From Bryobacteraceae bacterium (lineage in GTDB: Bacteria; Acidobacteriota; Terriglobia; Bryobacterales; Bryobacteraceae): DNA of 64,000 nucleotides. Below, piece by piece: positions 1-64,000 of this stretch (position 1 is the stretch's first letter; each line of letters begins with the position of its first letter). Both the position numbers and the translations under genes were made by a program. Where the stretch lies: positions 1-64,000 of the forward strand of contig JASIAM010000127.1 of the NCBI GenBank assembly GCA_030041985.1, in the 5' to 3' direction. The notes under the pieces are model-generated. The model saw nothing but the letters and a program-made list of their open reading frames with translations, made no database searches and was not told the DNA's origin.

Positions 1-186
1 TCCCATGACTCAATTCTCCGTTTCATGAAATTTGAGCCTTAACCACTGTCTCAGTTTTGGGGACCACGCCAGTTCGCCTGCCGGGTCTCCTCGATTACCG
101 CAAACTTTTGTGACGTCCTGTGACGTCGGGCACCCGTTCCGAACAGGCAAAAACCACATAAGATCAAGTGTTTATTGGGGTTCTTT

Positions 187-261
187 TGGTAGCGCTAACG
201 GGAATCGAACCCGTATTTGAGCCTTGAGAGGGCTCCGTCCTAACCGTTAGACGATAGCGCC
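187..261 (-). tRNA. tRNA-Glu (anticodon CTC)
   Basis: Read on the minus strand the segment folds as a full cloverleaf. The 7-bp acceptor stem starts GGCGCTA and pairs with TAGCGCT, with one G-U pair at the end. The anticodon stem GAGCC/GGCTC encloses loop CTCTCAA, giving anticodon CTC, which reads GAG (Glu). The T-arm is ACGGG-TTCGAAT-CCCGT. The 3' CCA is encoded (positions 189-187). Length is 75 nt including CCA. It stands alone, with no other RNA gene nearby. Bases 1-186 downstream of it hold no gene or clear terminator that I can see. Confidence 0.96.
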
Positions 262-329
262 GTTGGGTGTTCCTATCTTAGCAAATGGCCGCTCACTGCC
301 GCCCTTTACAATCTCAAGTTGGGCGGATA

Positions 330-2006
330 ATGAATAAGATGCGACCGCTGGCCTCGTTCCTCTTTCTCCTGGGGTCTATATGCGCGCTCCCGCCGCTTAT
401 GGCGGAAAGTCACTGGGTGAAGTTTGCTTCCGGGCCTTTCGAAGTGTGGACCGATGGCTCCACGCGCGCCGCCCGCGAAGACCTTGTGCGCTTTGAAGAG
501 TTCCGCAACGCGTTGGGGCAGATCGTGGGCGAAGATGACCTTCAAGCGCCACAACCCATCCGTATACTCGTATTCAAAAACCCGAACGGGTTCGCCACGC
601 AAACTCCCGTGGTCCAGGGCCGTAATACTTATGGCATCGTGCTGGACGAAAAAACTGCCCCCGGCCCCGCCATCTTCGGAGAACTGACCCGCCTCTTTCT
701 CAACACCAATACCAACCGCATGCCGGCCGGGTTCGAGCGCGGGCTGATCGCTTTCTGTTCCACTCTGCAAGTGACCGGCATCCGCATCACCGCCGGATCT
801 CCTCCCGCTTCCGCGCCCGATCTCGATTGGGCGCGCATCCATCTGCTGGTAACCGATCCCGAATATTACGGCAAGCTACACGTGCTGCTCTACAATCTGC
901 GCAAGGGCGTGGAACCGGATCCTGCATACCGCAATGCGTTCGGCAAATCCGCCGCTGAAATCGAAGCTCAAGCCAAAGCGCATCTGGCGGCCGGCAACTT
1001 CCAAACCACGGCCCTCTCCAGCCGTCCCATGAGTCCCAACGATTTCACGGAACGGCAGGTTTCTGACAGCGACGCCCGCCTGGCGCGAGCCGACCTGCTG
1101 GCAGGCAGCCAGTCAGCCGCGGAGTACGAAGCGCTACTGCGGGACCACGAAAAAATTGCGGAATCGGAGGAAGGGCTGGGACTGCTGAGCCTGCGTGCGC
1201 AAAAGCCGGCCGAAGCCAAACAACACTTTGAAGCGGCCATGATGGCGGGCACCGCCAGCGCGCGTTGTTATATCGAATACGCCAAACTCGAACCGGATAA
1301 TGAAAAAGCCACGCAGGCTTTGTTGCGGGCCGCGGGCATCAATCCCAAGCTGGATGAGCCATTCGCATTGATGGCCGCGCGCGACACTGATCCGGCGAAG
1401 CGATTGTCGCACTGGAAAGCGGCGGCGGAGCGCAATCCGCGCAATGCGACTTACTGGCAAGCGCTCGCGAAGGAGTATCTGGCGAACCATAATTTTGAGG
1501 AAGCGGCCAAAGCCTGGGACCAAGCTGCGCAAGCCGCTACCGATCCGGCCGAGCGCGATCGCATGCGCCAGGCACGGGCGGCTATCGAGCAGCAGCGCCT
1601 CGATTTCCAGGATCAGCAGCGCCGCCAGGAAGCAGACGACCTGGAAAAACTCAAACAGCAGGCGCGCGCGGAAGTGCATACGCTCGAGGAGAAATACCAT
1701 GAACCGGAGCCGCAGGCAAAACCTGTGCCCTGGTCGGATTTTCCCCACCCTTCCGGCAAACTGACAGGCTCTCTGAAGCAGATCGATTGCCTGGGAACGC
1801 GAAGCCGCCTGGTGATCGAGGGAGATGACCACAAAACCACCAAGCTGTTGATCACGGATCCCGGCAAAATTGCCATTATCGGCGGCGGCACCCTAACGCT
1901 CGGCTGCGGCTCGCAGAAAGCACGCCGTGTCGCCGTAGAGTACTTTCCCAAAGTTGACTCCCGGCTGTCCACCGCCGGCGAAGTGGCCACCATCAGTTTT
2001 CAGTGA
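330..2006 (+). CDS. Secreted tetratricopeptide-repeat protein
   Basis: Encodes 558 aa. The start at 330 is preferred over an upstream ATG at 285 because it begins a clear signal peptide (MNKMRPLASFLFLLG, cleavage probably after PLMA). After an N-terminal globular region of about 200 residues come helical TPR-like repeats at roughly residues 240-430, with motif-like stretches such as WQALAKEYL and FEEAAKAWDQAA. A charged, Gln/Arg/Glu-rich coiled-coil follows at about 425-475, then a C-terminal beta-rich segment. The protein is probably periplasmic and a scaffold. I recognise no enzyme motif, so the exact role is unknown. Its TGA overlaps the next reading frame's GTG (GTGA). Confidence 0.8.
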   Translation: MNKMRPLASFLFLLGSICALPPLMAESHWVKFASGPFEVWTDGSTRAAREDLVRFEEFRNALGQIVGEDDLQAPQPIRILVFKNPNGFATQTPVVQGRNTYGIVLDEKTAPGPAIFGELTRLFLNTNTNRMPAGFERGLIAFCSTLQVTGIRITAGSPPASAPDLDWARIHLLVTDPEYYGKLHVLLYNLRKGVEPDPAYRNAFGKSAAEIEAQAKAHLAAGNFQTTALSSRPMSPNDFTERQVSDSDARLARADLLAGSQSAAEYEALLRDHEKIAESEEGLGLLSLRAQKPAEAKQHFEAAMMAGTASARCYIEYAKLEPDNEKATQALLRAAGINPKLDEPFALMAARDTDPAKRLSHWKAAAERNPRNATYWQALAKEYLANHNFEEAAKAWDQAAQAATDPAERDRMRQARAAIEQQRLDFQDQQRRQEADDLEKLKQQARAEVHTLEEKYHEPEPQAKPVPWSDFPHPSGKLTGSLKQIDCLGTRSRLVIEGDDHKTTKLLITDPGKIAIIGGGTLTLGCGSQKARRVAVEYFPKVDSRLSTAGEVATISFQ

Positions 2007-2242
2007 ACCCTTCCGCCGCCGTGAATCCTTTCCGCTGGCTGGTGCTGTCCGTATTTGTGTTCTCAACCGCCATCAACTATCTCGATCGCCAGACTCTTGC
2101 TACCGTAGCTCCGCTATTGCGCTCGGAGTTTCACCTTTCAAATGCAGGCTATGGGATCCTCAAGGCGTTTTCGATCACCTACGCCGCCAGCGCGCCCCTC
2201 GCCGCTTGCGGGATCCTGTGGCAGACCGGGTCAACACGGTGA
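2003..2242 (+). pseudogene. Truncated 5' fragment of an MFS transporter gene
   Basis: A GTG at 2003, overlapping the preceding stop, opens a frame whose first ~62 residues look like the N-terminus of a major facilitator transporter. It shows a hydrophobic first helix, then 'NYLDRQTLATVAPLLRSEF', typical of hexuronate/ACS-family MFS proteins, and the start of helix 2. After about residue 65 the similarity stops and the frame ends at 2242. A complete MFS protein would need about 400 residues. The remnant's stop overlaps the GTG of the glycosyltransferase (GTGA at 2239-2242), so it may still act as a translational leader. The breakpoint lies near 2190-2210. Confidence 0.65.
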
Positions 2243-3864
2243 AGCAGTGGATCAAGAAATGGCTGTTCCGGATTCTCGGTAAGGATCCGGAAGCGGTGGT
2301 CGTGACCTTTTATACCGGCGAGGCCCAGTTGTGCCACCGCATGGCCGAAGAAATGCGGCAACTGGTTCCCGATCGCCGGCATTTCGTGGTCACTTCCGGC
2401 AACTGGCCAACCATGCGCTGCGAACTGCGCCGGTATCGCATCGGCCTCGCCGCCGTGATGCTCTCGCGCGAGCCGAACAGGTTGCGGCGTGCCGCCTATC
2501 TCCGCGCGCCCCACAAAATCCTGGCTTATAACTCGCGGCTTGAACGGCACCATTTGCGCCTCAATCTCTCTTCATTCCTGTTCTGGCGCGGCGTGCCGCT
2601 CGATCGCATCTATTTGCGGCCGTGGTGGTGGCCGGGCCCGAAACGCGACCGCTCGGTGATGCCTCAGGACTACCGGGTCTTGGAAGGCCGGCCCTGCGAC
2701 GCCAGCCGGCGCCGTATCGCCGTGCTCTCGCCATACTTCCCGTACCCTTCGGCCCACGGCGGCGCCGTACGGATTTATAACCTTCTCCGAGAAATGGCCG
2801 CCGAGTTCGATATTGAATTGTTCGCTTTCACAACGGAAGGTCCGGATCTCGAAGCGGCGCCCGTCCTCGCATTCTGCGCGCGCGTGGTGTTGGTGGAAAA
2901 GCCCCGTTATCGCGAGCCTCGTTGGTCCACACTGCTGCCGCCGGATGTTCATGAATTCCGTTCCTTTGCCATGCGCAAGGCACTCGCCGAGGAGCGCCGC
3001 TCCTTCGCTTTCGAGTTGCTCCAGGTCGAGTACACGCAATTGGCCGAGTATGGCAGCGACGCGCTGGTGGAACACGACATCACCTTCGACCTGTTTGGCC
3101 AAATCGCCCGCCGTGATCGCACGCTTTCCGCCTGGTGGGATCATTACCGCTGGCGGCGATTCGAGACCCGCGCCGCTGCCCGCTATCGGCGAGTGGTGGT
3201 CATGTCCAAGAAAGACGCTGACTTACTCGACGCTCCCTGCACCGTCATCGAAAATGGAGTGGACCTCGTGCGCTTCCGCGCGGAACCCGAGCAGCCTGGC
3301 GAGAACCTTTTGTTTATCGGCTCGTTCCGTCACTTCCCCAACATCGCCGCCTACCGCTTTTTCGCCGAACAGGTCTGGCCGCTGGTGCACGATCGCTTTC
3401 CCAACGCGCGCGTAACGATGGTCTGTGGGCCCGATCACCTCCTATACTGGAAAGCATTCACGGATTCTCCGGAGCCCCCCCCGGACGAGCGCATTCGCAT
3501 GTTCGGCTTCGTCGCCGCCGTGCGTCCCCTCTATTGCGAGGCCAATCTCGTCCTGGTTCCCACCCCGGTTTCGGCCGGCACTAATATCAAAGTGCTCGAG
3601 GCCATGGCGATGCAGCGCGCCGTCGTTTCCACCACGGCAGGCTGTGCCGGGCTGGGCCTGGTGCATGGCAAGAGTGTCTGGGTCGCTGATCAGGCGGAGC
3701 AGTTCGCCGAAGGCATCGCGGCCCTCCTCTCCGATCCCGAGCGGCGCCGCACGCTAGCGCTGGCTGCGTTCGATCAAGCCATCCGTCAGTTCGACTGGCG
3801 GAACATCGGCGCACGGCAGCGCGCTCTCCTCCGCGACCTGCTCGATCCACCTTTGGGAAAATAG
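2239..3864 (+). CDS. Glycosyltransferase, GT-B fold (family 4-like)
   Basis: Encodes 541 aa from GTG 2239. The frame is open further upstream to 1954, but that part overlaps the TPR gene and the MFS remnant in other frames and looks non-coding. An N-terminal ~150-residue region starts 'VKQWIKKWLFRILGKDPEA' and contains no motif I know. A GT-B domain follows: 'LSPYFPYPSAHGGAVRIYN' is a typical N-lobe with donor/acceptor loop. The C-lobe contains 'LLFIGSFRHFPN' and 'GTNIKVLEAMAMQRAVVST', the nucleotide-sugar-binding EAMA region of GT4/GT1 enzymes. It probably transfers a sugar in cell-surface glycan synthesis. The acceptor is unknown. AckA follows 9 bp downstream. Confidence 0.8.
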   Translation: MKQWIKKWLFRILGKDPEAVVVTFYTGEAQLCHRMAEEMRQLVPDRRHFVVTSGNWPTMRCELRRYRIGLAAVMLSREPNRLRRAAYLRAPHKILAYNSRLERHHLRLNLSSFLFWRGVPLDRIYLRPWWWPGPKRDRSVMPQDYRVLEGRPCDASRRRIAVLSPYFPYPSAHGGAVRIYNLLREMAAEFDIELFAFTTEGPDLEAAPVLAFCARVVLVEKPRYREPRWSTLLPPDVHEFRSFAMRKALAEERRSFAFELLQVEYTQLAEYGSDALVEHDITFDLFGQIARRDRTLSAWWDHYRWRRFETRAAARYRRVVVMSKKDADLLDAPCTVIENGVDLVRFRAEPEQPGENLLFIGSFRHFPNIAAYRFFAEQVWPLVHDRFPNARVTMVCGPDHLLYWKAFTDSPEPPPDERIRMFGFVAAVRPLYCEANLVLVPTPVSAGTNIKVLEAMAMQRAVVSTTAGCAGLGLVHGKSVWVADQAEQFAEGIAALLSDPERRRTLALAAFDQAIRQFDWRNIGARQRALLRDLLDPPLGK

Positions 3865-3873
3865 AAAATCCTC

Positions 3874-5118
3874 ATGAACGTTCTCGTTCTCAACGCAGGA
3901 AGCTCGAGCCTGAAGTTCCAGGTAATCGCAACTGATCTGGATCGCATCGAGCGCGATGATGACATCCGCCTGTGCCGCGGGCAGGTGGAGCGTCTCGGTG
4001 GCGAGGCCATCATCACGCTTCAAAAGGGTCAGGAAGCCGCTCAGAAATCGACCGCTCCCATCCGCGATGTTTCCGCCGCGCTCCAATACGTGCTCCACTG
4101 GCTGGTTTCGGAGCAATCCGGCGTCCAGGAGATCCGAGGCCCTGAGGATGTGCACGCTGCCGGACATCGGGTGGTGCACGGCGGAGAGCTGTTCCACGAA
4201 TCGGCCGTCATCAACGATGACGTCCTCAAAGGCATCGAAGAGTGCATCGATCTTGCTCCGCTGCACAACCCTCACAACCTGAAAGGCATCGTTGCCGTGC
4301 GCGAGATCTTCGGCGAACGAATCGAGCAGGTAGCGGTTTTCGATACGGCATTTCACACTTCCATTCCCGAGCATGCATTCCTATACGCCTTGCCGTATCA
4401 TCTGTACCCACGCCATCGCATCCGCCGCTACGGATTCCACGGGACATCGAACCGTTACGTGGCCCACCGTTATCGCGCACTCCGCGGCGTAACGCGCGAA
4501 CAGACCAACATCGTCACGCTGCACCTGGGCAATGGCTGCTCTTGCACGGCTATCCGCGCCGGGCAATCGGTAGATACCTCCATGGGAATGACACCGCTGG
4601 AGGGCCTGGTCATGGGCACCCGTTCGGGAGATCTCGATCCCGCGATCGTGAACCTGATTGCCAGCAAAGAGGGACTTTCTTCGAATGAGGTGGATGCGGT
4701 TCTCAACACTCAGTCCGGATTACTCGGCATATCCGGTTTGACCAACGACATGCGCGTTCTCGAAGAGGAACTGAAAGAGCACAATGACCGGCGGGTGCGC
4801 TTAGCGATCGAGATCTTCTGTTACCGTGCCCGGAAGTATATCGGCGCGATGCTCGCCTCGATGAATGGAGCCGATGCCATTGTGTTCACCGGCGGAATCG
4901 GTGAGAACGCGCCGGATATCCGCGCGCGTATCTGCGAAGGCCTCGAGTGGGCGGGCCTGAAGCTCAATCAGAGCGAAAACCAGCAGACGATCGCGCGGGA
5001 AGGGCAAATCAGCGCAGAGGATTCCAGGCTCCTCACTTATGTCATTCCGACAAACGAAGAACTGCTGATCGCGCGCGATACCGTGCGTTGCATCCTGGGC
5101 GAGCCGCACCCTTCGTAA
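3874..5118 (+). CDS. ackA: Acetate kinase
   Basis: 414 aa, close to the usual ~400. The enzyme interconverts acetate + ATP and acetyl phosphate + ADP in the cytoplasm. Family signatures are all present: N-terminal '[10 protein letters not shown]', 'GHRVVHGG', 'VFDTAFH', '[13 protein letters not shown]' (phosphate-binding region), 'HLGNGCS', '[20 protein letters not shown]' and C-terminal '[13 protein letters not shown]'. It lies 9 bp after the glycosyltransferase and ends convergently with the MFS gene, 7 bp apart. No phosphotransacetylase (pta) gene is adjacent, so acetyl phosphate must come from elsewhere, for example phosphoketolase or an unlinked Pta. Confidence 0.97.
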
Positions 5119-5125
5119 GACCTGC

Positions 5126-6424
5126 TCAAACTCCGGGAGCGGTCACCCGGGCCGGCGCAGGCGCGAAAATATGCTTCGCGGCGTCGATGCGGCTGTAAAT
5201 CAGCATCGCCACTACGCATAGCGCCGAAGCCACTAGAAAGGGCACGTTCCAGCCATAGCCGGTGACCAGGTACGCCACGACGGTGGGCGAGATGGCGGCG
5301 CCGATGTTGCCGATGGAGTTCATGAGCGCGGCCGCCGAGCCGGCGAAGTCGCCAGCTATATCCAGTGGGATCGCCCACGATACTCCCACCGTCAATTCCA
5401 GTCCGCCGAATGCCAGGCAACTGAAAGCCACGCTGGCTCGGGGGTCGGCGGTGAGCGTAGCCGGGATAATGCCGGCCGCTGCAATTACAAAGCCCGCGAC
5501 CCCTACCACCCGCCGCGCCCATGTCACATTTCCGCTGCGGCGCAACAGAATGTCGGAGATCCAACCGCCCGCCAGATCGCCCACTACGCCCGCAAATAGC
5601 GGCAGGCTCGCATAAAAACCCATCTGCTTCAGCGTGAATCCCCGGTGATCTTTGAGGTAAGTTGGAAACCAATCGAGATAGACTGCCAGCCCGTACTGAT
5701 AGCAGAAGTACATGGCACAGAGCGACCAGAGAGTGCCACTCGCAAGGATGCGCCGCCACGGAACCGCTGCTCCCAATCCCCGCCGCGGGCCGCCACTCGA
5801 TTCGTGGATGCGTGCGAGCTCAGCTCGATTCACGCCGCGGTGCTCTTCTGGGCTGTCGCGATAGTAGAAGAACCACATGATGGCCCACAACACCCCCAAC
5901 ACGCCCAGACTGAGAAAAGGCGCGCGCCATCCGTAGGCGGTGATGAGAAAAACCACCAGGGGCGGCGTCAAAGCTGCGCCCAAACGCGAACCGGCGTGGG
6001 TAATGCCTTGTGCGTAGCCGCGCTCGCCCGGCAACATCCAGCGCGACAGGGAACGCGTGGCGATGGGAAATGCGCCCGCCTCGCCGATACCGAATATGAA
6101 GCGGATGGCGATCATGGAAGCCGCGTTCCAAGCCAGCGCGGTGAGGGCCGTAAACGCGCTCCACCAGCCCACAATCAGTGTGAGGGCGCGCCGCGGCCCG
6201 ATTTTATCGCCCAGCCATCCTCCTGGCAGTTGGAAAAGCGCATAGGCCCAGCGGAAACTCGACAGGATCCAACCCATGGTCACCAGCGAGAATCCGAATT
6301 CTTTTCGGATCGACGGCACCGCGGAGCTGATGGCAGTGCGATCCATGTACGTGATGGCGTACACAGCCACGGTCATCCACAGGACCACGTGACGCACCCG
6401 GGTGGCGCGCTTGGCCGCTGTCAT
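5126..6424 (-). CDS. MFS transporter, anion:cation symporter-like family
   Basis: 432 aa with about 12 hydrophobic helices. The N-terminus reads 'AITYMDRTAISSAVPSIRKEFGF', the ACS-family hallmark, followed by 'GWLGDKIGPRRALT', the conserved cytoplasmic loop 2-3 motif of MFS carriers. A second half with similar spacing starts near residue 225. This family imports organic anions such as hexuronates, glucarate or phthalate with H+ or Na+; the substrate cannot be read here. It is the last gene of a same-strand run (guaB, ridA, antiporter, aminotransferase), separated from the aminotransferase by a 72-bp gap that contains a TCAGTT repeat. Confidence 0.85.
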   Translation of the reverse strand: MTAAKRATRVRHVVLWMTVAVYAITYMDRTAISSAVPSIRKEFGFSLVTMGWILSSFRWAYALFQLPGGWLGDKIGPRRALTLIVGWWSAFTALTALAWNAASMIAIRFIFGIGEAGAFPIATRSLSRWMLPGERGYAQGITHAGSRLGAALTPPLVVFLITAYGWRAPFLSLGVLGVLWAIMWFFYYRDSPEEHRGVNRAELARIHESSGGPRRGLGAAVPWRRILASGTLWSLCAMYFCYQYGLAVYLDWFPTYLKDHRGFTLKQMGFYASLPLFAGVVGDLAGGWISDILLRRSGNVTWARRVVGVAGFVIAAAGIIPATLTADPRASVAFSCLAFGGLELTVGVSWAIPLDIAGDFAGSAAALMNSIGNIGAAISPTVVAYLVTGYGWNVPFLVASALCVVAMLIYSRIDAAKHIFAPAPARVTAPGV

Positions 6425-6435
6425 AGGCTTCTTTC

Positions 6436-6465
6436 TTATCAGTCCTCAGTTATCAGTTGTCAGTT
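6436..6465. repeat. TTATCAGT / TCAGTT iterated intergenic repeat
   Basis: Four near-copies of an ~8-nt unit (TTATCAGT, CCTCAGT, TATCAGT, TGTCAGT) lie between the MFS and aminotransferase genes. The same unit recurs at 15159-15246, 18735-18794 and 19452-19477, and as a weaker form at 13992-14026. Confidence 0.7.
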
Positions 6466-6496
6466 AATTCTGTGCCTCCGGCGCTAATCGCGCCGG

Positions 6497-7702
6497 TTAT
6501 GCGTGCTGCAAGGCCACATCTGCGCGAGCCTCTTTCGCCGTCTCCTTCAGGTAATCGAGCGCCACCGCTACACCACCGGTCTTGTGCGGAACACCCGCAA
6601 CTGCCAGGCCCATTTCCACACCACAAAGTGTGCCGGCCAGCATCAGGTCGTTGAAATCGCCCAAATGACCGATGCGGAATACCTTCCCTGCCACCTTATT
6701 CAGACCGCTGCCCAGCGCCATGTTGAACTGGTCGAGGACCACTTTGCGGAATTCATCGGCATTATAGCCCTGCGGCATCAGCACCGCGGTAGAAGATGGG
6801 CTATATTCGGCCGGGTTCAACGCTACCACTTCCAGGCCCCAGGCGCGCACCGCACGGCGCGTGGCTTCGCCGTGGCGCGCATGGCGCGCGAAAACGTTGT
6901 CGAGACCTTCCTCGCGCAGCATGGTAAGCGATTCTTTCAAGCCATACAGCAGATTGGTAGCCGGGGTGTACGGGAAAAAGCCGCTTTTGTTGTTCGCCAG
7001 CATGGCCTGCCAATCCCAATACGACCGCGCAAGCCGCGCCGATTTCGAGGCAGCTAGGGCTTTTTCGCTGATGGCGTTGAAACCCAAACCCGGCGGCAGC
7101 ATCAGCCCTTTTTGCGAACCGCCCACAGTCACATCGACCCGCCATTCATCGTGCAGAAACGGTATGGATGCCAGCGAAGAAATGCTGTCCACCATCAGCA
7201 ACGCCGGATGCCTGGCGCGGTCCATCGCCTTGCGCAATTCCCCTATGCGATTCGTAATGCCGGTTGAAGTTTCGTTGTGCACGATGCCGACGGCCTTGAT
7301 TTTTCCCTCGCGATCTTCGCGCAGCAGCGATTCGAGCGCATCCGGATCGACGCCATGGCGCCAATCGCCGGGCACAAAATGCACGTCCAAACCGAGTTTG
7401 CCGGCCATTTCGTGCCACAGATTCGCGAATTGCCCTGTCTCGAACATCAGCACTTTGTCGCCGGGAGACAACGTGTTAACCAAGGCTGCCTCCCAGGCGC
7501 CGGTGCCCGACGATGGGAAGATGATGACCTTACCGGAGGTGCGAAACACCTCCTTGATCCCCTCGAAAAGTTCGAGCCCCAGCTCAGCGAATTCGGGACC
7601 GCGATGATCGATGGTCGGCCGGGCGATAGCCCGCAGAATCCGGTCCGGCACATTGGTAGGGCCGGGAATCTGAAGAAAATGACGTCCGCTTGGATATGAC
7701 AT
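6497..7702 (-). CDS. Class V aminotransferase (serine/alanine--glyoxylate type)
   Basis: 401 aa; the start at 7702 is chosen for the strong AGGAG eight bases upstream, although an ATG exists at 7726. It is a PLP enzyme of the alanine/serine:glyoxylate/pyruvate aminotransferase group. The N-terminus 'FLQIPGPTNVPDRILRA' and 'HRGPEFAEL' are hallmarks of that group. Other conserved parts are 'FPSSGTGAWEAALVN' (phosphate-binding loop), 'VDSISSLAS' (cofactor Asp) and 'GGSQKGLMLPPGL', with Lys as the PLP Schiff base. It probably makes glycine or pyruvate-linked amino acids in the glyoxylate/serine route. It lies 28 bp downstream of the antiporter in the same direction. The precise substrate pair is inferred. 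Confidence 0.88.
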   Translation of the reverse strand: MSYPSGRHFLQIPGPTNVPDRILRAIARPTIDHRGPEFAELGLELFEGIKEVFRTSGKVIIFPSSGTGAWEAALVNTLSPGDKVLMFETGQFANLWHEMAGKLGLDVHFVPGDWRHGVDPDALESLLREDREGKIKAVGIVHNETSTGITNRIGELRKAMDRARHPALLMVDSISSLASIPFLHDEWRVDVTVGGSQKGLMLPPGLGFNAISEKALAASKSARLARSYWDWQAMLANNKSGFFPYTPATNLLYGLKESLTMLREEGLDNVFARHARHGEATRRAVRAWGLEVVALNPAEYSPSSTAVLMPQGYNADEFRKVVLDQFNMALGSGLNKVAGKVFRIGHLGDFNDLMLAGTLCGVEMGLAVAGVPHKTGGVAVALDYLKETAKEARADVALQHA

Positions 7703-7730
7703 TAAGGCTCCTGAGTTCTTCATCATACTA

Positions 7731-8933
7731 CTATGGCGTCGCCGCCTTTACGCCTTTAGCGGCGGGGTAAATCCAATTGAGTAACGGCGTTGTCATGATG
7801 GTGGTCGCGAGAGCCATCACTACCATCATCGAGAACAGAGTGGGCGATAGAATCTGCAGATCCAGCCCTACGTTCAAGATGACAAGCTCCACCAGTCCCT
7901 TGGTATTCACCAGAACCCCCACGGCCAGCGACTCCCGCCATGGCATACCGCCCGCATGCGCAACCGCCGCGCTCACCAGCAGCTTGCTTGCTACTGCTAC
8001 GATTACAATCGCGCCGCACAGCCACCAGAGTTCGATCCTGTTCAGCAGGCCGATACTGGTGCGCAGGCCGGTATATGCGAAAAAGAGCGGCACCAGCAAT
8101 GCCAGCGTAATGGATTCGAGGCGCGCCCGCAGTTCCTCTTCCAGCTTGCCGCCTTTGGGCATCACCACGCCCGCCAGAAAGGCCCCAAACAGCGCATGGA
8201 CGGAAAGTGTTTCGCTCGCCCAAACGGACATTAAAACCAGAATCATAGCCGCCCCGAATCCGCCGTGCCCTGGCGGTGCGTTCGCGGGAAGCAGACGCCA
8301 CAATACCGGGCGGACCAGAAAGACCATTGCCAAAATGTATCCGATGAGCCCGGCGAACCGCCATACGAGTGGGGTTGCGTGCGCTTCGGGCCGCGCGATC
8401 ACGGTGATTACGGCGAGCAGCGACCATGCCGTCAGGTCGTCGAAAGCGGCGCAGGCAAGCGCAAACGTCCCCACTCGCGTGCGTGTCAGCCGGAGATCGG
8501 TCAGAATCCGCGCCAGAACAGGAAACGCGGTAATACCCATCGCCGCGCCCATAAACAGCACAAACGGCAGCCTGGGCACTCCATCACCCAGCTTTGGGTA
8601 AAGTGCCCATGCGAGAGCTCCGCCCAGCAGAAATGGCGCGGCCATACTGGCCTGACTAGCCAATGCGGCCGATTTCGCAAATCCGCGAAGTGCTGCCGGA
8701 CGAACTTCCAGCCCCACCAGAAACATGAACAACACCAGCCCCATCTGGCTCAGTGCATAGAGTGCCCCGAAGCCGCCCGTAGGGAACAGGCTGTTCATCA
8801 GCGCCGGCGAGATTCTACCCAATAACGACGGGCCTAGTAGAATACCCGCGGCCATCTCGCCGACTACTTCGGGTTGTCCGAGGAACCGGAACAACCGGGC
8901 TGTCAGGCGGGCAGCCGCCAGGATCACGGCCAT
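7731..8933 (-). CDS. Cation:proton antiporter (CPA2, KefB/NapA-like)
   Basis: 400 aa, almost entirely hydrophobic, about 12 helices. 'GQPEVVGEMAAGILLGPSLLG' is the signature of CPA2 Na+/H+ or K+/H+ exchangers, and 'GLVLFMFLVGLEV' and 'AFDDLTAW' (the ion-binding Asp pair region) fit the same family. The first in-frame ATG is at 8933. Open frame continues upstream into ridA with family-like residues ('PELKLLFLQ') but without a standard start codon, so the native start may be non-canonical. There is no C-terminal TrkA-N domain, so it is the short form. Gap to ridA is 22 bp. Inner membrane; role in pH or ion homeostasis. Confidence 0.88.
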   Translation of the reverse strand: MAVILAAARLTARLFRFLGQPEVVGEMAAGILLGPSLLGRISPALMNSLFPTGGFGALYALSQMGLVLFMFLVGLEVRPAALRGFAKSAALASQASMAAPFLLGGALAWALYPKLGDGVPRLPFVLFMGAAMGITAFPVLARILTDLRLTRTRVGTFALACAAFDDLTAWSLLAVITVIARPEAHATPLVWRFAGLIGYILAMVFLVRPVLWRLLPANAPPGHGGFGAAMILVLMSVWASETLSVHALFGAFLAGVVMPKGGKLEEELRARLESITLALLVPLFFAYTGLRTSIGLLNRIELWWLCGAIVIVAVASKLLVSAAVAHAGGMPWRESLAVGVLVNTKGLVELVILNVGLDLQILSPTLFSMMVVMALATTIMTTPLLNWIYPAAKGVKAATP

Positions 8934-8955
8934 CTGGAGAAATAGCAGTTTCAGT

Positions 8956-9369
8956 TCAGGAATCGCCGTGCTCCGTGTGGCGATGCGCCGGCGGCTTGCG
9001 CGCGGTCACTTCGATTTCGATCTTCACGCGCGGATCGATCAAGCCCGCCTCGATCATGGTTGCGGCAGGCCGCACCGCGCCGAAATACCGGCGCAGCACC
9101 GGCCAGCATGGCGCAAAATCCGCGGCGCGCGGCAGGATGTACCGCACGCGCACGATATCACGCGCGCCGCTGCCGGCTTCTGCCAAGGCGGCCTCGATGT
9201 TGCGCAGGCACTGCTCTGCCTGTTCGGCCACGTCATCGGAAATCGTCATGGTTTGATAATCGAAACCGGTGGTGCCCGAAACAAACACCCAATTCCCATC
9301 CACCACTGCCCGCGAGAAGCCGATATCCCGCTCGAAGGATGAGCCGGAAGAGATCAGGCGGCGCGTCAT
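8956..9369 (-). CDS. RidA/YjgF-family protein
   Basis: 137 aa, typical length for the family plus a short tail. RidA proteins are trimeric and hydrolyse reactive enamine/imine intermediates produced by PLP enzymes, or act as related deaminases. Visible family features are 'VVDGNWVFVSGTTG', the central 'QAEQCLRNIEAALAEAG', 'RYILPRAADF' and 'RPAATMIEAGLIDPRVKIEIEVTA', the last containing the usual strand and the ligand-contacting region near the C-terminus. It belongs to a later-branching subgroup: the canonical Arg-proximal 'RxxV' strand is altered. It sits between guaB (15 bp) and the antiporter (22 bp), probably one transcript; a PLP aminotransferase is two genes downstream. Confidence 0.88.
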   Translation of the reverse strand: MTRRLISSGSSFERDIGFSRAVVDGNWVFVSGTTGFDYQTMTISDDVAEQAEQCLRNIEAALAEAGSGARDIVRVRYILPRAADFAPCWPVLRRYFGAVRPAATMIEAGLIDPRVKIEIEVTARKPPAHRHTEHGDS

Positions 9370-9384
9370 GTCTACTCGACGCCC

Positions 9385-10854
<1,470 letters not shown>

Positions 10855-11126
10855 TCATGATAACGTAGCGGACCGCGCAGGCGGAGCTATTTAAGTTCGC
10901 CCCGCAATGAGCTGTTGCGGCTGGACCAGAGCCGGCAGCGTACCCCCGCTCTAGCCCGTTTTATCCTCGGTTGCGGCTCCGGCCGTGAGCGATTCACCGC
11001 TTTTTGAAATTTTCCTTGCCCCCGCCGCTGCAGCAACTTATGGCCATTTCTATTACCGGCCGCAGGCAGTCTCCCGCAACTTGCACGCTATGGTGGGGGC
11101 GTAAGTGACGCTTTAAGGAATCAACC

Positions 11127-11324
11127 ATGGCCGCACAAGTGACCGGCAGCAAAACCGTGACGCGGGAAGTCAGCCCCGCCGCCACCGCCGCGGTGCTCAC
11201 CGCGATACTCGCCACACCTATCGAAGACCTTACTGTCGCGCAGATTCAACTCCTCGCAGAAGTCTTGCGCAAGGTATCCGGGGGCGACTCGCCCACGAAA
11301 ACCGTTGGTAGTCTGCTGGTGTGA
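11127..11324 (+). CDS. Small hypothetical protein
   Basis: 65 aa with a good AAGGA ribosome site seven bases before ATG 11127. It has no signal peptide or membrane helix. The sequence is Ala/Thr/Val-rich with an amphipathic helix region ('LTVAQIQLLAEVLRKVSGG'). It lies 69 bp before the secreted tail-fibre-like gene, in the same direction, and may be co-transcribed. I recognise no family. Codon use is like its neighbours, which supports a real gene, but its short length leaves doubt. Confidence 0.5.
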   Translation: MAAQVTGSKTVTREVSPAATAAVLTAILATPIEDLTVAQIQLLAEVLRKVSGGDSPTKTVGSLLV

Positions 11325-11393
11325 TCTGCCGGACGCCGGCCATTTTGGGAAATGCCGCTGCGTACAGAGCAGCGGCGCAAAAGGGGCAAAATC

Positions 11394-12479
11394 ATGAGAT
11401 CGTTCGTGATCGCAATCATTTGGGGCGGCATCGCCTTCGCCCAACCAGGTGGCTTGATGCTGAACAACGGATTCGTCGGAATAGATACCTCTCAGATCTG
11501 CGGGCAGAACTACCCCTGTACGATGACGCCTGGGAACAAGGTCACCGCGGTCCCGAGTGAAACCACGGCGGGGTTCAACCTGAATGCCGGAACCCTGCCG
11601 AGCTCTCCGATTGCGGGTGATATGGCTCTCGACCCCAATGACAACCTCAGCGTATACCTGGGATCTCAATGGGCGCAGTTCCTGACTATCACATCATCGA
11701 GTAACCTACAGGCGGGAAACATCATTATCAGCACCGGAGGGACAGGCGTGGGCGGCCTGGGGACCACGGGAAGCGGGTCTGTTGTTCTTAGCTCGAATGG
11801 CCTGCTCACAAATCCTCAAATTACGAGTTTCGTCAATACGCCCTTGGCTAGCCTGTCTTGCCCCGCTGGGCAAGCCTTTAGCACAACCGACAGTAACGGA
11901 GTTCCGCAATGTGCCCAGGTGGTCACCAGTGTATTCGGGCGAACCGGCGCCGTCACGGCGCAAGCCGGAGATTACTCTGCAGCCCAGATTGTGGGGTCGT
12001 TTTCATTCTGCTCCGGTAGCATGTGGCTGGGAGCGGACGGCAATTGCCACCCGACGCCGCATATTTCGTTCACCTTTGGTTGGCCAAATGCCGCCCCACC
12101 CGCATCCGCAACTTTCTATCTGACGCCCTATTGGGGAGGGACTTCGGAGTCATCCGGACTCGCGAGCACCGTCTACCCTGTCTGGCAAAGCTGTACGGTC
12201 GATTCCTTAACGGCAGTCTTTAACACGGGGACGGCGCCGGCGCCGTCCAGTGACCCTGTCACTTTCAAGATACTGGATGATGGCACACAAGTAGGGACGC
12301 TGGAAATTAGTGCCCCCGTATTCTCCTCAATCGCCGAAACCATATACACCGGAAGTGGAACGGGCGGAGCGGTAAGCTCCGGGACCGGTTTGCAACTGCA
12401 AATGAAGACTCCTGCTTGGACCGCGAACCCCTCCGGAATGGTTGGAGGGATGGTGATCGTGGGATGCGCGCTCCTATGA
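11394..12479 (+). CDS. Secreted protein with phage tail-fibre-like motif
   Basis: 361 aa. ATG 11394 is preferred to an ATG at 11352 because it follows AAGGGGC and opens a signal peptide (MRSFVIAIIWGGIAFA-Q). The protein is Gly/Ser/Thr-rich with low-complexity repeats ('SSSNLQAGNIIISTGGTG'). At about residues 195-215 it has 'SVFGRTGAVTAQAGDY', a motif known from phage tail-fibre and adhesin-like proteins, where it precedes a trimeric stalk or tip. Four Cys lie mainly in the middle. The C-terminal ~130 residues form a probable beta-rich head. It is likely an exported or surface structural protein; the function is unknown. Confidence 0.6.
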   Translation: MRSFVIAIIWGGIAFAQPGGLMLNNGFVGIDTSQICGQNYPCTMTPGNKVTAVPSETTAGFNLNAGTLPSSPIAGDMALDPNDNLSVYLGSQWAQFLTITSSSNLQAGNIIISTGGTGVGGLGTTGSGSVVLSSNGLLTNPQITSFVNTPLASLSCPAGQAFSTTDSNGVPQCAQVVTSVFGRTGAVTAQAGDYSAAQIVGSFSFCSGSMWLGADGNCHPTPHISFTFGWPNAAPPASATFYLTPYWGGTSESSGLASTVYPVWQSCTVDSLTAVFNTGTAPAPSSDPVTFKILDDGTQVGTLEISAPVFSSIAETIYTGSGTGGAVSSGTGLQLQMKTPAWTANPSGMVGGMVIVGCALL

Positions 12480-12506
12480 AGCCAAGAGGCCTCGTCCTGC
12501 GCCCGC

Positions 12507-13745
12507 TTGGCAAGCCCACGGCCTCCCCGCCCGCCTGTAATATCAAATTTGGTCCTCGTTGAAAACGTTTCCAAGCTCTACCGTTTGTACCGCCGTCCGT
12601 CCGACCGGCTGTGGGAACTGTTTCCCCGCAGCCGGCCCCGGCATAGCGATTTTTGGGCGCTCCGCGACATCAGCTTTCAGGTCGAAAAAGGCGAAACCCT
12701 GGGTATCGTCGGCCCCAATGGCTCCGGCAAAAGCACTCTGCTTGAAATTGTCAGCGGCATTCTGCAGCCCACCCTGGGCCGGGTAGCCACCAGCGGCCGC
12801 ACCGCCGCCCTGCTCGAACTGGGCGCCGGCTTCAATCCCGAGTTCACGGGCCGCGAAAATGTCTTTCTTAATGGAGAAATCATGGGGCTGAGCCGCGCCC
12901 AGATTCAGAAGGCCATGCCCTCCATCGAGGCATTCGCCGAAATTGGCGAGTTCCTCGAGCGGCCCGTTAAAGAGTACTCGAGCGGCATGTATGTCCGCCT
13001 GGCCTTCTCCACCGCCATCCACGTTGACCCCGAAATCCTCATCGTCGATGAGGCCCTGGCCGTCGGCGACGCCGTCTTCGCCAACCGCTGCGTGCGCAAG
13101 TTCGAAGAGCTTCGAGAGCGCAAAATCACCGTCCTGTTCGTTTCCCACGACCTCGGCTTGGTAAAGCAGCTCTCCCAACGCGCCCTTCTGCTGCTCAATG
13201 GCCGCATCGCTGCCGAGGGCACTCCCAATGACGTAATCAATCGCTACGTCGGCATGGTGCACGAAAAGCAGGCCCCCCAGATCGCCAAGGACCGGCGGCT
13301 GCAGGCCAGCCACCGCCACGGCGATGGAACGAGCGAAATCTGCGCCCTTGAACTGCTCGACTCCTGCGGCCACCCCGTGGCCTCCATTACCGCCGGGGAA
13401 ACCATCATCGTGCGTGTGCGGTCCCGCTTTCATGCGCCCGCGGCCGATCCCATGGTGGGTATCCTCATCCGCACCCGCATCGGCATGGAAGTCTACGGCA
13501 CCAACACCCGCATCGAACAGAAAAGCCTCGGCGTCTTCGCCCCGGGTGACGAACTGGAGATCGACTTCCGCATGGAATGCTGGCTCACCCCCCAAACCTA
13601 CACGCTCACCGTCGCCACCCAGAATGCCGATGGCACCAGCCACGATTGGCTCGACGATGCCTTAGCCTTTGATATCGTCGATTCGCGCCACGCCGACGGC
13701 GTCGCCAACCTCAGAGCGCAAATCGAATGGCGCGTCTCACGGTAA
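12507..13745 (+). CDS. ABC transporter ATP-binding protein, Wzt-like polysaccharide exporter
   Basis: 412 aa, start TTG at 12507; an alternative TTG at 12549 gives an N-terminus closer to the family. The N-terminal NBD has Walker A 'GPNGSGKST', signature 'YSSGMYVRLAFS' (typical of the O-antigen/teichoic exporter class) and Walker B 'ILIVDEALAVGD', followed by the switch His 'FVSHD'. A C-terminal ~130-residue beta-sandwich domain, from about residue 280, matches the Wzt carbohydrate-recognition type, which selects the capped glycan to be exported. No Wzm-like permease lies next to it, so it must work with an unlinked partner. The next gene overlaps its end by 19 bp. Confidence 0.88.
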   Translation: MASPRPPRPPVISNLVLVENVSKLYRLYRRPSDRLWELFPRSRPRHSDFWALRDISFQVEKGETLGIVGPNGSGKSTLLEIVSGILQPTLGRVATSGRTAALLELGAGFNPEFTGRENVFLNGEIMGLSRAQIQKAMPSIEAFAEIGEFLERPVKEYSSGMYVRLAFSTAIHVDPEILIVDEALAVGDAVFANRCVRKFEELRERKITVLFVSHDLGLVKQLSQRALLLLNGRIAAEGTPNDVINRYVGMVHEKQAPQIAKDRRLQASHRHGDGTSEICALELLDSCGHPVASITAGETIIVRVRSRFHAPAADPMVGILIRTRIGMEVYGTNTRIEQKSLGVFAPGDELEIDFRMECWLTPQTYTLTVATQNADGTSHDWLDDALAFDIVDSRHADGVANLRAQIEWRVSR

Positions 13746-14005
13746 AAGTCCATCCCCGCGCCAAACGATCGGCCTTCGCCGGCCGCTTCGGTGAATCCTA
13801 TAAGCTCGATCTCGCGGCCCCGCCTGTGGACGGCAGGGCCAACCAGGAATGCGTCCGCTTTCTGGCCCACTTCACCGGCGTGCCGCTTTCCCGCGTCCGC
13901 ATCATTTCCGGCCTAACCGCGCGCCTCAAAGTCGTGGAAATCGAAGGCATGGAGCAGCAACAACTGGAAGAATTGCTGTCCGGCAGTCAAATAGCCGATT
14001 GCTGA
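13727..14005 (+). CDS. DUF167/YggU family protein
   Basis: 92 aa, the usual size of this small alpha/beta family of unknown function. 'LTVKVHPRAKRSAF' at the N-terminus, 'KLDLAAPPVDGRANQECVRF' in the middle and 'VRIISGLTARLKVVEI' are the conserved strands and helix of DUF167. ATG 13727 lies inside the last 19 bp of the ABC ATPase gene, so translation is probably coupled. The last bases run into a short TGATAGC-type repeat. Confidence 0.88.
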   Translation: MARLTVKVHPRAKRSAFAGRFGESYKLDLAAPPVDGRANQECVRFLAHFTGVPLSRVRIISGLTARLKVVEIEGMEQQQLEELLSGSQIADC

Positions 14006-14026
14006 CAGCAGATCGCTGATAGCTGT
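13992..14026. repeat. Short imperfect inverted repeat (AGC-GCTGAT-AGC type)
   Basis: The segment reads TAGCCGATTGCTGACAGC then AGATCGCTGATAGCTG, a degenerate version of the CTATCAGC/GCTGATAG repeat found again at 18735-18794. It overlaps the DUF167 stop codon and could act as a weak terminator or a small mobile repeat. Confidence 0.45.
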
Positions 14027-14050
14027 AAAATAGTTCCGCGTGGTGTTGCC

Positions 14051-15148
14051 ATGATTCGTATGAACCGGGCTCCTTTCGTTTTGACTCTCTTGCTGGCTCC
14101 GGCGGCTTGGCCCCAACAACAGTCGGGCTCTGCGCCAGCGCCTGCGGCCGTAGCGCAGCCGGCCGAACAGGCCAATATTCAAGTCAACGTCAACGAGGTC
14201 ATCGTCCCCGTCACGGTCACCGACCAGAAGGGCCGTTTCGTCTCTAACTTCACGGCCAATGACTTCCGCGTGTTCGACGAAGGCAAGCCGCAGCGCATCG
14301 AGTTTTTCAGCCATGATCAGAAACAGCCCGTGGTGATCGGCTTCCTGCTCGACATGAGCAACAACACGCGCATCCACTGGAAGCGCTACCAGGAATCCAT
14401 AAAGGAAATGGTCTGGAATCTGCTTCCAGGCGATAAGAAATACACCGGGTATCTCATCACATATGCCGACGATGCCGAGCTGGCGGTCAATACCACCTGG
14501 GATGGCGATAAGATCACCGATCAGATCGACAAAGTTAAGCCAGGCGGGGGATCCGCCCTGTTCGACGCCATTTACATGGCTTGCACCCGCCGCGAGCCGG
14601 TGCAGGGTGAACCCTACGAGCCCCGTCGTGTCCTCATCATCGTGGGCGATGGCCATGATAGCGCTAGTAAGAAAAGTTTTGAAGAAGTTCTTGAGATCGC
14701 GCAACGTAACCTGGTTACTATCTACGGAATCAGCACGCAGGCTTACGGCTTCGGTAATCCCAGCCAGGACGTCCTCGAACGGCTGGCCTCCGAGACCGGC
14801 GGCAAAGTCGAGTACCCGCTGCAGAACATATACAAGGACACCGTGGCCGGCACCTACTTCTGCAATCCTTCCGATGAGGGTTGCTACTCCTATACCGTAG
14901 GAACGGGCGGTTATGAAGCGGCCATCTCCAAGAGCATTATTAACTCTATCGGTTCCATCTCCGCCGATATCAGCACCCAGTACGTGCTGCGATACATTCC
15001 GAGCCTCGCTCCCGGCGATCCGCAGCCGGTCTACCGCCACATCCGAGTCGACGTAAACATCCCGGACGTGATCATTCGCGCGCGCAAAGGCTATTTCCCC
15101 GCCTCCCTGCCGGGGGGCGCTAACGCCCAGGAACTTTCCAGCCGATAA
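14051..15148 (+). CDS. VWFA-related acidobacterial domain protein (TIGR03436-like)
   Basis: 365 aa. A signal peptide (APFVLTLLLAPAAWP) is followed by a Pro/Ala/Gln-rich linker and then a conserved strand 'VNEVIVPVTVTDQKGRFV', typical of the acidobacterial VWFA family. The von Willebrand A fold follows at about residues 95-300. The metal site is degenerate: 'LLDMSNNTR' has the DxSxx motif partially kept (D-x-S-N-N), and 'VGDGHDS' replaces the usual second motif. Exported; such proteins are plentiful in this phylum and presumably mediate protein binding. The role is unknown. A large hairpin-forming repeat follows at 15159-15246. Confidence 0.85.
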   Translation: MIRMNRAPFVLTLLLAPAAWPQQQSGSAPAPAAVAQPAEQANIQVNVNEVIVPVTVTDQKGRFVSNFTANDFRVFDEGKPQRIEFFSHDQKQPVVIGFLLDMSNNTRIHWKRYQESIKEMVWNLLPGDKKYTGYLITYADDAELAVNTTWDGDKITDQIDKVKPGGGSALFDAIYMACTRREPVQGEPYEPRRVLIIVGDGHDSASKKSFEEVLEIAQRNLVTIYGISTQAYGFGNPSQDVLERLASETGGKVEYPLQNIYKDTVAGTYFCNPSDEGCYSYTVGTGGYEAAISKSIINSIGSISADISTQYVLRYIPSLAPGDPQPVYRHIRVDVNIPDVIIRARKGYFPASLPGGANAQELSSR

Positions 15149-15158
15149 GACTAAAATA

Positions 15159-15246
15159 AGTTATCAGTGGTCAGTTATCAGTTTTCAGTTAAGACAATAT
15201 TCGTAGCTGAGAACTGAGAACTGAAAACTGAGAACTGAAAACTGAG
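15159..15246. repeat. Two opposed arrays of TCAGTT/AACTGA repeats forming a long hairpin
   Basis: The left arm (15159-15192) has units like TTATCAGTGG, TCAGTTATCAG, TTTTCAGTT. The right arm (15205-15246) has AGCTGAGAACTGAG, AACTGAAAACTGAG, AACTGAAAACTGAG, the reverse complement type. The arms can pair over ~30 bp with a loop of about 12 nt. The right arm touches the ATG of the S24 gene at 15247, so folding could hide its ribosome site. It may also terminate the VWFA transcript. Confidence 0.7.
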
Positions 15247-16062
15247 ATGTCCGCGATCATTCCGTTTCGCCGATCCCGCGAGGGCGTCTATGTGGTCCTG
15301 GAGGCACATTTCCCGAGCCAGCCGGCCCGCAATATCGGTGTGCTCCTGGCTGACGTTGGGCCCGGCACGCATCACGCCAAGCCCTGGCTGCGCCTGCTCT
15401 CCGCCTACGATTTCGCCGATCCGGAAGATGCCGAAGTGCTGGAGCTTCTCGAGGACGACATGCGCGGGCGCGCCTCCGAGATGGGTGCTCTTCAGTACCT
15501 TGACTGGCTGGAAGACACTCTTTCCAATACGCTGCGCGTGAGCGGCCGCCAGATCGTCCAGGTGGATTCATTCACCCGCGCCCTCGACCATCTCTACTCG
15601 GAATACGTCGAACCGGTTAAAGTCGAGCGCTATGTCACGCACCTGCCGCTCTACAGTTTGCGCGCCGCCGCGGGCAAACTGGGCGAAGATATGGAATCGG
15701 TGGAAGAGGATTGGGTGCGCGCTCCAGAAGGTTTGCGTCTGGGGCATGACTTGTTCGTGGCCCACGTGGTAGGGCGTTCCATGGAGCCGCGTATTCCCGA
15801 TGGCAGCCTCAATCTCTTCCGCTTTCACCCCGCTGGCTCGCGGCAAGGCAAGATTCTTCTGATTGAGAAATATGGTGTTCTCGAAGATACCGGCCGCTAT
15901 ACCGTCAAACGCTACACCAGCAATAAGATCTATAGCGAAGATGGCGAAGAATGGCGGCACGAACGCATCCGCCTCGAGCCCCTAAACCCCGAATTCGAGC
16001 CCTGGGATGTAGGGCCGCAGGATTTCGCCGTGGTCGCGGAATGGCTCCGCGTCATCGAGTGA
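15247..16062 (+). CDS. S24 (LexA/UmuD-like) peptidase-domain protein with an N-terminal domain of unknown type
   Basis: 271 aa. The C-terminal third is an S24 Ser-Lys domain: 'HVVGRSMEPRIPDGSLNLF' (Ser of GRSMEP) and 'GRYTVKRY' (catalytic Lys). LexA and UmuD use this pair for RecA-stimulated self-cleavage, and phage repressors share it. The N-terminal ~160 residues contain no helix-turn-helix; instead 'GVYVVLEAHFPSQPARNIGVLLAD' loosely resembles DUF3037-type proteins. There is no obvious Ala-Gly cleavage dipeptide before the domain. Its TGA overlaps the GTG of mutY (GTGA), so the pair is co-expressed and a DNA-damage link is likely. Exact function unknown. Confidence 0.72.
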   Translation: MSAIIPFRRSREGVYVVLEAHFPSQPARNIGVLLADVGPGTHHAKPWLRLLSAYDFADPEDAEVLELLEDDMRGRASEMGALQYLDWLEDTLSNTLRVSGRQIVQVDSFTRALDHLYSEYVEPVKVERYVTHLPLYSLRAAAGKLGEDMESVEEDWVRAPEGLRLGHDLFVAHVVGRSMEPRIPDGSLNLFRFHPAGSRQGKILLIEKYGVLEDTGRYTVKRYTSNKIYSEDGEEWRHERIRLEPLNPEFEPWDVGPQDFAVVAEWLRVIE

Positions 16063-17090
16063 GGATCCCCAAAGAGCGCACAGGACGTCGCGGCGTTCCG
16101 TCTTGCGCGTTTACCGAAGCCCTTCTCGCCTGGTACCGGAAGGGCCATCGCGACTTGCCCTGGCGCCGCACGCGCGACCCCTACAGCATCTGGGTTTCCG
16201 AGATCATGCTGCAGCAAACCCGCGCCCAGGCGGTCATCCCGTATTACGAACGGTTTCTCGCCCGCTTTCCCACGGTGGCCTCGCTGGTAGCCGCACCCGA
16301 CGAGGAAGTGCTCGCTCTGTGGAGCGGCCTCGGATACTACTCCCGTGCCCGCAATTTGCGCCGCGCCGCCATTCAAATCGAGTCTGCCGGCCGGTTTCCG
16401 CGCAGCTATGATGCCCTCCGCGCCTTACCCGGCGTGGGCGATTACACCGCCGCGGCCATCGCCAGCATCGCCTTCGGCCTGCCCCACGCCGTCCTCGATG
16501 GCAACGTGCTGCGCGTAGTGGCGCGCGTGGAAAACGACCCTTCCGATATAGCCTCCGCTGCCACACGCGAACGGTTTCGCCGCGTGGCCCAGGCATGGCT
16601 CGATCCCCGGCGCCCCGGCCCGTTCAATCAGGCGCTCATGGAATTAGGCGCCACCGTGTGCCTGGCGCGCGACCCTTTATGCCTCCTCTGTCCCGTGGCC
16701 GGCCTGTGCCGCGCCCGCGAGTGCGGCACCGCCGCACAATTGCCGGTGAAGTTGCGCGCCGTAGCCCCGGTCCGGCTCCAGGAAACCCTGCTCGTCCTTT
16801 ATCAGCACGGGCGTGTGCTCCTACGCCAGATCGAAGCGGACGCACGCCGCATGGCCGGATTCTGGGAATTGCCCACGCCAGCCCACCTGCCCGAGGCCGG
16901 TGCCACTACCGCAATAGGCCGCTTCCGCCACAGCATCACCCGTCACCGGTATGAGTTCACCGTAGCCCGCACCGAGCATGTGCCCGCCCTTCCCGGCTCC
17001 GCCTTCCGCTGGTTCCGGCCCCGCGAAATCACCCGTATCCCTCTTAGCACCACCGCCCGCAAAGCGCTCCGGATCGCCGGAATTGTTTAA
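16059..17090 (+). CDS. mutY: A/G-specific adenine glycosylase
   Basis: 343 aa from GTG 16059, which overlaps the upstream stop as GTGA; the frame is open further upstream but that part overlaps the S24 gene. It removes adenine mispaired with 8-oxoguanine in base-excision repair. Visible are 'WRRTRDPYSIWVSEIMLQQTRAQAV' (conserved minor-groove reading helix), 'GLGYYSRARNL', the helix-hairpin-helix 'LPGVGDYTAAAI' with catalytic Asp region 'VLDGNVLRV', and the [4Fe-4S] motif C-x6-C-x2-C-x5-C at 'CLARDPLCLLC...C'. A C-terminal NUDIX-like domain (8-oxoG recognition) follows. Standard length. Confidence 0.95.
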   Translation: MRIPKERTGRRGVPSCAFTEALLAWYRKGHRDLPWRRTRDPYSIWVSEIMLQQTRAQAVIPYYERFLARFPTVASLVAAPDEEVLALWSGLGYYSRARNLRRAAIQIESAGRFPRSYDALRALPGVGDYTAAAIASIAFGLPHAVLDGNVLRVVARVENDPSDIASAATRERFRRVAQAWLDPRRPGPFNQALMELGATVCLARDPLCLLCPVAGLCRARECGTAAQLPVKLRAVAPVRLQETLLVLYQHGRVLLRQIEADARRMAGFWELPTPAHLPEAGATTAIGRFRHSITRHRYEFTVARTEHVPALPGSAFRWFRPREITRIPLSTTARKALRIAGIV

Positions 17091-17136
17091 CACTCCTCAG
17101 CGAAACGTTTCCCCATGATCGGTCGTAGAAATGTTT

Positions 17137-17209
17137 AGCCGCAGATCAACACGATGAACTCCGATAAAACCAGTAGCTAATCTGCGTTCATCTGTGTTTA
17201 TCTGTGGCC
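17137..17209. repeat. Imperfect inverted repeat, CAGAT-AACAC-GATGAAC type
   Basis: The left arm GCCGCAGATCAACACGATGAAC and the right arm (reverse complement) GCCACAGATAAACACAGATG agree at most positions. The arms are about 29 nt and the loop about 14 nt. It lies between mutY and the TIGR03437 gene and could be a terminator or a dispersed element; similar 'CACAGATGAACACAGATG' strings are known to me from several bacterial genomes. Confidence 0.6.
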
Positions 17210-17251
17210 AGTATGCGTTTTCCCATCGTAACGTGTTTTCATAGGAGAATC

Positions 17252-18736
17252 ATGAGAATTCGCCGGATTTCCATTGTCAAAATCGCTATCCTATTGGGCA
17301 TCGTCCCGGTCCTGCTCTGGGCGTACGAATATGGCCCTGATCCGGGGTTCTCCGGCGTGCCCGGCGAGATCGGCACTTGTGTCATCTGCCACGCCGGCAC
17401 CCCACTCAACGGTGGCTCCGGCAGCGTTAAGGTAGCCTTTCCGAACGGCATGACTTACACTCCCGGCGTCACGCAGCAATTGGCCGTTACCATTGCCGAC
17501 CCGGTGCAGCAGGCCTGGGGATTCGAGTTAACCGCCCGCCAGTCTTCTAACGCCGCAAGCATGGCCGGCACCTTCACCCCTACCGATACCCATACCCAGA
17601 TCATGTGCGCGCAGCCCAATCTCAACGTGTTCCAGCCGGTGTGCCTCCCCGGAGCCGACCCCAGCGGCCAACACTGCACCATGACCTCTAGCCATCCGGT
17701 CTGCCCCATAGGTTACAGCCTTGCCTATGCCGAGCATAGTCTCGCCGGCTATAACGCCACCAAAGGCGCCGCCGGATCAGCTACCTATACCTTCAACTGG
17801 ACTCCGCCTGCTTCGAGCGTCGGCAACGTGACCATCTACGTAGCCGGTAACGCCGCCAATGGCGACCTCACCGATGAAGGCGATCACATCTACGCCACCA
17901 CCTACACCCTTACTCCCGCGCAGGCCACCGGGCCTGCCCCGGCCATTGATTCCACGCTCGGCATCCAGAATCAAACCAGCGCTCCCAATGCCGCGGGCCT
18001 GGCAGTTTCGGCGGGATCTCTGGCCGCCATTTACGGATCGAACTTCGCCACTGCAAACGCCGCGGCTACTGCCATTCCCCTCTCCAACACGCTCGCGGGT
18101 GTCGGCGTCACTTTCAACGGAACTCCCGCTCCCATGGTGGGTATCGCCACCGGAATCACAGTCGGCGGCGAGACGGTTGACCAGATCAACGCTATCGTTC
18201 CCTGGGAGCTGGCGGGAAGCAGCACCGCGCAGGTGGTAGTCACCGCTGCCAATGGCACGTCCTCCGCGCCCATGACCGTCAATATCGCCGCCACTGACCC
18301 CGGGATCTTCTACATCGCCACGGACAGCGCCGGCATAAACCGGCCTCTGGTCTATAACAACAGTGACAACACGTTTGCTTACCCCACGGGTGATTTTGCG
18401 AGTCTCAACACCCGCCCGGCCAGCATCGCCAATGATGTAGTCGTTATCTGGGCTACAGGCCTCGGCGCCGTAACCGTAACACCGCCCGATGGAGCGCCCG
18501 CCACCAATTCATCCGGGCAGTTCGTGCAAAGCAACACCGTCGCCACACCTGTCGTGATGGTGGGCGGCCAGCCGGCTAGTGTTATCTTTTCGGGCTTGAC
18601 GCAATACCCGTCCATTTATCAAATTAACGTGAAGCTCAACCCGTCCACACCCACCGGCAACGCCATACCGGTCCAGATCCAGATGAACGGTGGAACGCTC
18701 ACCACGAATCAACTGCAAATCGCAGTGACCAATTAG
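17252..18736 (+). CDS. Secreted TIGR03437-type protein with a CxxCH motif
   Basis: 494 aa; ATG 17252 follows AGGAG (17243) and opens a signal peptide (VKIAILLGIVPVLLWA). After it comes an N-terminal module (~residues 25-220) containing 'CVICHAG', a c-type-haem-like CxxCH motif, and the Reeler-like features of the choice-of-anchor V type. The C-terminal ~230 residues match the acidobacterial TIGR03437 repeat region: 'SLAAIYGSNFA' early, 'VDQINAIVPWELAG' and 'VWATGLG'-like strands later ('VVIWATGLGAV'). Exported, possibly surface- or periplasm-bound. The haem motif alone does not prove haem binding. A 22-bp hairpin follows its stop. Confidence 0.8.
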   Translation: MRIRRISIVKIAILLGIVPVLLWAYEYGPDPGFSGVPGEIGTCVICHAGTPLNGGSGSVKVAFPNGMTYTPGVTQQLAVTIADPVQQAWGFELTARQSSNAASMAGTFTPTDTHTQIMCAQPNLNVFQPVCLPGADPSGQHCTMTSSHPVCPIGYSLAYAEHSLAGYNATKGAAGSATYTFNWTPPASSVGNVTIYVAGNAANGDLTDEGDHIYATTYTLTPAQATGPAPAIDSTLGIQNQTSAPNAAGLAVSAGSLAAIYGSNFATANAAATAIPLSNTLAGVGVTFNGTPAPMVGIATGITVGGETVDQINAIVPWELAGSSTAQVVVTAANGTSSAPMTVNIAATDPGIFYIATDSAGINRPLVYNNSDNTFAYPTGDFASLNTRPASIANDVVVIWATGLGAVTVTPPDGAPATNSSGQFVQSNTVATPVVMVGGQPASVIFSGLTQYPSIYQINVKLNPSTPTGNAIPVQIQMNGGTLTTNQLQIAVTN

Positions 18737-18794
18737 CTATCAGCCATCAGCTATCAGCCCAACCACAAAAAGCTGGAAGCTGATCGCTGATAGC
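18735..18794. terminator. Hairpin of CTATCAGC repeats between convergent genes
   Basis: Left arm GCTATCAGCCATCAGCTATCA (from 18735) pairs with right arm TGATCGCTGATAGC (to 18794) over about 20 of 23 positions; the loop is roughly 12 nt. It starts at the stop codon of the TIGR03437 gene and ends 50 bp before the stop of the convergent gene. Probable bidirectional terminator built from the window's dispersed repeat. There is no clear T-tract, so factor-independent termination is not certain. Confidence 0.55.
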
Positions 18795-18844
18795 ATGGAA
18801 CAAATTTGCGCTCGATTTTCGACCCTCGCCCCAGCGGTGCGCCC

Positions 18845-19300
18845 TCATACCGCCACAAAGGCAATGAACAGGCCGCTGAACACCACCGTGACCCACAGTA
18901 ACAGTGACAAGGTTCCTACTGCTTTGTTGATACCTGGGGAAGCGCCGGAGAGCACCACTTTTCGGTGAATCGTGTAGTTATAGACAATTGCGATTAGCAG
19001 AGCCACCATTTTGAATTTGAACGAAGAGTTTCGCAGATACATATCCGGATCGGATGACATAATCAGCGGACCGGTGATCAGCATGATTGCCAGTCCGATG
19101 AGGGTCAACAAACTGGTTTCCTTTAACAGTCGCGCTGGGTCGCCGCGCTTTCCCCAACCCAGCAATCCGAAGTCGACAATGGCAATTGTGCCGATGGAAA
19201 GAGTAAACGCACCGATGTGCAGGATCTCAAGTAACGGAAACGACCACTCGTTGTTGTTGAGCGGATTCGTCGTGGGGTCGTATACCAATTCCAAAAACAT
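18845..19300 (-). CDS. Small membrane protein, DUF6644-like
   Basis: 151 aa with four probable transmembrane helices (about residues 25-48, 64-82, 95-112, 128-150). An acidic first segment reads 'LVYDPTTNPLNNNEWSFPL'. The pattern 'WSFPLLEILHIGAF...IVDFGLLGWGKRG' resembles bacterial DUF6644-type membrane proteins, where His near the helix start may bind haem; this is my recollection of the family and not checked. Monocistronic in a 110-190 bp spaced neighbourhood. The upstream region to 19484 contains ACCGGTCA-rich sequence and a TCAGTT-type repeat. Function unknown. Confidence 0.65.
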   Translation of the reverse strand: MFLELVYDPTTNPLNNNEWSFPLLEILHIGAFTLSIGTIAIVDFGLLGWGKRGDPARLLKETSLLTLIGLAIMLITGPLIMSSDPDMYLRNSSFKFKMVALLIAIVYNYTIHRKVVLSGASPGINKAVGTLSLLLWVTVVFSGLFIAFVAV

Positions 19301-19451
19301 TTCGTAAGAGCCTCAATCGAGGGTTAAGGTTATCACGTATCATGGAAAGCCACGGGTAGAGGCGGTCACAACCGGTCAGCGACCAGGCAGTAACCGGTCA
19401 CTGGGCTTTTTCTTTAGTGGGTTGCGGAGCATCCTGGCCGAAACCACCGCA

Positions 19452-19477
19452 AGCTGAAAACTGAAAACTGATAACTT
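19452..19477. repeat. AACTGAAAACTGA repeat
   Basis: AGCTGAAAACTGAAAACTGATAACTT carries three units of the reverse-oriented repeat, ending 8 bp before the start codon of xseA. It is identical in part to the right arm of the 15159-15246 array. Confidence 0.7.
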
Positions 19478-19484
19478 ATATTCG

Positions 19485-20834
19485 GTGGAGCAATTCGCTC
19501 TCGATTTCGACCTTACCCCCGAGCGCCGGATCTTCACCGTCAGCGAGCTCAATAGCGCCGTGCGCGTGGCGCTCGAAGCCCAATTCACCGATATCTGGGT
19601 CTCCGGCGAAATCTCGGGCACGCGCCTCGCCACTAGCGGCCATTACTACTTCACCCTCAAAGAGCGCGAGGCCCAGGTACGCTGTGTGGCTTTCCGCTCT
19701 TCCCACCGCTACTGGAAATTCAAGCCGCAGGATGGCTTGGCCGTGCTGGCGCGCGGGCGCCTCGATGTTTACGAGGCCCGCGGCGAATATCAACTCCTCG
19801 TCGAGTCTTTGGAACCGCAAGGCTTCGGCGCCTTGCAGTTGGCCTTCGAGCAGCTCAAGAAAAAGCTGGCCGCCGAGGGCCTCTTCGCCCCCGCGCGCAA
19901 ACGCCCGCTGCCCCGAATTCCCCGCCGCATCGGCATCGTCACCTCACCCCGCGGCGCAGCCATAGCCGACCTCATCCACATCCTGTCCCGCCGCTTTCCG
20001 GGCATCCACATTCGCCTGTTTCCCGCCCTGGTGCAAGGCGAAGGCTCCGTAGACGAGGTCTGCCGCGGCATCGAATATTTCAGCCGGCTCCCATGGGCGG
20101 ATGTCGTAATCATGGCGCGCGGCGGCGGTTCCCTCGAAGATCTGTGGACCTTCAATGAAGAAGCCGTGGCCCGCGCCATCGCCCGCTCCCGCGTGCCCCT
20201 GGTTTCCGCCGTAGGCCACGAAACCGATGTCACCATAGCCGATTTCGTGGCCGATCTGCGCGCGCCCACTCCTTCGGCCGCGGCTGAGTTGGTCGCGCCC
20301 CTGCGCGAGGATCTGCTGGAGCGCATTGGCGTGGCCCGCGCCAAAGCTGCGCAATCGGTCCGCTACCGTCTCGCCATGTGGGAGCGCCGCCTGCGCCAGC
20401 AGGGCATCGAACGCGCCCTGAATATCCTGCACCGCCGCATCGGCCGCAACCTGCAGCGCATCGATGAGCAGGAATACCGCATGCGGGAACGCCTGCGCGC
20501 GGCCTTCGCCGAACGTGAGCGTGTGCGGCGCGCGCTCGAACTCCGCCTGCGCCGCTTCGATATGCGCCCCCGCCTGGCAGCCGACCGGCGCCGCATGGAA
20601 ACCGCCCACACCGCCTCGCTTACTGCCATTCGCGTCCAGCTCGAACGCCGCCGCCGCGCCTGGGCGCCGCTCGCCGCCAAGCTTTCGCAATTGAGCCCGC
20701 TCCGCATCCTGGAGCGCGGCTATGCCATCGTCCTGCGCGATTCCCGTATCCTGAAAGACCCCGCTCAAGCCCCCACCGGAACCCGCATCTACGTGCGCCT
20801 GGCAAAAGGCGATCTGGACGCTACCGTGGACTGA
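19485..20834 (+). CDS. xseA: Exodeoxyribonuclease VII large subunit
   Basis: 449 aa from GTG 19485, typical length. ExoVII degrades single-stranded DNA in both directions, with the XseB small subunit. The N-terminal OB-fold is seen as 'FTVSELNSAVRVALEAQF', 'WVSGEISG', 'SGHYYFTLKE' and 'VRCVAF'. The central catalytic region contains 'GIVTSPRGAAIADLIHIL', 'RGGGSLEDLWTFNEE' and 'VGHETDVTIADFVAD'. A long Arg/Ala-rich coiled-coil follows (about 280-395), then the short C-terminal domain 'LSPLRILERGYAIV'. No xseB is next to it; it may be elsewhere. It lies right after a dispersed repeat. Confidence 0.95.
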   Translation: MEQFALDFDLTPERRIFTVSELNSAVRVALEAQFTDIWVSGEISGTRLATSGHYYFTLKEREAQVRCVAFRSSHRYWKFKPQDGLAVLARGRLDVYEARGEYQLLVESLEPQGFGALQLAFEQLKKKLAAEGLFAPARKRPLPRIPRRIGIVTSPRGAAIADLIHILSRRFPGIHIRLFPALVQGEGSVDEVCRGIEYFSRLPWADVVIMARGGGSLEDLWTFNEEAVARAIARSRVPLVSAVGHETDVTIADFVADLRAPTPSAAAELVAPLREDLLERIGVARAKAAQSVRYRLAMWERRLRQQGIERALNILHRRIGRNLQRIDEQEYRMRERLRAAFAERERVRRALELRLRRFDMRPRLAADRRRMETAHTASLTAIRVQLERRRRAWAPLAAKLSQLSPLRILERGYAIVLRDSRILKDPAQAPTGTRIYVRLAKGDLDATVD

Positions 20835-20925
20835 GCATCGAGTCCTGTAAGTAGTTTTGCGGTGCCAGCAGCCCGGGTTCCGTGCGGAAGTTAGAATCTC
20901 GCAGTATTTTTCGATAGGCCGATGT

Positions 20926-22305
20926 TCATGACGTCTCGATCAAGCGCCGGGCGAGAGCCGCGGCCTGGCAGCGAATCTCGGGAACGGCGGTAGTCTCAAA
21001 CAACTCGCCGCGCCGGGGCGGCCCAAGCGTGAACAAAGCGGAAGACAGGTTTCCCTGAGCATCGATCAACGCGCCGGCTCCGTCGGTTCGAAAGCCCAGT
21101 TCCAGGTCATTCGCGCTGGCCAATCCGCCTTCTACCAGGGACCGGATGAACCGGCGCGGGCACTTGTTGTAGTCCTCGTGAATACCAGTGCAGTTGATGG
21201 CGCGGTCGACTTCGAGCGTCAGACCCTCTCCGCGCCGTTGCTCAATCGTCAATTCGATCGCGTCGTCCTTTGCCGCACTTCTCGAAATCCGTCCGGCGAA
21301 GAATTCAATCCTGCCCTGAGCCTGGAGTTCGCACATGCGCCGCTGCACTTGCGGAGCCATGCGATGACGGTGCGCTTCCCAGTACGGCTTCAGATGCCGC
21401 AGGAACAGTCTCCGGCCGGAGAGCGGCATCCCCCGCCAGATTTCATTGGAAACCGGCCGCAAGGCATCCACCGCCATGCGCCAGCAGCCATCCTCGTTTT
21501 GTAGCTGCCGGATTTGCGCGCGGAGTTGGCGAAACATCAAGCAGATATTGGTGGCATCTGCGAACGATGGGGGCGATGCGGGCGCGTAGCGCAGATCGTG
21601 AACGCAGGGCAAAAGCCCGCGCCGGGAAACCATATACGTTCTGCATGGCATGGCCTGCCCATGGAGTGCTAAGGCGGCATCCACCGCCGTTAATCCCATG
21701 CCCACCAGCAGGATCCGCTCACCCGCAAAACGTACGCGCAGCGCATCCCCGATCCACGGGGAAACGTGCCACTTTTCTCCCATTTCTTCGACAAACGCGC
21801 TTTCAAATGTAGCGGATGCCGGATTCCCCAGTGCCAACACCACCTTCTGCACTTCCACGGATCGCCCGTCGTTCAGCGCGAGTCTCACGCCGCCTGCCGC
21901 GGATCGGGCATCCACGGCCTCGGCCCGAATGTGGCGAAAGCTTCCGCGGCCGCCCGCGGCGACAGACGAGTGCAACAGTTCCTCGATGTACTCCCCGTAT
22001 AGCTTTCGCGGGGCAAACGCGTCCGGCGCCGCACCGTTCCAGTTACGGGAGCGGAGCCACTCCAGAAAATGTCCGCTCTGGTCTGGCAGTGCGCTCATCT
22101 TCCCAGCGGGCACATTGAGCAGATGCTGTTCAAAACCGGTCGAATAGGCCAGCCCGTGGCCCAGATGTTCGCGAGGCTCCATCACGCGAATACGCCCCGT
22201 GAAGCCGTTCCTCAACAGTTGCACGGCCACCAGCGCTCCGCTCAATCCGCCCCCTACAATCGCGATTTCACAACAGTGACTCTCCGATCCTTCGACTGTG
22301 TTCAC
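20926..22305 (-). CDS. FAD/NAD(P)-binding oxidoreductase (COG4529 type)
   Basis: 459 aa. GTG 22305 has AAAGGAAG upstream. The N-terminal Rossmann fingerprint is 'EIAIVGGGLSGALVAVQLL' (GxGxxG), followed by 'GHGLAYST' and 'HLLNVPAGKMSALPD', conserved in the YdhS-like uncharacterised FAD proteins. A second dinucleotide motif 'LLVGMGLTAVDAALAL' follows near residue 200, suited to NAD(P)H. 'INCTGIHEDY' and 'FTLGPPRRG' near the C-terminus fit the same group. It probably catalyses an NAD(P)H-linked oxygenation or reduction; the substrate is unknown. It stands 95 bp downstream of the M24 peptidase on the same strand and could be the last gene of that operon. Confidence 0.8.
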   Translation of the reverse strand: MNTVEGSESHCCEIAIVGGGLSGALVAVQLLRNGFTGRIRVMEPREHLGHGLAYSTGFEQHLLNVPAGKMSALPDQSGHFLEWLRSRNWNGAAPDAFAPRKLYGEYIEELLHSSVAAGGRGSFRHIRAEAVDARSAAGGVRLALNDGRSVEVQKVVLALGNPASATFESAFVEEMGEKWHVSPWIGDALRVRFAGERILLVGMGLTAVDAALALHGQAMPCRTYMVSRRGLLPCVHDLRYAPASPPSFADATNICLMFRQLRAQIRQLQNEDGCWRMAVDALRPVSNEIWRGMPLSGRRLFLRHLKPYWEAHRHRMAPQVQRRMCELQAQGRIEFFAGRISRSAAKDDAIELTIEQRRGEGLTLEVDRAINCTGIHEDYNKCPRRFIRSLVEGGLASANDLELGFRTDGAGALIDAQGNLSSALFTLGPPRRGELFETTAVPEIRCQAAALARRLIETS

Positions 22306-22400
22306 CGTGGCTTCCTTTCCGGAACTTGCAAAATGACCAACTGACCTGATGCGGAGTACTATGCAGTGTGAACCAACGGCTTAGGCGATTTGCGAGTTTG

Positions 22401-23717
22401 TCAACCGAACGGGTGCTCAAGGGACGGGCTGGGAGTTGTAAGCAACTCGGCTCCGTCTTCGGTTACGTGCAGATCATCTTCGAGGCGGACCCCGAATTCG
22501 CCTTTGATATAGATACCGGGTTCGTCACTGAAGATCATGCCGGCCTGCAGCGTGGGATGCGGAGGCCAGCCGAACATGTCATTTTTCACCAGGTAAGGCC
22601 ATTCATGCATCTCGAGGCCCAGCCCGTGACCAACGCGATGCGTGAAATAGCGGAAACCGGGGCCGTAGCCCGCGTCCGCGATGACTTTGCGAGCGGCGGC
22701 GTCGACTGCCTCGTTCGCGACGCCGGGCCTTGCTGCGTCCAGTGCCGCTTTCTGCGCCCGTTTCACGATCTCGAAGACCCTGATCATCTTATCCGCCGGC
22801 TTGCCGAGCACGAACGTCCGCGTAATGTCCGAGGTATAACCTTCTACCCGGCAGCCATCGTCCAACATCAGGATCGTTCCTTCGCGAATCGTCTGCAGTG
22901 TCCGCGAACCGTGCGGCGAAGCGGTATATTCGCCGATATTGAGACTGGCTTCGCCTGGAAAACCGGCACGCGCATAAGCCGCCTGAATCAGGGCGCTGAC
23001 ATCCCGTTGTGTCATTCCTTCAGCCAGGGACTTGTAGACGGCCTCGTAAACCCTAATCGTCGTTTGGCATGCAAGGCGAATACACTCGATTTCGTGAGCG
23101 TCCTTGATCATGCGGCATCCTGCCGTGACCGGAGTTGCGCTCACCACTTGAAACGAAGCGCCACCGGCGTGCGCGATTCCATCCGCAAATACGAACTTGA
23201 CCGTTTCTTCTACCCCAATCCTGCCGGATGTGATGCCGCGATCTTTCAGCGTGCCGATCACTAGTTCATACGGACTTTCATCTTCCTGCCAGGTGCGAAT
23301 ACTCGCTTCCTTTTCAATCGCCGTACCTGCAACAATCTCTCTCGCCCGGTCCTCTTCGAAAGCCGGAACGGCCAAAAAGGGATTTGAGCGGGCAGGTATC
23401 ACGAGTGCCCAGAACCGCTCGCCACCACCCAGTTGTACGTTGGCAAAATACTCGGGTGAAGCCCCACCGGTGAGCACGATCGCGTCGATTTTTTCCGCCG
23501 ACATCAGCCTGCGCGCCTTTTCGATGCGGGCTTCGCGCTCAACGTTGGTAAAGGGCCGTGCAAGAATGGCCATCGATTCGAGCGCAGCGATGGCCGGAGG
23601 TAACGGACCGTCAAGGGCGGGTGCGGGAGCGCCACGGCCTTTCTGGGCCCGGGCGAGCGGCATGAGGCCAGCCGTTGCGCCGCTCAAAACCGCCACGAAA
23701 TGACGTCTGGAGAACAT
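22401..23717 (-). CDS. M24-family metallopeptidase (Xaa-Pro aminopeptidase-like), Tat-exported
   Basis: 438 aa. GAGGAG precedes ATG 23717. The N-terminus 'FSRRHFVAVLSGATAGLMPLARA' is a twin-arginine signal, so the enzyme is exported folded. An N-terminal creatinase-like domain is followed by the pita-bread domain from about residue 200. The five dinuclear-metal ligands can be placed: Asp in 'MLDDGCR', Asp in 'TSDITRTF', His in 'HRVGHGLGLEMHE', Glu in 'FSDEPGIY' and Glu in 'VRLEDDLH'. It would remove an N-terminal residue, usually before proline, from peptides. It is the third gene after the TonB receptor and M19 dipeptidase, a likely peptide-utilisation set. Confidence 0.9.
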   Translation of the reverse strand: MFSRRHFVAVLSGATAGLMPLARAQKGRGAPAPALDGPLPPAIAALESMAILARPFTNVEREARIEKARRLMSAEKIDAIVLTGGASPEYFANVQLGGGERFWALVIPARSNPFLAVPAFEEDRAREIVAGTAIEKEASIRTWQEDESPYELVIGTLKDRGITSGRIGVEETVKFVFADGIAHAGGASFQVVSATPVTAGCRMIKDAHEIECIRLACQTTIRVYEAVYKSLAEGMTQRDVSALIQAAYARAGFPGEASLNIGEYTASPHGSRTLQTIREGTILMLDDGCRVEGYTSDITRTFVLGKPADKMIRVFEIVKRAQKAALDAARPGVANEAVDAAARKVIADAGYGPGFRYFTHRVGHGLGLEMHEWPYLVKNDMFGWPPHPTLQAGMIFSDEPGIYIKGEFGVRLEDDLHVTEDGAELLTTPSPSLEHPFG

Positions 23718-23765
23718 GCCATCTCCTCAGTGCGCTGAACCTCCCGGCCACCGCCGCAAGGCATG

Positions 23766-25175
23766 TCAAACCTTTCCCTTTTTGAGCTGTTGCGCAACCT
23801 TTTCCACATCGCCCCAGACTCGCAGCAGATTGCCGCTCCACAGCTTTGCGATTTGTTCTTCGGTGTAGCCGCGGCGAACCAATTCGAGCGTGACGTTAAA
23901 CGCCTCAGCAGCGCTGTTCCAGCCGTCGATTCCGCCGCCCCCATCGAAGTCCGATGAAATTCCGACGTGATCAATTCCTATTAGCTTCACGGCGTAATCG
24001 ATGTGATTCACCAGGTCTTTCACATTGGCCCGGCCTGCCGGTGGATACGCTGCATCGATCGCCGCAAGTTTCTTATCGTATTCGGCGCGCCGTTCGGGCG
24101 AAAGAGTATCGAGGCCGGCATTGCCCTGTCCACGTCCTCTACCGCCTCCCCGCGGTTCGGTGGCGCCCGGCGTTCCTTCCACGGGGCACGCCCGAGCGGC
24201 CCCATCTCCTCCGTCAGCGTTCGCGGCAGCGCCGCGGCCGCCGTTCCCGCCCCGGCCCTGCGCGGCAAGGCCAAATTCTTCCCTCAACTTCGCCAGAGCG
24301 GCAACGCGTTCCTTCGAATCCGCTCTCAAGTAAGTAGAAAATCCAACAACCTGGATCACTCCGCCGTTCTTTTTGAGTGCGAGCAACTGCTCGTCATCCA
24401 TATTCCGGCTCACGTCGGCCAGCGCGCGAATGGCGGAATGCGATGCGATAACCGGAGCCTTCGAAAGCCGCATCGCTTCCAGGTTCGCACCTTTCGAAGG
24501 GTGAGACAAATCCACCATCATGCCTAGGCGGTTCATCTCAGCGATCACCTCCCGGCCCAGCGGCGAGAGCCCGTTGTTATAGAGATAGCCTTGTGTCTCG
24601 CCGGTATTGGAATCCGCGAGCTGGCTGTTGCCATTGTGTGCCAGGGACATGTACCGCCCGCCGCGGTCGTAGAACTCCTTTACTTTGCCGATGTCAGTTC
24701 CAATGGGGTAGCCGTTTTCCACCCCAATGACGGCGATTCGAAGATTCTTTTTGTGCAGGGCAATCACATCGGCCGGCGTTAGAGCAAGGCCGATCTTATC
24801 GGGCGCGATGGTTTCCGTCAGGCGATGAATGGCATCGAATTTCGCGATCGCCTGCTTATATGCGTTGGCATAACCCTCCGGTGTCAACGGCCCCTGCCCG
24901 ACATAAACAATCATGAACGACACATCCATGCCGCCCTCGGCCATTTTGGGCAGATTGACCTGGGTCGTGAGCCGGAGCTTGTAATTGCAATCTGCTGTGA
25001 AGTTCGTGGGGTCGATGTCGTTATGCGTATCGAGGGTAATGACACGCGCGTGAATCACTTTCGCTTTGGCGATCAGGGCAGCATCATTCGATTGCGCCTG
25101 TGCGGCCAACTGGAGAAATGCCACGGAAGACATCGTGATCGCGCCGATCATGAGATTTCGCTTGATGTTCTGCAT
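23766..25175 (-). CDS. Membrane dipeptidase, M19 (renal dipeptidase) family
   Basis: 469 aa; the start at 25175 is chosen because CAGGAG precedes it and it opens a signal peptide (LMIGAITMSSVAFLQLAAQA). Zinc ligands of the family are visible: 'LDTHNDID' (HxD), Glu in 'GVENGYPIG', His in 'DLSHPSKG' and 'IASHSAIR', Asp in 'SSDFDGGGG'. It hydrolyses dipeptides, some with D-residues or cyclic links, in the periplasm. An unusual ~50-residue Gly/Arg/Ala-rich insertion (from about residue 310) lies before the last domain and probably forms a flexible loop. 38 bp separate it from the TonB receptor upstream; same transcript. Confidence 0.9.
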   Translation of the reverse strand: MQNIKRNLMIGAITMSSVAFLQLAAQAQSNDAALIAKAKVIHARVITLDTHNDIDPTNFTADCNYKLRLTTQVNLPKMAEGGMDVSFMIVYVGQGPLTPEGYANAYKQAIAKFDAIHRLTETIAPDKIGLALTPADVIALHKKNLRIAVIGVENGYPIGTDIGKVKEFYDRGGRYMSLAHNGNSQLADSNTGETQGYLYNNGLSPLGREVIAEMNRLGMMVDLSHPSKGANLEAMRLSKAPVIASHSAIRALADVSRNMDDEQLLALKKNGGVIQVVGFSTYLRADSKERVAALAKLREEFGLAAQGRGGNGGRGAAANADGGDGAARACPVEGTPGATEPRGGGRGRGQGNAGLDTLSPERRAEYDKKLAAIDAAYPPAGRANVKDLVNHIDYAVKLIGIDHVGISSDFDGGGGIDGWNSAAEAFNVTLELVRRGYTEEQIAKLWSGNLLRVWGDVEKVAQQLKKGKV

Positions 25176-25213
25176 TACAATCTCCTGTGCCCATCCCGGT
25201 AGTGAAGTTGGTT

Positions 25214-28200
25214 CTACCAAAGGAGTTTTAGAGCCAGTTGCGTATTGCGGGGCTCGCCGAAGCCAAGGCCGGGCGCCGAGCCGCCATTGAGAGTTTGAGT
25301 GAGCTGGCCGAAACTCGAACTGGAAAATGTGACATTCGGGTTGGCCCAGTTGGTCCGGTTGAGAAGGTTGAAGATCTCAGCCCGGAACTCCAGTGATACA
25401 CGCTCCTTTATCGGAATCTTTTTGAAGACCGAGAAATCGGCCGAACCAAATCCGGGGCCGTAGTACAAGTCTCTGCCGATATCGCCGAATGTTCCGGCTG
25501 CCGGCTTCGCGAACGCCGCGGGATTGAAATACTGGACAGCCGTCGTGCCAGTGAGCACCGGGACGTTGGCAAAAGGGTTTCCCACCACATTGACGCGGTC
25601 CTGATTCTCGCCGCTGCCGCTGACATTGGTCCCGGCAAGGATATTGATGGGCTGTCCGGTAGAGAACGTGAACAACGAGTTGAGTTGCCAGCCTCTGGTA
25701 AGCCGCGGCCAGAAGGGTGCGATCTGTGGAACATCGTAGCTGACGAAGCCCGTGAAAAGGTGCCGGATATCGAATGTGCTGGAGCCGCGTTGTTCCGCCA
25801 GGTCATAGCTGTCGGTCGGCACGGTGTTGCGCACGGCGGACGCATCGTCGATGGAATGGGCGTAAGTGTAATTCGCGTTTGCCGATAAACCTTTCCAGAG
25901 GCGCTGCCGTAATGTTGCCTGGAGAGAATTGTAATCTGAAGTTGCAACTGATTCCGCCGTATCTATAGTTCCGAGCTGCGGGTACTCGGCAGCGTAAGGG
26001 CGCACCGCCACTCCATTGATCAGAACCGGCTGGTTGATATCCAGAAGGACCGGCAGTTTTCGCCCCAAATTACCGACATAGCCAACCTGCACGATAGTGG
26101 AGTTAGTAAGTTGCCGCTGAATATTCAGGTTGAAATTCTGCACGTAAGGCGTCCGGAAATTCTGACTGACCGCAAATACGCCGAACGGAGGCGTGGGCGA
26201 ACTGGCTCCGAAAATAGGCACTCCCTGCGCGAAAACTACATTATGCACCGAAAGCGAATATACGGGATTAGCTCCGCCGGGGTTCGCATTTACACCGGCC
26301 GCGCCGCCGTTCGTTAGCGAGGTATTGGCCGTAAAGAAGTTCAGCGCGGGAACATCGTAGTAGATGCCATAGCCGCCCCGGATCACGGTCTTGTTATCGG
26401 ACGCAGGAGTGAAGGCAAAGCCCAATCGAGGGGCTATATTATGCCAGTCCGGCTGGTAAAGCGGCCCTGCGCCATTCCGGCCGGGCGTTACGAAGCCCTG
26501 CCCCGGAATAAAGTTTGTAATCGAGTCTCGAGAATCGTGCAAAACTCCCTGATAGGTAAAGCGTGCGCCATAGTTTAACGTCAGGCGCGAGTTTACCCGG
26601 AACGTATCCCCGGCCCAGAGGTCGAAAGAGTTTTGCAGATACAGCCGCTGGAGCGGCCCCTCTGCAATGGTGGCTCCATTGGAATTGCTTGGATACCCTG
26701 CGAGAAAATCTGCTAGCGCTTTGAGGTTGCCGGAGAGCGTTGTGTCAGCGGACCAGGGTCCGCGGGAACCGTCGAACGTGAAGGATCCCCGCTCATTGAT
26801 GTCATACCCGATATCGAGAACAGCGCGCCGGAACTCTCCGCCGAAAATTAAGGAATGCCTCCCTAAACTATACGAGAGGGCGTCCGTAATATGACCCGTA
26901 GTATCGATACGCGCTTCCGGGCTGGTGGCCCCCACATAATCGAATCCGGTGATTGTGAGCTTGGGAGAACCCTGCAGGTCAGCTTGGGTCACTCCAGTAT
27001 TTAGGCCAAGAGCCAGAGGATTGAAGCTGGTATCGGCGTCGTTGAACGACTGGAAAAAATAATTCACGCCCAGTGTCAGTTCATTTACGAGACGCGGCGA
27101 GAAAAGTTCCGTATCGGCCACGGCGATGTTGTGCATATGACTCGGCGCGATCTGAAAGAATTCCGGAATGTGAGAACCAATATCGGCGGTCTGAGTGCCG
27201 GTGCCGACGAAGTAGCGCACAAACATCGAATTCGTATCGTTGAAGCGATGATCGATTTTCATGACACCGTTATAGCTGTTGTAGTTGTTTTGCCCATTAC
27301 TCAGGTAGTTGTTCGTTGTGTCCGGGCCAGTGCGCACGCTGGCGGGCCAGATCGTCAGCAGGTTTAATGAGACCGGATTTAGCGGGACGCTGTACTTCGC
27401 CAGAACGCCTTCCGCCTGCGTGACCCAGGCGCTGGAAGGCTCCGTAGTGAGAATGGAGTTATCGGAAATAGCGATTTGCCCCTCACCCGCTATAAAGAAG
27501 AATGTCTTATTTTTGATGATCGGTCCGCCGGCAGAAAAGCCGAACTGATTGTTCCGGATTACCTGTTTAGGCGCGCTCGGAGCCAACAGCGGCGACCGGG
27601 AAGCCAACGCTTCATTTCGATTGAAGTAGAAAAGGCTTCCGTGGAAATCGTTGGTGCCCGATTTGAGGACCACATTGATTTGAGCGGCCGAATTGCGGCC
27701 TTGCTCCGGGCCGCCGTCCGCTTCCACGGCGAACTGATCGATGGCTTCAATCGGCAGGAGCGTTCCGGCAATACCGGACACGCCGCCCTGGTTGACCGCG
27801 GAAACATTCTGGAATGCGTCATTGTTATCCGCTCCGTCGATCTGGTAATTGCTCCCGGTGGTCCGGCTGCCATTAATCGACGTTGTCAGCGGTGATGCGC
27901 CAGGCACCAGCTTGATCATTTGCCGGAAATCGCGGCCATTCATCGGCAGATCTTGCACGGTGGCCGTATTCACCACGGCAGTAAGCGCACTGGAGGTAGT
28001 GTCGACGGTTGCCGCGGCTGCGCTCACTTCGACGGTCGCCTGTTGCTGCGCCACTGCAAGCGATACGGTGATATCGATTGTTTTCGAAACGGCGATCTCG
28101 ACCGCCTCGACGTTCTTCGTTTCGAAGCCTGAGGCGCCCACCGTAAGTGTATAAATGCCGACGGGCAAGTCCACAAACAGAAAAGCACCGTTCCCAGACG

Positions 28201-28369
28201 ACACTGCCGTTCGTGTGAGTCCGCTGACGGTGCTCTCAAGTTTGACGTTCGCTCCAGCAAGGGCGGCGCCGCTTGAGTCCACTGCAACGCCGGCCAGGTT
28301 GCCGAGAAACGCCTGGGCAAATGCGGAAGTAGCTAGAAGCGCGACGCATACCACGCGACTGAGGATCAT
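25214..28369 (-). CDS. TonB-dependent receptor, Oar-like, with carboxypeptidase-regulatory domain
   Basis: 1051 aa. ATG 28369 follows GGAGACGTAA and begins a signal peptide. An N-terminal carboxypeptidase-regulatory-like beta-sandwich (about residues 20-105) reads 'GVAVDSSGAALAGANVKL' and 'LPVGIYTLTV'. A plug domain follows with 'LPMNGRDFRQMIKLVPG' and 'NSAAQINVVLKSGTNDFHG', then a long outer-membrane barrel ending 'LALKLLW'. Such acidobacterial receptors take up large or polymeric ligands; here peptides are likely because an M19 dipeptidase and an M24 peptidase follow on the same transcript. This is inference. A 9-bp inverted repeat lies 25-56 bases upstream of the start. Confidence 0.93.
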   Translation of the reverse strand: MILSRVVCVALLATSAFAQAFLGNLAGVAVDSSGAALAGANVKLESTVSGLTRTAVSSGNGAFLFVDLPVGIYTLTVGASGFETKNVEAVEIAVSKTIDITVSLAVAQQQATVEVSAAAATVDTTSSALTAVVNTATVQDLPMNGRDFRQMIKLVPGASPLTTSINGSRTTGSNYQIDGADNNDAFQNVSAVNQGGVSGIAGTLLPIEAIDQFAVEADGGPEQGRNSAAQINVVLKSGTNDFHGSLFYFNRNEALASRSPLLAPSAPKQVIRNNQFGFSAGGPIIKNKTFFFIAGEGQIAISDNSILTTEPSSAWVTQAEGVLAKYSVPLNPVSLNLLTIWPASVRTGPDTTNNYLSNGQNNYNSYNGVMKIDHRFNDTNSMFVRYFVGTGTQTADIGSHIPEFFQIAPSHMHNIAVADTELFSPRLVNELTLGVNYFFQSFNDADTSFNPLALGLNTGVTQADLQGSPKLTITGFDYVGATSPEARIDTTGHITDALSYSLGRHSLIFGGEFRRAVLDIGYDINERGSFTFDGSRGPWSADTTLSGNLKALADFLAGYPSNSNGATIAEGPLQRLYLQNSFDLWAGDTFRVNSRLTLNYGARFTYQGVLHDSRDSITNFIPGQGFVTPGRNGAGPLYQPDWHNIAPRLGFAFTPASDNKTVIRGGYGIYYDVPALNFFTANTSLTNGGAAGVNANPGGANPVYSLSVHNVVFAQGVPIFGASSPTPPFGVFAVSQNFRTPYVQNFNLNIQRQLTNSTIVQVGYVGNLGRKLPVLLDINQPVLINGVAVRPYAAEYPQLGTIDTAESVATSDYNSLQATLRQRLWKGLSANANYTYAHSIDDASAVRNTVPTDSYDLAEQRGSSTFDIRHLFTGFVSYDVPQIAPFWPRLTRGWQLNSLFTFSTGQPINILAGTNVSGSGENQDRVNVVGNPFANVPVLTGTTAVQYFNPAAFAKPAAGTFGDIGRDLYYGPGFGSADFSVFKKIPIKERVSLEFRAEIFNLLNRTNWANPNVTFSSSSFGQLTQTLNGGSAPGLGFGEPRNTQLALKLLW

Positions 28370-28393
28370 TTACGTCTCCGTGTTTGAATTTCT

Positions 28394-28425
28394 GCTAAGT
28401 GAAAGCGCGCGTGGGATCACTTAGC
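28394..28425. promoter_or_regulatory. Inverted repeat upstream of the TonB receptor (possible operator or hairpin)
   Basis: GCTAAGTGA (28394-28402) and TCACTTAGC (28417-28425) are perfect 9-bp arms around a 14-bp spacer, 25-56 bases upstream of the receptor start. It might bind a dimeric regulator or form an mRNA hairpin. No regulator gene is next to it. Confidence 0.4.
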
Positions 28426-28610
28426 GGTGTGGCGCACACAGAGCGCCTGATTGAGTCCCGAATCTCGCCCCGGAATAGAGGCCTAGCCTTGCGAGCTCTA
28501 TGAGACGCGGGACTGGGCTCAGCAGGATAGATGCCAGAAGGATACCTGCCCCCCGGCGGAACTGTCGGATTGCCAAGATCATTTCTAATGAAGTGAACGC
28601 GGGAGAATTA

Positions 28611-28641
28611 CCCGCCCGTTTCCGGGACTGAAACGGGCGGG
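28611..28641 (-). terminator. Strong hairpin terminator after the redoxin gene
   Basis: CCCGCCCGTTTC (28611-28622) and GAAACGGGCGGG (28630-28641) are a perfect 12-bp stem with a 7-nt loop, starting 12 bp beyond the stop of the redoxin gene on the minus strand. There is no long T-run on either side, so the hairpin is clear while termination is inferred. Confidence 0.65.
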
Positions 28642-28653
28642 CATGATTCATAG

Positions 28654-29997
28654 TTACCGCTTAGCCACGATGGTTGCTCCTGAAGTGGCCGCGGACTGAG
28701 GCGCATCGTTTTCGGCGAGCAAGCGTTCCACGGTCGATGTGAAATCGCGCTGCAATTTCGCGTTGTAGATACCGCTGCCGGAGGACGCAAACCCGGAATA
28801 GGTGCCTTTCACGCGGCCGTCCTTACCAATGAAGAGAGTAGCCGGCCAGGTGTTCAGGTTAACAGCCTGGGGCACCTTGTCCCACATTTCATCCGGTGTT
28901 CCCGCGATCAAGTAAGTATAGGGTATTTTGTACTGTTTGATGAAGGCCTTCACTCGGGTCAGAGAAGCCTCCTGATCGGACTCTTCAAAGTCAAGAGCGA
29001 CGATTTCCAAACCTTTGCTGTGATACTGCGCATACAGCTTCACCAGGTACTGCGCTTCGTCATGGCAATTGGGGCACCAGGTCCCGGTGACGATGGCCAG
29101 CACGGCCTTTCCTTTGAATTTCGGATCCTCATTGGAGACAATGTTGCCATTCACGTCGCGGAAACGGTAGGTAAACACTTCGTTGGGATTGCGCACGGTG
29201 GTGTGAGTCAAATAATTTGCCGGTTCGGGCAGCCCCTTGGCGCGTGCGACTTCGGGCCGGTAGGCCGTCAATTGCAAATCGCGGGGCTCCGCCTTAAGGT
29301 CGATCGATAGCGACCCATCCGCCTGTGGCGTAATTTGAATGAGGCCCGGGCGGGATCCATCAAAGTGACTGGCCACGAATTTGCCGCCTTGCCATTCGCC
29401 GGTGAGCGCTCCGGTGTCTCCATCGACCCGCAGAACCGAGGCCGAGATTTCAGCGCCGGTCTGCTTCACGATCAAACGCCAGGCCTTCTCGCCTTTCGGA
29501 GACTCATGCGGAATCTCCCAGACGCCGTCGATCGAGGGAACATTGGCGGCCGCCGCCTCAGTGGGAGGCACGTACCGTTTCGCATGGAAGGCACTGATGC
29601 TATCCGAAGCAGTCTCCTTGTATTGACCCGGAGTGATGTTAATCGGACTGCGCCGGGTGACGACGACTTGACCATCAAGTTCGCCATCTTTAACGGTGGC
29701 GTTGATGCTCGTCAGGTAGTGTTCGAAGTTGAGCTGCACGGACCCGTTCTCAATACGGGCGCTGGTGGTGGTTTCCTTGTCCTCGCCACTATACAACGTG
29801 CCGGTGACATGATCACCCGACCCTGTAATATCGAGCCGGAAGGGGATTACGGCTTCACCTTGCGTCAAAGTCGCGGCCCAACGGCCATCCAAGTTGTCCG
29901 CCTGAGACTGAGCGAACGCGGCGGAACCGGCAATTGAGAAAGCAAGGGCCGTTATCCCCATAGAGGTTTCCATAGCCCGGACGAAGCGTTTTGTCAT
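28654..29997 (-). CDS. Secreted redoxin (TlpA/thioredoxin-like) protein
   Basis: 447 aa; start at 29997 chosen for AAAGGAAAGTT and a signal peptide ('TALAFSIAGSAAFAQ'). After an N-terminal ~250-residue region with beta-rich, lipocalin-like strands ('DNLDGRWAATLTQGEA', 'DGVWEIPHESP'), a TlpA-like fold follows at about 270-430 with active-site 'WCPNC' near residue 308. The 'TWPATLFIG' segment gives the conserved cis-Pro. It is likely a periplasmic thiol-disulfide reductant or peroxidase partner. The 122-aa gene at 30017 lies 19 bp upstream on the same strand. A GC-rich hairpin ends the unit. Confidence 0.85.
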   Translation of the reverse strand: MTKRFVRAMETSMGITALAFSIAGSAAFAQSQADNLDGRWAATLTQGEAVIPFRLDITGSGDHVTGTLYSGEDKETTTSARIENGSVQLNFEHYLTSINATVKDGELDGQVVVTRRSPINITPGQYKETASDSISAFHAKRYVPPTEAAAANVPSIDGVWEIPHESPKGEKAWRLIVKQTGAEISASVLRVDGDTGALTGEWQGGKFVASHFDGSRPGLIQITPQADGSLSIDLKAEPRDLQLTAYRPEVARAKGLPEPANYLTHTTVRNPNEVFTYRFRDVNGNIVSNEDPKFKGKAVLAIVTGTWCPNCHDEAQYLVKLYAQYHSKGLEIVALDFEESDQEASLTRVKAFIKQYKIPYTYLIAGTPDEMWDKVPQAVNLNTWPATLFIGKDGRVKGTYSGFASSGSGIYNAKLQRDFTSTVERLLAENDAPQSAATSGATIVAKR

Positions 29998-30016
29998 AAC
30001 TTTCCTTTCTAATCCT

Positions 30017-30385
30017 TTAGTTCTGGTGACTAATGCCCGCCAGCGGGCGGCTACCTGGCGCCGGATTGGCATCCCGCACGAACTCCTTCCACTGCACGGG
30101 TAAGCCTGGCTTCGTGGCCACCAGGATTTCAAGAACGGCTTGCGGATCCTGGCTGGAGAGCGACGCGAAATCGCGTAGAGAGCGGCCACGAGAATCCCGC
30201 GGACCGCGGGCCGCGAATTCCTCTGCAAAACCGGAAGTCCCGGCGATCGGACTCTCGAGCGGCACTTCGTTGGTCAGAAGAAGATAACGGACCAACTGTT
30301 CGGCGGGGCCCTCCCATTGTTTTCGAACGCTTTCGGAGAGGGACTCAGGCGGGCACTGTCGCGAAAGCATTTTGTTGGCGCACAT
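30017..30385 (-). CDS. Hypothetical protein, short relative of a C-terminal domain seen in longer proteins
   Basis: 122 aa. No signal peptide. 'LSESVRKQWEGPAEQLVRYLL' and 'FAARGPRDSRGRSLRDFASL' recall the C-terminal part of long acidobacterial/planctomycete secreted proteins that carry 'GPRD-GRSLR' motifs, though here the following Phe/Tyr-rich segment is replaced by 'SSQDPQAVLE'. It may be a free-standing or truncated version. The start could be the ATG at 30385 or the in-frame ATG 15 bases further in. It precedes the redoxin gene by 19 bp. Function unknown. Confidence 0.5.
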   Translation of the reverse strand: MCANKMLSRQCPPESLSESVRKQWEGPAEQLVRYLLLTNEVPLESPIAGTSGFAEEFAARGPRDSRGRSLRDFASLSSQDPQAVLEILVATKPGLPVQWKEFVRDANPAPGSRPLAGISHQN

Positions 30386-30504
30386 TTGTCTAGTTAATAG
30401 ATCGAATATATATAAAATTGTATACCGGCGTCAATGGCATTTCAAGAACCGACTGCAGTTTTGCAGGCAAGTGCCTGCCAGATAGGCATTTATGAACGCT
30501 GGAG

Positions 30505-30534
30505 TTGACAGCGCGTCCAGATTCCCTATATACT
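30505..30534 (+). promoter_or_regulatory. Sigma70-like promoter candidate P1
   Basis: TTGACA at 30505-30510 is followed after 16 bp by TATATA (30527-30532), or after 18 bp by TATACT (30529-30534). It lies ahead of the receptor remnant and the second receptor gene. No expression data. Confidence 0.4.
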
Positions 30535-30541
30535 CTATCGA

Positions 30542-30691
30542 CTAAAGGCATTTAACGTCAGAGAGCGCGGCCAAGGGCAGGGGTTGTACCAGTTCCCAAC
30601 CCTTCGCGCAGCCACCTATGTGCTGCGCTTCGAAGCCCAGGGATTCTCTCCGGAAGCAACCCACCACGCTTGTGTGCCGCTCGTTGGTTGA
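30542..30691 (+). pseudogene. Remnant of a carboxypeptidase-regulatory-like receptor domain
   Basis: One frame reads 'GLYQFPTLRAATYVLRFEA' then 'QGFSPEATHHA' before TGA 30689-30691. This is the characteristic strand pattern of the carboxypeptidase-regulatory domain that opens Oar-like receptors (compare 'GYFVIPNLPIGTYTVTIRK' in the intact downstream gene). No start codon or signal sequence belongs to it and it covers only about 50 codons, so it is probably a decayed fragment of another receptor gene. Its stop overlaps the -35 box of promoter P2. It could also be chance similarity. Confidence 0.4.
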
Positions 30692-30716
30692 CAGATCTTT
30701 AATACTCTACTATGTT
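30688..30716 (+). promoter_or_regulatory. Sigma70-like promoter candidate P2 for the TonB receptor
   Basis: TTGACA (30688-30693), spacing 17 bp, TATGTT (30711-30716). Transcription would start near 30723, about 24 bases before ATG 30747. The -35 is a perfect match. Confidence 0.5.
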
Positions 30717-30746
30717 GATTTCAAATGGCAATGGAAGGCTTCGCAC

Positions 30747-33635
30747 ATGACTCCTAGAACGATTTTGCTGTTTGTTCCGCTGATGGCCATAACTTCCTTT
30801 CAGGCCTTCGCTCAGACTGAGGCGATCAACGGAAGCATTCGCGGACGGACAAGCGACGCATCAGGCATGGGCGTACCTGCGGCGACGGTCACAGTGAACA
30901 ATATTGCCACCGGCTACACCCGTGAAGTGCAAACCAACGACCAAGGCTATTTTGTGATTCCGAATTTGCCTATCGGCACCTATACGGTGACGATCCGGAA
31001 GGAAGGTTTCGACACGGAACGCCACACTGACGTGGTGCTCGATGCCGGAACCGAGGGCGTTATCGACACACAGATGAAGGTTGGTGCGGTTTCGACGACA
31101 GTGGAAGTAACCGGTGGCGCTCCCGTCATTGATCCTTCTCGTGTTTCCACGGGCCGCACCATTAGCGAGACGGAGGTTGACAATCTGCCGCTGACCTCGC
31201 GCAATCCGTATAACTTCGTGCTGTTCCAGCCAGGAGTCAGCGGGCATCCCAACCCGGAACTCGGTATTCCGCGCGTGGTCAATACCAACGGTCTCGATAA
31301 CCGCGTTCAATACCAGCTTGATGGAATGCCCGATACCGAGAGCGATCAATACGGTCTGCGCCTGTTCGCGATTTCCGACAGTTATGTGCGTGAAGTCCAG
31401 GCGGTGTCCAACAGCTTCTCGCCTGAGTTCGGCCGCACGACGGGCGATATCTACAATGCCATCACGAAGTCCGGCACGAACGATTTTCACGGTGAGTTTT
31501 ACTTCATCGGACGGCCGCCGGGCTGGAGCGCGAATCCGATTCTACTGGCGGCAAACCAGGTGAACCCGGGAATCGATCTGCACGATTTTTCAAGCGATGC
31601 CGGCGGCCCAATCAAGAAAGACAAATTATTCATCTTCGGTGCCTACGAGCACTTGCTGCGCGGAACCCCGGAACCGGTCACGATCACACCCGCTAACGCG
31701 GCGCTGATCGGCATTCCTTCGAATTTTCTGGCGACCGCCGGAACCGTGCAGCACGTGCAGTTCTTGGATCTGCGCGTCGATTGGAATATCAATTCCAAGA
31801 ACCAGTTGTTCGTGCGCTACGACTATTTCCGCAATGAGTACCCGTTCAATACGAATGACGGAGGCATTAACGCCCTGGACGCGGCTTCCGACTTCCACGA
31901 CCGCGCGCACGTCGGCGGCCTCCAGCTACTCACTACTTTTTCTCCCACAGCGCTGAACGAACTGCGTGTCTCCGAACCCTACCGCAATGAGCACCACGTT
32001 CCCGATCCTATTGACGGTCCCGGACCGGTCATCGTGATCAGCGGAATCGCGGAGTTCAACGGGACGCCTTTGTCTGCCGCGGGATCGCGGTTCGCTGAAA
32101 AAATCCCGAGCGTGAACGACAATTTCACGAAGATCGTGGGCGCGCACACCCTCAAAGCGGGCTTCGGGTGGCAGCAAAATAACGATAACCAGACGAGTGC
32201 CGTCTACAACCAGTACACCTTCCCGAACATTGCCAGCTATCTTGCGGCGAAGAACGATACCACCGGGTGCGCCATTTCCGGCATCACCAACCCGCTGCTT
32301 TGCTATTCCAGCTTCTCCACCACGCAAGGCAACCCCGGCGCGGCGTACAAGTCGAATTTCTACGAATTCTTCGCGCAGGACAGTTGGCAGATGAGGCCGA
32401 ATCTGCTGGTGATTTACGGCGTGCGCTACGACTACTATGCTTCGCCTCCCGCACTTTCGAACGCGCCGTTCGTCTACAACCAGAGCTTCCACAATCCGGG
32501 AACCGATTGGGCTCCGCGGCTCGGCATCGCATACTCCATCAATCCCAAAACCGCGTTGCGAGTCAGTTCGGGCATCTTCTACGACGTCCCCTCGACCAAT
32601 CTCTGGTATGAGACGTATGCTAACGGCGGACTGACCACGGCGTTCCAGGGCGCCTTTACCCCCACCACGGCCGGCGCGCCACTGTTTCCGAACGTGCCCT
32701 CGGTGGGCGCGAGCATAGGGACTCCGACGATCTATGCTCTGACCCCGAACTACCGGACGCCTTATACCATTAACACGAGCATCCAGATCACGCGCCAGTT
32801 AGGCACGAATGATGCGTTGACGGTCGGCTACGTCAATACCGAGGCGCGCCAACTCACTTATGAACGCGACATGAACCTGATCAATCCGGTGAGCTACCTG
32901 GCCGATGGACGTCCCGTTTATTCGGCGGCGGTGAATGCCGGCACCCGGCTCTATCCGCAGTTCAACGGGATACGGCTCATGGACAGCGGGGCGAATGCGA
33001 ACTACAATGCCCTAATCGTTAACCTGGCGCATCGTTTCTCCGCCGGATTTACTCTGAACGCCTCGTATACCTGGTCGCATTCGCTTAGCGACGCCCCGGA
33101 GTTGTGGGGCTACGATCAGAGCACGGCGATCGAGGATCCCATCAATCGCAATATGGACTACGGCAACTCCGTGATTAATCGGCCGCAGGCCTTCACCATG
33201 AGCGCGGTGTACATGCCCACTTTCAAGGCCGATAGCCGATTTTGGAATTACCTGGCTAATGGGAACCAGTTAACGTTGCTCGCAAATATATCGAGCGGCG
33301 ATGAGGAGAGCATCACCACCAGCACGGTGTTGAACGGCGATCCGATCGGAGCCCCGCAGCGCCCCCTCGGTATCGGACGCGACACCGTGAGCACGCCCAA
33401 CATCTACCAGATCGATACGCGGTTGACGCGCACATTGTATTCGTACCGCGAACGGCTGAATGTGAAGTTCATCTTTGAAGCGAACAACATATTCAACACG
33501 CGCAATATCACCTCGACCAGCACAACGGCGGTGACCAACGCTCTCGGCGTGATCACCACTGCGCCAACATTCGCGCCCGTTTCGTCGGTGCTGGAAGGCC
33601 GTCTTCTTCAGATCGGAATCCGCGCTGACTTCTGA
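30747..33635 (+). CDS. TonB-dependent receptor, Oar-like, with carboxypeptidase-regulatory domain
   Basis: 962 aa from ATG 30747, which follows GGAAGG and opens a signal peptide ('TILLFVPLMAITSFQAFA-Q'). The reading frame is open back to 30618 but that part has no sensible protein. Domain order: carboxypeptidase-regulatory beta-sandwich (about 25-110, 'GRTSDASGMGVPAATVTV', 'NLPIGTYTVTI'), plug (120-240, 'LPLTSRNPYNFVLFQPG', 'ITKSGTNDFHGEFY'), then a barrel with 'FFAQDSWQMRPNLLVIYGVRYDYY' and a C-terminal 'QIGIRADF'. It imports a large ligand across the outer membrane; the substrate is unknown. It is followed after 25 bp by an argininosuccinate-lyase-like gene. Confidence 0.93.
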   Translation: MTPRTILLFVPLMAITSFQAFAQTEAINGSIRGRTSDASGMGVPAATVTVNNIATGYTREVQTNDQGYFVIPNLPIGTYTVTIRKEGFDTERHTDVVLDAGTEGVIDTQMKVGAVSTTVEVTGGAPVIDPSRVSTGRTISETEVDNLPLTSRNPYNFVLFQPGVSGHPNPELGIPRVVNTNGLDNRVQYQLDGMPDTESDQYGLRLFAISDSYVREVQAVSNSFSPEFGRTTGDIYNAITKSGTNDFHGEFYFIGRPPGWSANPILLAANQVNPGIDLHDFSSDAGGPIKKDKLFIFGAYEHLLRGTPEPVTITPANAALIGIPSNFLATAGTVQHVQFLDLRVDWNINSKNQLFVRYDYFRNEYPFNTNDGGINALDAASDFHDRAHVGGLQLLTTFSPTALNELRVSEPYRNEHHVPDPIDGPGPVIVISGIAEFNGTPLSAAGSRFAEKIPSVNDNFTKIVGAHTLKAGFGWQQNNDNQTSAVYNQYTFPNIASYLAAKNDTTGCAISGITNPLLCYSSFSTTQGNPGAAYKSNFYEFFAQDSWQMRPNLLVIYGVRYDYYASPPALSNAPFVYNQSFHNPGTDWAPRLGIAYSINPKTALRVSSGIFYDVPSTNLWYETYANGGLTTAFQGAFTPTTAGAPLFPNVPSVGASIGTPTIYALTPNYRTPYTINTSIQITRQLGTNDALTVGYVNTEARQLTYERDMNLINPVSYLADGRPVYSAAVNAGTRLYPQFNGIRLMDSGANANYNALIVNLAHRFSAGFTLNASYTWSHSLSDAPELWGYDQSTAIEDPINRNMDYGNSVINRPQAFTMSAVYMPTFKADSRFWNYLANGNQLTLLANISSGDEESITTSTVLNGDPIGAPQRPLGIGRDTVSTPNIYQIDTRLTRTLYSYRERLNVKFIFEANNIFNTRNITSTSTTAVTNALGVITTAPTFAPVSSVLEGRLLQIGIRADF

Positions 33636-33660
33636 GGATCTCAGGCGGGCAGCGGCTACC

Positions 33661-35127
33661 ATGGATGGCATGAGTCCCGAAGCGTTTCCGGCGCGCATTT
33701 ACGCTGAAACGGTGCTAACGCACAACTTCGAGGATGCCAAGCGGCACTTCCTCGAATCGCTGCTGGATATCCACCGCGCCCACACAAGAATGCTTGCCCG
33801 GCAGGACATCATCACACGAGAGGACGAATGCGCGCTGATCGCCGCTCTCGACGGACTGGATCTCCCCGCGATCTCGCAGACCTTGTATGACGGTTCTCAT
33901 GAAGACTTGTTCTTTTACATTGAGTCACTGCTGGCGCGGGCAGCCGGGCCCGGCGTCGCCGGTAAGATGCACACGGGGCGCAGCCGGAACGACATAGCCA
34001 TCACACTGTACCGGATGACGGCGCGGCGGGAATTGCTGCAACTGGCGGATGGTGTCGCCGGGCTGCGATGCGTCCTGCTCGATCTTGCCGGACGGAATCT
34101 GGAAACCGTGATGCCCGCCCATACACACACGCAACCGGCGCAGCCAACCACGCTGGGGCATTACCTTCTTGGCGCGAGTGAATTTCTGGCCCGCGATGCG
34201 GATCGCATTCGGCATGCATTTGGCTCCGTGAACCTGAGTCCGCTGGGCGCTGCCGCTCTCACCACCACGGGATTTCCCATCGATCGCGAACAGACCGCGG
34301 ATGCGCTCGGATTCGAGGGCCTTGCCGTCAACTCTTATGCGGCGATCGCGGCGATCGATTACATTACAGAAGCGGCCGCAGCCGTGGCTGTGGCGATGGT
34401 GAACCTCGGCAAGTTCATCCAGGATCTGCTCTTGTGGTCCATGCGCGAATTCGCTTTTATCCGGCTCTCGGACGCATTCGTTCAATCGTCGAGTATCATG
34501 CCGCAGAAGCGAAATCCGGTGGCGCTCGAGCACGCGCGCATTCTTTCAAGCCGCGCGCTCGGCGAGGCACAGGCCGTGCTCACGTGCGCGCACAATACTC
34601 CGTTCGGCGATATTAACGATAGCGAGGACGATTTGCAGCCGCTGGTTTTCACGATGTTCGCTGATGCCGTTCGGGCGTTGAAGCTGCTCTCCGGCGCGAT
34701 GCGGACCGTAGAAGTCGATCGCGCGGAGCTGAAGCGGCGCGCCGCGAAAGATTTTCTCACCGTCACCGAACTGGCTGACACGCTTGTGCGGCGCGAAGGA
34801 ATGAGCTTTCGGGAAGCGCATGGGCTGCTGGGGCAAGTTGTGCGGGCATGCGGCGATGATGACAACCCGCGGACGATCGCCGCGGCACTGCTGAGGTTAC
34901 GTCCGTCTCTGCGTCTCGCTCCGGAAGAGATCGAGCAGGCTCTCGATCCGGCGCACTTCATCAGAATCCGCAACATCGTGGGCGGCCCCGCGCCCGGGCG
35001 AGCGGCAGAGGCACTGACGCAGGCCGTATCGAAACAACGCGAAATCGAATCCTGGATCGAAAGTAAGACTGCACTATTGGATCACGCCCGAACCCGGTTG
35101 CGGCAACGGCCCAAAGGTCAGCCCTGA
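33661..35127 (+). CDS. Argininosuccinate lyase family protein (divergent)
   Basis: 488 aa. The fumarase/aspartase superfamily signature 'SSSIMPQKRNP' is clear, as are 'GKMHTGRSRNDI' and 'HTHTQPAQPTTLG', the substrate-binding and catalytic loops of ArgH. The N-terminus lacks the usual 'LWGGRF' motif and reads 'SPEAFPARIYAETVLTHNF' instead, so this is a divergent paralog. It could act in arginine synthesis or on another amidino or succinyl-amine adduct. No other arg gene is nearby; the TonB receptor is 25 bp upstream. The start may be ATG 33661 or ATG 33670. Confidence 0.82.
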   Translation: MDGMSPEAFPARIYAETVLTHNFEDAKRHFLESLLDIHRAHTRMLARQDIITREDECALIAALDGLDLPAISQTLYDGSHEDLFFYIESLLARAAGPGVAGKMHTGRSRNDIAITLYRMTARRELLQLADGVAGLRCVLLDLAGRNLETVMPAHTHTQPAQPTTLGHYLLGASEFLARDADRIRHAFGSVNLSPLGAAALTTTGFPIDREQTADALGFEGLAVNSYAAIAAIDYITEAAAAVAVAMVNLGKFIQDLLLWSMREFAFIRLSDAFVQSSSIMPQKRNPVALEHARILSSRALGEAQAVLTCAHNTPFGDINDSEDDLQPLVFTMFADAVRALKLLSGAMRTVEVDRAELKRRAAKDFLTVTELADTLVRREGMSFREAHGLLGQVVRACGDDDNPRTIAAALLRLRPSLRLAPEEIEQALDPAHFIRIRNIVGGPAPGRAAEALTQAVSKQREIESWIESKTALLDHARTRLRQRPKGQP

Positions 35128-35165
35128 TACTTTGGCAACGGGTAGCGGCGCTTGTAAGAGGCCGT

Positions 35166-35387
35166 TCAGATAAAACAGCCGAGACTACCTTCAAAGCCCT
35201 GTTCTACTCTGCCATCCGGCCAGACTACAATCGGAACCACGTCTCCGTAGCGCCGGGCTTCGTCAAGTACAGCCTGGCTCAGTTCCACGCGCCTTTCTTC
35301 ATAGGCAACCCCAGCCGCTTCCCACTTGCGAAGTAGTTTCACACAGGCGTCACACCCGCGAATAGTATATACAATAGGAACCTGCAT
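35166..35387 (-). CDS. Glutaredoxin-like small protein
   Basis: 73 aa, with GAAGG before ATG 35387. The N-terminal thioredoxin-fold strand 'VPIVYTIRGCDACVKLLRKW' carries a C-x2-C (CDAC) active site, and 'VVPIVVWPDGRVEQGFEG' supplies the cis-Pro and GSH-contact region typical of NrdH/Grx-type proteins. It presumably reduces disulfides in the cytoplasm. It starts 6 bp after the stop of the thioredoxin-like gene, hence the same operon. Confidence 0.82.
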   Translation of the reverse strand: MQVPIVYTIRGCDACVKLLRKWEAAGVAYEERRVELSQAVLDEARRYGDVVPIVVWPDGRVEQGFEGSLGCFI

Positions 35388-35393
35388 TGGCCT

Positions 35394-36020
35394 TCACTGT
35401 AAATCCAGCGCATTCGCGAGTAGTTGTCGCATCTCTTTGATAGCGTCCTTTTGCCAGTCGGGAAACCGAGGCAGAAGCCGGGCAATCAAAACCTTCAGGT
35501 ATGCCTGACTTTGGGCTTGCGGCAGGTTCGAGTAAGTAGCGGTTTCGGGCAGGCCAAGTTCTTTCTTCACTTCCGAAGCGATCTCAGCCAACTCGGCGTG
35601 AGCACTGGCAGAGCGCTCGGTGAAATGGGTGATGTAGCGCATGTCTTCCGTGTAGAAGATAAACACCGGAATGGCGCGCGCTTTGCCATCGTTGCTCAGA
35701 TATTCGTCCATCATGTCCGGGTTCTCGTCCCGGAGGAAAATCCGGAGACCCATGCCCGTCACATCGGCGATTCGGGCAATGGTAGGGAGTTCCCGGTAGA
35801 CGTCGCCGCACCACGCTTCCGCAATGGCCACGATTCTGGCGGGACCGTCCGGCGCCGCAGCCGCCCTTTTGAAAAAGGCAAGATCGTCTTGGGTAAGCGC
35901 CGAGTTTTTATAATAGAACTCAAATTTATCGTGATTGATCGCCGCGCCGGCCAGAAAGTCTGCGTAAGTCAGGCCCAGATCATAGCGGGCCGGAGTGATC
36001 ACTGAAGTAGTAGTTGGCAT
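35394..36020 (-). CDS. Thioredoxin-family protein lacking the second active-site Cys
   Basis: 208 aa, no signal peptide. 'ARIVAIAEAWCGDVYRELPTIARIA' (about residues 62-85) matches the thioredoxin_9 type, where the motif is normally WCGDC; here it is W-C-G-D-V, leaving a single Cys near residue 71. 'AIPVFIFYTEDM' gives the cis-Pro strand. A C-terminal helical tail of ~70 residues follows. It may act in a monothiol mode or bind a bacillithiol/GSH partner. It is directly followed by the glutaredoxin-like gene. The role is inferred. Confidence 0.78.
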   Translation of the reverse strand: MPTTTSVITPARYDLGLTYADFLAGAAINHDKFEFYYKNSALTQDDLAFFKRAAAAPDGPARIVAIAEAWCGDVYRELPTIARIADVTGMGLRIFLRDENPDMMDEYLSNDGKARAIPVFIFYTEDMRYITHFTERSASAHAELAEIASEVKKELGLPETATYSNLPQAQSQAYLKVLIARLLPRFPDWQKDAIKEMRQLLANALDLQ

Positions 36021-36206
36021 TTCGTTCTCAATTTTTCGGTTTGCTGGTCATGGCAGGCGTCCTCAGCCCTCAGTTTCCACGCCTAAACCGCCGGATCCTC
36101 CGTCTGGCCGCCCCTTGGCCGGCTCTTCTGCCAAACATGCCGATGCCGGTTGCCTACCCCTAAATACGCTGTGCTGAGCCGGTGTGGGCGCCGGGCGTGA
36201 ATTACG

Positions 36207-36794
36207 CTATTTCGCGGCGAGCTTCTGCACGATCTCCAATGCTTTGGTGACGTGTTGATCCGGCGTCAGCTTGTCATCGGCAGAAGAAAGTGTGGCGATG
36301 ATTTTGTGATCTTTGCCAATGACAAAAGTAGTGCGCTCGATAAAGTCATGGTCGATCTCCACGCCGCGCACATCCTTCGCTCCGGGCCTCGCGCTTTGTG
36401 CCGTCAGATTATAGGAGTTTGCAATCTTGCGATCGGAATCGGAGGCGACCGGAAACTTCCCGGCGCAATAATCCGGATCGGCGGAAAACGCGTTTAGCCG
36501 GGCAATGCTATCGGCCGAGACGCCGATGATCGTGGCTCCCGCGGCATCGAACTTTTCTTTGTTCTCGGCGAAGGTATGCGCTTCAAGATCGCAGCCCTTG
36601 GTGAATGCCGAGGGATAGAAATACACGACAGCCGGACCTTTTTTCAGTGCATCCTCCAGGGAAAAGTTAAATTCCTTTCCAGCTAACGAAGCCCGGGCCG
36701 AGAAATCGGGCGCTTTGTCGGCTACTTTGAGCGCAGCCAGAACCGGTAAGCCAACCAGCACAGAAAGGGCCAAGCCTAGAGAAATCGTCTTCAT
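36207..36794 (-). CDS. Exported peroxiredoxin (BCP/PrxQ-like)
   Basis: 195 aa. The start at 36794 follows a near-perfect AAGGAGGT and opens a signal peptide ('LGLALSVLVGLPVLA'). The peroxidatic site is 'PSAFTKGCDLEAHTF' (Cys near residue 68), with the Thr and Arg of the AhpC/TSA active site ('FTKGC', later 'ERTTFVIG'). PrxQ enzymes have a second Cys five residues on; it is absent here, and a Cys sits near residue 108 ('PDYCAGK'), so the resolving Cys may differ. It would detoxify peroxides in the periplasm. An overlapping short frame precedes it. Confidence 0.9.
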   Translation of the reverse strand: MKTISLGLALSVLVGLPVLAALKVADKAPDFSARASLAGKEFNFSLEDALKKGPAVVYFYPSAFTKGCDLEAHTFAENKEKFDAAGATIIGVSADSIARLNAFSADPDYCAGKFPVASDSDRKIANSYNLTAQSARPGAKDVRGVEIDHDFIERTTFVIGKDHKIIATLSSADDKLTPDQHVTKALEIVQKLAAK

Positions 36795-36799
36795 CGCAA

Positions 36800-37015
36800 T
36801 TACCTCCTTAGGTCGAGTTGCAGGGGAGTATAGCACACGTCGAGGCCGCGGTTCTCAATGGTGACTGTGATCGCCGAGCCTGGCTCAATAGAAATCCGGC
36901 TTGGCTTCGATCTCGAAGCGGAAATCCTGAAGACGGGCCACCGCTCGGAAGCTTCAACGTAGCTTATGGGGAGGCCGCAGCACAACAGGCCGCAGACTCC
37001 AAACGGACCGGTCAA
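36800..37015 (-). pseudogene. Possible gene remnant before the peroxiredoxin gene
   Basis: A 71-codon frame starts at TTG 37015 and ends at 36800; its stop TAA lies within the AGGAGGTAA that serves the next gene, a layout common in operons. The last ~45 codons read like protein ('SAITVTIENRGLDVCY'), the first part (many Cys/Gly) less so. No ribosome site or family was recognised. It may be the end of a lost larger gene. Confidence 0.25.
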
Positions 37016-37024
37016 ACAGGTCGC

Positions 37025-38257
37025 CTACTTATGCGCGAGCTTCGCAAAGCGCTCTGCGGCCGCTTCCAGTGTTGCCAGTTGCTTGCAGAAGCAAAAACGC
37101 ATTTGCTGAGATCCGTCCTGCGGATTCGCGTAGAAGCTCGAGCCAGGTACTCCGATGACGCCCACCTCGCTGAGTAAGTGGCGGGCAAATGCGAGATCGT
37201 CGGCGAAGCCGAAACCTGAAATGTCCGTCATGATGTAGTAGGCACCCTTCGGCCGGAAACAGCGGAAACCGGCATCTTCCAATACTGCAAGGAGCTTGTC
37301 GCGGCGTACGGCGTAGTCGTGTGAAAGGCTCGCGTAGTATTCGTCGCTTGTTCCAAGCGCAACCGCGCTGGCCTGCTGCAGCGGCGCGGCCGCGCCAACC
37401 GTGAGAAAGTCGTGCACCTTCCGGATCGAGTTAGTGAGATCCGGCGGCGCAATCACCCACCCCACACGCCATCCTGTCACCGCGAAGGTCTTGCTCATAC
37501 TATTGATCAGAACCGAGCGCTCTCGCATATTCGGCAGGGTCGCCATGGGGATGTGCCGCTCGCCTTCATAAATTATGTGCTCGTAAATCTCATCCGTGAT
37601 CGCCAGTGCGTCGAATTCGCGGCACAAATCTCCGATGTACGCCAGTTCCTGGCGCGTAAACACCTTACCCGTGGGGTTGTTCGGTGTGTTCAAAATGATT
37701 GCTTTCGTTCGCCCGGAAAATGCCCCTCGCAGCTCTTCCGGATCGAAGTTCCAATCCGGCGGATCGAGTCGCACGAAGCGCGGAACGGCGCCGCAGAGCT
37801 GCACATCCGGCCCGTAGTTTTCATAAAACGGATCGAAACAGATCACTTCGTCGCCGGAATTTATGGTGGCGAGCAGAGAAGCGATCATGCCCTCGGTAGC
37901 ACCGCAAGTGACAGTGATTTCCGCCTCCGCGTCAACTTCCACTCCGTACGAGCGGCGATACTTGGCGGCGATGGCGTCGCGCAGCGCCTTGGCGCCCCAG
38001 GTGATCGCGTACTGATTCAAATCGGCGTCGATCGCCGCATGGGCAGCCTGTTTGATTTCGGCAGGCGCGGCGAAGTCCGGAAAGCCCTGCGCCAGGTTGA
38101 CCGCGCCATGGCGCATCGCCAACCGAGTCATCTCGCGAATGACAGACTCGGTAAAATCGCGTGTTCTCAGGCTCTGAAATCGAGGCCGCGCAGCTTTGCC
38201 CGAACGCGCAGCTTTTGCCAAGTCGGTCACGGTTGCTGGAACGGAAGTGCTAGACAT
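37025..38257 (-). CDS. Class I/II aminotransferase
   Basis: 410 aa from ATG 38257 (AGAAGAA upstream); in-frame starts at 38284 and 38323 are possible. The fold-type I PLP pattern is complete: 'NLAQGFPDFAAP', 'CGATEGMIASLL' (phosphate loop), 'NTPNNPTGKVF', 'ITDEIYEHIIY' (Asp-Tyr), 'SMSKTFAVTGWRVGW' (Lys Schiff base) and 'MRFCFCK' with Arg binding the carboxylate. The 'FPDF' and overall pattern fit kynurenine/methionine aminotransferase-like (YbdL-like) enzymes. It lies 116 bp downstream of the flavin-reductase gene; whether it belongs to the large operon is unclear. Confidence 0.9.
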   Translation of the reverse strand: MSSTSVPATVTDLAKAARSGKAARPRFQSLRTRDFTESVIREMTRLAMRHGAVNLAQGFPDFAAPAEIKQAAHAAIDADLNQYAITWGAKALRDAIAAKYRRSYGVEVDAEAEITVTCGATEGMIASLLATINSGDEVICFDPFYENYGPDVQLCGAVPRFVRLDPPDWNFDPEELRGAFSGRTKAIILNTPNNPTGKVFTRQELAYIGDLCREFDALAITDEIYEHIIYEGERHIPMATLPNMRERSVLINSMSKTFAVTGWRVGWVIAPPDLTNSIRKVHDFLTVGAAAPLQQASAVALGTSDEYYASLSHDYAVRRDKLLAVLEDAGFRCFRPKGAYYIMTDISGFGFADDLAFARHLLSEVGVIGVPGSSFYANPQDGSQQMRFCFCKQLATLEAAAERFAKLAHK

Positions 38258-38373
38258 AGGTTCTTCTGAAATTTCAGATCTCATCGAATGAACGTACGGA
38301 CGCCCAAGCCCGCCATCAGCCACCGGCTAATTCCTATGGCTATACTATACCAACTCGACCGATTTTGGCCAGA

Positions 38374-39450
38374 TCAGCTACGACTAGTGGGTAGAGTCGA
38401 GAATGGGCGCGAGCACTCAAGCGAAGGCCGACAGTCTGCGTTGTCCGGCCCGCGCTTGTTCGTCAAGTCCTCGGCCATCGACGCCTGCAACATTGCGCTG
38501 TCTCCGCCGAGCCGCCAAAATTGATAGAACCCATGTACGATACAAGCCTGAAGTTCTTTGGACTGGACTTGGCCGGAAACGATTCGTCCGACGAAGAACC
38601 GGTGACTACCAATTTTCTGGCTTTTTTCGACTTGGATTTCGCGCACCCTCGTTGCAAAGTTTGGGACTGGAATTCCAAAAGTCATTGACGGTTTTGTTTC
38701 AAACGGGAGTTGCCGCCAGTCTATAGATTCTTTCTTGTGATTGCACGCCAATCGAAACGCAACAGAACACCACGGGAGGGGAACGGTACTCACTGCGAGG
38801 TGATTGACACGTTCTACAAGATGTGCAGCTAATCTCATTTCCCTGAGCGCGAATCCGAAATAGCCTTTGCCGAGATCTCCAGCGAGATTCATGGGAAAGA
38901 TATTCCCGTTTGTCCTATCACCGACACTTGCCAGGTACAAAGGATGGGGCCGAATGAAGGTGACCACTGCAGCCCGCTGTTCGCGCAGAGTCATCCGTAT
39001 GTCGGAAGGATCACTTCTCTTGAATTGCGAGTATGCCTGAAGCAGGTAATGGGCCCAAAGGCGAGGTCTCGGCAGACAATAATTAGTTGACTTCCGCGCT
39101 TGAAATAAGATGAATTCTGAGGAGCCGATGGATATAGCCGAGCGGAACCTCAAACTGATCTCGCCCAGCACCCGCTTCGAGCCGTCTCGCTCACAGAATC
39201 TCAATGCGACCGTCCGGAAGCTGTTCTCACTGAGTTTGTGACCCTTGTCAAAGGCGATACAGATACACAGTGGAGCGGTGCAGGCAGTGGTCAACTGATC
39301 TGTAACCTCGTGCGGCGTGCCGATTCCATAGAGCCACACGGATACCTCGGATTGCGGTTCAACCAGGCCGAGTGTGAATTCCTGGGGAAGTAGCGTATTA
39401 CCAAACGCGATCTTCTGTATCCTCTTACGGCATTCTTCGATTAAGCGCAC
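38374..39450 (-). CDS. Flavin reductase-like FMN-binding protein
   Basis: 358 aa from GTG 39450, overlapping the sugar O-methyltransferase end by 10 bp. The N-terminal ~150 residues have no motif I know. The central part has 'LYLASVGDRTNGNIFPMNLAG' and later 'SHRFFVGRIVSG', which recall the split-barrel FMN-binding fold of flavin reductases that supply FADH2/FMNH2 to monooxygenases. It is the last gene of the radical SAM operon and could provide reduced flavin or electrons for an oxidoreductive step. The family call is by motif only. Confidence 0.55.
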   Translation of the reverse strand: MRLIEECRKRIQKIAFGNTLLPQEFTLGLVEPQSEVSVWLYGIGTPHEVTDQLTTACTAPLCICIAFDKGHKLSENSFRTVALRFCERDGSKRVLGEISLRFRSAISIGSSEFILFQARKSTNYCLPRPRLWAHYLLQAYSQFKRSDPSDIRMTLREQRAAVVTFIRPHPLYLASVGDRTNGNIFPMNLAGDLGKGYFGFALREMRLAAHLVERVNHLAVSTVPLPWCSVAFRLACNHKKESIDWRQLPFETKPSMTFGIPVPNFATRVREIQVEKSQKIGSHRFFVGRIVSGQVQSKELQACIVHGFYQFWRLGGDSAMLQASMAEDLTNKRGPDNADCRPSLECSRPFSTLPTSRS

Positions 39451-40619
39451 ATGGGTTGCTCCGAGTCAATTTCATAGAGGCATTCCACTTCCTTCGCGTT
39501 TGGAGCTATATGGCCGTTCCAGCGAGAAATACGGAGCTCCACAGGCCGGCCTTGCGATATGAGATCGGCGGCGCGGCAATGGCCGAGATACAGAAACCGG
39601 CTCCGCGTCATACCAGTTATAACTCTGAGATATTCGTCCATAACTCCATCCGCCAAGTCGGACATTGCGTGAGAGCTGAACGTAACATCGACACTTTTCG
39701 GCGGTATTTTTTCCATTTCGAACAATGGCATCAGCACCACATCGGAGGCCGCCAGCGTCTCAGCCGTCAGTTCCTGCTCTCCATAGAGCAGAAACCTCAA
39801 TGCGGGGAAGGCTTTCAAAAGATAGTAAGACGCCAAGGCAACACTTTCCGGAACGTCGAAATCGATATACCGCAGATACTCTTGATTACGGATGAGGTAG
39901 TAAGCCATCCGTCCGTACCCGCCTCCAATCTCTGCGGCCACACATGGGTCACGCTTATGGCGGAGGGGGAGCAGCGACGATATCTTCTCCGCGCAATAGT
40001 GATGATATTCGGCGCCGGACGAAACTAACGTACCTTCGATCCGCACACCAAATGGGTTGCCGATCGGCGGTCCGGCAAGTTCGGATATGGCGAAGCGGCC
40101 CGACATTTCCGAAAGCCAGTGATCGATACGGTACAAAGCATCGCCGATGTACGCGTGGAGGTAAACATCATCTATCGGGTCGCGGAAGTAGGCGTTCCGC
40201 ATGCCGAAAGGCACGGATACCAAACCGGTAGCGCAGGGATCGCGAAAGAAGTTGCGGTAGATCATTTGCAGCCGGCCAATGCCGCGGCCACGAAGCGCTT
40301 CCATCACAGGCGCGAGGCTACTTCTCCGCAGTTCGCTCCACCACCCGGTAGCTTCATAAGCAGCGGAGACACGCTGCTGCGTTGCGACGGCCTTCGCGTA
40401 CGCGTTCGAGATTCTCACCAACAGGTCGCGATCGTCGCCCGATTCCTCCAAGCGAGACGCAAACCCATCCCGGACATTCTGCAGATTGTAACGGGAATCC
40501 CCCTTATAGTAGCGCTCACTATGGGTGGCAAAACGCCTCATACGGTATTGCGCAGGGAGGCGGGTTTTAGCAATGCGCGCTGCTCGAATCGGGTGGAGCA
40601 CGTGCTTGATGCGCATCAT
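39441..40619 (-). CDS. Putative sugar O-methyltransferase
   Basis: 392 aa. ATG 40619 overlaps the radical SAM gene's stop as ATGA. The SAM-binding motif I is 'CVAAEIGGGYGRMAYYLIR', and the C-terminal part 'DVTFSSHAMSDL' follows the pattern of the TIGR04371 type (putative sugar O-methyltransferase). An N-terminal ~200-residue region has no recognised domain. It would methylate a hydroxyl on a sugar or polyol. The flavin-reductase gene overlaps its end by 10 bp. The sugar is unknown. Confidence 0.65.
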   Translation of the reverse strand: MMRIKHVLHPIRAARIAKTRLPAQYRMRRFATHSERYYKGDSRYNLQNVRDGFASRLEESGDDRDLLVRISNAYAKAVATQQRVSAAYEATGWWSELRRSSLAPVMEALRGRGIGRLQMIYRNFFRDPCATGLVSVPFGMRNAYFRDPIDDVYLHAYIGDALYRIDHWLSEMSGRFAISELAGPPIGNPFGVRIEGTLVSSGAEYHHYCAEKISSLLPLRHKRDPCVAAEIGGGYGRMAYYLIRNQEYLRYIDFDVPESVALASYYLLKAFPALRFLLYGEQELTAETLAASDVVLMPLFEMEKIPPKSVDVTFSSHAMSDLADGVMDEYLRVITGMTRSRFLYLGHCRAADLISQGRPVELRISRWNGHIAPNAKEVECLYEIDSEQPMCA

Positions 40620-41590
40620 TGCAGATAGAGAGAGCATACGCAGCGACGGCAAACGGGATTAGCGGCGGGGTTCAGGGTTGACCGGAAGGCGATCGCCGCA
40701 GGACCATTCAGTATGTCTGCGGCGCTGCGATCGGGACCGATTCTACCTATTGGCGAATGGAAGAAACAGGGCCGCACCGTGCCATCCGCTTCGATCACTG
40801 CCGAGACCCACGGCGCGTTGCACCGCGGGGCAACAGGTGTCACGAGTCCAAGATGGGCGCGGAATTGGTGAACGATCCGGCGCAGCTTTTCTGGGGTTTC
40901 CGCAATAAATCCGCCGCACTGGCCCAGGGCGATCAAGGCCTCCATCTCCGTTTCGAGTGCGGCAATCTGGTCTTCTCGAAGTGCGATCTCCTGTTGCCGC
41001 TTCAGTGGCCAGACTGCCGGGCGATTGAACGCCGTCGAGTGCAGGTCCGCCGCAAGAAAGGAAATGGAATTGAGCCGTAGATCGTGGGCGGCTTCGACTA
41101 CTTCGCGTAGGCGCGTATGGTTGGCTCTCTGCACAGTGCACCGGGCAACGATCGGCAGATCGGGGTGGAGGGCACGCACGGCCTTTACGCCCGCCGCGAG
41201 TTTGTCAAAAGCGCCATGCACACCGCGAATGAAATCGTGTAGCGGCGCCGGCCCATCCAGCGAAACGATCAAGTCATCGACGTGTGTCGCGATCCCGGCT
41301 GCATGGCGTTCCAGTAGCAGTCCCGCGGTGAGAAGCGTTACTCGAATTCTTCGTGTGCGCAGCACAGTGCACAGGCCGAAGATATCGGGGTGCATCAACG
41401 GTTCGCCGCCGGATAGCACTACCCATTTCAGCCCGTAGCCTTCGAGCGATGCCAATTGCGCTTCCAGAGTATCGCGGCTGATCGCCTCTGTTTCCGTCCG
41501 TTTCCAAATGTCACACATACGGCAGCGGCAGTTGCAGCGGCTAAATGGGTTCAGGATCAGGATGGGCAACTGATCGACCAGGCCGGTCAT
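40616..41590 (-). CDS. Radical SAM protein with SPASM-like C-terminus
   Basis: 324 aa. The [4Fe-4S]-binding motif C19-x3-C23-x2-C26 reads 'CNCRCRMC' and is followed by 'WVVLSGGEPLMHPDIF' (GGE motif) and 'LIVSLDGPA'. The C-terminal part is SPASM-like: 'CNAPWVSAVIEADGTVRPC', 'CRRCVCSLYLQ', with seven or more Cys for extra clusters. SPASM enzymes modify peptides, RiPPs or sugars. Start at ATG 41590 overlaps the amidohydrolase stop (ATGA); its own stop overlaps the next gene in the same way. No precursor peptide was found nearby. Confidence 0.85.
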   Translation of the reverse strand: MTGLVDQLPILILNPFSRCNCRCRMCDIWKRTETEAISRDTLEAQLASLEGYGLKWVVLSGGEPLMHPDIFGLCTVLRTRRIRVTLLTAGLLLERHAAGIATHVDDLIVSLDGPAPLHDFIRGVHGAFDKLAAGVKAVRALHPDLPIVARCTVQRANHTRLREVVEAAHDLRLNSISFLAADLHSTAFNRPAVWPLKRQQEIALREDQIAALETEMEALIALGQCGGFIAETPEKLRRIVHQFRAHLGLVTPVAPRCNAPWVSAVIEADGTVRPCFFHSPIGRIGPDRSAADILNGPAAIAFRSTLNPAANPVCRRCVCSLYLQ

Positions 41591-42747
41591 ACATAGACTT
41601 CCTTTCCGGCAAGGGAGACAGGCCCTTCGATCGCGGCCGAAGCCTGGGAATACAGCACCGGAACGTCGGCATCCACCAGGTAGCGGCCGCGTCCTTCGAC
41701 CGCTATGGGATGAATCGGCGGCGACGGTACGCGGTGGGCCAAATTTTCGGATATCAAACGAATTCTTCCAGCAACCATGACCAGGTGCGGTTCCAAGCCT
41801 TGCAATGCCTCGGCAGGTGTTTGACCTCGATCAGGCAAGGCGATCAGATCGGCCACGGAACCTTCGCGGATAACGCCGTAACGGCTTCCGAGTCTGAGAA
41901 CAGCCGCCGCACGGGTAGTGACCATGTCATAGATCTCGTCAAGGGAAACGCCAGTTTCTGAGTGAGCAATGCGCGTCTCATCCGATAGGTCGCCCGCGGC
42001 TGTGAGCGGTGAATCGCTCCCGAGCGCCACGCGGATACCGGAATACAGTACGTCCGGCCTGAGCGTCCGGCCTAAGGTGAAGAGGTTGGAACTGGGGCAC
42101 CAGACCAGCGCGGCCCGGCGGCGGTGCATGATGCGCAGATCGGCTGAGTCGAAACCAACGCCGTGCACAATAACCGTCCGGGCGCCGAGCACGCCTTCCT
42201 GATCCAGGCGCCGCAACTCCGTGCGGGCGTGGTCATCCACTCCCTCCGCGGCGTGTACAATGAAGGGCCATTGCGCGGGCGTACGGTCGTAGCATTCGCG
42301 CAGATCGGGGCTGAAAGCCAGGGAATGCGACCAGCCAAAGCGGCCGAGCACACGTACTGGAAAGCGATCGTCAAATACGGCGCCATCGAAAGGATTGTGA
42401 TGAGCTACGAGCGTGACGCCGCAGAGTAGATTTTTCAGCCCTCCCCAGTAGAGGCGCACCCATTTGGGTACTCGCAATTGCTCTCGGACCGGAGATTCGG
42501 CCGGCCGATAGATGTCTGCGGCCCAGGCAGTCGCGTTGGGGTAGGGACCGCGGCCCAGGCGTGGAAAGAGCGCGAATTCGAGGTGATCGTGCGTGTTGAT
42601 GAGGCCGGGGAGCAGCAGATAGCCCGAGAGATCGACTGTGGGGCAGTTCTCACGGGTGGAGAAAGTAATCCGGTTTCTCGTGATCGCGAGATCCATCCGC
42701 GCAGTGTCTCTGGCGTTGAGCGCCATTCTGGCTCCGCAGAGGATCAT
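41587..42747 (-). CDS. Metal-dependent amidohydrolase (TRZ/ATZ-like)
   Basis: 386 aa. The start is ATG 42747, overlapping the stop of the methyltransferase gene as ATGA; the frame is open to 42897 but that part is inside the upstream gene. Metal-binding motifs: 'LLPGLINTHDHLEF' (HxH), 'VHAAEGVDDHA', 'VIVHGVGFDSA' and 'GSDSPLTA' (Asp). The C-terminal part 'GVIREGSVADLIALP' is the family's composite beta-sandwich. Such enzymes hydrolyse C-N, or deaminate heteroaromatic rings. The location in the radical SAM operon suggests processing or releasing an intermediate. Confidence 0.85.
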   Translation of the reverse strand: MILCGARMALNARDTARMDLAITRNRITFSTRENCPTVDLSGYLLLPGLINTHDHLEFALFPRLGRGPYPNATAWAADIYRPAESPVREQLRVPKWVRLYWGGLKNLLCGVTLVAHHNPFDGAVFDDRFPVRVLGRFGWSHSLAFSPDLRECYDRTPAQWPFIVHAAEGVDDHARTELRRLDQEGVLGARTVIVHGVGFDSADLRIMHRRRAALVWCPSSNLFTLGRTLRPDVLYSGIRVALGSDSPLTAAGDLSDETRIAHSETGVSLDEIYDMVTTRAAAVLRLGSRYGVIREGSVADLIALPDRGQTPAEALQGLEPHLVMVAGRIRLISENLAHRVPSPPIHPIAVEGRGRYLVDADVPVLYSQASAAIEGPVSLAGKEVYV

Positions 42748-43415
42748 TGCCTTCTTCTCCATGCACTGATCAGTACTGCGGGAATTTGGCGCGCCTCGGC
42801 GAACAGCGATTCCCTGCTGGCCGCACGAAATACCATTCGTTCCGGCTCGCCGAATGCCGATTCGATGCGCCACGCAAGCGCGAGGCCCGCGCCGCAAGCG
42901 GCATCTTGCAATTGCGCTTCTGAGTAAGCACGATGGCGGATCTCAAAGATCTGCCCATTCGCGCGAAAGCTCCTGGTCCAGCCATGCGCTACGGCGCGCG
43001 GATGAAGATCGCTCACGATTACCATCGAGGCTACGCGAGCCAGTTCGCGAATTGCGGTTACGAGCGATGGAAAGTAGGCCAGGGCGAACGAGCAGAGGGC
43101 CAAATCGGCGACGCCATCCGCAAGCGGCAACGAGCCGGCATCGGCCACTGCGATTCTTCCCGTCAGGCTCGGTTTTGCGGCAGCCATCAGCAGCATTTCG
43201 CGGCATAGATCGAAACCAACGACCCGCGCCCCGCGAGCCGCGGCATAGGAAATCCAGCGCCCGGTACCAGCGGCTACATCCACGAAGACGCGGTTTTCGA
43301 GCGGCGCCAAGTGGTCCGCCAGCAAGCGCGTTTCGAGCGCGAGCAGCGGGTTGGGTCGAGCGTCGTAACCGGGCGCCCACAAACGATGCCCCTCTATGGT
43401 ATCCACCAGCATCAC
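42744..43415 (-). CDS. SAM-dependent methyltransferase
   Basis: 223 aa from GTG 43415 (GTGA overlap with the upstream stop) or ATG 43412. Motif I is 'VFVDVAAGTGRWISYAA', followed by the acidic 'VVGFDLCREML' and 'DAGSLPLADGVADLALCSFAL', a class I Rossmann fold of the UbiE/SmtA type. The target (O, N or C) cannot be read. It sits between the B12-type radical SAM gene at 43412 and the amidohydrolase gene. Confidence 0.85.
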   Translation of the reverse strand: MMLVDTIEGHRLWAPGYDARPNPLLALETRLLADHLAPLENRVFVDVAAGTGRWISYAAARGARVVGFDLCREMLLMAAAKPSLTGRIAVADAGSLPLADGVADLALCSFALAYFPSLVTAIRELARVASMVIVSDLHPRAVAHGWTRSFRANGQIFEIRHRAYSEAQLQDAACGAGLALAWRIESAFGEPERMVFRAASRESLFAEARQIPAVLISAWRRRQ

Positions 43416-44878
43416 AGGCTTTCCATGCGGGGCTTACGCAGAGTCATCAGCTTCTGTGCCCAGGCAACTTCGAGCGGAAAATCATAAAACCCCACCGCAT
43501 AACGCCAACTGCTGATCCCCTTGAGCAGTGCCCGGCCCCAGCGTCCCAGATGCGCATCTTGCACCGTGGGCCACCGCGCGCTGATGACGATCTCAAAATC
43601 GTCGATCAGGCGCTTTACCTGACCGGGCAGCCACGGCAGTGCCGGGTCGCGGCGGATGGTGTAGTCATACCAGCGTTGGCTGGCCCATTCATCCGGCGTG
43701 CGCGGGAATTGGATCTGGCCGTCGATTCCGCCGTACATGCCGTCGGGGCTTGGCGTGGGGATGTAATGCTGCACGATGATTTCCGCTTGCGGATTCAGCC
43801 GCTTGATCTTCCGGATGAAGCGAATGGTGTCCCGGGTATCGGTTTCCGGATCGCGCGGATCGCCGAATACGAACGAAAATTCAGGGATAATGCCGAACTT
43901 CCGAATGCGCTCTGCCAGTTCCAGAGTTTGCTCCGCGGTCAGTTGTTTATTCATGTCCGCCAGCACGCGGTTATTGCTGGATTCGGCGCCGCAGAAAATC
44001 ATGGTCGCCCCGGCTCGCTTCAGTGCGGCGAGGGTGGAATCCGAATAGCGCAGCAGGGTGTCGACGCGGCCCTCCGCCCACCAGCGCAGATTCAGCGGCG
44101 CCAGGAGTTCCGCCTGCTCCATAGCACGGCTCTCACTCAGGAAGAAATTGTTGTCATAAAACTGGACGGCGTCGATGCCGTAATCGCGCTGGAGGCCCTC
44201 CAGCACAGCGGCCGTGCGGGCGGGGTCTTCGGTTTTCTGCCGGCTCTCGAAGATGGGAACGACACCGCAGAACCGGCAGCGGTACGGGCACCCAATGCTC
44301 GCGTGATGGACCGCCGTGCGCCTTCCCAGGTAGGTTGGGAGGAGGTAGCGCCGGACGTCGCCGAGGCGGTGATAGGGCAAGCGAGGAAAATCATTGGGCG
44401 AGCGCAGTGGCCGCTCCGGGTTGTGCACATGCAAGCCGAATTGATCCTTGTACGATAGGCCGCGCACTGCGGCGAAACCGCGTCCAGCGCGCAGCGCCGC
44501 GAGCCATTCGAGGAACGTGTCCTCACCCTGACCGCGTATGGCGAAATCGACATACCCGGCATTGAGCGCCGTATCGGCATAGAGCGATGGAAAGTAGCCA
44601 CCCCATACGATCGGAATTTTGGGGTAGCGGCCGCGAATGTGTTTCGAAAGCGGAATCGCTGTGACCATCTGCGGCCCCGGCATCACGGATACTGCGACCG
44701 CTTCCACGTGGTGGGAAGCGATCAGCCGATCGAGCGCCAGTTCGGGGTGCGGGTCCAGGTTGCCGTCTACGATGGCATAGTCGGCATTGCCTTCCAGCAC
44801 CGCGCCTATGGAAAGGATAGAGAGAGGGAACCGCCGATTGTGGGGGCGGCCGGATCGGGGATGTAACAGAATGATCAT
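43412..44878 (-). CDS. Radical SAM protein with N-terminal cobalamin-binding-like region
   Basis: 488 aa from ATG 44878, overlapping the methyltransferase upstream (ATGA). The N-terminal ~170 residues are a B12-binding Rossmann-like region: 'PLSILSIGAVLEGNADYAIVDG', 'SVMPGPQM', 'PIVWGGYFPSLY', 'AIRGQGED'. No DxHxxG motif is present, as in many class B radical SAM proteins. The radical SAM core has C197-x3-C201-x2-C204 ('CPYRCRFC') then 'IDAVQFYDNNFF'. A C-terminal region of ~150 residues follows. It could methylate or rearrange an unactivated carbon, but that is inference. Confidence 0.87.
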   Translation of the reverse strand: MIILLHPRSGRPHNRRFPLSILSIGAVLEGNADYAIVDGNLDPHPELALDRLIASHHVEAVAVSVMPGPQMVTAIPLSKHIRGRYPKIPIVWGGYFPSLYADTALNAGYVDFAIRGQGEDTFLEWLAALRAGRGFAAVRGLSYKDQFGLHVHNPERPLRSPNDFPRLPYHRLGDVRRYLLPTYLGRRTAVHHASIGCPYRCRFCGVVPIFESRQKTEDPARTAAVLEGLQRDYGIDAVQFYDNNFFLSESRAMEQAELLAPLNLRWWAEGRVDTLLRYSDSTLAALKRAGATMIFCGAESSNNRVLADMNKQLTAEQTLELAERIRKFGIIPEFSFVFGDPRDPETDTRDTIRFIRKIKRLNPQAEIIVQHYIPTPSPDGMYGGIDGQIQFPRTPDEWASQRWYDYTIRRDPALPWLPGQVKRLIDDFEIVISARWPTVQDAHLGRWGRALLKGISSWRYAVGFYDFPLEVAWAQKLMTLRKPRMESL

Positions 44879-45669
44879 CTGTCAATAAATCTCCCTGTGA
44901 GAATGAAAAATCGCGATGGAGGCCGCTGGTGCAAGATACGGGCCTTCCATGGCCGCCAGCTCCATCGCCAGCCATACCAGGGATAGCTGCAGCGCCATTC
45001 TATCCGGAGATCGCGCGCAAGCTCGGCCAGCATCGCCTCATCGAAAAATTCGATGCTGGGCACGGCGTCCGAGCGAAATCCATAGGTCCGCTCAAACCAT
45101 CCATGGCGCTCGCGCAGCATGCGCTCCCCATGCTCGCGGCGCCGGTACACGGGCGAATCGAGGATTACCACCAGGCCACCGGGACGCAGGCATCGCTTGG
45201 CTTCGGCGAGCGTGCGCCGGTAGTCGGTCGAATAGTGAATGGAAGCGTTGTAAAGGATCATGTCGAAGCGCGCGCCGGCGAAAGGAAGACAGTCGAACTC
45301 CGCCTCCACAGCGGCGAATGCACACGGATAATTGCGCCGCGCGCCCAGGCCGTCTTTGTGATCGGTCACAATGTCGAGCGCCACACTGCGGTGCCCGCGC
45401 TGCGCCAGGCGGTAGGACATCCACCCATTGCCCGCGCCGAGATCCAAAATTTGGAGAGGGCGGCGCAGTTGCCTCTCGGCCTCGCTCAGAATCTTGTACT
45501 CAAAATAACGGTACGTGCGGGCCCGGATTTCCCATTGCGCGGTCAGTTTTCCGGATAGGTCGCGATAAGGCAGAGCCTGGTAATACTCCGGCTGGTCCGA
45601 CCCACGCCCTTCGGCGTGGCGAATCGTGATGTACTCGGCGATGAAGCGCCGGCGCATGGCCGCTTCCAT
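44875..45669 (-). CDS. SAM-dependent methyltransferase
   Basis: 264 aa. Motif I is 'ILDLGAGNGWMSYRLAQRG', followed by 'VALDIVTDHKDGLG', 'AVEAEFDCLPFAGARFDMIL' and 'LRPGGLVVILDSPVY', a class I fold close to Methyltransf_11. The N-terminal ~70 residues carry a helical cap. The gene starts 2 bp after the stop of the methyltransferase at 45672 and ends with ATGA into the next gene, so it is coupled to the radical SAM gene. Substrate unknown. Confidence 0.88.
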   Translation of the reverse strand: MEAAMRRRFIAEYITIRHAEGRGSDQPEYYQALPYRDLSGKLTAQWEIRARTYRYFEYKILSEAERQLRRPLQILDLGAGNGWMSYRLAQRGHRSVALDIVTDHKDGLGARRNYPCAFAAVEAEFDCLPFAGARFDMILYNASIHYSTDYRRTLAEAKRCLRPGGLVVILDSPVYRRREHGERMLRERHGWFERTYGFRSDAVPSIEFFDEAMLAELARDLRIEWRCSYPWYGWRWSWRPWKARILHQRPPSRFFILTGRFIDR

Positions 45670-45671
45670 GG

Positions 45672-46427
45672 TTACTCCAAATTCGCCCGTCGCCTTCGGA
45701 AGATGAGCAGCCGATGATCGGCGAGCGACCGGGCCACGGGCAGTCCGCCAATCCAGCGGTCGATTTCCCCGAACACGCGGAGCACTGCCGGCGGCAGCCC
45801 GCGAACGTAAGATGGCGGCACGCAGATTCCGATTCCCGCCGTGCTGATGAGTTCGAATTCAGGGGCAAAGGTCCGCCGCAAATTTCGCACGGTGGGATAG
45901 AACACGCGCACGCCGAAGCCGGAGTGGAAATAGGAACCGGTCGAGCGGCGGAACGCCTTTCGCGCGCAGCCGCGGAGCAGATACGAGGCCGTTTCCCAAA
46001 GGCAGAATCGTCCCATGATGCAAAGCACCGCGTAGCCTCCAGGGCGCACCAGAGGAGCCATGCGGCCCACATCGGCCACGCAGTTCAGTGCGCCGAAGTT
46101 GGAGAGCACCACGTCGAACTGTTCTTCGATCCGCAAAATATTTTCGATCGCCAACACGCGTGCATCGACGCCACGCGCCTGCGCCCGTTTCACCATTTCG
46201 CTGGAGGCGTCAATGGCGGTCACGCGCATGCCCAACCGCATCAGCCACGCCGCATCTTCGCCGGTTCCGCAGCCGAGATCCAAAACTCGATCACCGGCAC
46301 GGAAAATGGGGAGAATGCGACACCACACTGCGTCGCGCTGCAATCGGCCGACGGGCGCATCGGTCCAAAGCGCGTCATACTCTGGCGCGAGTTGATCGAA
46401 GGCGGCCTGGACAGCGCCAGCTTGCAT
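45672..46427 (-). CDS. SAM-dependent methyltransferase
   Basis: 251 aa. The start at 46427 is one base beyond the radical SAM gene's stop; GGAGG lies 6-10 bases before it, inside that gene's last codons. Motif I is 'VLDLGCGTGEDAAWLMRLG', followed by 'VTAIDASSEMVKRAQARG', 'NFGALNCVADVGRMAPLVRPGG'. 'PEYDALW' at the N-terminus is typical of the UbiE-like group. The C-terminal part is longer than average. Function in the operon is unknown; it probably N- or O-methylates a product. Confidence 0.87.
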   Translation of the reverse strand: MQAGAVQAAFDQLAPEYDALWTDAPVGRLQRDAVWCRILPIFRAGDRVLDLGCGTGEDAAWLMRLGMRVTAIDASSEMVKRAQARGVDARVLAIENILRIEEQFDVVLSNFGALNCVADVGRMAPLVRPGGYAVLCIMGRFCLWETASYLLRGCARKAFRRSTGSYFHSGFGVRVFYPTVRNLRRTFAPEFELISTAGIGICVPPSYVRGLPPAVLRVFGEIDRWIGGLPVARSLADHRLLIFRRRRANLE

Positions 46428-46428
46428 T

Positions 46429-47757
46429 TCAGGCCTCCACCTCGGCTGCGGTTGCGGCCAGCCCCTCGCGAGCGGCCATTGCCTGTTCCGCTGTTTGGCT
46501 TCGTAGGAGGTCATCGGCGTAATGGTAATAGCGGCGGGAATGGCGGCCCCGTATGCGAATTTCCCGATCCGTCGTATGGTTCCAGGGAGTCAGGGTGACC
46601 AGCTTGCTGTTGAGCTTCTCGAAATACGGTGTGCCTTTGATAGGGTAGGACACCGTGGTAAAAAACACATCGGGGCGGCATTGTTTCACGTGTTCCGCCG
46701 TTGCTTCAATATCGCTCAGTTCCTCGCCCTCATAGCCCCACATGAAAAACATGCCGGTCTGGATTCCATTTTGCCGGCACAAATCCACGGCACGCCGCAC
46801 TTGTTCGACGGTGACGCCGCGTTGCATAGCATCTAGAATCCGTTGTGAGCCGCTTTCGGAGCCGATCCAAACGCGCAGGCAGCCCATTTCCGCCAAGGTC
46901 GCGGCGACCGGCGCATTCATGCGGTCCGCGCGCGTAATGCACTCGAACGGCAATCGGATGCCGCGCTTCCGCAACTCGCCGGCATAGGATTGAATCCAGC
47001 CAGGGTGAATGGTGAACACATCATCCGCCATCCACAGCATGTCGGGATGGTATTGGCTGGCGAGCCACTCCACTTCATCGGCCACCGAAGCCGGGGAGCG
47101 GCGGCGATGCGTCATGCCATAGACGGAATGGCTGCACCAGTTGCAACGGTACGGGCAACCACGCGCAGTAATCACGGAAATCGAGCCTTGGCCATGGTGC
47201 TCGCGCCAGGTTTTCAGGTACCTAGGGATATCGATATGCGCGCGATCGGGCCACGGCTGCGCATCCAGATTGTCAATCAGGCAGGCTGGGCCCGTACGAA
47301 CCACCTGGCCATTAGCTGCTCGAAACGCGAGGCCGGCAATCGATTCCGACAGCGCAAAATCGAAGTTCGAAGCGAGCAATTGCTCGAGCGCGGCCTCCCC
47401 TTCGCCGCATACGATCACATCCCCGTATGCCAGGTACTCATCGACGTAGTTAGCGGGCTCGGGTCCGCCGAAAATTACGCGCCAACCGGCCGCGCGCGCC
47501 CAGGTTGCGATCTCGATGGCGTTGCTTCTGGTCATCAGGTTGGCGTAGATGCCGATGACCGCGGGCGGTCCCTGCTCGATGATGCCGAACAGTTCCCGGC
47601 GCGAGCCAAAAGTGGAATCGTAGATCTCGACCGCAAAACCCTTGCCGCGGAGGTGCGAGGAAAGGTACAGGATGCCCAGGGGAGGGTAGGGCTTCATGAT
47701 CTCCTGCTCCTTCGCATCCTCGGTGAGGAAGTAACCATGCGTGAGCAGGAGCTTCAT
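46429..47757 (-). CDS. Radical SAM protein with N-terminal cobalamin-binding-like region
   Basis: 442 aa. ATG 47757 overlaps the preceding stop by one base (TGATG). N-terminal B12-like region: 'YPPLGILYLSSHLRGKGFAVEI', 'IGIYANLMTRSNA', 'VIFGGPEPANY', 'VIVCGEGEAAL'. The core has C201-x3-C205-x2-C208 ('CPYRCNWC') and 'MLWMADDVFTI' and 'VWIGSESGSQRILDAM'. It is clearly similar to the neighbouring protein at 47757-49130 and likely arose by duplication. The GGEGE-like acidic strand replaces a plain DxH motif. Confidence 0.88.
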   Translation of the reverse strand: MKLLLTHGYFLTEDAKEQEIMKPYPPLGILYLSSHLRGKGFAVEIYDSTFGSRRELFGIIEQGPPAVIGIYANLMTRSNAIEIATWARAAGWRVIFGGPEPANYVDEYLAYGDVIVCGEGEAALEQLLASNFDFALSESIAGLAFRAANGQVVRTGPACLIDNLDAQPWPDRAHIDIPRYLKTWREHHGQGSISVITARGCPYRCNWCSHSVYGMTHRRRSPASVADEVEWLASQYHPDMLWMADDVFTIHPGWIQSYAGELRKRGIRLPFECITRADRMNAPVAATLAEMGCLRVWIGSESGSQRILDAMQRGVTVEQVRRAVDLCRQNGIQTGMFFMWGYEGEELSDIEATAEHVKQCRPDVFFTTVSYPIKGTPYFEKLNSKLVTLTPWNHTTDREIRIRGRHSRRYYHYADDLLRSQTAEQAMAAREGLAATAAEVEA

Positions 47758-49130
47758 CAGGCCACCGCCAGGTTACGATCCGCGTCCGCGCGCAGCGCCT
47801 GCACTTGTGCCCAAGCCTCGCCAATGCCCGCGCCTCCACGAACTTCTATATGCAACGCCTGGGCCAACGCCCGGTAGAACTCGCTGCTGTAGGCGCCGCG
47901 AAACATCATCGCGATATCAGCGCTATCGGACCAATTCTGTTTCGGGCCTAGCTGCGATTCGACAATGCGGTATAGTTTGGTTCCCGGGAGCGGATAGGAA
48001 ACGGACACGCCGATGTCGTCGGGCGCGGCCTTCCGCACCATGGAAATGGTCTCCTCGATATCGCTCCAGTCCTCTCCTGGATATCCGAACTGCAGAAAGA
48101 AACAGGCGCGGATGCCATGCCGGGCCAGGTTCTCACGCGCCTGATAGATCTGTTCGGTGCGAATGCCCTTCTCCATCGCGTTCAGCACCCGCTGTGAGCC
48201 GGATTCGGCGCCCATCCACACTTCCTCGCATCCCGCGCGACGTAAAGCGGCAACCGTGCTGCGCGTCATGAGGTCGCACCGCGACTGCATCTTGAAAGGA
48301 ATTTGCGCGCCCAACTTGACCACCGCGCTGGCAAATTCCTCGGTCCATTGCGCGGATAAGGCGAAAATGTCGTCGGCGAACCAAATGCGATCCGGACGGT
48401 ACGTCTTTTTCAGATGCAGCATCTGTTCCGCGGTAGAGTGCGCCGTTTGCGCATGGTAGTGCTTGCCCCAGATTGGCCTCGCGCACCAGTTGCATTGATA
48501 AGGGCAGCCGCGGCTGGAGACGAGGTTGAACGTAAAATGCCCGTGCCGCTGGAGCCAGTGGCGCCGGTACGGCTCTATGTCGATAGCGTCCCAGGCCGGC
48601 CATGGTAACGCATCCAAATCCGCTCGGAGTTGGCGCGGGCAGTTCCTGCGGACGCTGTTTGTATCGCGCCAGGCAAGCCCGTCGATCGCCTCCCATGGCT
48701 TGTCCATCGCAAGTTCGAGAACGGTGGTTTCCGCCTCGCCCACGACCACCGACGAAAAACCGGCTTCGATGTATTGGTCAATATGATCGGACGCGTCCGA
48801 GCCATGCGCGGCCGCATCTATACCATGGCGGCGTGCTTCCGCCGCCATCCAATAAGCCAGTTCCCGATTGTGCGTCAGGCACATTTTCGAGAGGAAGTTG
48901 AAATCGTCTTCGCAAACCACCACCAGCCGCAGGCGATGCCGGCGCAGGGCTTCGCGAAAACCCTCCTGTGGCGAATCGAAGGTGGGATCGAACAGCGCTG
49001 TATCGATTCCAGCCTGGCGCAATACAGCTACCACGATCAGTGTTTCGAGCGGCGGATAGGGCTGCATCTTCTCGATCTGCTTGCGATCGGAGTAAAGGTG
49101 ATTGCTGTGCGTCACCAGGACATCGGCCAT
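47757..49130 (-). CDS. Radical SAM protein with N-terminal cobalamin-binding-like region
   Basis: 457 aa from ATG 49130, 5 bp after the preceding stop; the frame is open to 49205 but that part belongs to the other gene. N-terminal region: 'YPPLETLIVVAVLRQAGIDTAL', 'VVVCEDDFNFLSKMCLTHN', 'VVVGEAETTVLELA'. Core: C209-x3-C213-x2-C216 ('CPYQCNWC'), 'IWFADDIFAL', 'VWMGAESGSQRVLNAMEKGI'. The last feature (E-S-G-S-Q-R) is shared with the 46429-47757 protein and gives the SAM ribose contact. The product is unknown. Confidence 0.88.
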   Translation of the reverse strand: MADVLVTHSNHLYSDRKQIEKMQPYPPLETLIVVAVLRQAGIDTALFDPTFDSPQEGFREALRRHRLRLVVVCEDDFNFLSKMCLTHNRELAYWMAAEARRHGIDAAAHGSDASDHIDQYIEAGFSSVVVGEAETTVLELAMDKPWEAIDGLAWRDTNSVRRNCPRQLRADLDALPWPAWDAIDIEPYRRHWLQRHGHFTFNLVSSRGCPYQCNWCARPIWGKHYHAQTAHSTAEQMLHLKKTYRPDRIWFADDIFALSAQWTEEFASAVVKLGAQIPFKMQSRCDLMTRSTVAALRRAGCEEVWMGAESGSQRVLNAMEKGIRTEQIYQARENLARHGIRACFFLQFGYPGEDWSDIEETISMVRKAAPDDIGVSVSYPLPGTKLYRIVESQLGPKQNWSDSADIAMMFRGAYSSEFYRALAQALHIEVRGGAGIGEAWAQVQALRADADRNLAVA

Positions 49131-49135
49131 CGTTT

Positions 49136-50638
49136 CTAACTCGCCTTCGAAAACTGGTTGCTGAGCCTTTGGCCTGTGAGCAGCGACCGCCGCACTGCAA
49201 GCCACTTGCTCGCCATCGATAATCCCAACTCAAACGGCATGCCGAAAAAGGCATTGCGCAGACGCCAATCGAGAGGCTGCCGAACCAGCGTGAGCGCTTT
49301 TCGAAGTACCGCCGAGCGCGCTCTGTGCTGGGCCTTCTTCAAGCGGCCGTCGAGCAGGAAATAGGAAATGCTACGCCGCAGCCGGACAAACGCCGGACCT
49401 TCCATCCATGGCAATCGATTCAATCCAAGGTCCACTCCGGACCATTCCTCGAGGTTCGTGGGCTCGGCCATGCCGGCGGCGCGCAGTTCATCCCAAATCG
49501 GAATTCCCGGGTAGGCCGTAAACAGGTTCGGAGAAAACGTCACGTTGTCATACCTGGACGCAATCTCTCCCATGACACGCAGAGTTTCGCGGCGGTGCCG
49601 CTCCTGTTCCCCGGGGTAGCCGAAAATAAGGTTTAGGGTGACCCGGATCCCGGCACGCTGGCATTTGCGGGCGGCTTCGGCAATATCCGCGATATGCTGG
49701 TGCCGCTTGTTCATGGCGCGCAGCACCTCCGGCGAGGCGGACTCCGTACCGAAACCGATATGGCTTACGCCGCTTTCCCCCAGCATGTTCACGTCTTCAT
49801 CACTCATGCGGCACAGCAGATCGGTCGAAGCTTGAAAAGTCCAGCGGAAACGGACGCCCGACTCGCGAATGCCGTGCGCGATAGCTATGGCGCGTGACAC
49901 GTCGACTAGAAAATTCGAATCCACCAGTGCTACTTCCTCGAGCCGGTAGCGTTCGACCAGTGCGGTCATTTCGCTCACCACGCGGTCTGCCGGCAACGCA
50001 TTGAACCGGCGCTTGTAGAAAACCATGTCCGTGCAGTAATTGCACGCGTAGGGGCACCCTATGCTGGTGGCGTACGGTAACTTCCGAGAGCGGCCGGCAC
50101 GCGCATAAGAACCGAAAACGGCCAGTTCATATGCCGGCAGAGGCAGATCGCCGATCGGCGTAGCCGGACGGTCGGGGTTACGGACGATTTTGCCGGACCG
50201 CTTGAACCAACATCCCGCCACCAGGTCGAGAGGCCTGCCGTTCTCCAGGTTGCCGATAATCTCCAGTAGCGTCCGCTCCCCTTGGTGCCGCACTACGATA
50301 TCGACGTAATCCTCCCGCAGCGTTTGCTCGGAGGTCAGGCTAGGGTGCCAGCCGCCGAAAATGATCGGCACTTCCGGGCGAAGAGAGCGAACGTGGCGCG
50401 CGGCCTGGATGGCGTCGAGAATCATCGGCCCCGTCAGCAGCGATACGCCAAAGCAACGGACTCGCGGTAACTCTTCCGCGATCTGGTTCAGATAATCCGG
50501 TTCGACCGCACCATCCACAACCGTTACGCCATAACCCGCTTCGCGCAGCGAACCAGCCAGGCTAAGCAGCCCCAGCGGCGGCCCGAAGGTGGGACCAGCG
50601 TAAGGCGGAAGAAAGAGCAGAACGCCAGGCTTCAGCAT
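49136..50638 (-). CDS. Radical SAM protein with N-terminal cobalamin-binding-like region
   Basis: 500 aa from ATG 50638, overlapping the upstream gene by 7 bp. N-terminal region: 'FGPPLGLLSLAGSLREAGYGV', 'FGVSLLTGPMI', 'PIIFGGWHPSLTSEQ', 'VVRHQGERTLLEI'. Core: C195-x3-C199-x2-C202 ('CPYACNYC'), 'VALVDSNFLVD', 'IGFGTESASPEVLRAM'. A ~100-residue Arg/Lys-rich C-terminal region follows ('LDWRLRNAFFGMPFEL'), absent from the 46-49 kb pair. It closely resembles the next protein (50632-52134) and is its probable paralog. Confidence 0.88.
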   Translation of the reverse strand: MLKPGVLLFLPPYAGPTFGPPLGLLSLAGSLREAGYGVTVVDGAVEPDYLNQIAEELPRVRCFGVSLLTGPMILDAIQAARHVRSLRPEVPIIFGGWHPSLTSEQTLREDYVDIVVRHQGERTLLEIIGNLENGRPLDLVAGCWFKRSGKIVRNPDRPATPIGDLPLPAYELAVFGSYARAGRSRKLPYATSIGCPYACNYCTDMVFYKRRFNALPADRVVSEMTALVERYRLEEVALVDSNFLVDVSRAIAIAHGIRESGVRFRWTFQASTDLLCRMSDEDVNMLGESGVSHIGFGTESASPEVLRAMNKRHQHIADIAEAARKCQRAGIRVTLNLIFGYPGEQERHRRETLRVMGEIASRYDNVTFSPNLFTAYPGIPIWDELRAAGMAEPTNLEEWSGVDLGLNRLPWMEGPAFVRLRRSISYFLLDGRLKKAQHRARSAVLRKALTLVRQPLDWRLRNAFFGMPFELGLSMASKWLAVRRSLLTGQRLSNQFSKAS

Positions 50639-52134
50639 GTCACGGCCTCGGCTTCCAGCCGATGCGCGTCGACTTTGGATTTAGGGGGCTCCACAAAGCG
50701 GTTTGCGAAGTTCTTCAGCCAGATCTCCAGCGGCAGGCCGTAATAGTTGTGATCGAGCCGCCAGCGCGCGGGAACGCTGATCATCTCGTGGATCGCGCGC
50801 ACCCAGGCGGGTGTTCGCATCCGGCCAATCGGAATCCGGTGGAACGCCAAACGCAAATACTCGCGCATGGTTTGCACTTCCTGGTGCTTCCTGCCTTTGA
50901 GCCACGGCAGCGTCGTATAGCGCGGGAAAAAGTCCGCCCAGTCTTCCAAACTTCGCGGTACCTGAATCCCCAACTCGAACGCCTGCTGCATAACAGGCGA
51001 GCCGGGATACGGCGTGAAGATATTGGTCCAGAACTCCGCCCCTGGATAGCGGCGGCAGATGTCCATGATCAAAGCGATCGATTCGCGGCGTTCCTTTTCG
51101 CCCTCGCCCGGAAACCCGAAAATCATGTTGAACGAGGGGCGAATCCCGGCTTGCGTAAGCTTATCGGCGGCCGTATAAATGGTGTCGATCTTCTGGAACG
51201 TCTTGTTCATCAGCCGCAACACCGCGGGCGAGCCACTATCGGCGCCCTGAGAAACCTGGGAAAGCCCCGCGCGCCGTAGCAGCTTCAGTTCATCCACCGA
51301 GAAGCGGGAAACCAGGTTGGTAGAGGCTTGAATGCTCCAATCGAAACGCACGCCCCTGCGAACGATTCCCTCGGCGATTTCCAGCGCGCGATCATGATCG
51401 ACCAGGAAGTTGTCGTCTACCACCCACAACAGCGAAAGCCCGTACCGCGTTACCAAATCGGAGACTTCCTCCACCACCTGACCGGCTTCGAGCGCGTTCC
51501 ACTTTCTGCCGTAGACGCCATTGTTGGTGCAATAAGCGCAGTCGTAAGGACAGGCCAGACTGGAAGTGTACATCGCCCAACGGCGCCCGCAGACCCGCTC
51601 ATACGCGTCGAAATCGGCCAGGTGGTAGGCTTTTGGGGGGAGTTCGCGAATTGGTTTCAACGGGCGCGGTGGATTGAAGCGTAGACGGCCATCCACCTTA
51701 TATGCAGCGCCCGCGACTCCTTCGAACGATTCGCCCGCTTCAATCTTTTGCACAATCTCGAGTAGTGCGTCCTCGCCTTGACCTTTCACGATCACGTCCA
51801 CAAAAGCGGCCGCAAGCGTCTGGTCGGGAAGCAGGGAAGGGTGCCAGCCGCCCAGGATCACAGGTTTCTCGGGATAAATCTCCTTCGCCACGCGTCCGAT
51901 TTCGACTGTTTCCCGGATCATCGGGCCTGTGACCAGCGAGATTGCCAGGCACAAGGCATCGCGAAGCTCTTCGATCACGCGCTTACGAAAATTCGGCGTG
52001 ATCGTCGAATCGATAATCGTGGCCTGATAACCGGCGCGCAACAACGGAGTGGATACCGCGAGAATACCGAGCGGAGCGGTGGCCTCCTGGCTCGAAAAGG
52101 CCGGAAAAAAGAACACGATCTTTTTCGAATGCAT
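50632..52134 (-). CDS. Radical SAM protein with N-terminal cobalamin-binding-like region (first gene of the operon)
   Basis: 500 aa from ATG 52134 (TTG at 52137 precedes it; GAGAG lies just upstream). N-terminal region: 'TAPLGILAVSTPLLRAGYQAT', 'LAISLVTGPMIRETVEI', 'PVILGGWHPSLLPDQTL', 'VIVKGQGEDALLEI'. Core: C195-x3-C199-x2-C202 ('CPYDCAYC'), 'LLWVVDDNFLVD', 'VSQGADSGSPAVLRLMNK'. The C-terminal 'WRLDHNYYGLPLEIWLKN' corresponds to 'WRLRNAFFGMPFEL' in the next protein. It probably shares a promoter region with the divergent sugar transferase gene. Confidence 0.88.
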   Translation of the reverse strand: MHSKKIVFFFPAFSSQEATAPLGILAVSTPLLRAGYQATIIDSTITPNFRKRVIEELRDALCLAISLVTGPMIRETVEIGRVAKEIYPEKPVILGGWHPSLLPDQTLAAAFVDVIVKGQGEDALLEIVQKIEAGESFEGVAGAAYKVDGRLRFNPPRPLKPIRELPPKAYHLADFDAYERVCGRRWAMYTSSLACPYDCAYCTNNGVYGRKWNALEAGQVVEEVSDLVTRYGLSLLWVVDDNFLVDHDRALEIAEGIVRRGVRFDWSIQASTNLVSRFSVDELKLLRRAGLSQVSQGADSGSPAVLRLMNKTFQKIDTIYTAADKLTQAGIRPSFNMIFGFPGEGEKERRESIALIMDICRRYPGAEFWTNIFTPYPGSPVMQQAFELGIQVPRSLEDWADFFPRYTTLPWLKGRKHQEVQTMREYLRLAFHRIPIGRMRTPAWVRAIHEMISVPARWRLDHNYYGLPLEIWLKNFANRFVEPPKSKVDAHRLEAEAVTC

Positions 52135-52157
52135 CAACTGCTCTCAAAGTTAGGACA

Positions 52158-52886
52158 ATGCAAAATCGGCTGCGGAACAGGCCGTCACGCGTTCTGTCTG
52201 CGTCCAGGCTCTGTCTTACTTATTTGGCCTCTACATACACACCCGAACTGGTCGCGTGGCGCTGCCGCCCGCAAAGCCGGCCGTTGACATGGATCCATTC
52301 GCTGGAACCCGTGCTGGCCGCGGCTTTACTGATCGCCCTCGCACCGGTTCTGCTTATCATCGCAGCGGTGATAGCGGTGTTGGCGCGCCGGTCACCTCTG
52401 GTGTGGCACGCGCGTGTGGGCTGGTACGGCGCCTCGCTTCCGATCCTGAAGTTTCGAACCATGTGGCCACGAGAGCGCCCCCGTTCGTCCCTGTTCACTG
52501 TCGAGCAAGTGAAAGACTATGTTCCCCAGTGGAAAACCGAACCGGACCCGCGCGTGACCAGCCGCTTCGCCCGGTGGTGCCGCCGGCATTCGCTGGATGA
52601 ACTCCCGCAGCTTTATCACGTGGTGCGCGGCGAGATGTCGTTCATCGGGCCGCGCCCCATCACGCGCGCGGAACTGGATGAGTATTACGGGGCCAGCGCG
52701 GACGAGGTGTTGTCGCTGCGGCCCGGCCTGGCGGGCCTGTGGCAGGTGTGCGGCCGTAATCACCTGACGTATGCGAAGCGGCGCAGGCTCGATCTGTTTC
52801 TCGTACGCCGCATGTCGGCCGGACTCTATTTCCGCATTCTCTGGCGGGCTGCCTGGAAGGTGATCAGTGGGAGCGGCGCTTACTAG
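52158..52886 (+). CDS. Bacterial sugar transferase (undecaprenyl-phosphate sugar phosphotransferase-like)
   Basis: 242 aa with ATG 52158 as start; an in-frame TTG 52284 gives a start that aligns better with this family, and the divergent neighbour begins only 23 bp away, so the shorter form is quite possible. One membrane helix ('LAAALLIALAPVLLIIAAVIAVL') is followed by the conserved cytoplasmic domain: 'LPILKFRTMW', 'RWCRRHSLDELPQLYHVVRGEMSFIGPRP' (here given in parts: 'SLDELPQLYHVV', 'GEMSFIGPRP') and 'LRPGLAGLWQVCGRN'. It loads the first sugar phosphate on the lipid carrier and starts EPS repeat-unit synthesis. Confidence 0.88.
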   Translation: MQNRLRNRPSRVLSASRLCLTYLASTYTPELVAWRCRPQSRPLTWIHSLEPVLAAALLIALAPVLLIIAAVIAVLARRSPLVWHARVGWYGASLPILKFRTMWPRERPRSSLFTVEQVKDYVPQWKTEPDPRVTSRFARWCRRHSLDELPQLYHVVRGEMSFIGPRPITRAELDEYYGASADEVLSLRPGLAGLWQVCGRNHLTYAKRRRLDLFLVRRMSAGLYFRILWRAAWKVISGSGAY

Positions 52887-54159
52887 ATCGAGCACGGCGC
52901 CTCTCGCTGCTGCGGCCCTGTCGCAAAACTCGATCGGGATCAATTTACCCTTCTGCCTGACCTTCCTCGCTGCCGCCTCCATTCTTTTTTCCATCGCCGT
53001 CTCGCAGATTGCCATGGCATTGGCGCTGGTAGCCCTGCTCCTCTCGCGCGAGCGGCTGTGTCTGCCGCCGTTGAAAGCTCCGTTCGTAGCGATCTTCGTG
53101 ACAATCCTGGTGCCACTGATGCTTTCAGGCGATCCTGTCCATGGGCTACCACAGGTCCGCAAGCTATACGTGTTTACAATTCTGGTACTCATCGTCAACA
53201 CATTCCGCAGTTTCGAGCAGATTCGCGCGTTGCTTCTGACTTGGGCGGCCATCGCCAGCGCTTCTGCCCTAAGCGGCGTTGCCCAATACCTTGCCCGGCG
53301 CCAAGCAGGGTTTCTCGAGCATGCCGACAAGCTCGAACACGCCAGCTACTACGACTATTTCCTCGATAATCGTATCCATGGTTTGGCCGGACACTGGATG
53401 ACCTTCGGCGGCCTCCAGATGATCGTGCTGGTCTGGCTTGCGTCGGCGGCTCTGTTTGCCCCAACCCGCCGCACCCGGGTTCTAGCGGCGCTATTCCTTC
53501 CCCTCATTGGCGTCTCGCTGGTACTGGGGCTTACTCGCGGCGTGTTTTTGTTCGGTGCGCCAGCCGGCCTATTCTATCTGCTGTGGCGCAAGCAGCGGAT
53601 GGCCGTGCTGTTACTGCCGGTAGCCGCCGCGTTGCTCTGTCTTGCCGCGCCTTTTCAGGTGCGGGACCGCTTTCTTTCGGTGATCCGGCCCCACGCGGAC
53701 TTCGATTCCAATGCCCGCCGCATGGTCATGCTGCGCACCGGCTGGCAAATGGTGAATGCGCACCCCTGGTTCGGACTTGGGCCGGAGCAGATCGCCGTTC
53801 AGTTTGACCGCTACGTGCCGCGCGATATCCCGCGCCCATTGCCCAAAGGCTGGTACGGCCACCTGCACAACATCTATTTGCAATATGCGGCCGAGCGGGG
53901 GATTCCGGGCCTGCTAGCAGTTCTTTGGTTTGTAATCAAGCCGCTGGCCGATTTTTCTCGTGCGCTGAGGTCACATCGTGCGCTTCCCCAAATCACGTTT
54001 GTGCTGCATGCAGCCACCGCGGTAACGCTCGCTGTACTGGCGGAGGGCCTCGTGGAGCATAACCTCGGGGATAGCGAGGTCTTGACCATATATCTCACGT
54101 CGATCGGTTTGGGCTATGCGGCGCTCCGCTGTTGCAGGGAAGCCATGCCATGCGTGTAG
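52867..54159 (+). CDS. O-antigen ligase/polymerase-like membrane protein
   Basis: 430 aa from GTG 52867, overlapping the sugar transferase by 20 bp. About ten membrane helices and a large periplasmic loop near residues 270-340. The Wzy_C-like region contains 'MLRTGWQMVNAHPWFGLGPEQI' and 'HLHNIYLQYAAERGIPGLLAV', the conserved His and Arg-rich features of O-antigen ligases/polymerases. It is likely to polymerise or ligate the exopolysaccharide. The next gene's ATG lies 10 bp inside its end. A second protein of the type is at 59186-60583; no flippase gene is visible. Confidence 0.82.
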   Translation: MGAALTRSSTAPLAAAALSQNSIGINLPFCLTFLAAASILFSIAVSQIAMALALVALLLSRERLCLPPLKAPFVAIFVTILVPLMLSGDPVHGLPQVRKLYVFTILVLIVNTFRSFEQIRALLLTWAAIASASALSGVAQYLARRQAGFLEHADKLEHASYYDYFLDNRIHGLAGHWMTFGGLQMIVLVWLASAALFAPTRRTRVLAALFLPLIGVSLVLGLTRGVFLFGAPAGLFYLLWRKQRMAVLLLPVAAALLCLAAPFQVRDRFLSVIRPHADFDSNARRMVMLRTGWQMVNAHPWFGLGPEQIAVQFDRYVPRDIPRPLPKGWYGHLHNIYLQYAAERGIPGLLAVLWFVIKPLADFSRALRSHRALPQITFVLHAATAVTLAVLAEGLVEHNLGDSEVLTIYLTSIGLGYAALRCCREAMPCV

Positions 54160-55256
54160 CAATTGTTCACTATTGGCTGCTGGGCGCGCGCGGCGGCGAA
54201 CGCGTCGTTGAGGCGATTTGCCGTCTGTTCCCACAGGCGGACATCTTCACCCTGTTCTATGAACCGGACCTCATTCGTTCCCGAAAAGTCTATGCGTCAT
54301 TTCTAAACCCGCTGCGAAAGTTCCACCGGGGCCTGCTGCCGCTGATGCCCTTAGCGCTCGAGTCCTTCGACCTGCGCGACTACGATCTGGTGATCAGCAG
54401 CGAATCCGGACCTGCCAAAGGGGTGCTCACACCATCTGCTGCGCGGCACATTTGTTATTGCCACACGCCCATGCGTTATCTGTGGGAACTGTACCCGGCT
54501 TACCGGAACGAGTTCACCAGTGGCCCTCTTAGCCGCGCGTTGCTGCCGGTATTTGCGCATTATCTTCGCACATGGGACGTGGCGACGTCGTATCGCGTGG
54601 ATTCTTTTCTGGCCAATAGCCGCAACGTGCGCCGCCGCATTTGGAAAACCTATCGCCGCCGCAGTACTGTCTGTTACCCGCCCGTCGCGGTCGAAAGCTT
54701 TTACTCGAAAACTTCTATGGATTACTTCCTGATTGTTTCCGAGTTAGTTGCCTACAAACGGCTCGACTATGCGGTGCGCCTTTGTGCCGAGAAGGGCTAC
54801 GCACTGAAGGTTGTCGGAGACGGCCCGGCGTACCGCTTATTGAAACGGCTTGCCGGGCATACCGTGGAGTTTTGCGGCCGTGTATCCGATTCTGACCTGC
54901 GGTCGCTCTACGCCAGCGCAGCCGCGTTTCTCATGCCGGGCGAAGAGGATTTCGGAATCGGCATGGTGGAAGCATTAGCTAGCGGGAAACCGGTGATCGC
55001 TTTAGGCCGGGGCGGAGCGCGCGAGATTGTAACCGAAGGCTGCGGCATTCTCTTTCCCCAACCGACGCAGGAGTGCCTCGGCGATGCAATGCGCCGCTTT
55101 GAGCACTTTCGTGACCAGTTCGATCCGTCACACCTCCAGCAACGCGCGGCGGAATTCTCCGAAGATCGCTTTCGAACTCTTTTTTTGCAAGCTGTTTTCA
55201 GACAGAAAGCACTTTCTAACGTGTGTCTGGAAGCGGCGCCGGTCCCCTCGATATGA
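54150..55256 (+). CDS. Glycosyltransferase family 4 (WbaZ/mannosyltransferase-like)
   Basis: 368 aa from ATG 54150, overlapping the ligase stop by 10 bp. 'VAIVHYWLLGARGGERVVEAI' is the N-terminal motif of a group of GT4 mannosyltransferase-like enzymes, with 'HICYCHTPMRYLWELYPAYR' in the middle. The C-lobe has 'LIVSELVAYKRLDYAV' and 'MPGEEDFGIGMVEALASGKPVIA' (E-x7-E nucleotide-sugar-binding motif). It adds a sugar, probably mannose or a similar hexose, to the lipid-linked chain. The sugar is inferred. Confidence 0.87.
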   Translation: MRVAIVHYWLLGARGGERVVEAICRLFPQADIFTLFYEPDLIRSRKVYASFLNPLRKFHRGLLPLMPLALESFDLRDYDLVISSESGPAKGVLTPSAARHICYCHTPMRYLWELYPAYRNEFTSGPLSRALLPVFAHYLRTWDVATSYRVDSFLANSRNVRRRIWKTYRRRSTVCYPPVAVESFYSKTSMDYFLIVSELVAYKRLDYAVRLCAEKGYALKVVGDGPAYRLLKRLAGHTVEFCGRVSDSDLRSLYASAAAFLMPGEEDFGIGMVEALASGKPVIALGRGGAREIVTEGCGILFPQPTQECLGDAMRRFEHFRDQFDPSHLQQRAAEFSEDRFRTLFLQAVFRQKALSNVCLEAAPVPSI

Positions 55257-55322
55257 TCTCGGGCACAAAAATTTTACATCGGTGCAACAACTTCCCTTAG
55301 ATGCGGAGATTACCATCCGCTC

Positions 55323-55949
55323 ATGGGAACAGGATCTCTACAGTTCTTTAGCGGAGTGAGCACTAACGTAACTGAGCTTACCGATGAGGAATTGATTGAT
55401 ACTTTGCGAGGTGTTGCCGACCGCGCTTGGGCCGATCATCTTTTCACGGAGGTGTTTCACCGCTATGAACGGCGCGTGCGGGTGTGGTGTGAGCGCTTTA
55501 CCGGTGACCGGGATCTTGCCCTGGATTTAGCTCAGGAGGTTTTCTTGAAAGCATACCGCCACCTCGGCAGTTTTCGCTGTGATTCAAGATTTTCCACCTG
55601 GCTTTTTGCCATCGCGCAGAATCATTGCCGTAATTCCAATACCCGCCGCCGCTTGGTAGTTCTGGAAATTGATGAAGCCATGGCCGAGCAACTGCCGGAT
55701 GTGCGTGCGTTGGACCCATACGAAGCCCTCGAGCGAGATCAGTTGTGCCGCCTGATGTGGGATCTCATATCCGCCACCCTGGACCCGATTGAGGTCCGGG
55801 TGATGACGCTGCATTATGGACAAGAGGTACCGCTGGCAACCATTACCCGCCGGCTGTCGCTTTCCAATCGTAGTGGCGCGAAAGCTTATATCGTAAGCGC
55901 GCGGCGTAAGTTGAGCGGCGCTCTGCACCAACGGGCAGAGAAAGTGTGA
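55323..55949 (+). CDS. RNA polymerase sigma factor, ECF type
   Basis: 208 aa. Region 2: 'HRYERRVRVWCERFTGDRD', then 'LAQEVFLKAYRHLGSF' and 'FSTWLFAIAQNHCRN' (the core-binding and -10-recognition helices). Region 4: 'TLDPIEVRVMTLHYGQEVPLATITRRL' (helix-turn-helix) and 'GAKAYIVSARRKLSG'. A start at ATG 55323 is used; a GTG at 55356 is possible. No anti-sigma factor is adjacent. It is followed by a coupled HPr-kinase-like gene, and both lie within the EPS locus, so it may control the locus in response to a signal. Confidence 0.85.
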   Translation: MGTGSLQFFSGVSTNVTELTDEELIDTLRGVADRAWADHLFTEVFHRYERRVRVWCERFTGDRDLALDLAQEVFLKAYRHLGSFRCDSRFSTWLFAIAQNHCRNSNTRRRLVVLEIDEAMAEQLPDVRALDPYEALERDQLCRLMWDLISATLDPIEVRVMTLHYGQEVPLATITRRLSLSNRSGAKAYIVSARRKLSGALHQRAEKV

Positions 55950-56974
55950 TGATCCCCGCCATAGACATCGTCCTTTCCCCTCTGGACGATGCCGACCCGC
56001 TCCGCTGTCGCGCTCCGCTGCCACTCGTCGCAATGTGCCATCCGATCGGGTTTTCGCTAGAGATCGCCACCAATGCCCCGGAAGTGCTGGCCGTGGCCGG
56101 CGAGCTTTGGGCCGGTTACCCCCGGTTATCAAACTCCAAGCCAGTACGGTTCCACGTAGCCGTCGAAGATGCGCAGATCTCCCGACGCGCGAGTGACACC
56201 GCTCAGGGGCAACCAGTTGTCCGTGGGCGGGAGCACCTGGTATCCGTGATCGAGTCGCCTCGCAATTTCGCGGTGGCCGATCTATCCCGTGGCTTCGCTT
56301 ATGCGTCCTTGACGCACGATTTGGCCGCTGATCAGAACCGCTTCCGCTATTATTTCCTTGAGCCGTTGGTCCATTTGATGATCGACTCACTCCACACAAC
56401 ACCGCTGCACGCCTCGTGCGTGGCGCTTCCACATGCCGGCAATGCCAATAAGGCACGCGCCGCCGTGCTGTGTGGACCATCCGGCGCCGGCAAGACTTCA
56501 CTCGCCTACGCCTGCGCGCGGCGTGGCTGGACGTACCTCTCGGGCGATGCTACTCACCTGCTGCGGCGCGGCAACGGTCACACCGTCGCGGGCCGTCCTC
56601 ATCACATCCGGTTCCGCGTCTCGGCGCGCCGTCTGTTTCCTGAGTTGAACGCTTTTCCTCCGATGCTTCGCCCTAACGGCAAGTGCGGCTTCGAAGTGGA
56701 TACAGGCCGGCTGGGCATTCCCACGGCATACCGGGCCCAAGCCCGCGCCGTGGTTTTTCTTCATCGGCATAGCGATTCCTCTCCCGCCGAAATTCACTCA
56801 TTCCCGCGGGAGAAGGCGCAGCATATTCTGCAACAGGTGGTCTGCTATGGCGAGGATGACACCCGCAGGCAGCAGATCGCCGCGCTGGATCGTTTTCTCG
56901 ATTTGCCGCTGTTTGCCTTGCACTATCGCGATTTGGACGAAGCCGAGCGCGCGCTCAGGCAGTTGCTGATATGA
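55946..56974 (+). CDS. HPr kinase-like ATP-binding protein
   Basis: 342 aa from GTG 55946 (ATG 55949 follows directly); the start overlaps the sigma-factor stop. A Walker A 'CGPSGAGKTSLAYACARRG' sits near residue 175, and 'SGDATHLL' further on resembles the HPr kinase/phosphorylase Walker B and signature. A ~150-residue N-terminal region precedes it. Homologues of this type (HprK-related kinases) occur in exopolysaccharide and RiPP loci and are thought to phosphorylate serine in a partner. No obvious HPr-like partner is in the window. The stop overlaps the next gene's start (ATGA). Confidence 0.75.
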   Translation: MMIPAIDIVLSPLDDADPLRCRAPLPLVAMCHPIGFSLEIATNAPEVLAVAGELWAGYPRLSNSKPVRFHVAVEDAQISRRASDTAQGQPVVRGREHLVSVIESPRNFAVADLSRGFAYASLTHDLAADQNRFRYYFLEPLVHLMIDSLHTTPLHASCVALPHAGNANKARAAVLCGPSGAGKTSLAYACARRGWTYLSGDATHLLRRGNGHTVAGRPHHIRFRVSARRLFPELNAFPPMLRPNGKCGFEVDTGRLGIPTAYRAQARAVVFLHRHSDSSPAEIHSFPREKAQHILQQVVCYGEDDTRRQQIAALDRFLDLPLFALHYRDLDEAERALRQLLI

Positions 56975-58191
56975 ATCGCGGCTTTCGGCTTGCGCCCATT
57001 CTGGATGCCCTCCGTTTCCACGATGCCCACCCGGAAAAGCTGACGGCCATCGCGCCGGAGCACTGGAAGGCGCTGCTGTCAAGGACGGATCACGCCCGCC
57101 TCACGTTGCCGCTGGGAATTCGATGCCGCGAGTGGTTGCCGATACTGGTTCGCGACCGCATCGATCGGGACCTCTCCCGGAACGCCGAGCGGCATCAAAG
57201 GCTACGAACCGAGTACGGCCGGATAGCAGCCCTTTTTGTGCAACGCGGCATTGAGTTTCTCGTATTGAAGGGTGCGGCACACTGGCCGTATTTTTGCGAT
57301 CACCCGCACCACCGCCCCCAATATGATTTCGACCTGTGGTGCGCTCCGGCCAGTCTCGAAGCGGCACAGGCTGCCGCGGCGGAACTGGGGTTCGAGGCCG
57401 TCGAAGGGCGCCGTGACGGTCCTACGGACCATCTACCTACGATGATCCGGCGGACGGGCTGGCGGTGGCGGTCCGACTACTTCGATCCCGAAATGCCCCC
57501 CTCACTCGAAATTCACTTTCGACTTTGGAATCCGGTGACCGAGTGCATCGAGGTAAAGGGCCTCGAGGATTTTTTGACCCGCCGCTCAGTGCAAGAGGTG
57601 GCCGGTGTGCATATTCCAGCGCTCAGCCTGCCGGATACCCTCTCCTACGCTACCCTGCACACGCTGCGTCATTTGCTGCGGGGTGACTTGTGCCCCTACC
57701 ACGTCTACGAAATAGCGCATTTCCTGGAACGGAGCCATCAGGACACAGAGTTTTGGAATAGCTGGCGCGCCTTCACTTCTCACTCGCTTCGTTCTGTGGC
57801 CACACTCGCCTTCCGCCTGGCACATGCATGGTTCCGTTGCAGACTGCCTCCGGCCGCAGAAGCCGCGCTGGCTCCGCCCTTGGAAAACTGGCTGGATCGA
57901 TTCGCGCTTTCGCCTCTGCGCGACTCGCCCAATAAAGACGAACTTTGGCTGCACCTTGCGCTCGTTCCGGATTGGCGTGCCCGCCGCGGTATTTTATTAC
58001 GGCGTCTGCTACCGCGGCCGGCGAACGTATCACTTGCCCCCCATGTGCCCTCAAAAACGCTGCTTTGGAAAGTACGGCAGCGTTTATACCAAGCGCGATT
58101 TACCGCCATCCGCGCCGTGTATCACCTTCGCGCGCTGTTTGGCTCTGCGCTGCGTGCGGCTTCTTCCAGAGCCTCGCAGATCTCACGCTGA
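56971..58191 (+). CDS. Nucleotidyltransferase-family protein (NTP_transf_5-like)
   Basis: 406 aa. Motif 'FLVLKGAAHWPYF' and 'PQYDFDLWCAP' (D-x-D metal pair) fit the NTP_transf_5 type, found in EPS and RiPP loci. The rest is helical. It could transfer a nucleotide to a protein or sugar. Its start overlaps the HPr-kinase-like gene by ATGA, and its last 70 bp overlap the end of the convergent glycosyltransferase (58122-58191). The role is unknown; sigma factor, kinase-like and nucleotidyltransferase genes form one coupled trio. Confidence 0.75.
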   Translation: MNRGFRLAPILDALRFHDAHPEKLTAIAPEHWKALLSRTDHARLTLPLGIRCREWLPILVRDRIDRDLSRNAERHQRLRTEYGRIAALFVQRGIEFLVLKGAAHWPYFCDHPHHRPQYDFDLWCAPASLEAAQAAAAELGFEAVEGRRDGPTDHLPTMIRRTGWRWRSDYFDPEMPPSLEIHFRLWNPVTECIEVKGLEDFLTRRSVQEVAGVHIPALSLPDTLSYATLHTLRHLLRGDLCPYHVYEIAHFLERSHQDTEFWNSWRAFTSHSLRSVATLAFRLAHAWFRCRLPPAAEAALAPPLENWLDRFALSPLRDSPNKDELWLHLALVPDWRARRGILLRRLLPRPANVSLAPHVPSKTLLWKVRQRLYQARFTAIRAVYHLRALFGSALRAASSRASQISR

Positions 58192-59189
58192 TACCGTTCC
58201 AGCCGAAAGTGCTCGTGCCATGATTGCCGGGCATTGCGCGCCAGCTCGTTCCTTCGCCCCGGATCACGCAGCAACGCCGTGATCGAGTCGGCCAACGAGC
58301 CCGGCGTGGGAGCATCCGTCAAAATCCCCGTCTTACCGTGTTCGATTAACTCGGGAATGCCTCCCGAACGGTACGCTATGATCGGCTTGCCAGCCGAAAG
58401 CGCTTCGAGAACCACCCGTGGTGCGGCATCATGCTGCATAGAAGGCACGGCAACAATGTCCAGTTCGCCTAACGCCTGGGCTGGGTCGTCCACCCAGCCT
58501 CGGAACTCCACCGGCGCCCCCTTCGCCTCCTCGCGCACCCTGCGCTCATAGTCTGAAGAAGCAAACCGCGAGGCGCCGAAAATCAGGAAACACGCATTCC
58601 GGCACCGCCGCGCAGCCTCGACAAAGTGAAGCTGGCCCTTTTCGGGCGCAATCCTGCCGATCACGCCGACGCGCGGTCTCACATTCAGCGAAGCCCCATT
58701 CAGCGGCGCGCCAGGGGAGCCGAGGTCGGCAACGCCCGAGTAGATCACCTGGATACTGGCCGGAGCAGCTAATTGTTGCAAACTTCTAGCGACGTACTGC
58801 GAAGCCGCAATGACCCGGGCTTTGGTGCGTCCGAACGCCCACCTCGCTAAACCGCGCGCGTACCATTTCCCGAGAAGGCTATGTGAATAGAAGATGATTG
58901 GGCGCTCGATGGCAACCACGGCCGGCAGCACCCTCGGGCCATTCACCAGAGCCAACTCGATGGGGCTTTCGCGAACCATGGTTGCAATGGCTGCCGCCGC
59001 CCGCTGCATGTCGAACGCGTAGCGGAATATGTCCGCTGCTGTTTTATGGCCATTCCGATATCGCGTCACCGGCCGGGGAACGAATGTCTCTACGCGCCAG
59101 CCGCGCCGCTGCATTTCCGGCAACAGACTCCGCATGCAGATTTGCGCCCCGCCGGCTTCACTGAATTGATCGACCACCAGAAGGTTCAT
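58122..59189 (-). CDS. Glycosyltransferase family 4
   Basis: 355 aa from ATG 59189 (overlaps the ligase stop as ATGA); the frame is open to 59528 but that part is inside the ligase gene. 'LLVVDQFSEAGGAQICMRSLLP' is the acceptor-binding loop. The C-lobe has 'VGVIGRIAPEKGQLHFVEAA', 'EFRGWVDDP' and 'PRVVLEALSAGKPIIAYRSGGIPE' (E-x7-E). It adds a sugar to the growing glycan. Its tail overlaps the convergent nucleotidyltransferase gene by 70 bp. Confidence 0.88.
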   Translation of the reverse strand: MNLLVVDQFSEAGGAQICMRSLLPEMQRRGWRVETFVPRPVTRYRNGHKTAADIFRYAFDMQRAAAAIATMVRESPIELALVNGPRVLPAVVAIERPIIFYSHSLLGKWYARGLARWAFGRTKARVIAASQYVARSLQQLAAPASIQVIYSGVADLGSPGAPLNGASLNVRPRVGVIGRIAPEKGQLHFVEAARRCRNACFLIFGASRFASSDYERRVREEAKGAPVEFRGWVDDPAQALGELDIVAVPSMQHDAAPRVVLEALSAGKPIIAYRSGGIPELIEHGKTGILTDAPTPGSLADSITALLRDPGRRNELARNARQSWHEHFRLERYQREICEALEEAARSAEPNSARR

Positions 59190-60583
59190 GCGCCCTCCCC
59201 GCGTTCGCGCGCGGCAGCCCCTAGCACCCAGAAGTAAACCGGCAAAACGCGCCAGTAGGTGATCAGGTCGCCCGAGAACATTTGCACCATCTGCCCGGTC
59301 CAGAAGCAGAAGATCCATGTTCCGAAAAATGCCGCATGGCCGCGTGTAGAACGCGCCGCACGCCACGCAGTTTTCAGAATCGCGCCATTCAGGAATAGAA
59401 ACGCAGCCAGCCCGGCCACGCCGGTTTCCACCAGCAGGCTGAGGTAGGTGTTGTCCGCGATGATCGGCTGCCCGGCAAATTGGGTATAGGGCAAGGTTTT
59501 GTAGCCAATGCCGAACAAGCCATGCCATGGCTCGTGCGTGAGGAACTCAATCAGAGCGTTCCAACTGGTAAGGCGGCCGGACAGCACTCCGTTGGGCAGC
59601 GTTCCGATGTACTCGAATGATTCGAGCCTCGCCAGATAACTATCGGAGATCCTGGGGAACGCCGCATGCAAGGTGAATGCTGCCGCCGTAATGGAAACCG
59701 CCAAAATGGCTAACGCTTTTCGAATGCCCGCCCGGCGCACTACTGCAAAAGCCGCCATCCCCGCCACCACATTGAGGATGGATGCGCGTGAATAGCTGAA
59801 CGCCAGTGTGATTGAGAAAAGAACGCCTCCGAGAACAAGCATCGGACGAGCGCATATGGTTTGGCCGCGCGGCTGGAACATCGCCACCATCACCATCAGC
59901 AAAAAAAACGCGCATAGATTGCCCAGTGTGCTGGCATCGTAGAATACGCCCTGGGCGCGGCGCAGGACCGCATCCGTCAACCACACGAATTGCGGCCCGT
60001 AACCGGAGGGCGCCGGAAATTGGAAGTGAAAATCCACGCACGCGAATAGCGCGGTCGCAATGCCGAGCCAGAACAAAAAGCGCGCCTTGCTCAACAGGTC
60101 GCCTCCACCGGCTGCGGGACCGCTCCATGTATAAGCCAGCACGTACACCGCTTGCGCGAATAGCATGACCCGCAACAGCGTCCCGGCTGCGATTTCCATC
60201 CCGGAGTACAACGCGGCGACCGCCGTGCTCTCGGCAAGTACGGCCAGGAAAATCAGCAACGCCAGAGGAAGATGGCCGGACACGCGTCGCCACGCGGTCC
60301 ATCCGAGAGCACCTGCGAGCAGCCCCATTCCGGCGAATACTGGGGCGATGTGTAAACTCGTGCCCGGAATCGGCGGCGCAAGTAGCAGAGCGGCGAAGAA
60401 CAAAAGCAGCCACCGGCTGGGGGATTGGAGCGCCCAAACCGCGCTTGCCAGCAAAAGCGCCGCTGAAACCAGGACCACGCCTGCTGAGGTTGTCCAGCTT
60501 ACAGCCGCAGCCGCCGCCCACATGCCAATTACCCATGGCGCGAGCATGCGCCAGTTTGGCAGCCGCAGTACGCCGGCGCTCAT
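59186..60583 (-). CDS. O-antigen ligase/polymerase-like membrane protein
   Basis: 465 aa with about 11 membrane helices. The Wzy_C-like region contains 'WNALIEFLTHEPWHGLFGIGY' and 'NTYLSLLVETGVAGLAAFLFL'. ATG 60583 overlaps the Wzz gene's stop as ATGA. It forms one transcript with the Wzz-like and glycosyltransferase genes. Two ligase/polymerase-like proteins in one locus suggest that one acts as polymerase and the other as ligase; this is inference. Confidence 0.85.
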   Translation of the reverse strand: MSAGVLRLPNWRMLAPWVIGMWAAAAAVSWTTSAGVVLVSAALLLASAVWALQSPSRWLLLFFAALLLAPPIPGTSLHIAPVFAGMGLLAGALGWTAWRRVSGHLPLALLIFLAVLAESTAVAALYSGMEIAAGTLLRVMLFAQAVYVLAYTWSGPAAGGGDLLSKARFLFWLGIATALFACVDFHFQFPAPSGYGPQFVWLTDAVLRRAQGVFYDASTLGNLCAFFLLMVMVAMFQPRGQTICARPMLVLGGVLFSITLAFSYSRASILNVVAGMAAFAVVRRAGIRKALAILAVSITAAAFTLHAAFPRISDSYLARLESFEYIGTLPNGVLSGRLTSWNALIEFLTHEPWHGLFGIGYKTLPYTQFAGQPIIADNTYLSLLVETGVAGLAAFLFLNGAILKTAWRAARSTRGHAAFFGTWIFCFWTGQMVQMFSGDLITYWRVLPVYFWVLGAAARERGEGA

Positions 60584-61737
60584 CGTTCCCAGGAACTCGA
60601 ATAAGCCGCAGCCTGGCCTTCAAGTCGGCTCTGTTCCAAGCCGAATCGAAGAGCCGATACGCCCACCGCCCCCACCAGCGATAGCACCAGCGCGGCCAGC
60701 ACATTCAGCGGCAGGTTCGGTGAGCTGGGCCGGTTCGGCACGATGCCCGGATCGATTACCTCCAAACGCTCCCCGCGAAACACGGCCGACGCGCGAATGT
60801 CGTTCAGCTTGTTTTTGGCCGCTTCGTATTCCGTGCGTGCCGCGGCCAGTTCGGCGTCCAGACCTTCGCGTTGGCTCTTACGTTGTTCCAGAAGCATGCT
60901 CTCGCGCTCGATCGACCGGGTCGCCTCCGCCTCGCTGCGCTTTAATTCGTCCACGCGTGCTTTAATGGCCTTCACCTCAATGCGCGCGGAGTCTCCCTCC
61001 GGGTCCGGGGCGTCCTGGCGCGCAGTGTATTCGGCAAGCTGAGCCTCCGCATCCGCCAGGTCGCGGCGAATCCGCAGTTGTACTTCCCCAGCGCTGGCCA
61101 CATCATCCTCCAGCGCCTGCACCGGCTGGCTGGCGGTAAACGCTTCGCGAGCCGCGCGGGCGCGCTGGAAACGCGTTTCCGCAGCGGCCAGAATGTCTCG
61201 TGATTCCCGTGTTACATCGTCTTCTGAGGAGCTATCTACCGATCTGCTCAGGGCCACGGTGCGATCGGCGAGATAGTGAGCCAGAGCTTGGGCCAGGCGT
61301 GGATCCTCGAGCGTGACGCCGATTTCCAGAACCGTCGTATTGGCCGGCTTGGAGACATGCAATATGGCACGCTTCAAAGATTCCACGCTTTTCCCCGCGT
61401 TTGCTTCCGGAATTTGCAGATGCCGCAGAGCCTCGAGGAACAAGCTGTCGTTGGATGCGATTCGCTCGAAAGTTTTTAAAGAATCCAAATAGACGGTGCT
61501 TAGGGCCGTGGAAGCGCGCGGATCGTTACCGGCAGGTGGCTCGATGAGCACGGTGGCAGTCGTGGTGTAGCGCTTCGGCAACAACAAACTGATGCCACCG
61601 GCGCCCGCCACAGCTATACCACAGGTCAAGGCAATCCAGCGCGCCTGCTTGCGAAGGTAGGTTTCGAATCCAATGAGATCGAAGTCGCGATCCGCAGCCA
61701 CACTACTTGGACCAGTCCAAGTGGCCTTCGGGAACAC
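60580..61737 (-). CDS. Chain-length determinant (Wzz/GumC-like) protein
   Basis: 385 aa from GTG 61737; GTG 61701 is an alternative that would leave the palindrome at 61705-61722 upstream of the gene. Two membrane helices (about residues 33-53 and 345-363) flank a large periplasmic region with coiled-coil at about 190-300. The conserved 'DPGIVPNRPSSPNLPLN' before helix 2 is the Pro-rich motif of polysaccharide co-polymerases. No C-terminal tyrosine-kinase domain, so it is the short PCP form. It controls EPS chain length together with the ligase/polymerase gene. Confidence 0.87.
   Translation of the reverse strand: MFPKATWTGPSSVAADRDFDLIGFETYLRKQARWIALTCGIAVAGAGGISLLLPKRYTTTATVLIEPPAGNDPRASTALSTVYLDSLKTFERIASNDSLFLEALRHLQIPEANAGKSVESLKRAILHVSKPANTTVLEIGVTLEDPRLAQALAHYLADRTVALSRSVDSSSEDDVTRESRDILAAAETRFQRARAAREAFTASQPVQALEDDVASAGEVQLRIRRDLADAEAQLAEYTARQDAPDPEGDSARIEVKAIKARVDELKRSEAEATRSIERESMLLEQRKSQREGLDAELAAARTEYEAAKNKLNDIRASAVFRGERLEVIDPGIVPNRPSSPNLPLNVLAALVLSLVGAVGVSALRFGLEQSRLEGQAAAYSSSWER
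61705..61722. promoter_or_regulatory. Perfect 8-2-8 palindrome at the Wzz gene start
   Basis: ACTTGGAC-CA-GTCCAAGT. If translation of the Wzz gene begins at GTG 61701, the palindrome ends 3 bp before the start codon and could be an operator for a dimeric regulator. If it begins at 61737, the palindrome lies within codons 6-11. Confidence 0.4.
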
Positions 61738-61888
61738 GAGGGCAACGGCCGCTGGTATCGCCGCTTGCTTTCTTTTCTCCGTTTCGCTCGGCGAGAGAGG
61801 TATCCGGAGTGCCAGCCGGCGTTCACGCGCGGAACCGGGTTGAGTTTCTCGGAAACTGGAGTTGACCGATTGCTTTGTAGCAACTTCT

Positions 61889-63199
61889 TCAATAACTGCT
61901 GAATCCCGCTTTCTGCAGTCCGCGCTTCGCCTCCGGGCTCTTCATGAACGTCTCCCACACAAATCCGCTGCGCAGGTTCTCCGCCATCAGCAGAGTAATA
62001 CCGGTATCGATCCCGACCACATCTGTGTCGTACCAGTTCTTCAGCGGATTAAACGCGTTCACGAATCCATAGCGGCAGCAGGCGCGATTACCATAGTGGT
62101 CCTTGATGTGTTTGAGTACCTGCAGACAGGGCTGCGGCAAGAACGGCAGCGATCCTGCGGCGGCGCTCGGCACCACGGTTCCATCAATCGGACCGATTGC
62201 CGGCGGGCCGCCCCAAACCACATAGCCGTACGGTGAGTCCGAGGCCGAAATGCCCCACAGATCCGCGCTATAGTCCGCAAACTGCCGGCCGAGTTCGATA
62301 CAAAAACAGCGGTGCACCTGCGTCGCAATCGTCGAATTCTTGAAGTAATCGGCGTAGCGGTCCCGCTTGCCGCGGAAATCGAACCAGGCCTGAGAATACT
62401 GGTGAATAAACAGCGGCGCGTAGGAGCCGATATAGCGCAGCCCCTCATACTCGAAAATGCTCCGTTTCCACGCGTTCCACGCATCTGGCGGCAGCGGATG
62501 GCTCACCGATCCAAGGCCCAGCAGGTAAATCATCATGTGCTCGCTGTAATAGTCCCACCGGTACGGCAGAAAGCCGAACTCGGGGGTCCAGCCATGGGGC
62601 AGCAGCGTTGTGTCTTCCGAGAGCCACGTCCAGTCGATCCGGTTGAAAATATACGATGCCAGGCGGCTCACTTCGAGCGAACGGAGGTGTTCGCGGCAGC
62701 TTAGAATACCGCACAGCAGAATGGCGGTATCGACGGACGAGGCTTCCGAATCCCAGATCCGCTCGCCCGTATTGATATTGGCAAAATGGAAGAAGAAGCC
62801 GCGGTGATTGGGCATCTTCTCCCATAAAAAGTGCAAAGCCTTCAGGGCGCGGTCCCTAGCGTCGGCATATGAGATCCAGCCCCGCTGATGCCCTATGCAC
62901 AGGGCAGTCAGGCCGAATCCCGTTGAGGCGATGCTGGCCACAATCGTCTTGTCAGTACCGCGGACATTACAACGGTCCTTCACCAGCCCGGTCTGCGGAT
63001 GAGCCTGTTCCACGAAGAAGAGAAAATTCTCCTTCTCCAGTTCATCCAGGAAAGCCGAATCCTGATCGGATAAGGTTGGAATCCCGCCGTTCCCATCCTG
63101 CGCTTCGACCGATGGCAGGCTGCACAGTGGGAGCAGGAGTTTGAGTGCTGTACGGCGTGGTAACGTAGGAAAACTCACTCCAAAACGCACTGCAACCAA
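61889..63199 (-). CDS. Glucoamylase-domain secreted protein
   Basis: 436 aa from TTG 63199; GTG 63190 or 63178 are alternatives. A twin-arginine-like signal is visible ('LPRRTALKLLLPLCSLPSVEA'). The rest is an (alpha/alpha)6-like glucoamylase domain of the PF10091 type: 'KDRCNVRGTDKTIVASIASTGFG', 'GERIWDSEASSVDTAILL', 'FNPLKNWYDTDVVGIDTGITLLM' (given in parts: 'NAFNPLKNWYDTDVVG', 'IDTGITLLMAENL'). Such proteins act on beta-1,2-glucans or similar. Here it could trim or turn over the EPS. The gap to Wzz is 151 bp with no gene. Confidence 0.85.
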   Translation of the reverse strand: MVAVRFGVSFPTLPRRTALKLLLPLCSLPSVEAQDGNGGIPTLSDQDSAFLDELEKENFLFFVEQAHPQTGLVKDRCNVRGTDKTIVASIASTGFGLTALCIGHQRGWISYADARDRALKALHFLWEKMPNHRGFFFHFANINTGERIWDSEASSVDTAILLCGILSCREHLRSLEVSRLASYIFNRIDWTWLSEDTTLLPHGWTPEFGFLPYRWDYYSEHMMIYLLGLGSVSHPLPPDAWNAWKRSIFEYEGLRYIGSYAPLFIHQYSQAWFDFRGKRDRYADYFKNSTIATQVHRCFCIELGRQFADYSADLWGISASDSPYGYVVWGGPPAIGPIDGTVVPSAAAGSLPFLPQPCLQVLKHIKDHYGNRACCRYGFVNAFNPLKNWYDTDVVGIDTGITLLMAENLRSGFVWETFMKSPEAKRGLQKAGFSSY

Positions 63200-63234
63200 G
63201 CAGCCGAACCAGCCTTGTTGGGATCATAAAGGTT

Positions 63235-64000
63235 GTGGAAGCGAGCGTCCGCGTACGCAAAACGGGCATTTGGGTGGCTATTTTGGCCGTCCTCACAACG
63301 GCCGGCGGGCTGATATTTGTTACCGCAAACCGCGTCGGATTAGTGCGATCCCTCACGGGCGTGGTGCTCATCCAAAATGCCGATCCGGCCAAGCAGGCGC
63401 CGGTTGCCAATGTGAAAGTTACACTGTCCGCCCGCACCGGTTCGGCCGAGGCAATCACAGACGTTTCCGGCCTTTTTCACATCACTCTGCGGGAAGGGGT
63501 ATGGCGCGGCGAGACCATCAAGCTATCGTTCGAGCGCGATGGTTACCTTCCAGTCCGGCAAACACAGCGGGCCTACAATAGTCAGCTCGATGTCGTCCGC
63601 CTGTCACCCCAGACAGCCCTGGTTACCCCAGTCAGTGCTCAGCCGGAAGCGGCGCTGTCCGACATTCGTGTGCGTTATCTCGCCAAGGGCGCCACCACCA
63701 CGGAAGTTGGCAGTCTGGTGCGCACTTTCCAGGTAGTGAACCGCGGCGACGTACCCTGCGACGGTCAGTTGCCCTGTTCGCCCGATGGTAAATGGAAGGC
63801 CGCTATGGGTGGTCTGAAAGTGGACGCGGGAGAGAACCAGGAGTTCCGCAACACCCGTGTATCCTGCATTGCCGGCCCCTGCCCCTTCACCCACATCGAC
63901 ACCGATGGTTTCTCTCAGGGCGGAAGAATCATTAATGTGTCCGTACGCGACTGGTCCGACACCACGACCTTTCTGGTGGAAGCGGAAGTTATGCGGACCG
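63235..64000 (+). CDS. Membrane-anchored protein with carboxypeptidase-regulatory-like domain (partial)
   Basis: The frame runs from GTG 63235 (AAAGG just before it) to the end of the window without a stop, 255 codons. An N-terminal signal anchor ('GIWVAILAVLTTAGGLIFV') is followed by a beta-sandwich with 'APVANVKVTLSARTGS' and 'DVSGLFHITLREG', which resembles a carboxypeptidase-regulatory-like or Big-type fold. Its start lies only 35 bp from the divergent glucoamylase gene. 'CIAGPCPF' and 'CDGQLPC' could be disulfide pairs. The 3' end is outside the window. Function unknown. Confidence 0.6.
   Translation, partial: MEASVRVRKTGIWVAILAVLTTAGGLIFVTANRVGLVRSLTGVVLIQNADPAKQAPVANVKVTLSARTGSAEAITDVSGLFHITLREGVWRGETIKLSFERDGYLPVRQTQRAYNSQLDVVRLSPQTALVTPVSAQPEAALSDIRVRYLAKGATTTEVGSLVRTFQVVNRGDVPCDGQLPCSPDGKWKAAMGGLKVDAGENQEFRNTRVSCIAGPCPFTHIDTDGFSQGGRIINVSVRDWSDTTTFLVEAEVMRT

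Follow-up and report, generated by a model that had tools for sequence, protein, structure and literature searches.

Three overlapping genes, encoding an ECF sigma factor, an HprK-like kinase and a nucleotidyltransferase, lie within an EPS locus in a stretch of Bryobacteraceae DNA of 64,000 nucleotides (the window). An earlier note on this DNA had proposed that the three form a signal-to-transcription module controlling glycan production. The locus raises the question of whether the genes belong together at all and, if only some of them do, what those could be doing beside EPS genes. The explanation that we favor, and regard as moderately probable, is that the kinase and nucleotidyltransferase are a tailoring pair of an EPS/radical-SAM locus, to which an ECF sigma factor set by a two-component system has been joined as an accessory.

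Gene content of the window locus

The genes around the trio and the candidate regulatory sequence in front of it are as follows.

52158..52886, + strand: polyprenyl glycosylphosphotransferase (Bac_transf), opening the + strand EPS operon
52867..54159, + strand: Wzy_C-family O-antigen ligase/polymerase
54132..55256, + strand: GT4 glycosyltransferase, the commonest kinase neighbor in relatives
55262..55291, + strand: weak CpxR-like tandem box, GGCACAAA-aat-TTTACATC-ggt-GCAACAAC, 61 bp 5′ of the sigma ATG
55323..55949, + strand: ECF sigma factor, region 2 strong and region 4 weak, no adjacent anti-sigma gene
55946..56974, + strand: HprK/PEPCK-fold kinase (predicted), with H155, P-loop K183 and D201 kept and G200 at the first Asp position of the H-K-D-D motif
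56971..58191, + strand: PF14907 (NTP_transf_5) nucleotidyltransferase, with D119/D121 invariant and E180 mostly conserved, without the C-terminal MFS domain of many relatives
58122..61737, − strand: convergent EPS operon (GT4, Wzy_C and Wzz-like proteins), kept beside the kinase–nucleotidyltransferase pair

The coordinates of the three overlapping genes, both overlaps and the family assignments were borne out by the ORFs, the junctions, hexamer scores, and profile and fold comparisons. The sigma/kinase junction is TGATG, with the sigma stop and the kinase ATG meeting at 55949; a GTG at 55946 is a possible alternative start for the kinase, and the sigma factor has an alternative start of its own, an in-frame GTG at 55356. 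The kinase stop and the nucleotidyltransferase start share the junction ATGA, and hexamer coding scores were positive for the sigma factor (43), the kinase (96) and the nucleotidyltransferase (76). The surrounding EPS genes comprise a sugar transferase, a Wzy_C protein and a GT4 5′ of the trio on the same strand, and a convergent GT4, a second Wzy_C protein and a Wzz-like protein 3′ of it. As listed, the convergent GT4 ORF (58122-59528, − strand) overlaps the neighboring Wzy_C gene by >300 bases, and its true start is probably further in.

Outside this locus, at 40616-52137 (− strand), the window carries a gene block whose products are five B12-binding radical SAM proteins, one SPASM radical SAM protein, three methyltransferases and an amidohydrolase. 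Genes of this block adjoin the kinase–nucleotidyltransferase pair in many Acidobacteriota, also at loci where adjacent EPS genes were not observed (L061, L062, L065, L066, L068, L240, L249, L251, L255 and L256, these and other L numbers denoting loci). Two distant relatives of the PF25183-type barrel that intervenes between kinase and nucleotidyltransferase elsewhere are encoded at 25229-28369 (− strand) and 30618-33635 (+ strand). Exosortase (PF09721) gave four matches in the window's genome (G000; contigs C17, C74, C114 and C258) and none in the window.

Predicted folds and motifs of the kinase and nucleotidyltransferase

The kinase scored 28.8 bits against TIGR04352 (HprK-related kinase A), below the cut-off of 200, and profile searches gave no match to Hpr_kinase_C (PF07475); its best solved relative by sequence profile was HprK/P 1ko7 (E value, 8e−7). 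The relative at L109 passes PF07475 (40.6 bits; cut-off, 33.3). No PF07475 match, and hence no canonical HprK, was identified anywhere in the window's genome, and canonical HPr signaling was rejected on this ground. A kinase model built from 18 sequences (mean pLDDT, 90) matched PEPCK (PEP carboxykinase; Z of 15.9 over 275 residues) and HprK/P 1ko7 (Z of 14.0, 2.3 Å, 129 residues). Judged by this model, the kinase is clearly HprK/PEPCK by fold, though weakly HprK-like by profile, and because the PEPCK-like fold spans the whole chain, a small-molecule substrate is possible.

Across 61 kinase homologues, H155 and the P-loop K183 are invariant, D201 is 93% conserved, and 92% have Asp at the first position of the DD pair. 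This first Asp is replaced by Gly in the window (G200) and in L069, L070, L072 and L119, leaving the window kinase with three of the four H-K-D-D residues; the DD pair is intact in the nearest relative, L071. With Gly in place of a motif Asp, activity cannot be taken for granted for kinases of the window's clade, although the window kinase, which keeps the other three residues, is likely to be active. Tandem duplicated kinase genes precede the barrel and nucleotidyltransferase genes at L089 (951-3027) and L097 (8995-11113), and in the first copy the DD pair has become DE.

The nucleotidyltransferase scored 96.6 bits against PF14907 (NTP_transf_5; cut-off, 31.2). Comparison of 14 sequences showed D119 and D121 to be invariant and position 180 to be mostly E or D. 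Its model (pLDDT, 81) matched pol-beta-type nucleotidyltransferases at Z of about 10 to 11, among them LnuA and ANT(2″)-Ia, and the LicD-type enzyme FKRP at Z of 8.3. Many of the relatives' nucleotidyltransferases are ∼800 residues long, and the three such proteins scanned have a C-terminal MFS domain; the NT–MFS fusion was thus seen by scan in three proteins and by length in many others. The literature searched held no direct account of PF14907, or of HprK in the EPS loci of Acidobacteriota. PsmN, discussed below, is presumably also a PF14907 protein.

Conservation of the kinase–nucleotidyltransferase pair

Relatives were sought in Bryobacteraceae and other Acidobacteriota genomes. The kinase was present in 64 of 200 family genomes (E value, ≤1e−5) and in other families of the phylum. 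For the 42 family kinase loci with at least 5 kb of downstream sequence, the nucleotidyltransferase gene was found on the same strand and ≤5 kb 3′ of the kinase gene in 38, either within 500 bp (19 loci) or further on behind a barrel gene (19 loci). Gaps between the two genes in adjacent relatives ranged from −4 to 119 bp and were mostly <52 bp. Where an OM barrel (∼1,065 amino acids; PF25183 plus CarboxypepD_reg) lies directly 3′ of the kinase, as in 19 loci, it is a third core member, and the gene order kinase–OM barrel–NT–MFS recurs in many relatives; barrel and MFS fusion are both missing at this place in the window. A MurJ-type flippase is encoded directly 5′ of the kinase in 14/55 loci, and a GT4 gene, mostly divergent, lies ≤2.5 kb from it in 41/55. 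The pair was also present in most Acidobacteriaceae loci read, where the sigma gene is absent and the neighbors are B12-radical-SAM genes, Wza/Wzi-like genes, or a histidine kinase/regulator pair. The pair recurs across the Acidobacteriota in EPS and B12-radical-SAM loci, and the pairing of the two enzymes in an EPS setting, to which the earlier note had drawn attention, proved on these neighborhood counts to be conserved.

Since the partners of the two enzymes look like envelope or export proteins (OM barrel and MFS fusion), this pattern suggests a role in tailoring rather than signaling. In the model that we favor, the HprK/PEPCK-fold kinase would phosphorylate a substrate made or handled by the EPS/B12-radical-SAM locus, and the PF14907 nucleotidyltransferase would in turn use the phosphorylated product for a nucleotidyl or glycosyl-phosphate transfer of the kind suggested for PsmN; we infer both the substrate and this order of reactions. 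The modified product could thereby become exportable or attachable at the envelope, which would explain why relatives have an OM barrel gene between the two and an MFS domain fused to the nucleotidyltransferase.

A salvage route following the salvage-and-decorate logic of LicABCD is the best placed of the alternatives, and an unlikely one. The OM barrel and MFS domain would take up a small alcohol or sugar for phosphorylation by the kinase, and the nucleotidyltransferase would activate it or transfer it to the polysaccharide. The recurrent kinase–OM barrel–NT–MFS gene order, the extent of the PEPCK-like fold with its possible small-molecule substrate, and FKRP among the fold matches are all consistent with such a route; however, the window has neither barrel nor MFS fusion at this place, and PF25183-type barrels are numerous in the Acidobacteriota and may have many roles.

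A little less probable again is modification of a ribosomal peptide (RiPP) in the manner of PsmK/PsmN, with the radical-SAM proteins acting as further tailoring enzymes. Such a pair is known in lasso-peptide clusters (PMC9266682), and SPASM and B12-radical-SAM genes lie nearby. However, no match to the PqqD domain (PF05402) was obtained anywhere in the 98% complete genome, and no small ORF was conserved in at least three loci within 8 kb of the kinase, a search that very short or divergent precursors could escape. Given the lack of PqqD and of a conserved small ORF, a lasso peptide or other RiPP is less likely here. In another reading, the kinase of the window's clade is degenerating or has lost catalysis and is retained solely as a structural partner. 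Its Gly substitution (window, L069, L070, L072 and L119) and the window's lack of MFS domain and barrel fit this reading, but it is very improbable, as the His, P-loop Lys and second Asp are still conserved in these sequences, together with the motifs around them, and L071 keeps its DD pair.

Distribution of the sigma factor

The sigma factor scored 53 bits for sigma70_r2 and 66.7 bits for TIGR02937 (cut-off, 42.9), while region 4 alone reached 15.2 bits, below the Pfam cut-off of 24.1. Its gene lies 5′ of the kinase gene in 5/55 loci (the window, L070, L072, L119 and L109); in L070 a MurJ gene lies between the two, and in L109 the sigma gene is 5′ of a GT4 gene. In genome G010, the sigma gene is probably also upstream of the kinase, across a contig break (L162/L071). 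Counting G010, there are six kinases with a sigma factor, and five of them fall in one six-member clade of the kinase tree (SH-aLRT, 100). The sixth member of that clade, L069, has no sigma gene, and L109 is a separate case outside it. In G001, a genome from the same genus as the window, a kinase belonging to a different clade sits in a kinase–barrel–NT locus that has no sigma gene. The sigma family itself was present in 52/200 genomes, mostly away from the kinase. These neighborhood counts and trees rejected the sigma factor as part of a conserved trio, and the trio as such was not found to be conserved in other Acidobacteriota or EPS loci. Judged from gene order and phylogeny, the sigma factor appears to be a later addition to the pair in one lineage, with one independent case.

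The reading offered earlier, in which the two enzymes would respond to a signal and regulate the co-translated sigma factor, for instance by phosphorylating it in the way that PknT phosphorylates EcfP, gains from the tight overlap in the window, from the stop-start overlap seen again in L072 (ATGA) and from the same 9-bp domain spacing kept in L119. Activation of an ECF factor by a Ser/Thr kinase also has a precedent in PknT and EcfP (PMC8999054). Against this, about 90% of kinase loci have no sigma gene, most sigma relatives are encoded away from a kinase, L069 is a kinase of the same clade without a sigma factor, and L070 has MurJ in between. Furthermore, the acidic D..QE residues of region 2.2 are kept by most of the sigma family, and there is therefore no sign of phosphorylation-dependent activity. 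Sigma control by the two enzymes is accordingly highly unlikely, and the idea of a signal-to-transcription module went unsupported, the sigma family lying mostly elsewhere and a response-regulator-like box standing 5′ of sigma genes of this family. The absence of an adjacent anti-sigma gene was confirmed, although it is less unusual than had been thought: ECF factors without an anti-sigma factor are a recognized class, and several are set transcriptionally by two-component systems (PMC8999054). A search for the ECF-type promoter GGAAC-N14-18-[CG]GT[CT] 5′ of Wzz, BacT and WzyA gave two matches, in near-identical loci only, and the suggested sigma-dependent promoter before the EPS genes was not found by this pattern. 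Dyads common to five loci probably come from the conserved rSAM1 coding sequence 5′ of BacT.

A CpxR-like box and a two-component operon

A direct repeat, TTTACAAC-N3-TTTACAAC, was identified 5′ of sigma genes in one large subclade. Allowing ≤3 mismatches, 64 sites were present in 1.32 Mb of these loci, whereas other spacers gave 1 to 11, a Markov control gave 1 and permuted half-sites averaged 3. The box (≥13/16) occurred 5′ of 14/25 sigma genes and was enriched 5′ of the kinase (7/58; expected, 0.12), the OmpR-type regulator (5/10) and Wza-like genes (3/5), as well as 5′ of families F23/F32 and the sugar transferase (4/19). Because the surveyed loci were picked for holding a kinase or sigma gene and the consensus was taken from sigma upstream regions, the sigma counts are partly circular; those for the kinase, regulator and Wza-like genes are not. 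The window's own box matches 11 to 12 of 16 positions, a score reached by 1 to 4 of 100 shuffles and barely above chance alone, and its assignment is supported by matching position in relatives, with the distance of 61 bp to the sigma ATG being equal in L072, L160 and L162. At up to 3 mismatches, the box was not enriched in the window's genome (19 matches versus 20 for controls) and showed no general excess genome-wide in 12 genomes pooled, which limits the claim to these loci. It was at background level in Acidobacteriaceae loci.

In some relatives, a two-component operon adjoins the sigma gene. The window's genome carries the orthologous operon on contig C354 (histidine kinase, 50 to 51% identity; regulator, 67% identity), with a 13/16 box about 55 bp 5′ of its first gene. 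This region (G000:C354:4170-9620; L202), orthologous to F16/F17/F19/F18/F14 of relatives, leads with a stand-alone winged-helix-like protein and has its OmpR-type regulator at 8433-9161, and the gene that follows the operon (9650-10330) ends in a PEP-CTERM-like sorting signal, as read by eye. In the favored model, the ECF sigma factor upstream of the pair in one lineage would be an accessory, its level probably governed by a response regulator of OmpR/CpxR-like type via TTTACAAC-N3-TTTACAAC, like SigE under CseBC; we infer both this box-binding regulator and the target promoters of the sigma factor. A far bolder proposal, which we consider doubtful, is a phylum-wide Acidobacteriota envelope pathway in which kinase, OM barrel and NT–MFS fusion would together add phosphate and nucleotidyl groups to a small building block and deliver it to the polysaccharide or to the product of the neighboring B12-radical-SAM cluster, the pathway being part of a CpxR-like two-component regulon in the Bryobacteraceae-type family.

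Comparison with known systems

As far as the literature found shows, pairs of an HprK-like kinase and a nucleotidyltransferase have been studied in lasso-peptide clusters only. A conserved pair in EPS loci of a major soil phylum, accompanied by a barrel and a transporter, offers testable partners for orphan enzymes, and the box points to a candidate EPS-gene regulon in one family of the Acidobacteriota.

The closest studied counterpart of the window pair is PsmK/PsmN of pseudomycoidin. PsmK phosphorylates, and PsmN leads to a hexose on the phosphate, with its direct activity unsettled (PMC9266682). PsmK/PsmN and PadeK (paeninodin) share with the window an HprK-like kinase beside an annotated nucleotidyltransferase and have the H-K-D-D motif (PMC9266682), of which the window kinase keeps three residues, whereas the pair described here lies in EPS/B12-radical-SAM loci and has an OM barrel and an MFS fusion in relatives. 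Compared with the HprK/P and PEPCK family, the window kinase has the P-loop, catalytic His and second Asp but is without one motif Asp and falls below the Hpr_kinase_C cut-off. The CpxR box is GTAAA-N5-6-GTAAA, and the reverse complement of TTTACAAC-N3-TTTACAAC contains GTAAA-N6-GTAAA, which is CpxR-type spacing (PMC9600279); the half-site here is longer, and the likeness is one of spacing and sequence. The arrangement described here resembles SigE/CseBC of Streptomyces coelicolor, an ECF factor under transcriptional control of a two-component system, in that the ECF factor is without an anti-sigma factor and, in some relatives, has a two-component operon beside its gene. The putative response-regulator box 5′ of the sigma gene, strong in relatives and weak in the window, would be a further likeness; SigE/CseBC belongs to another phylum.
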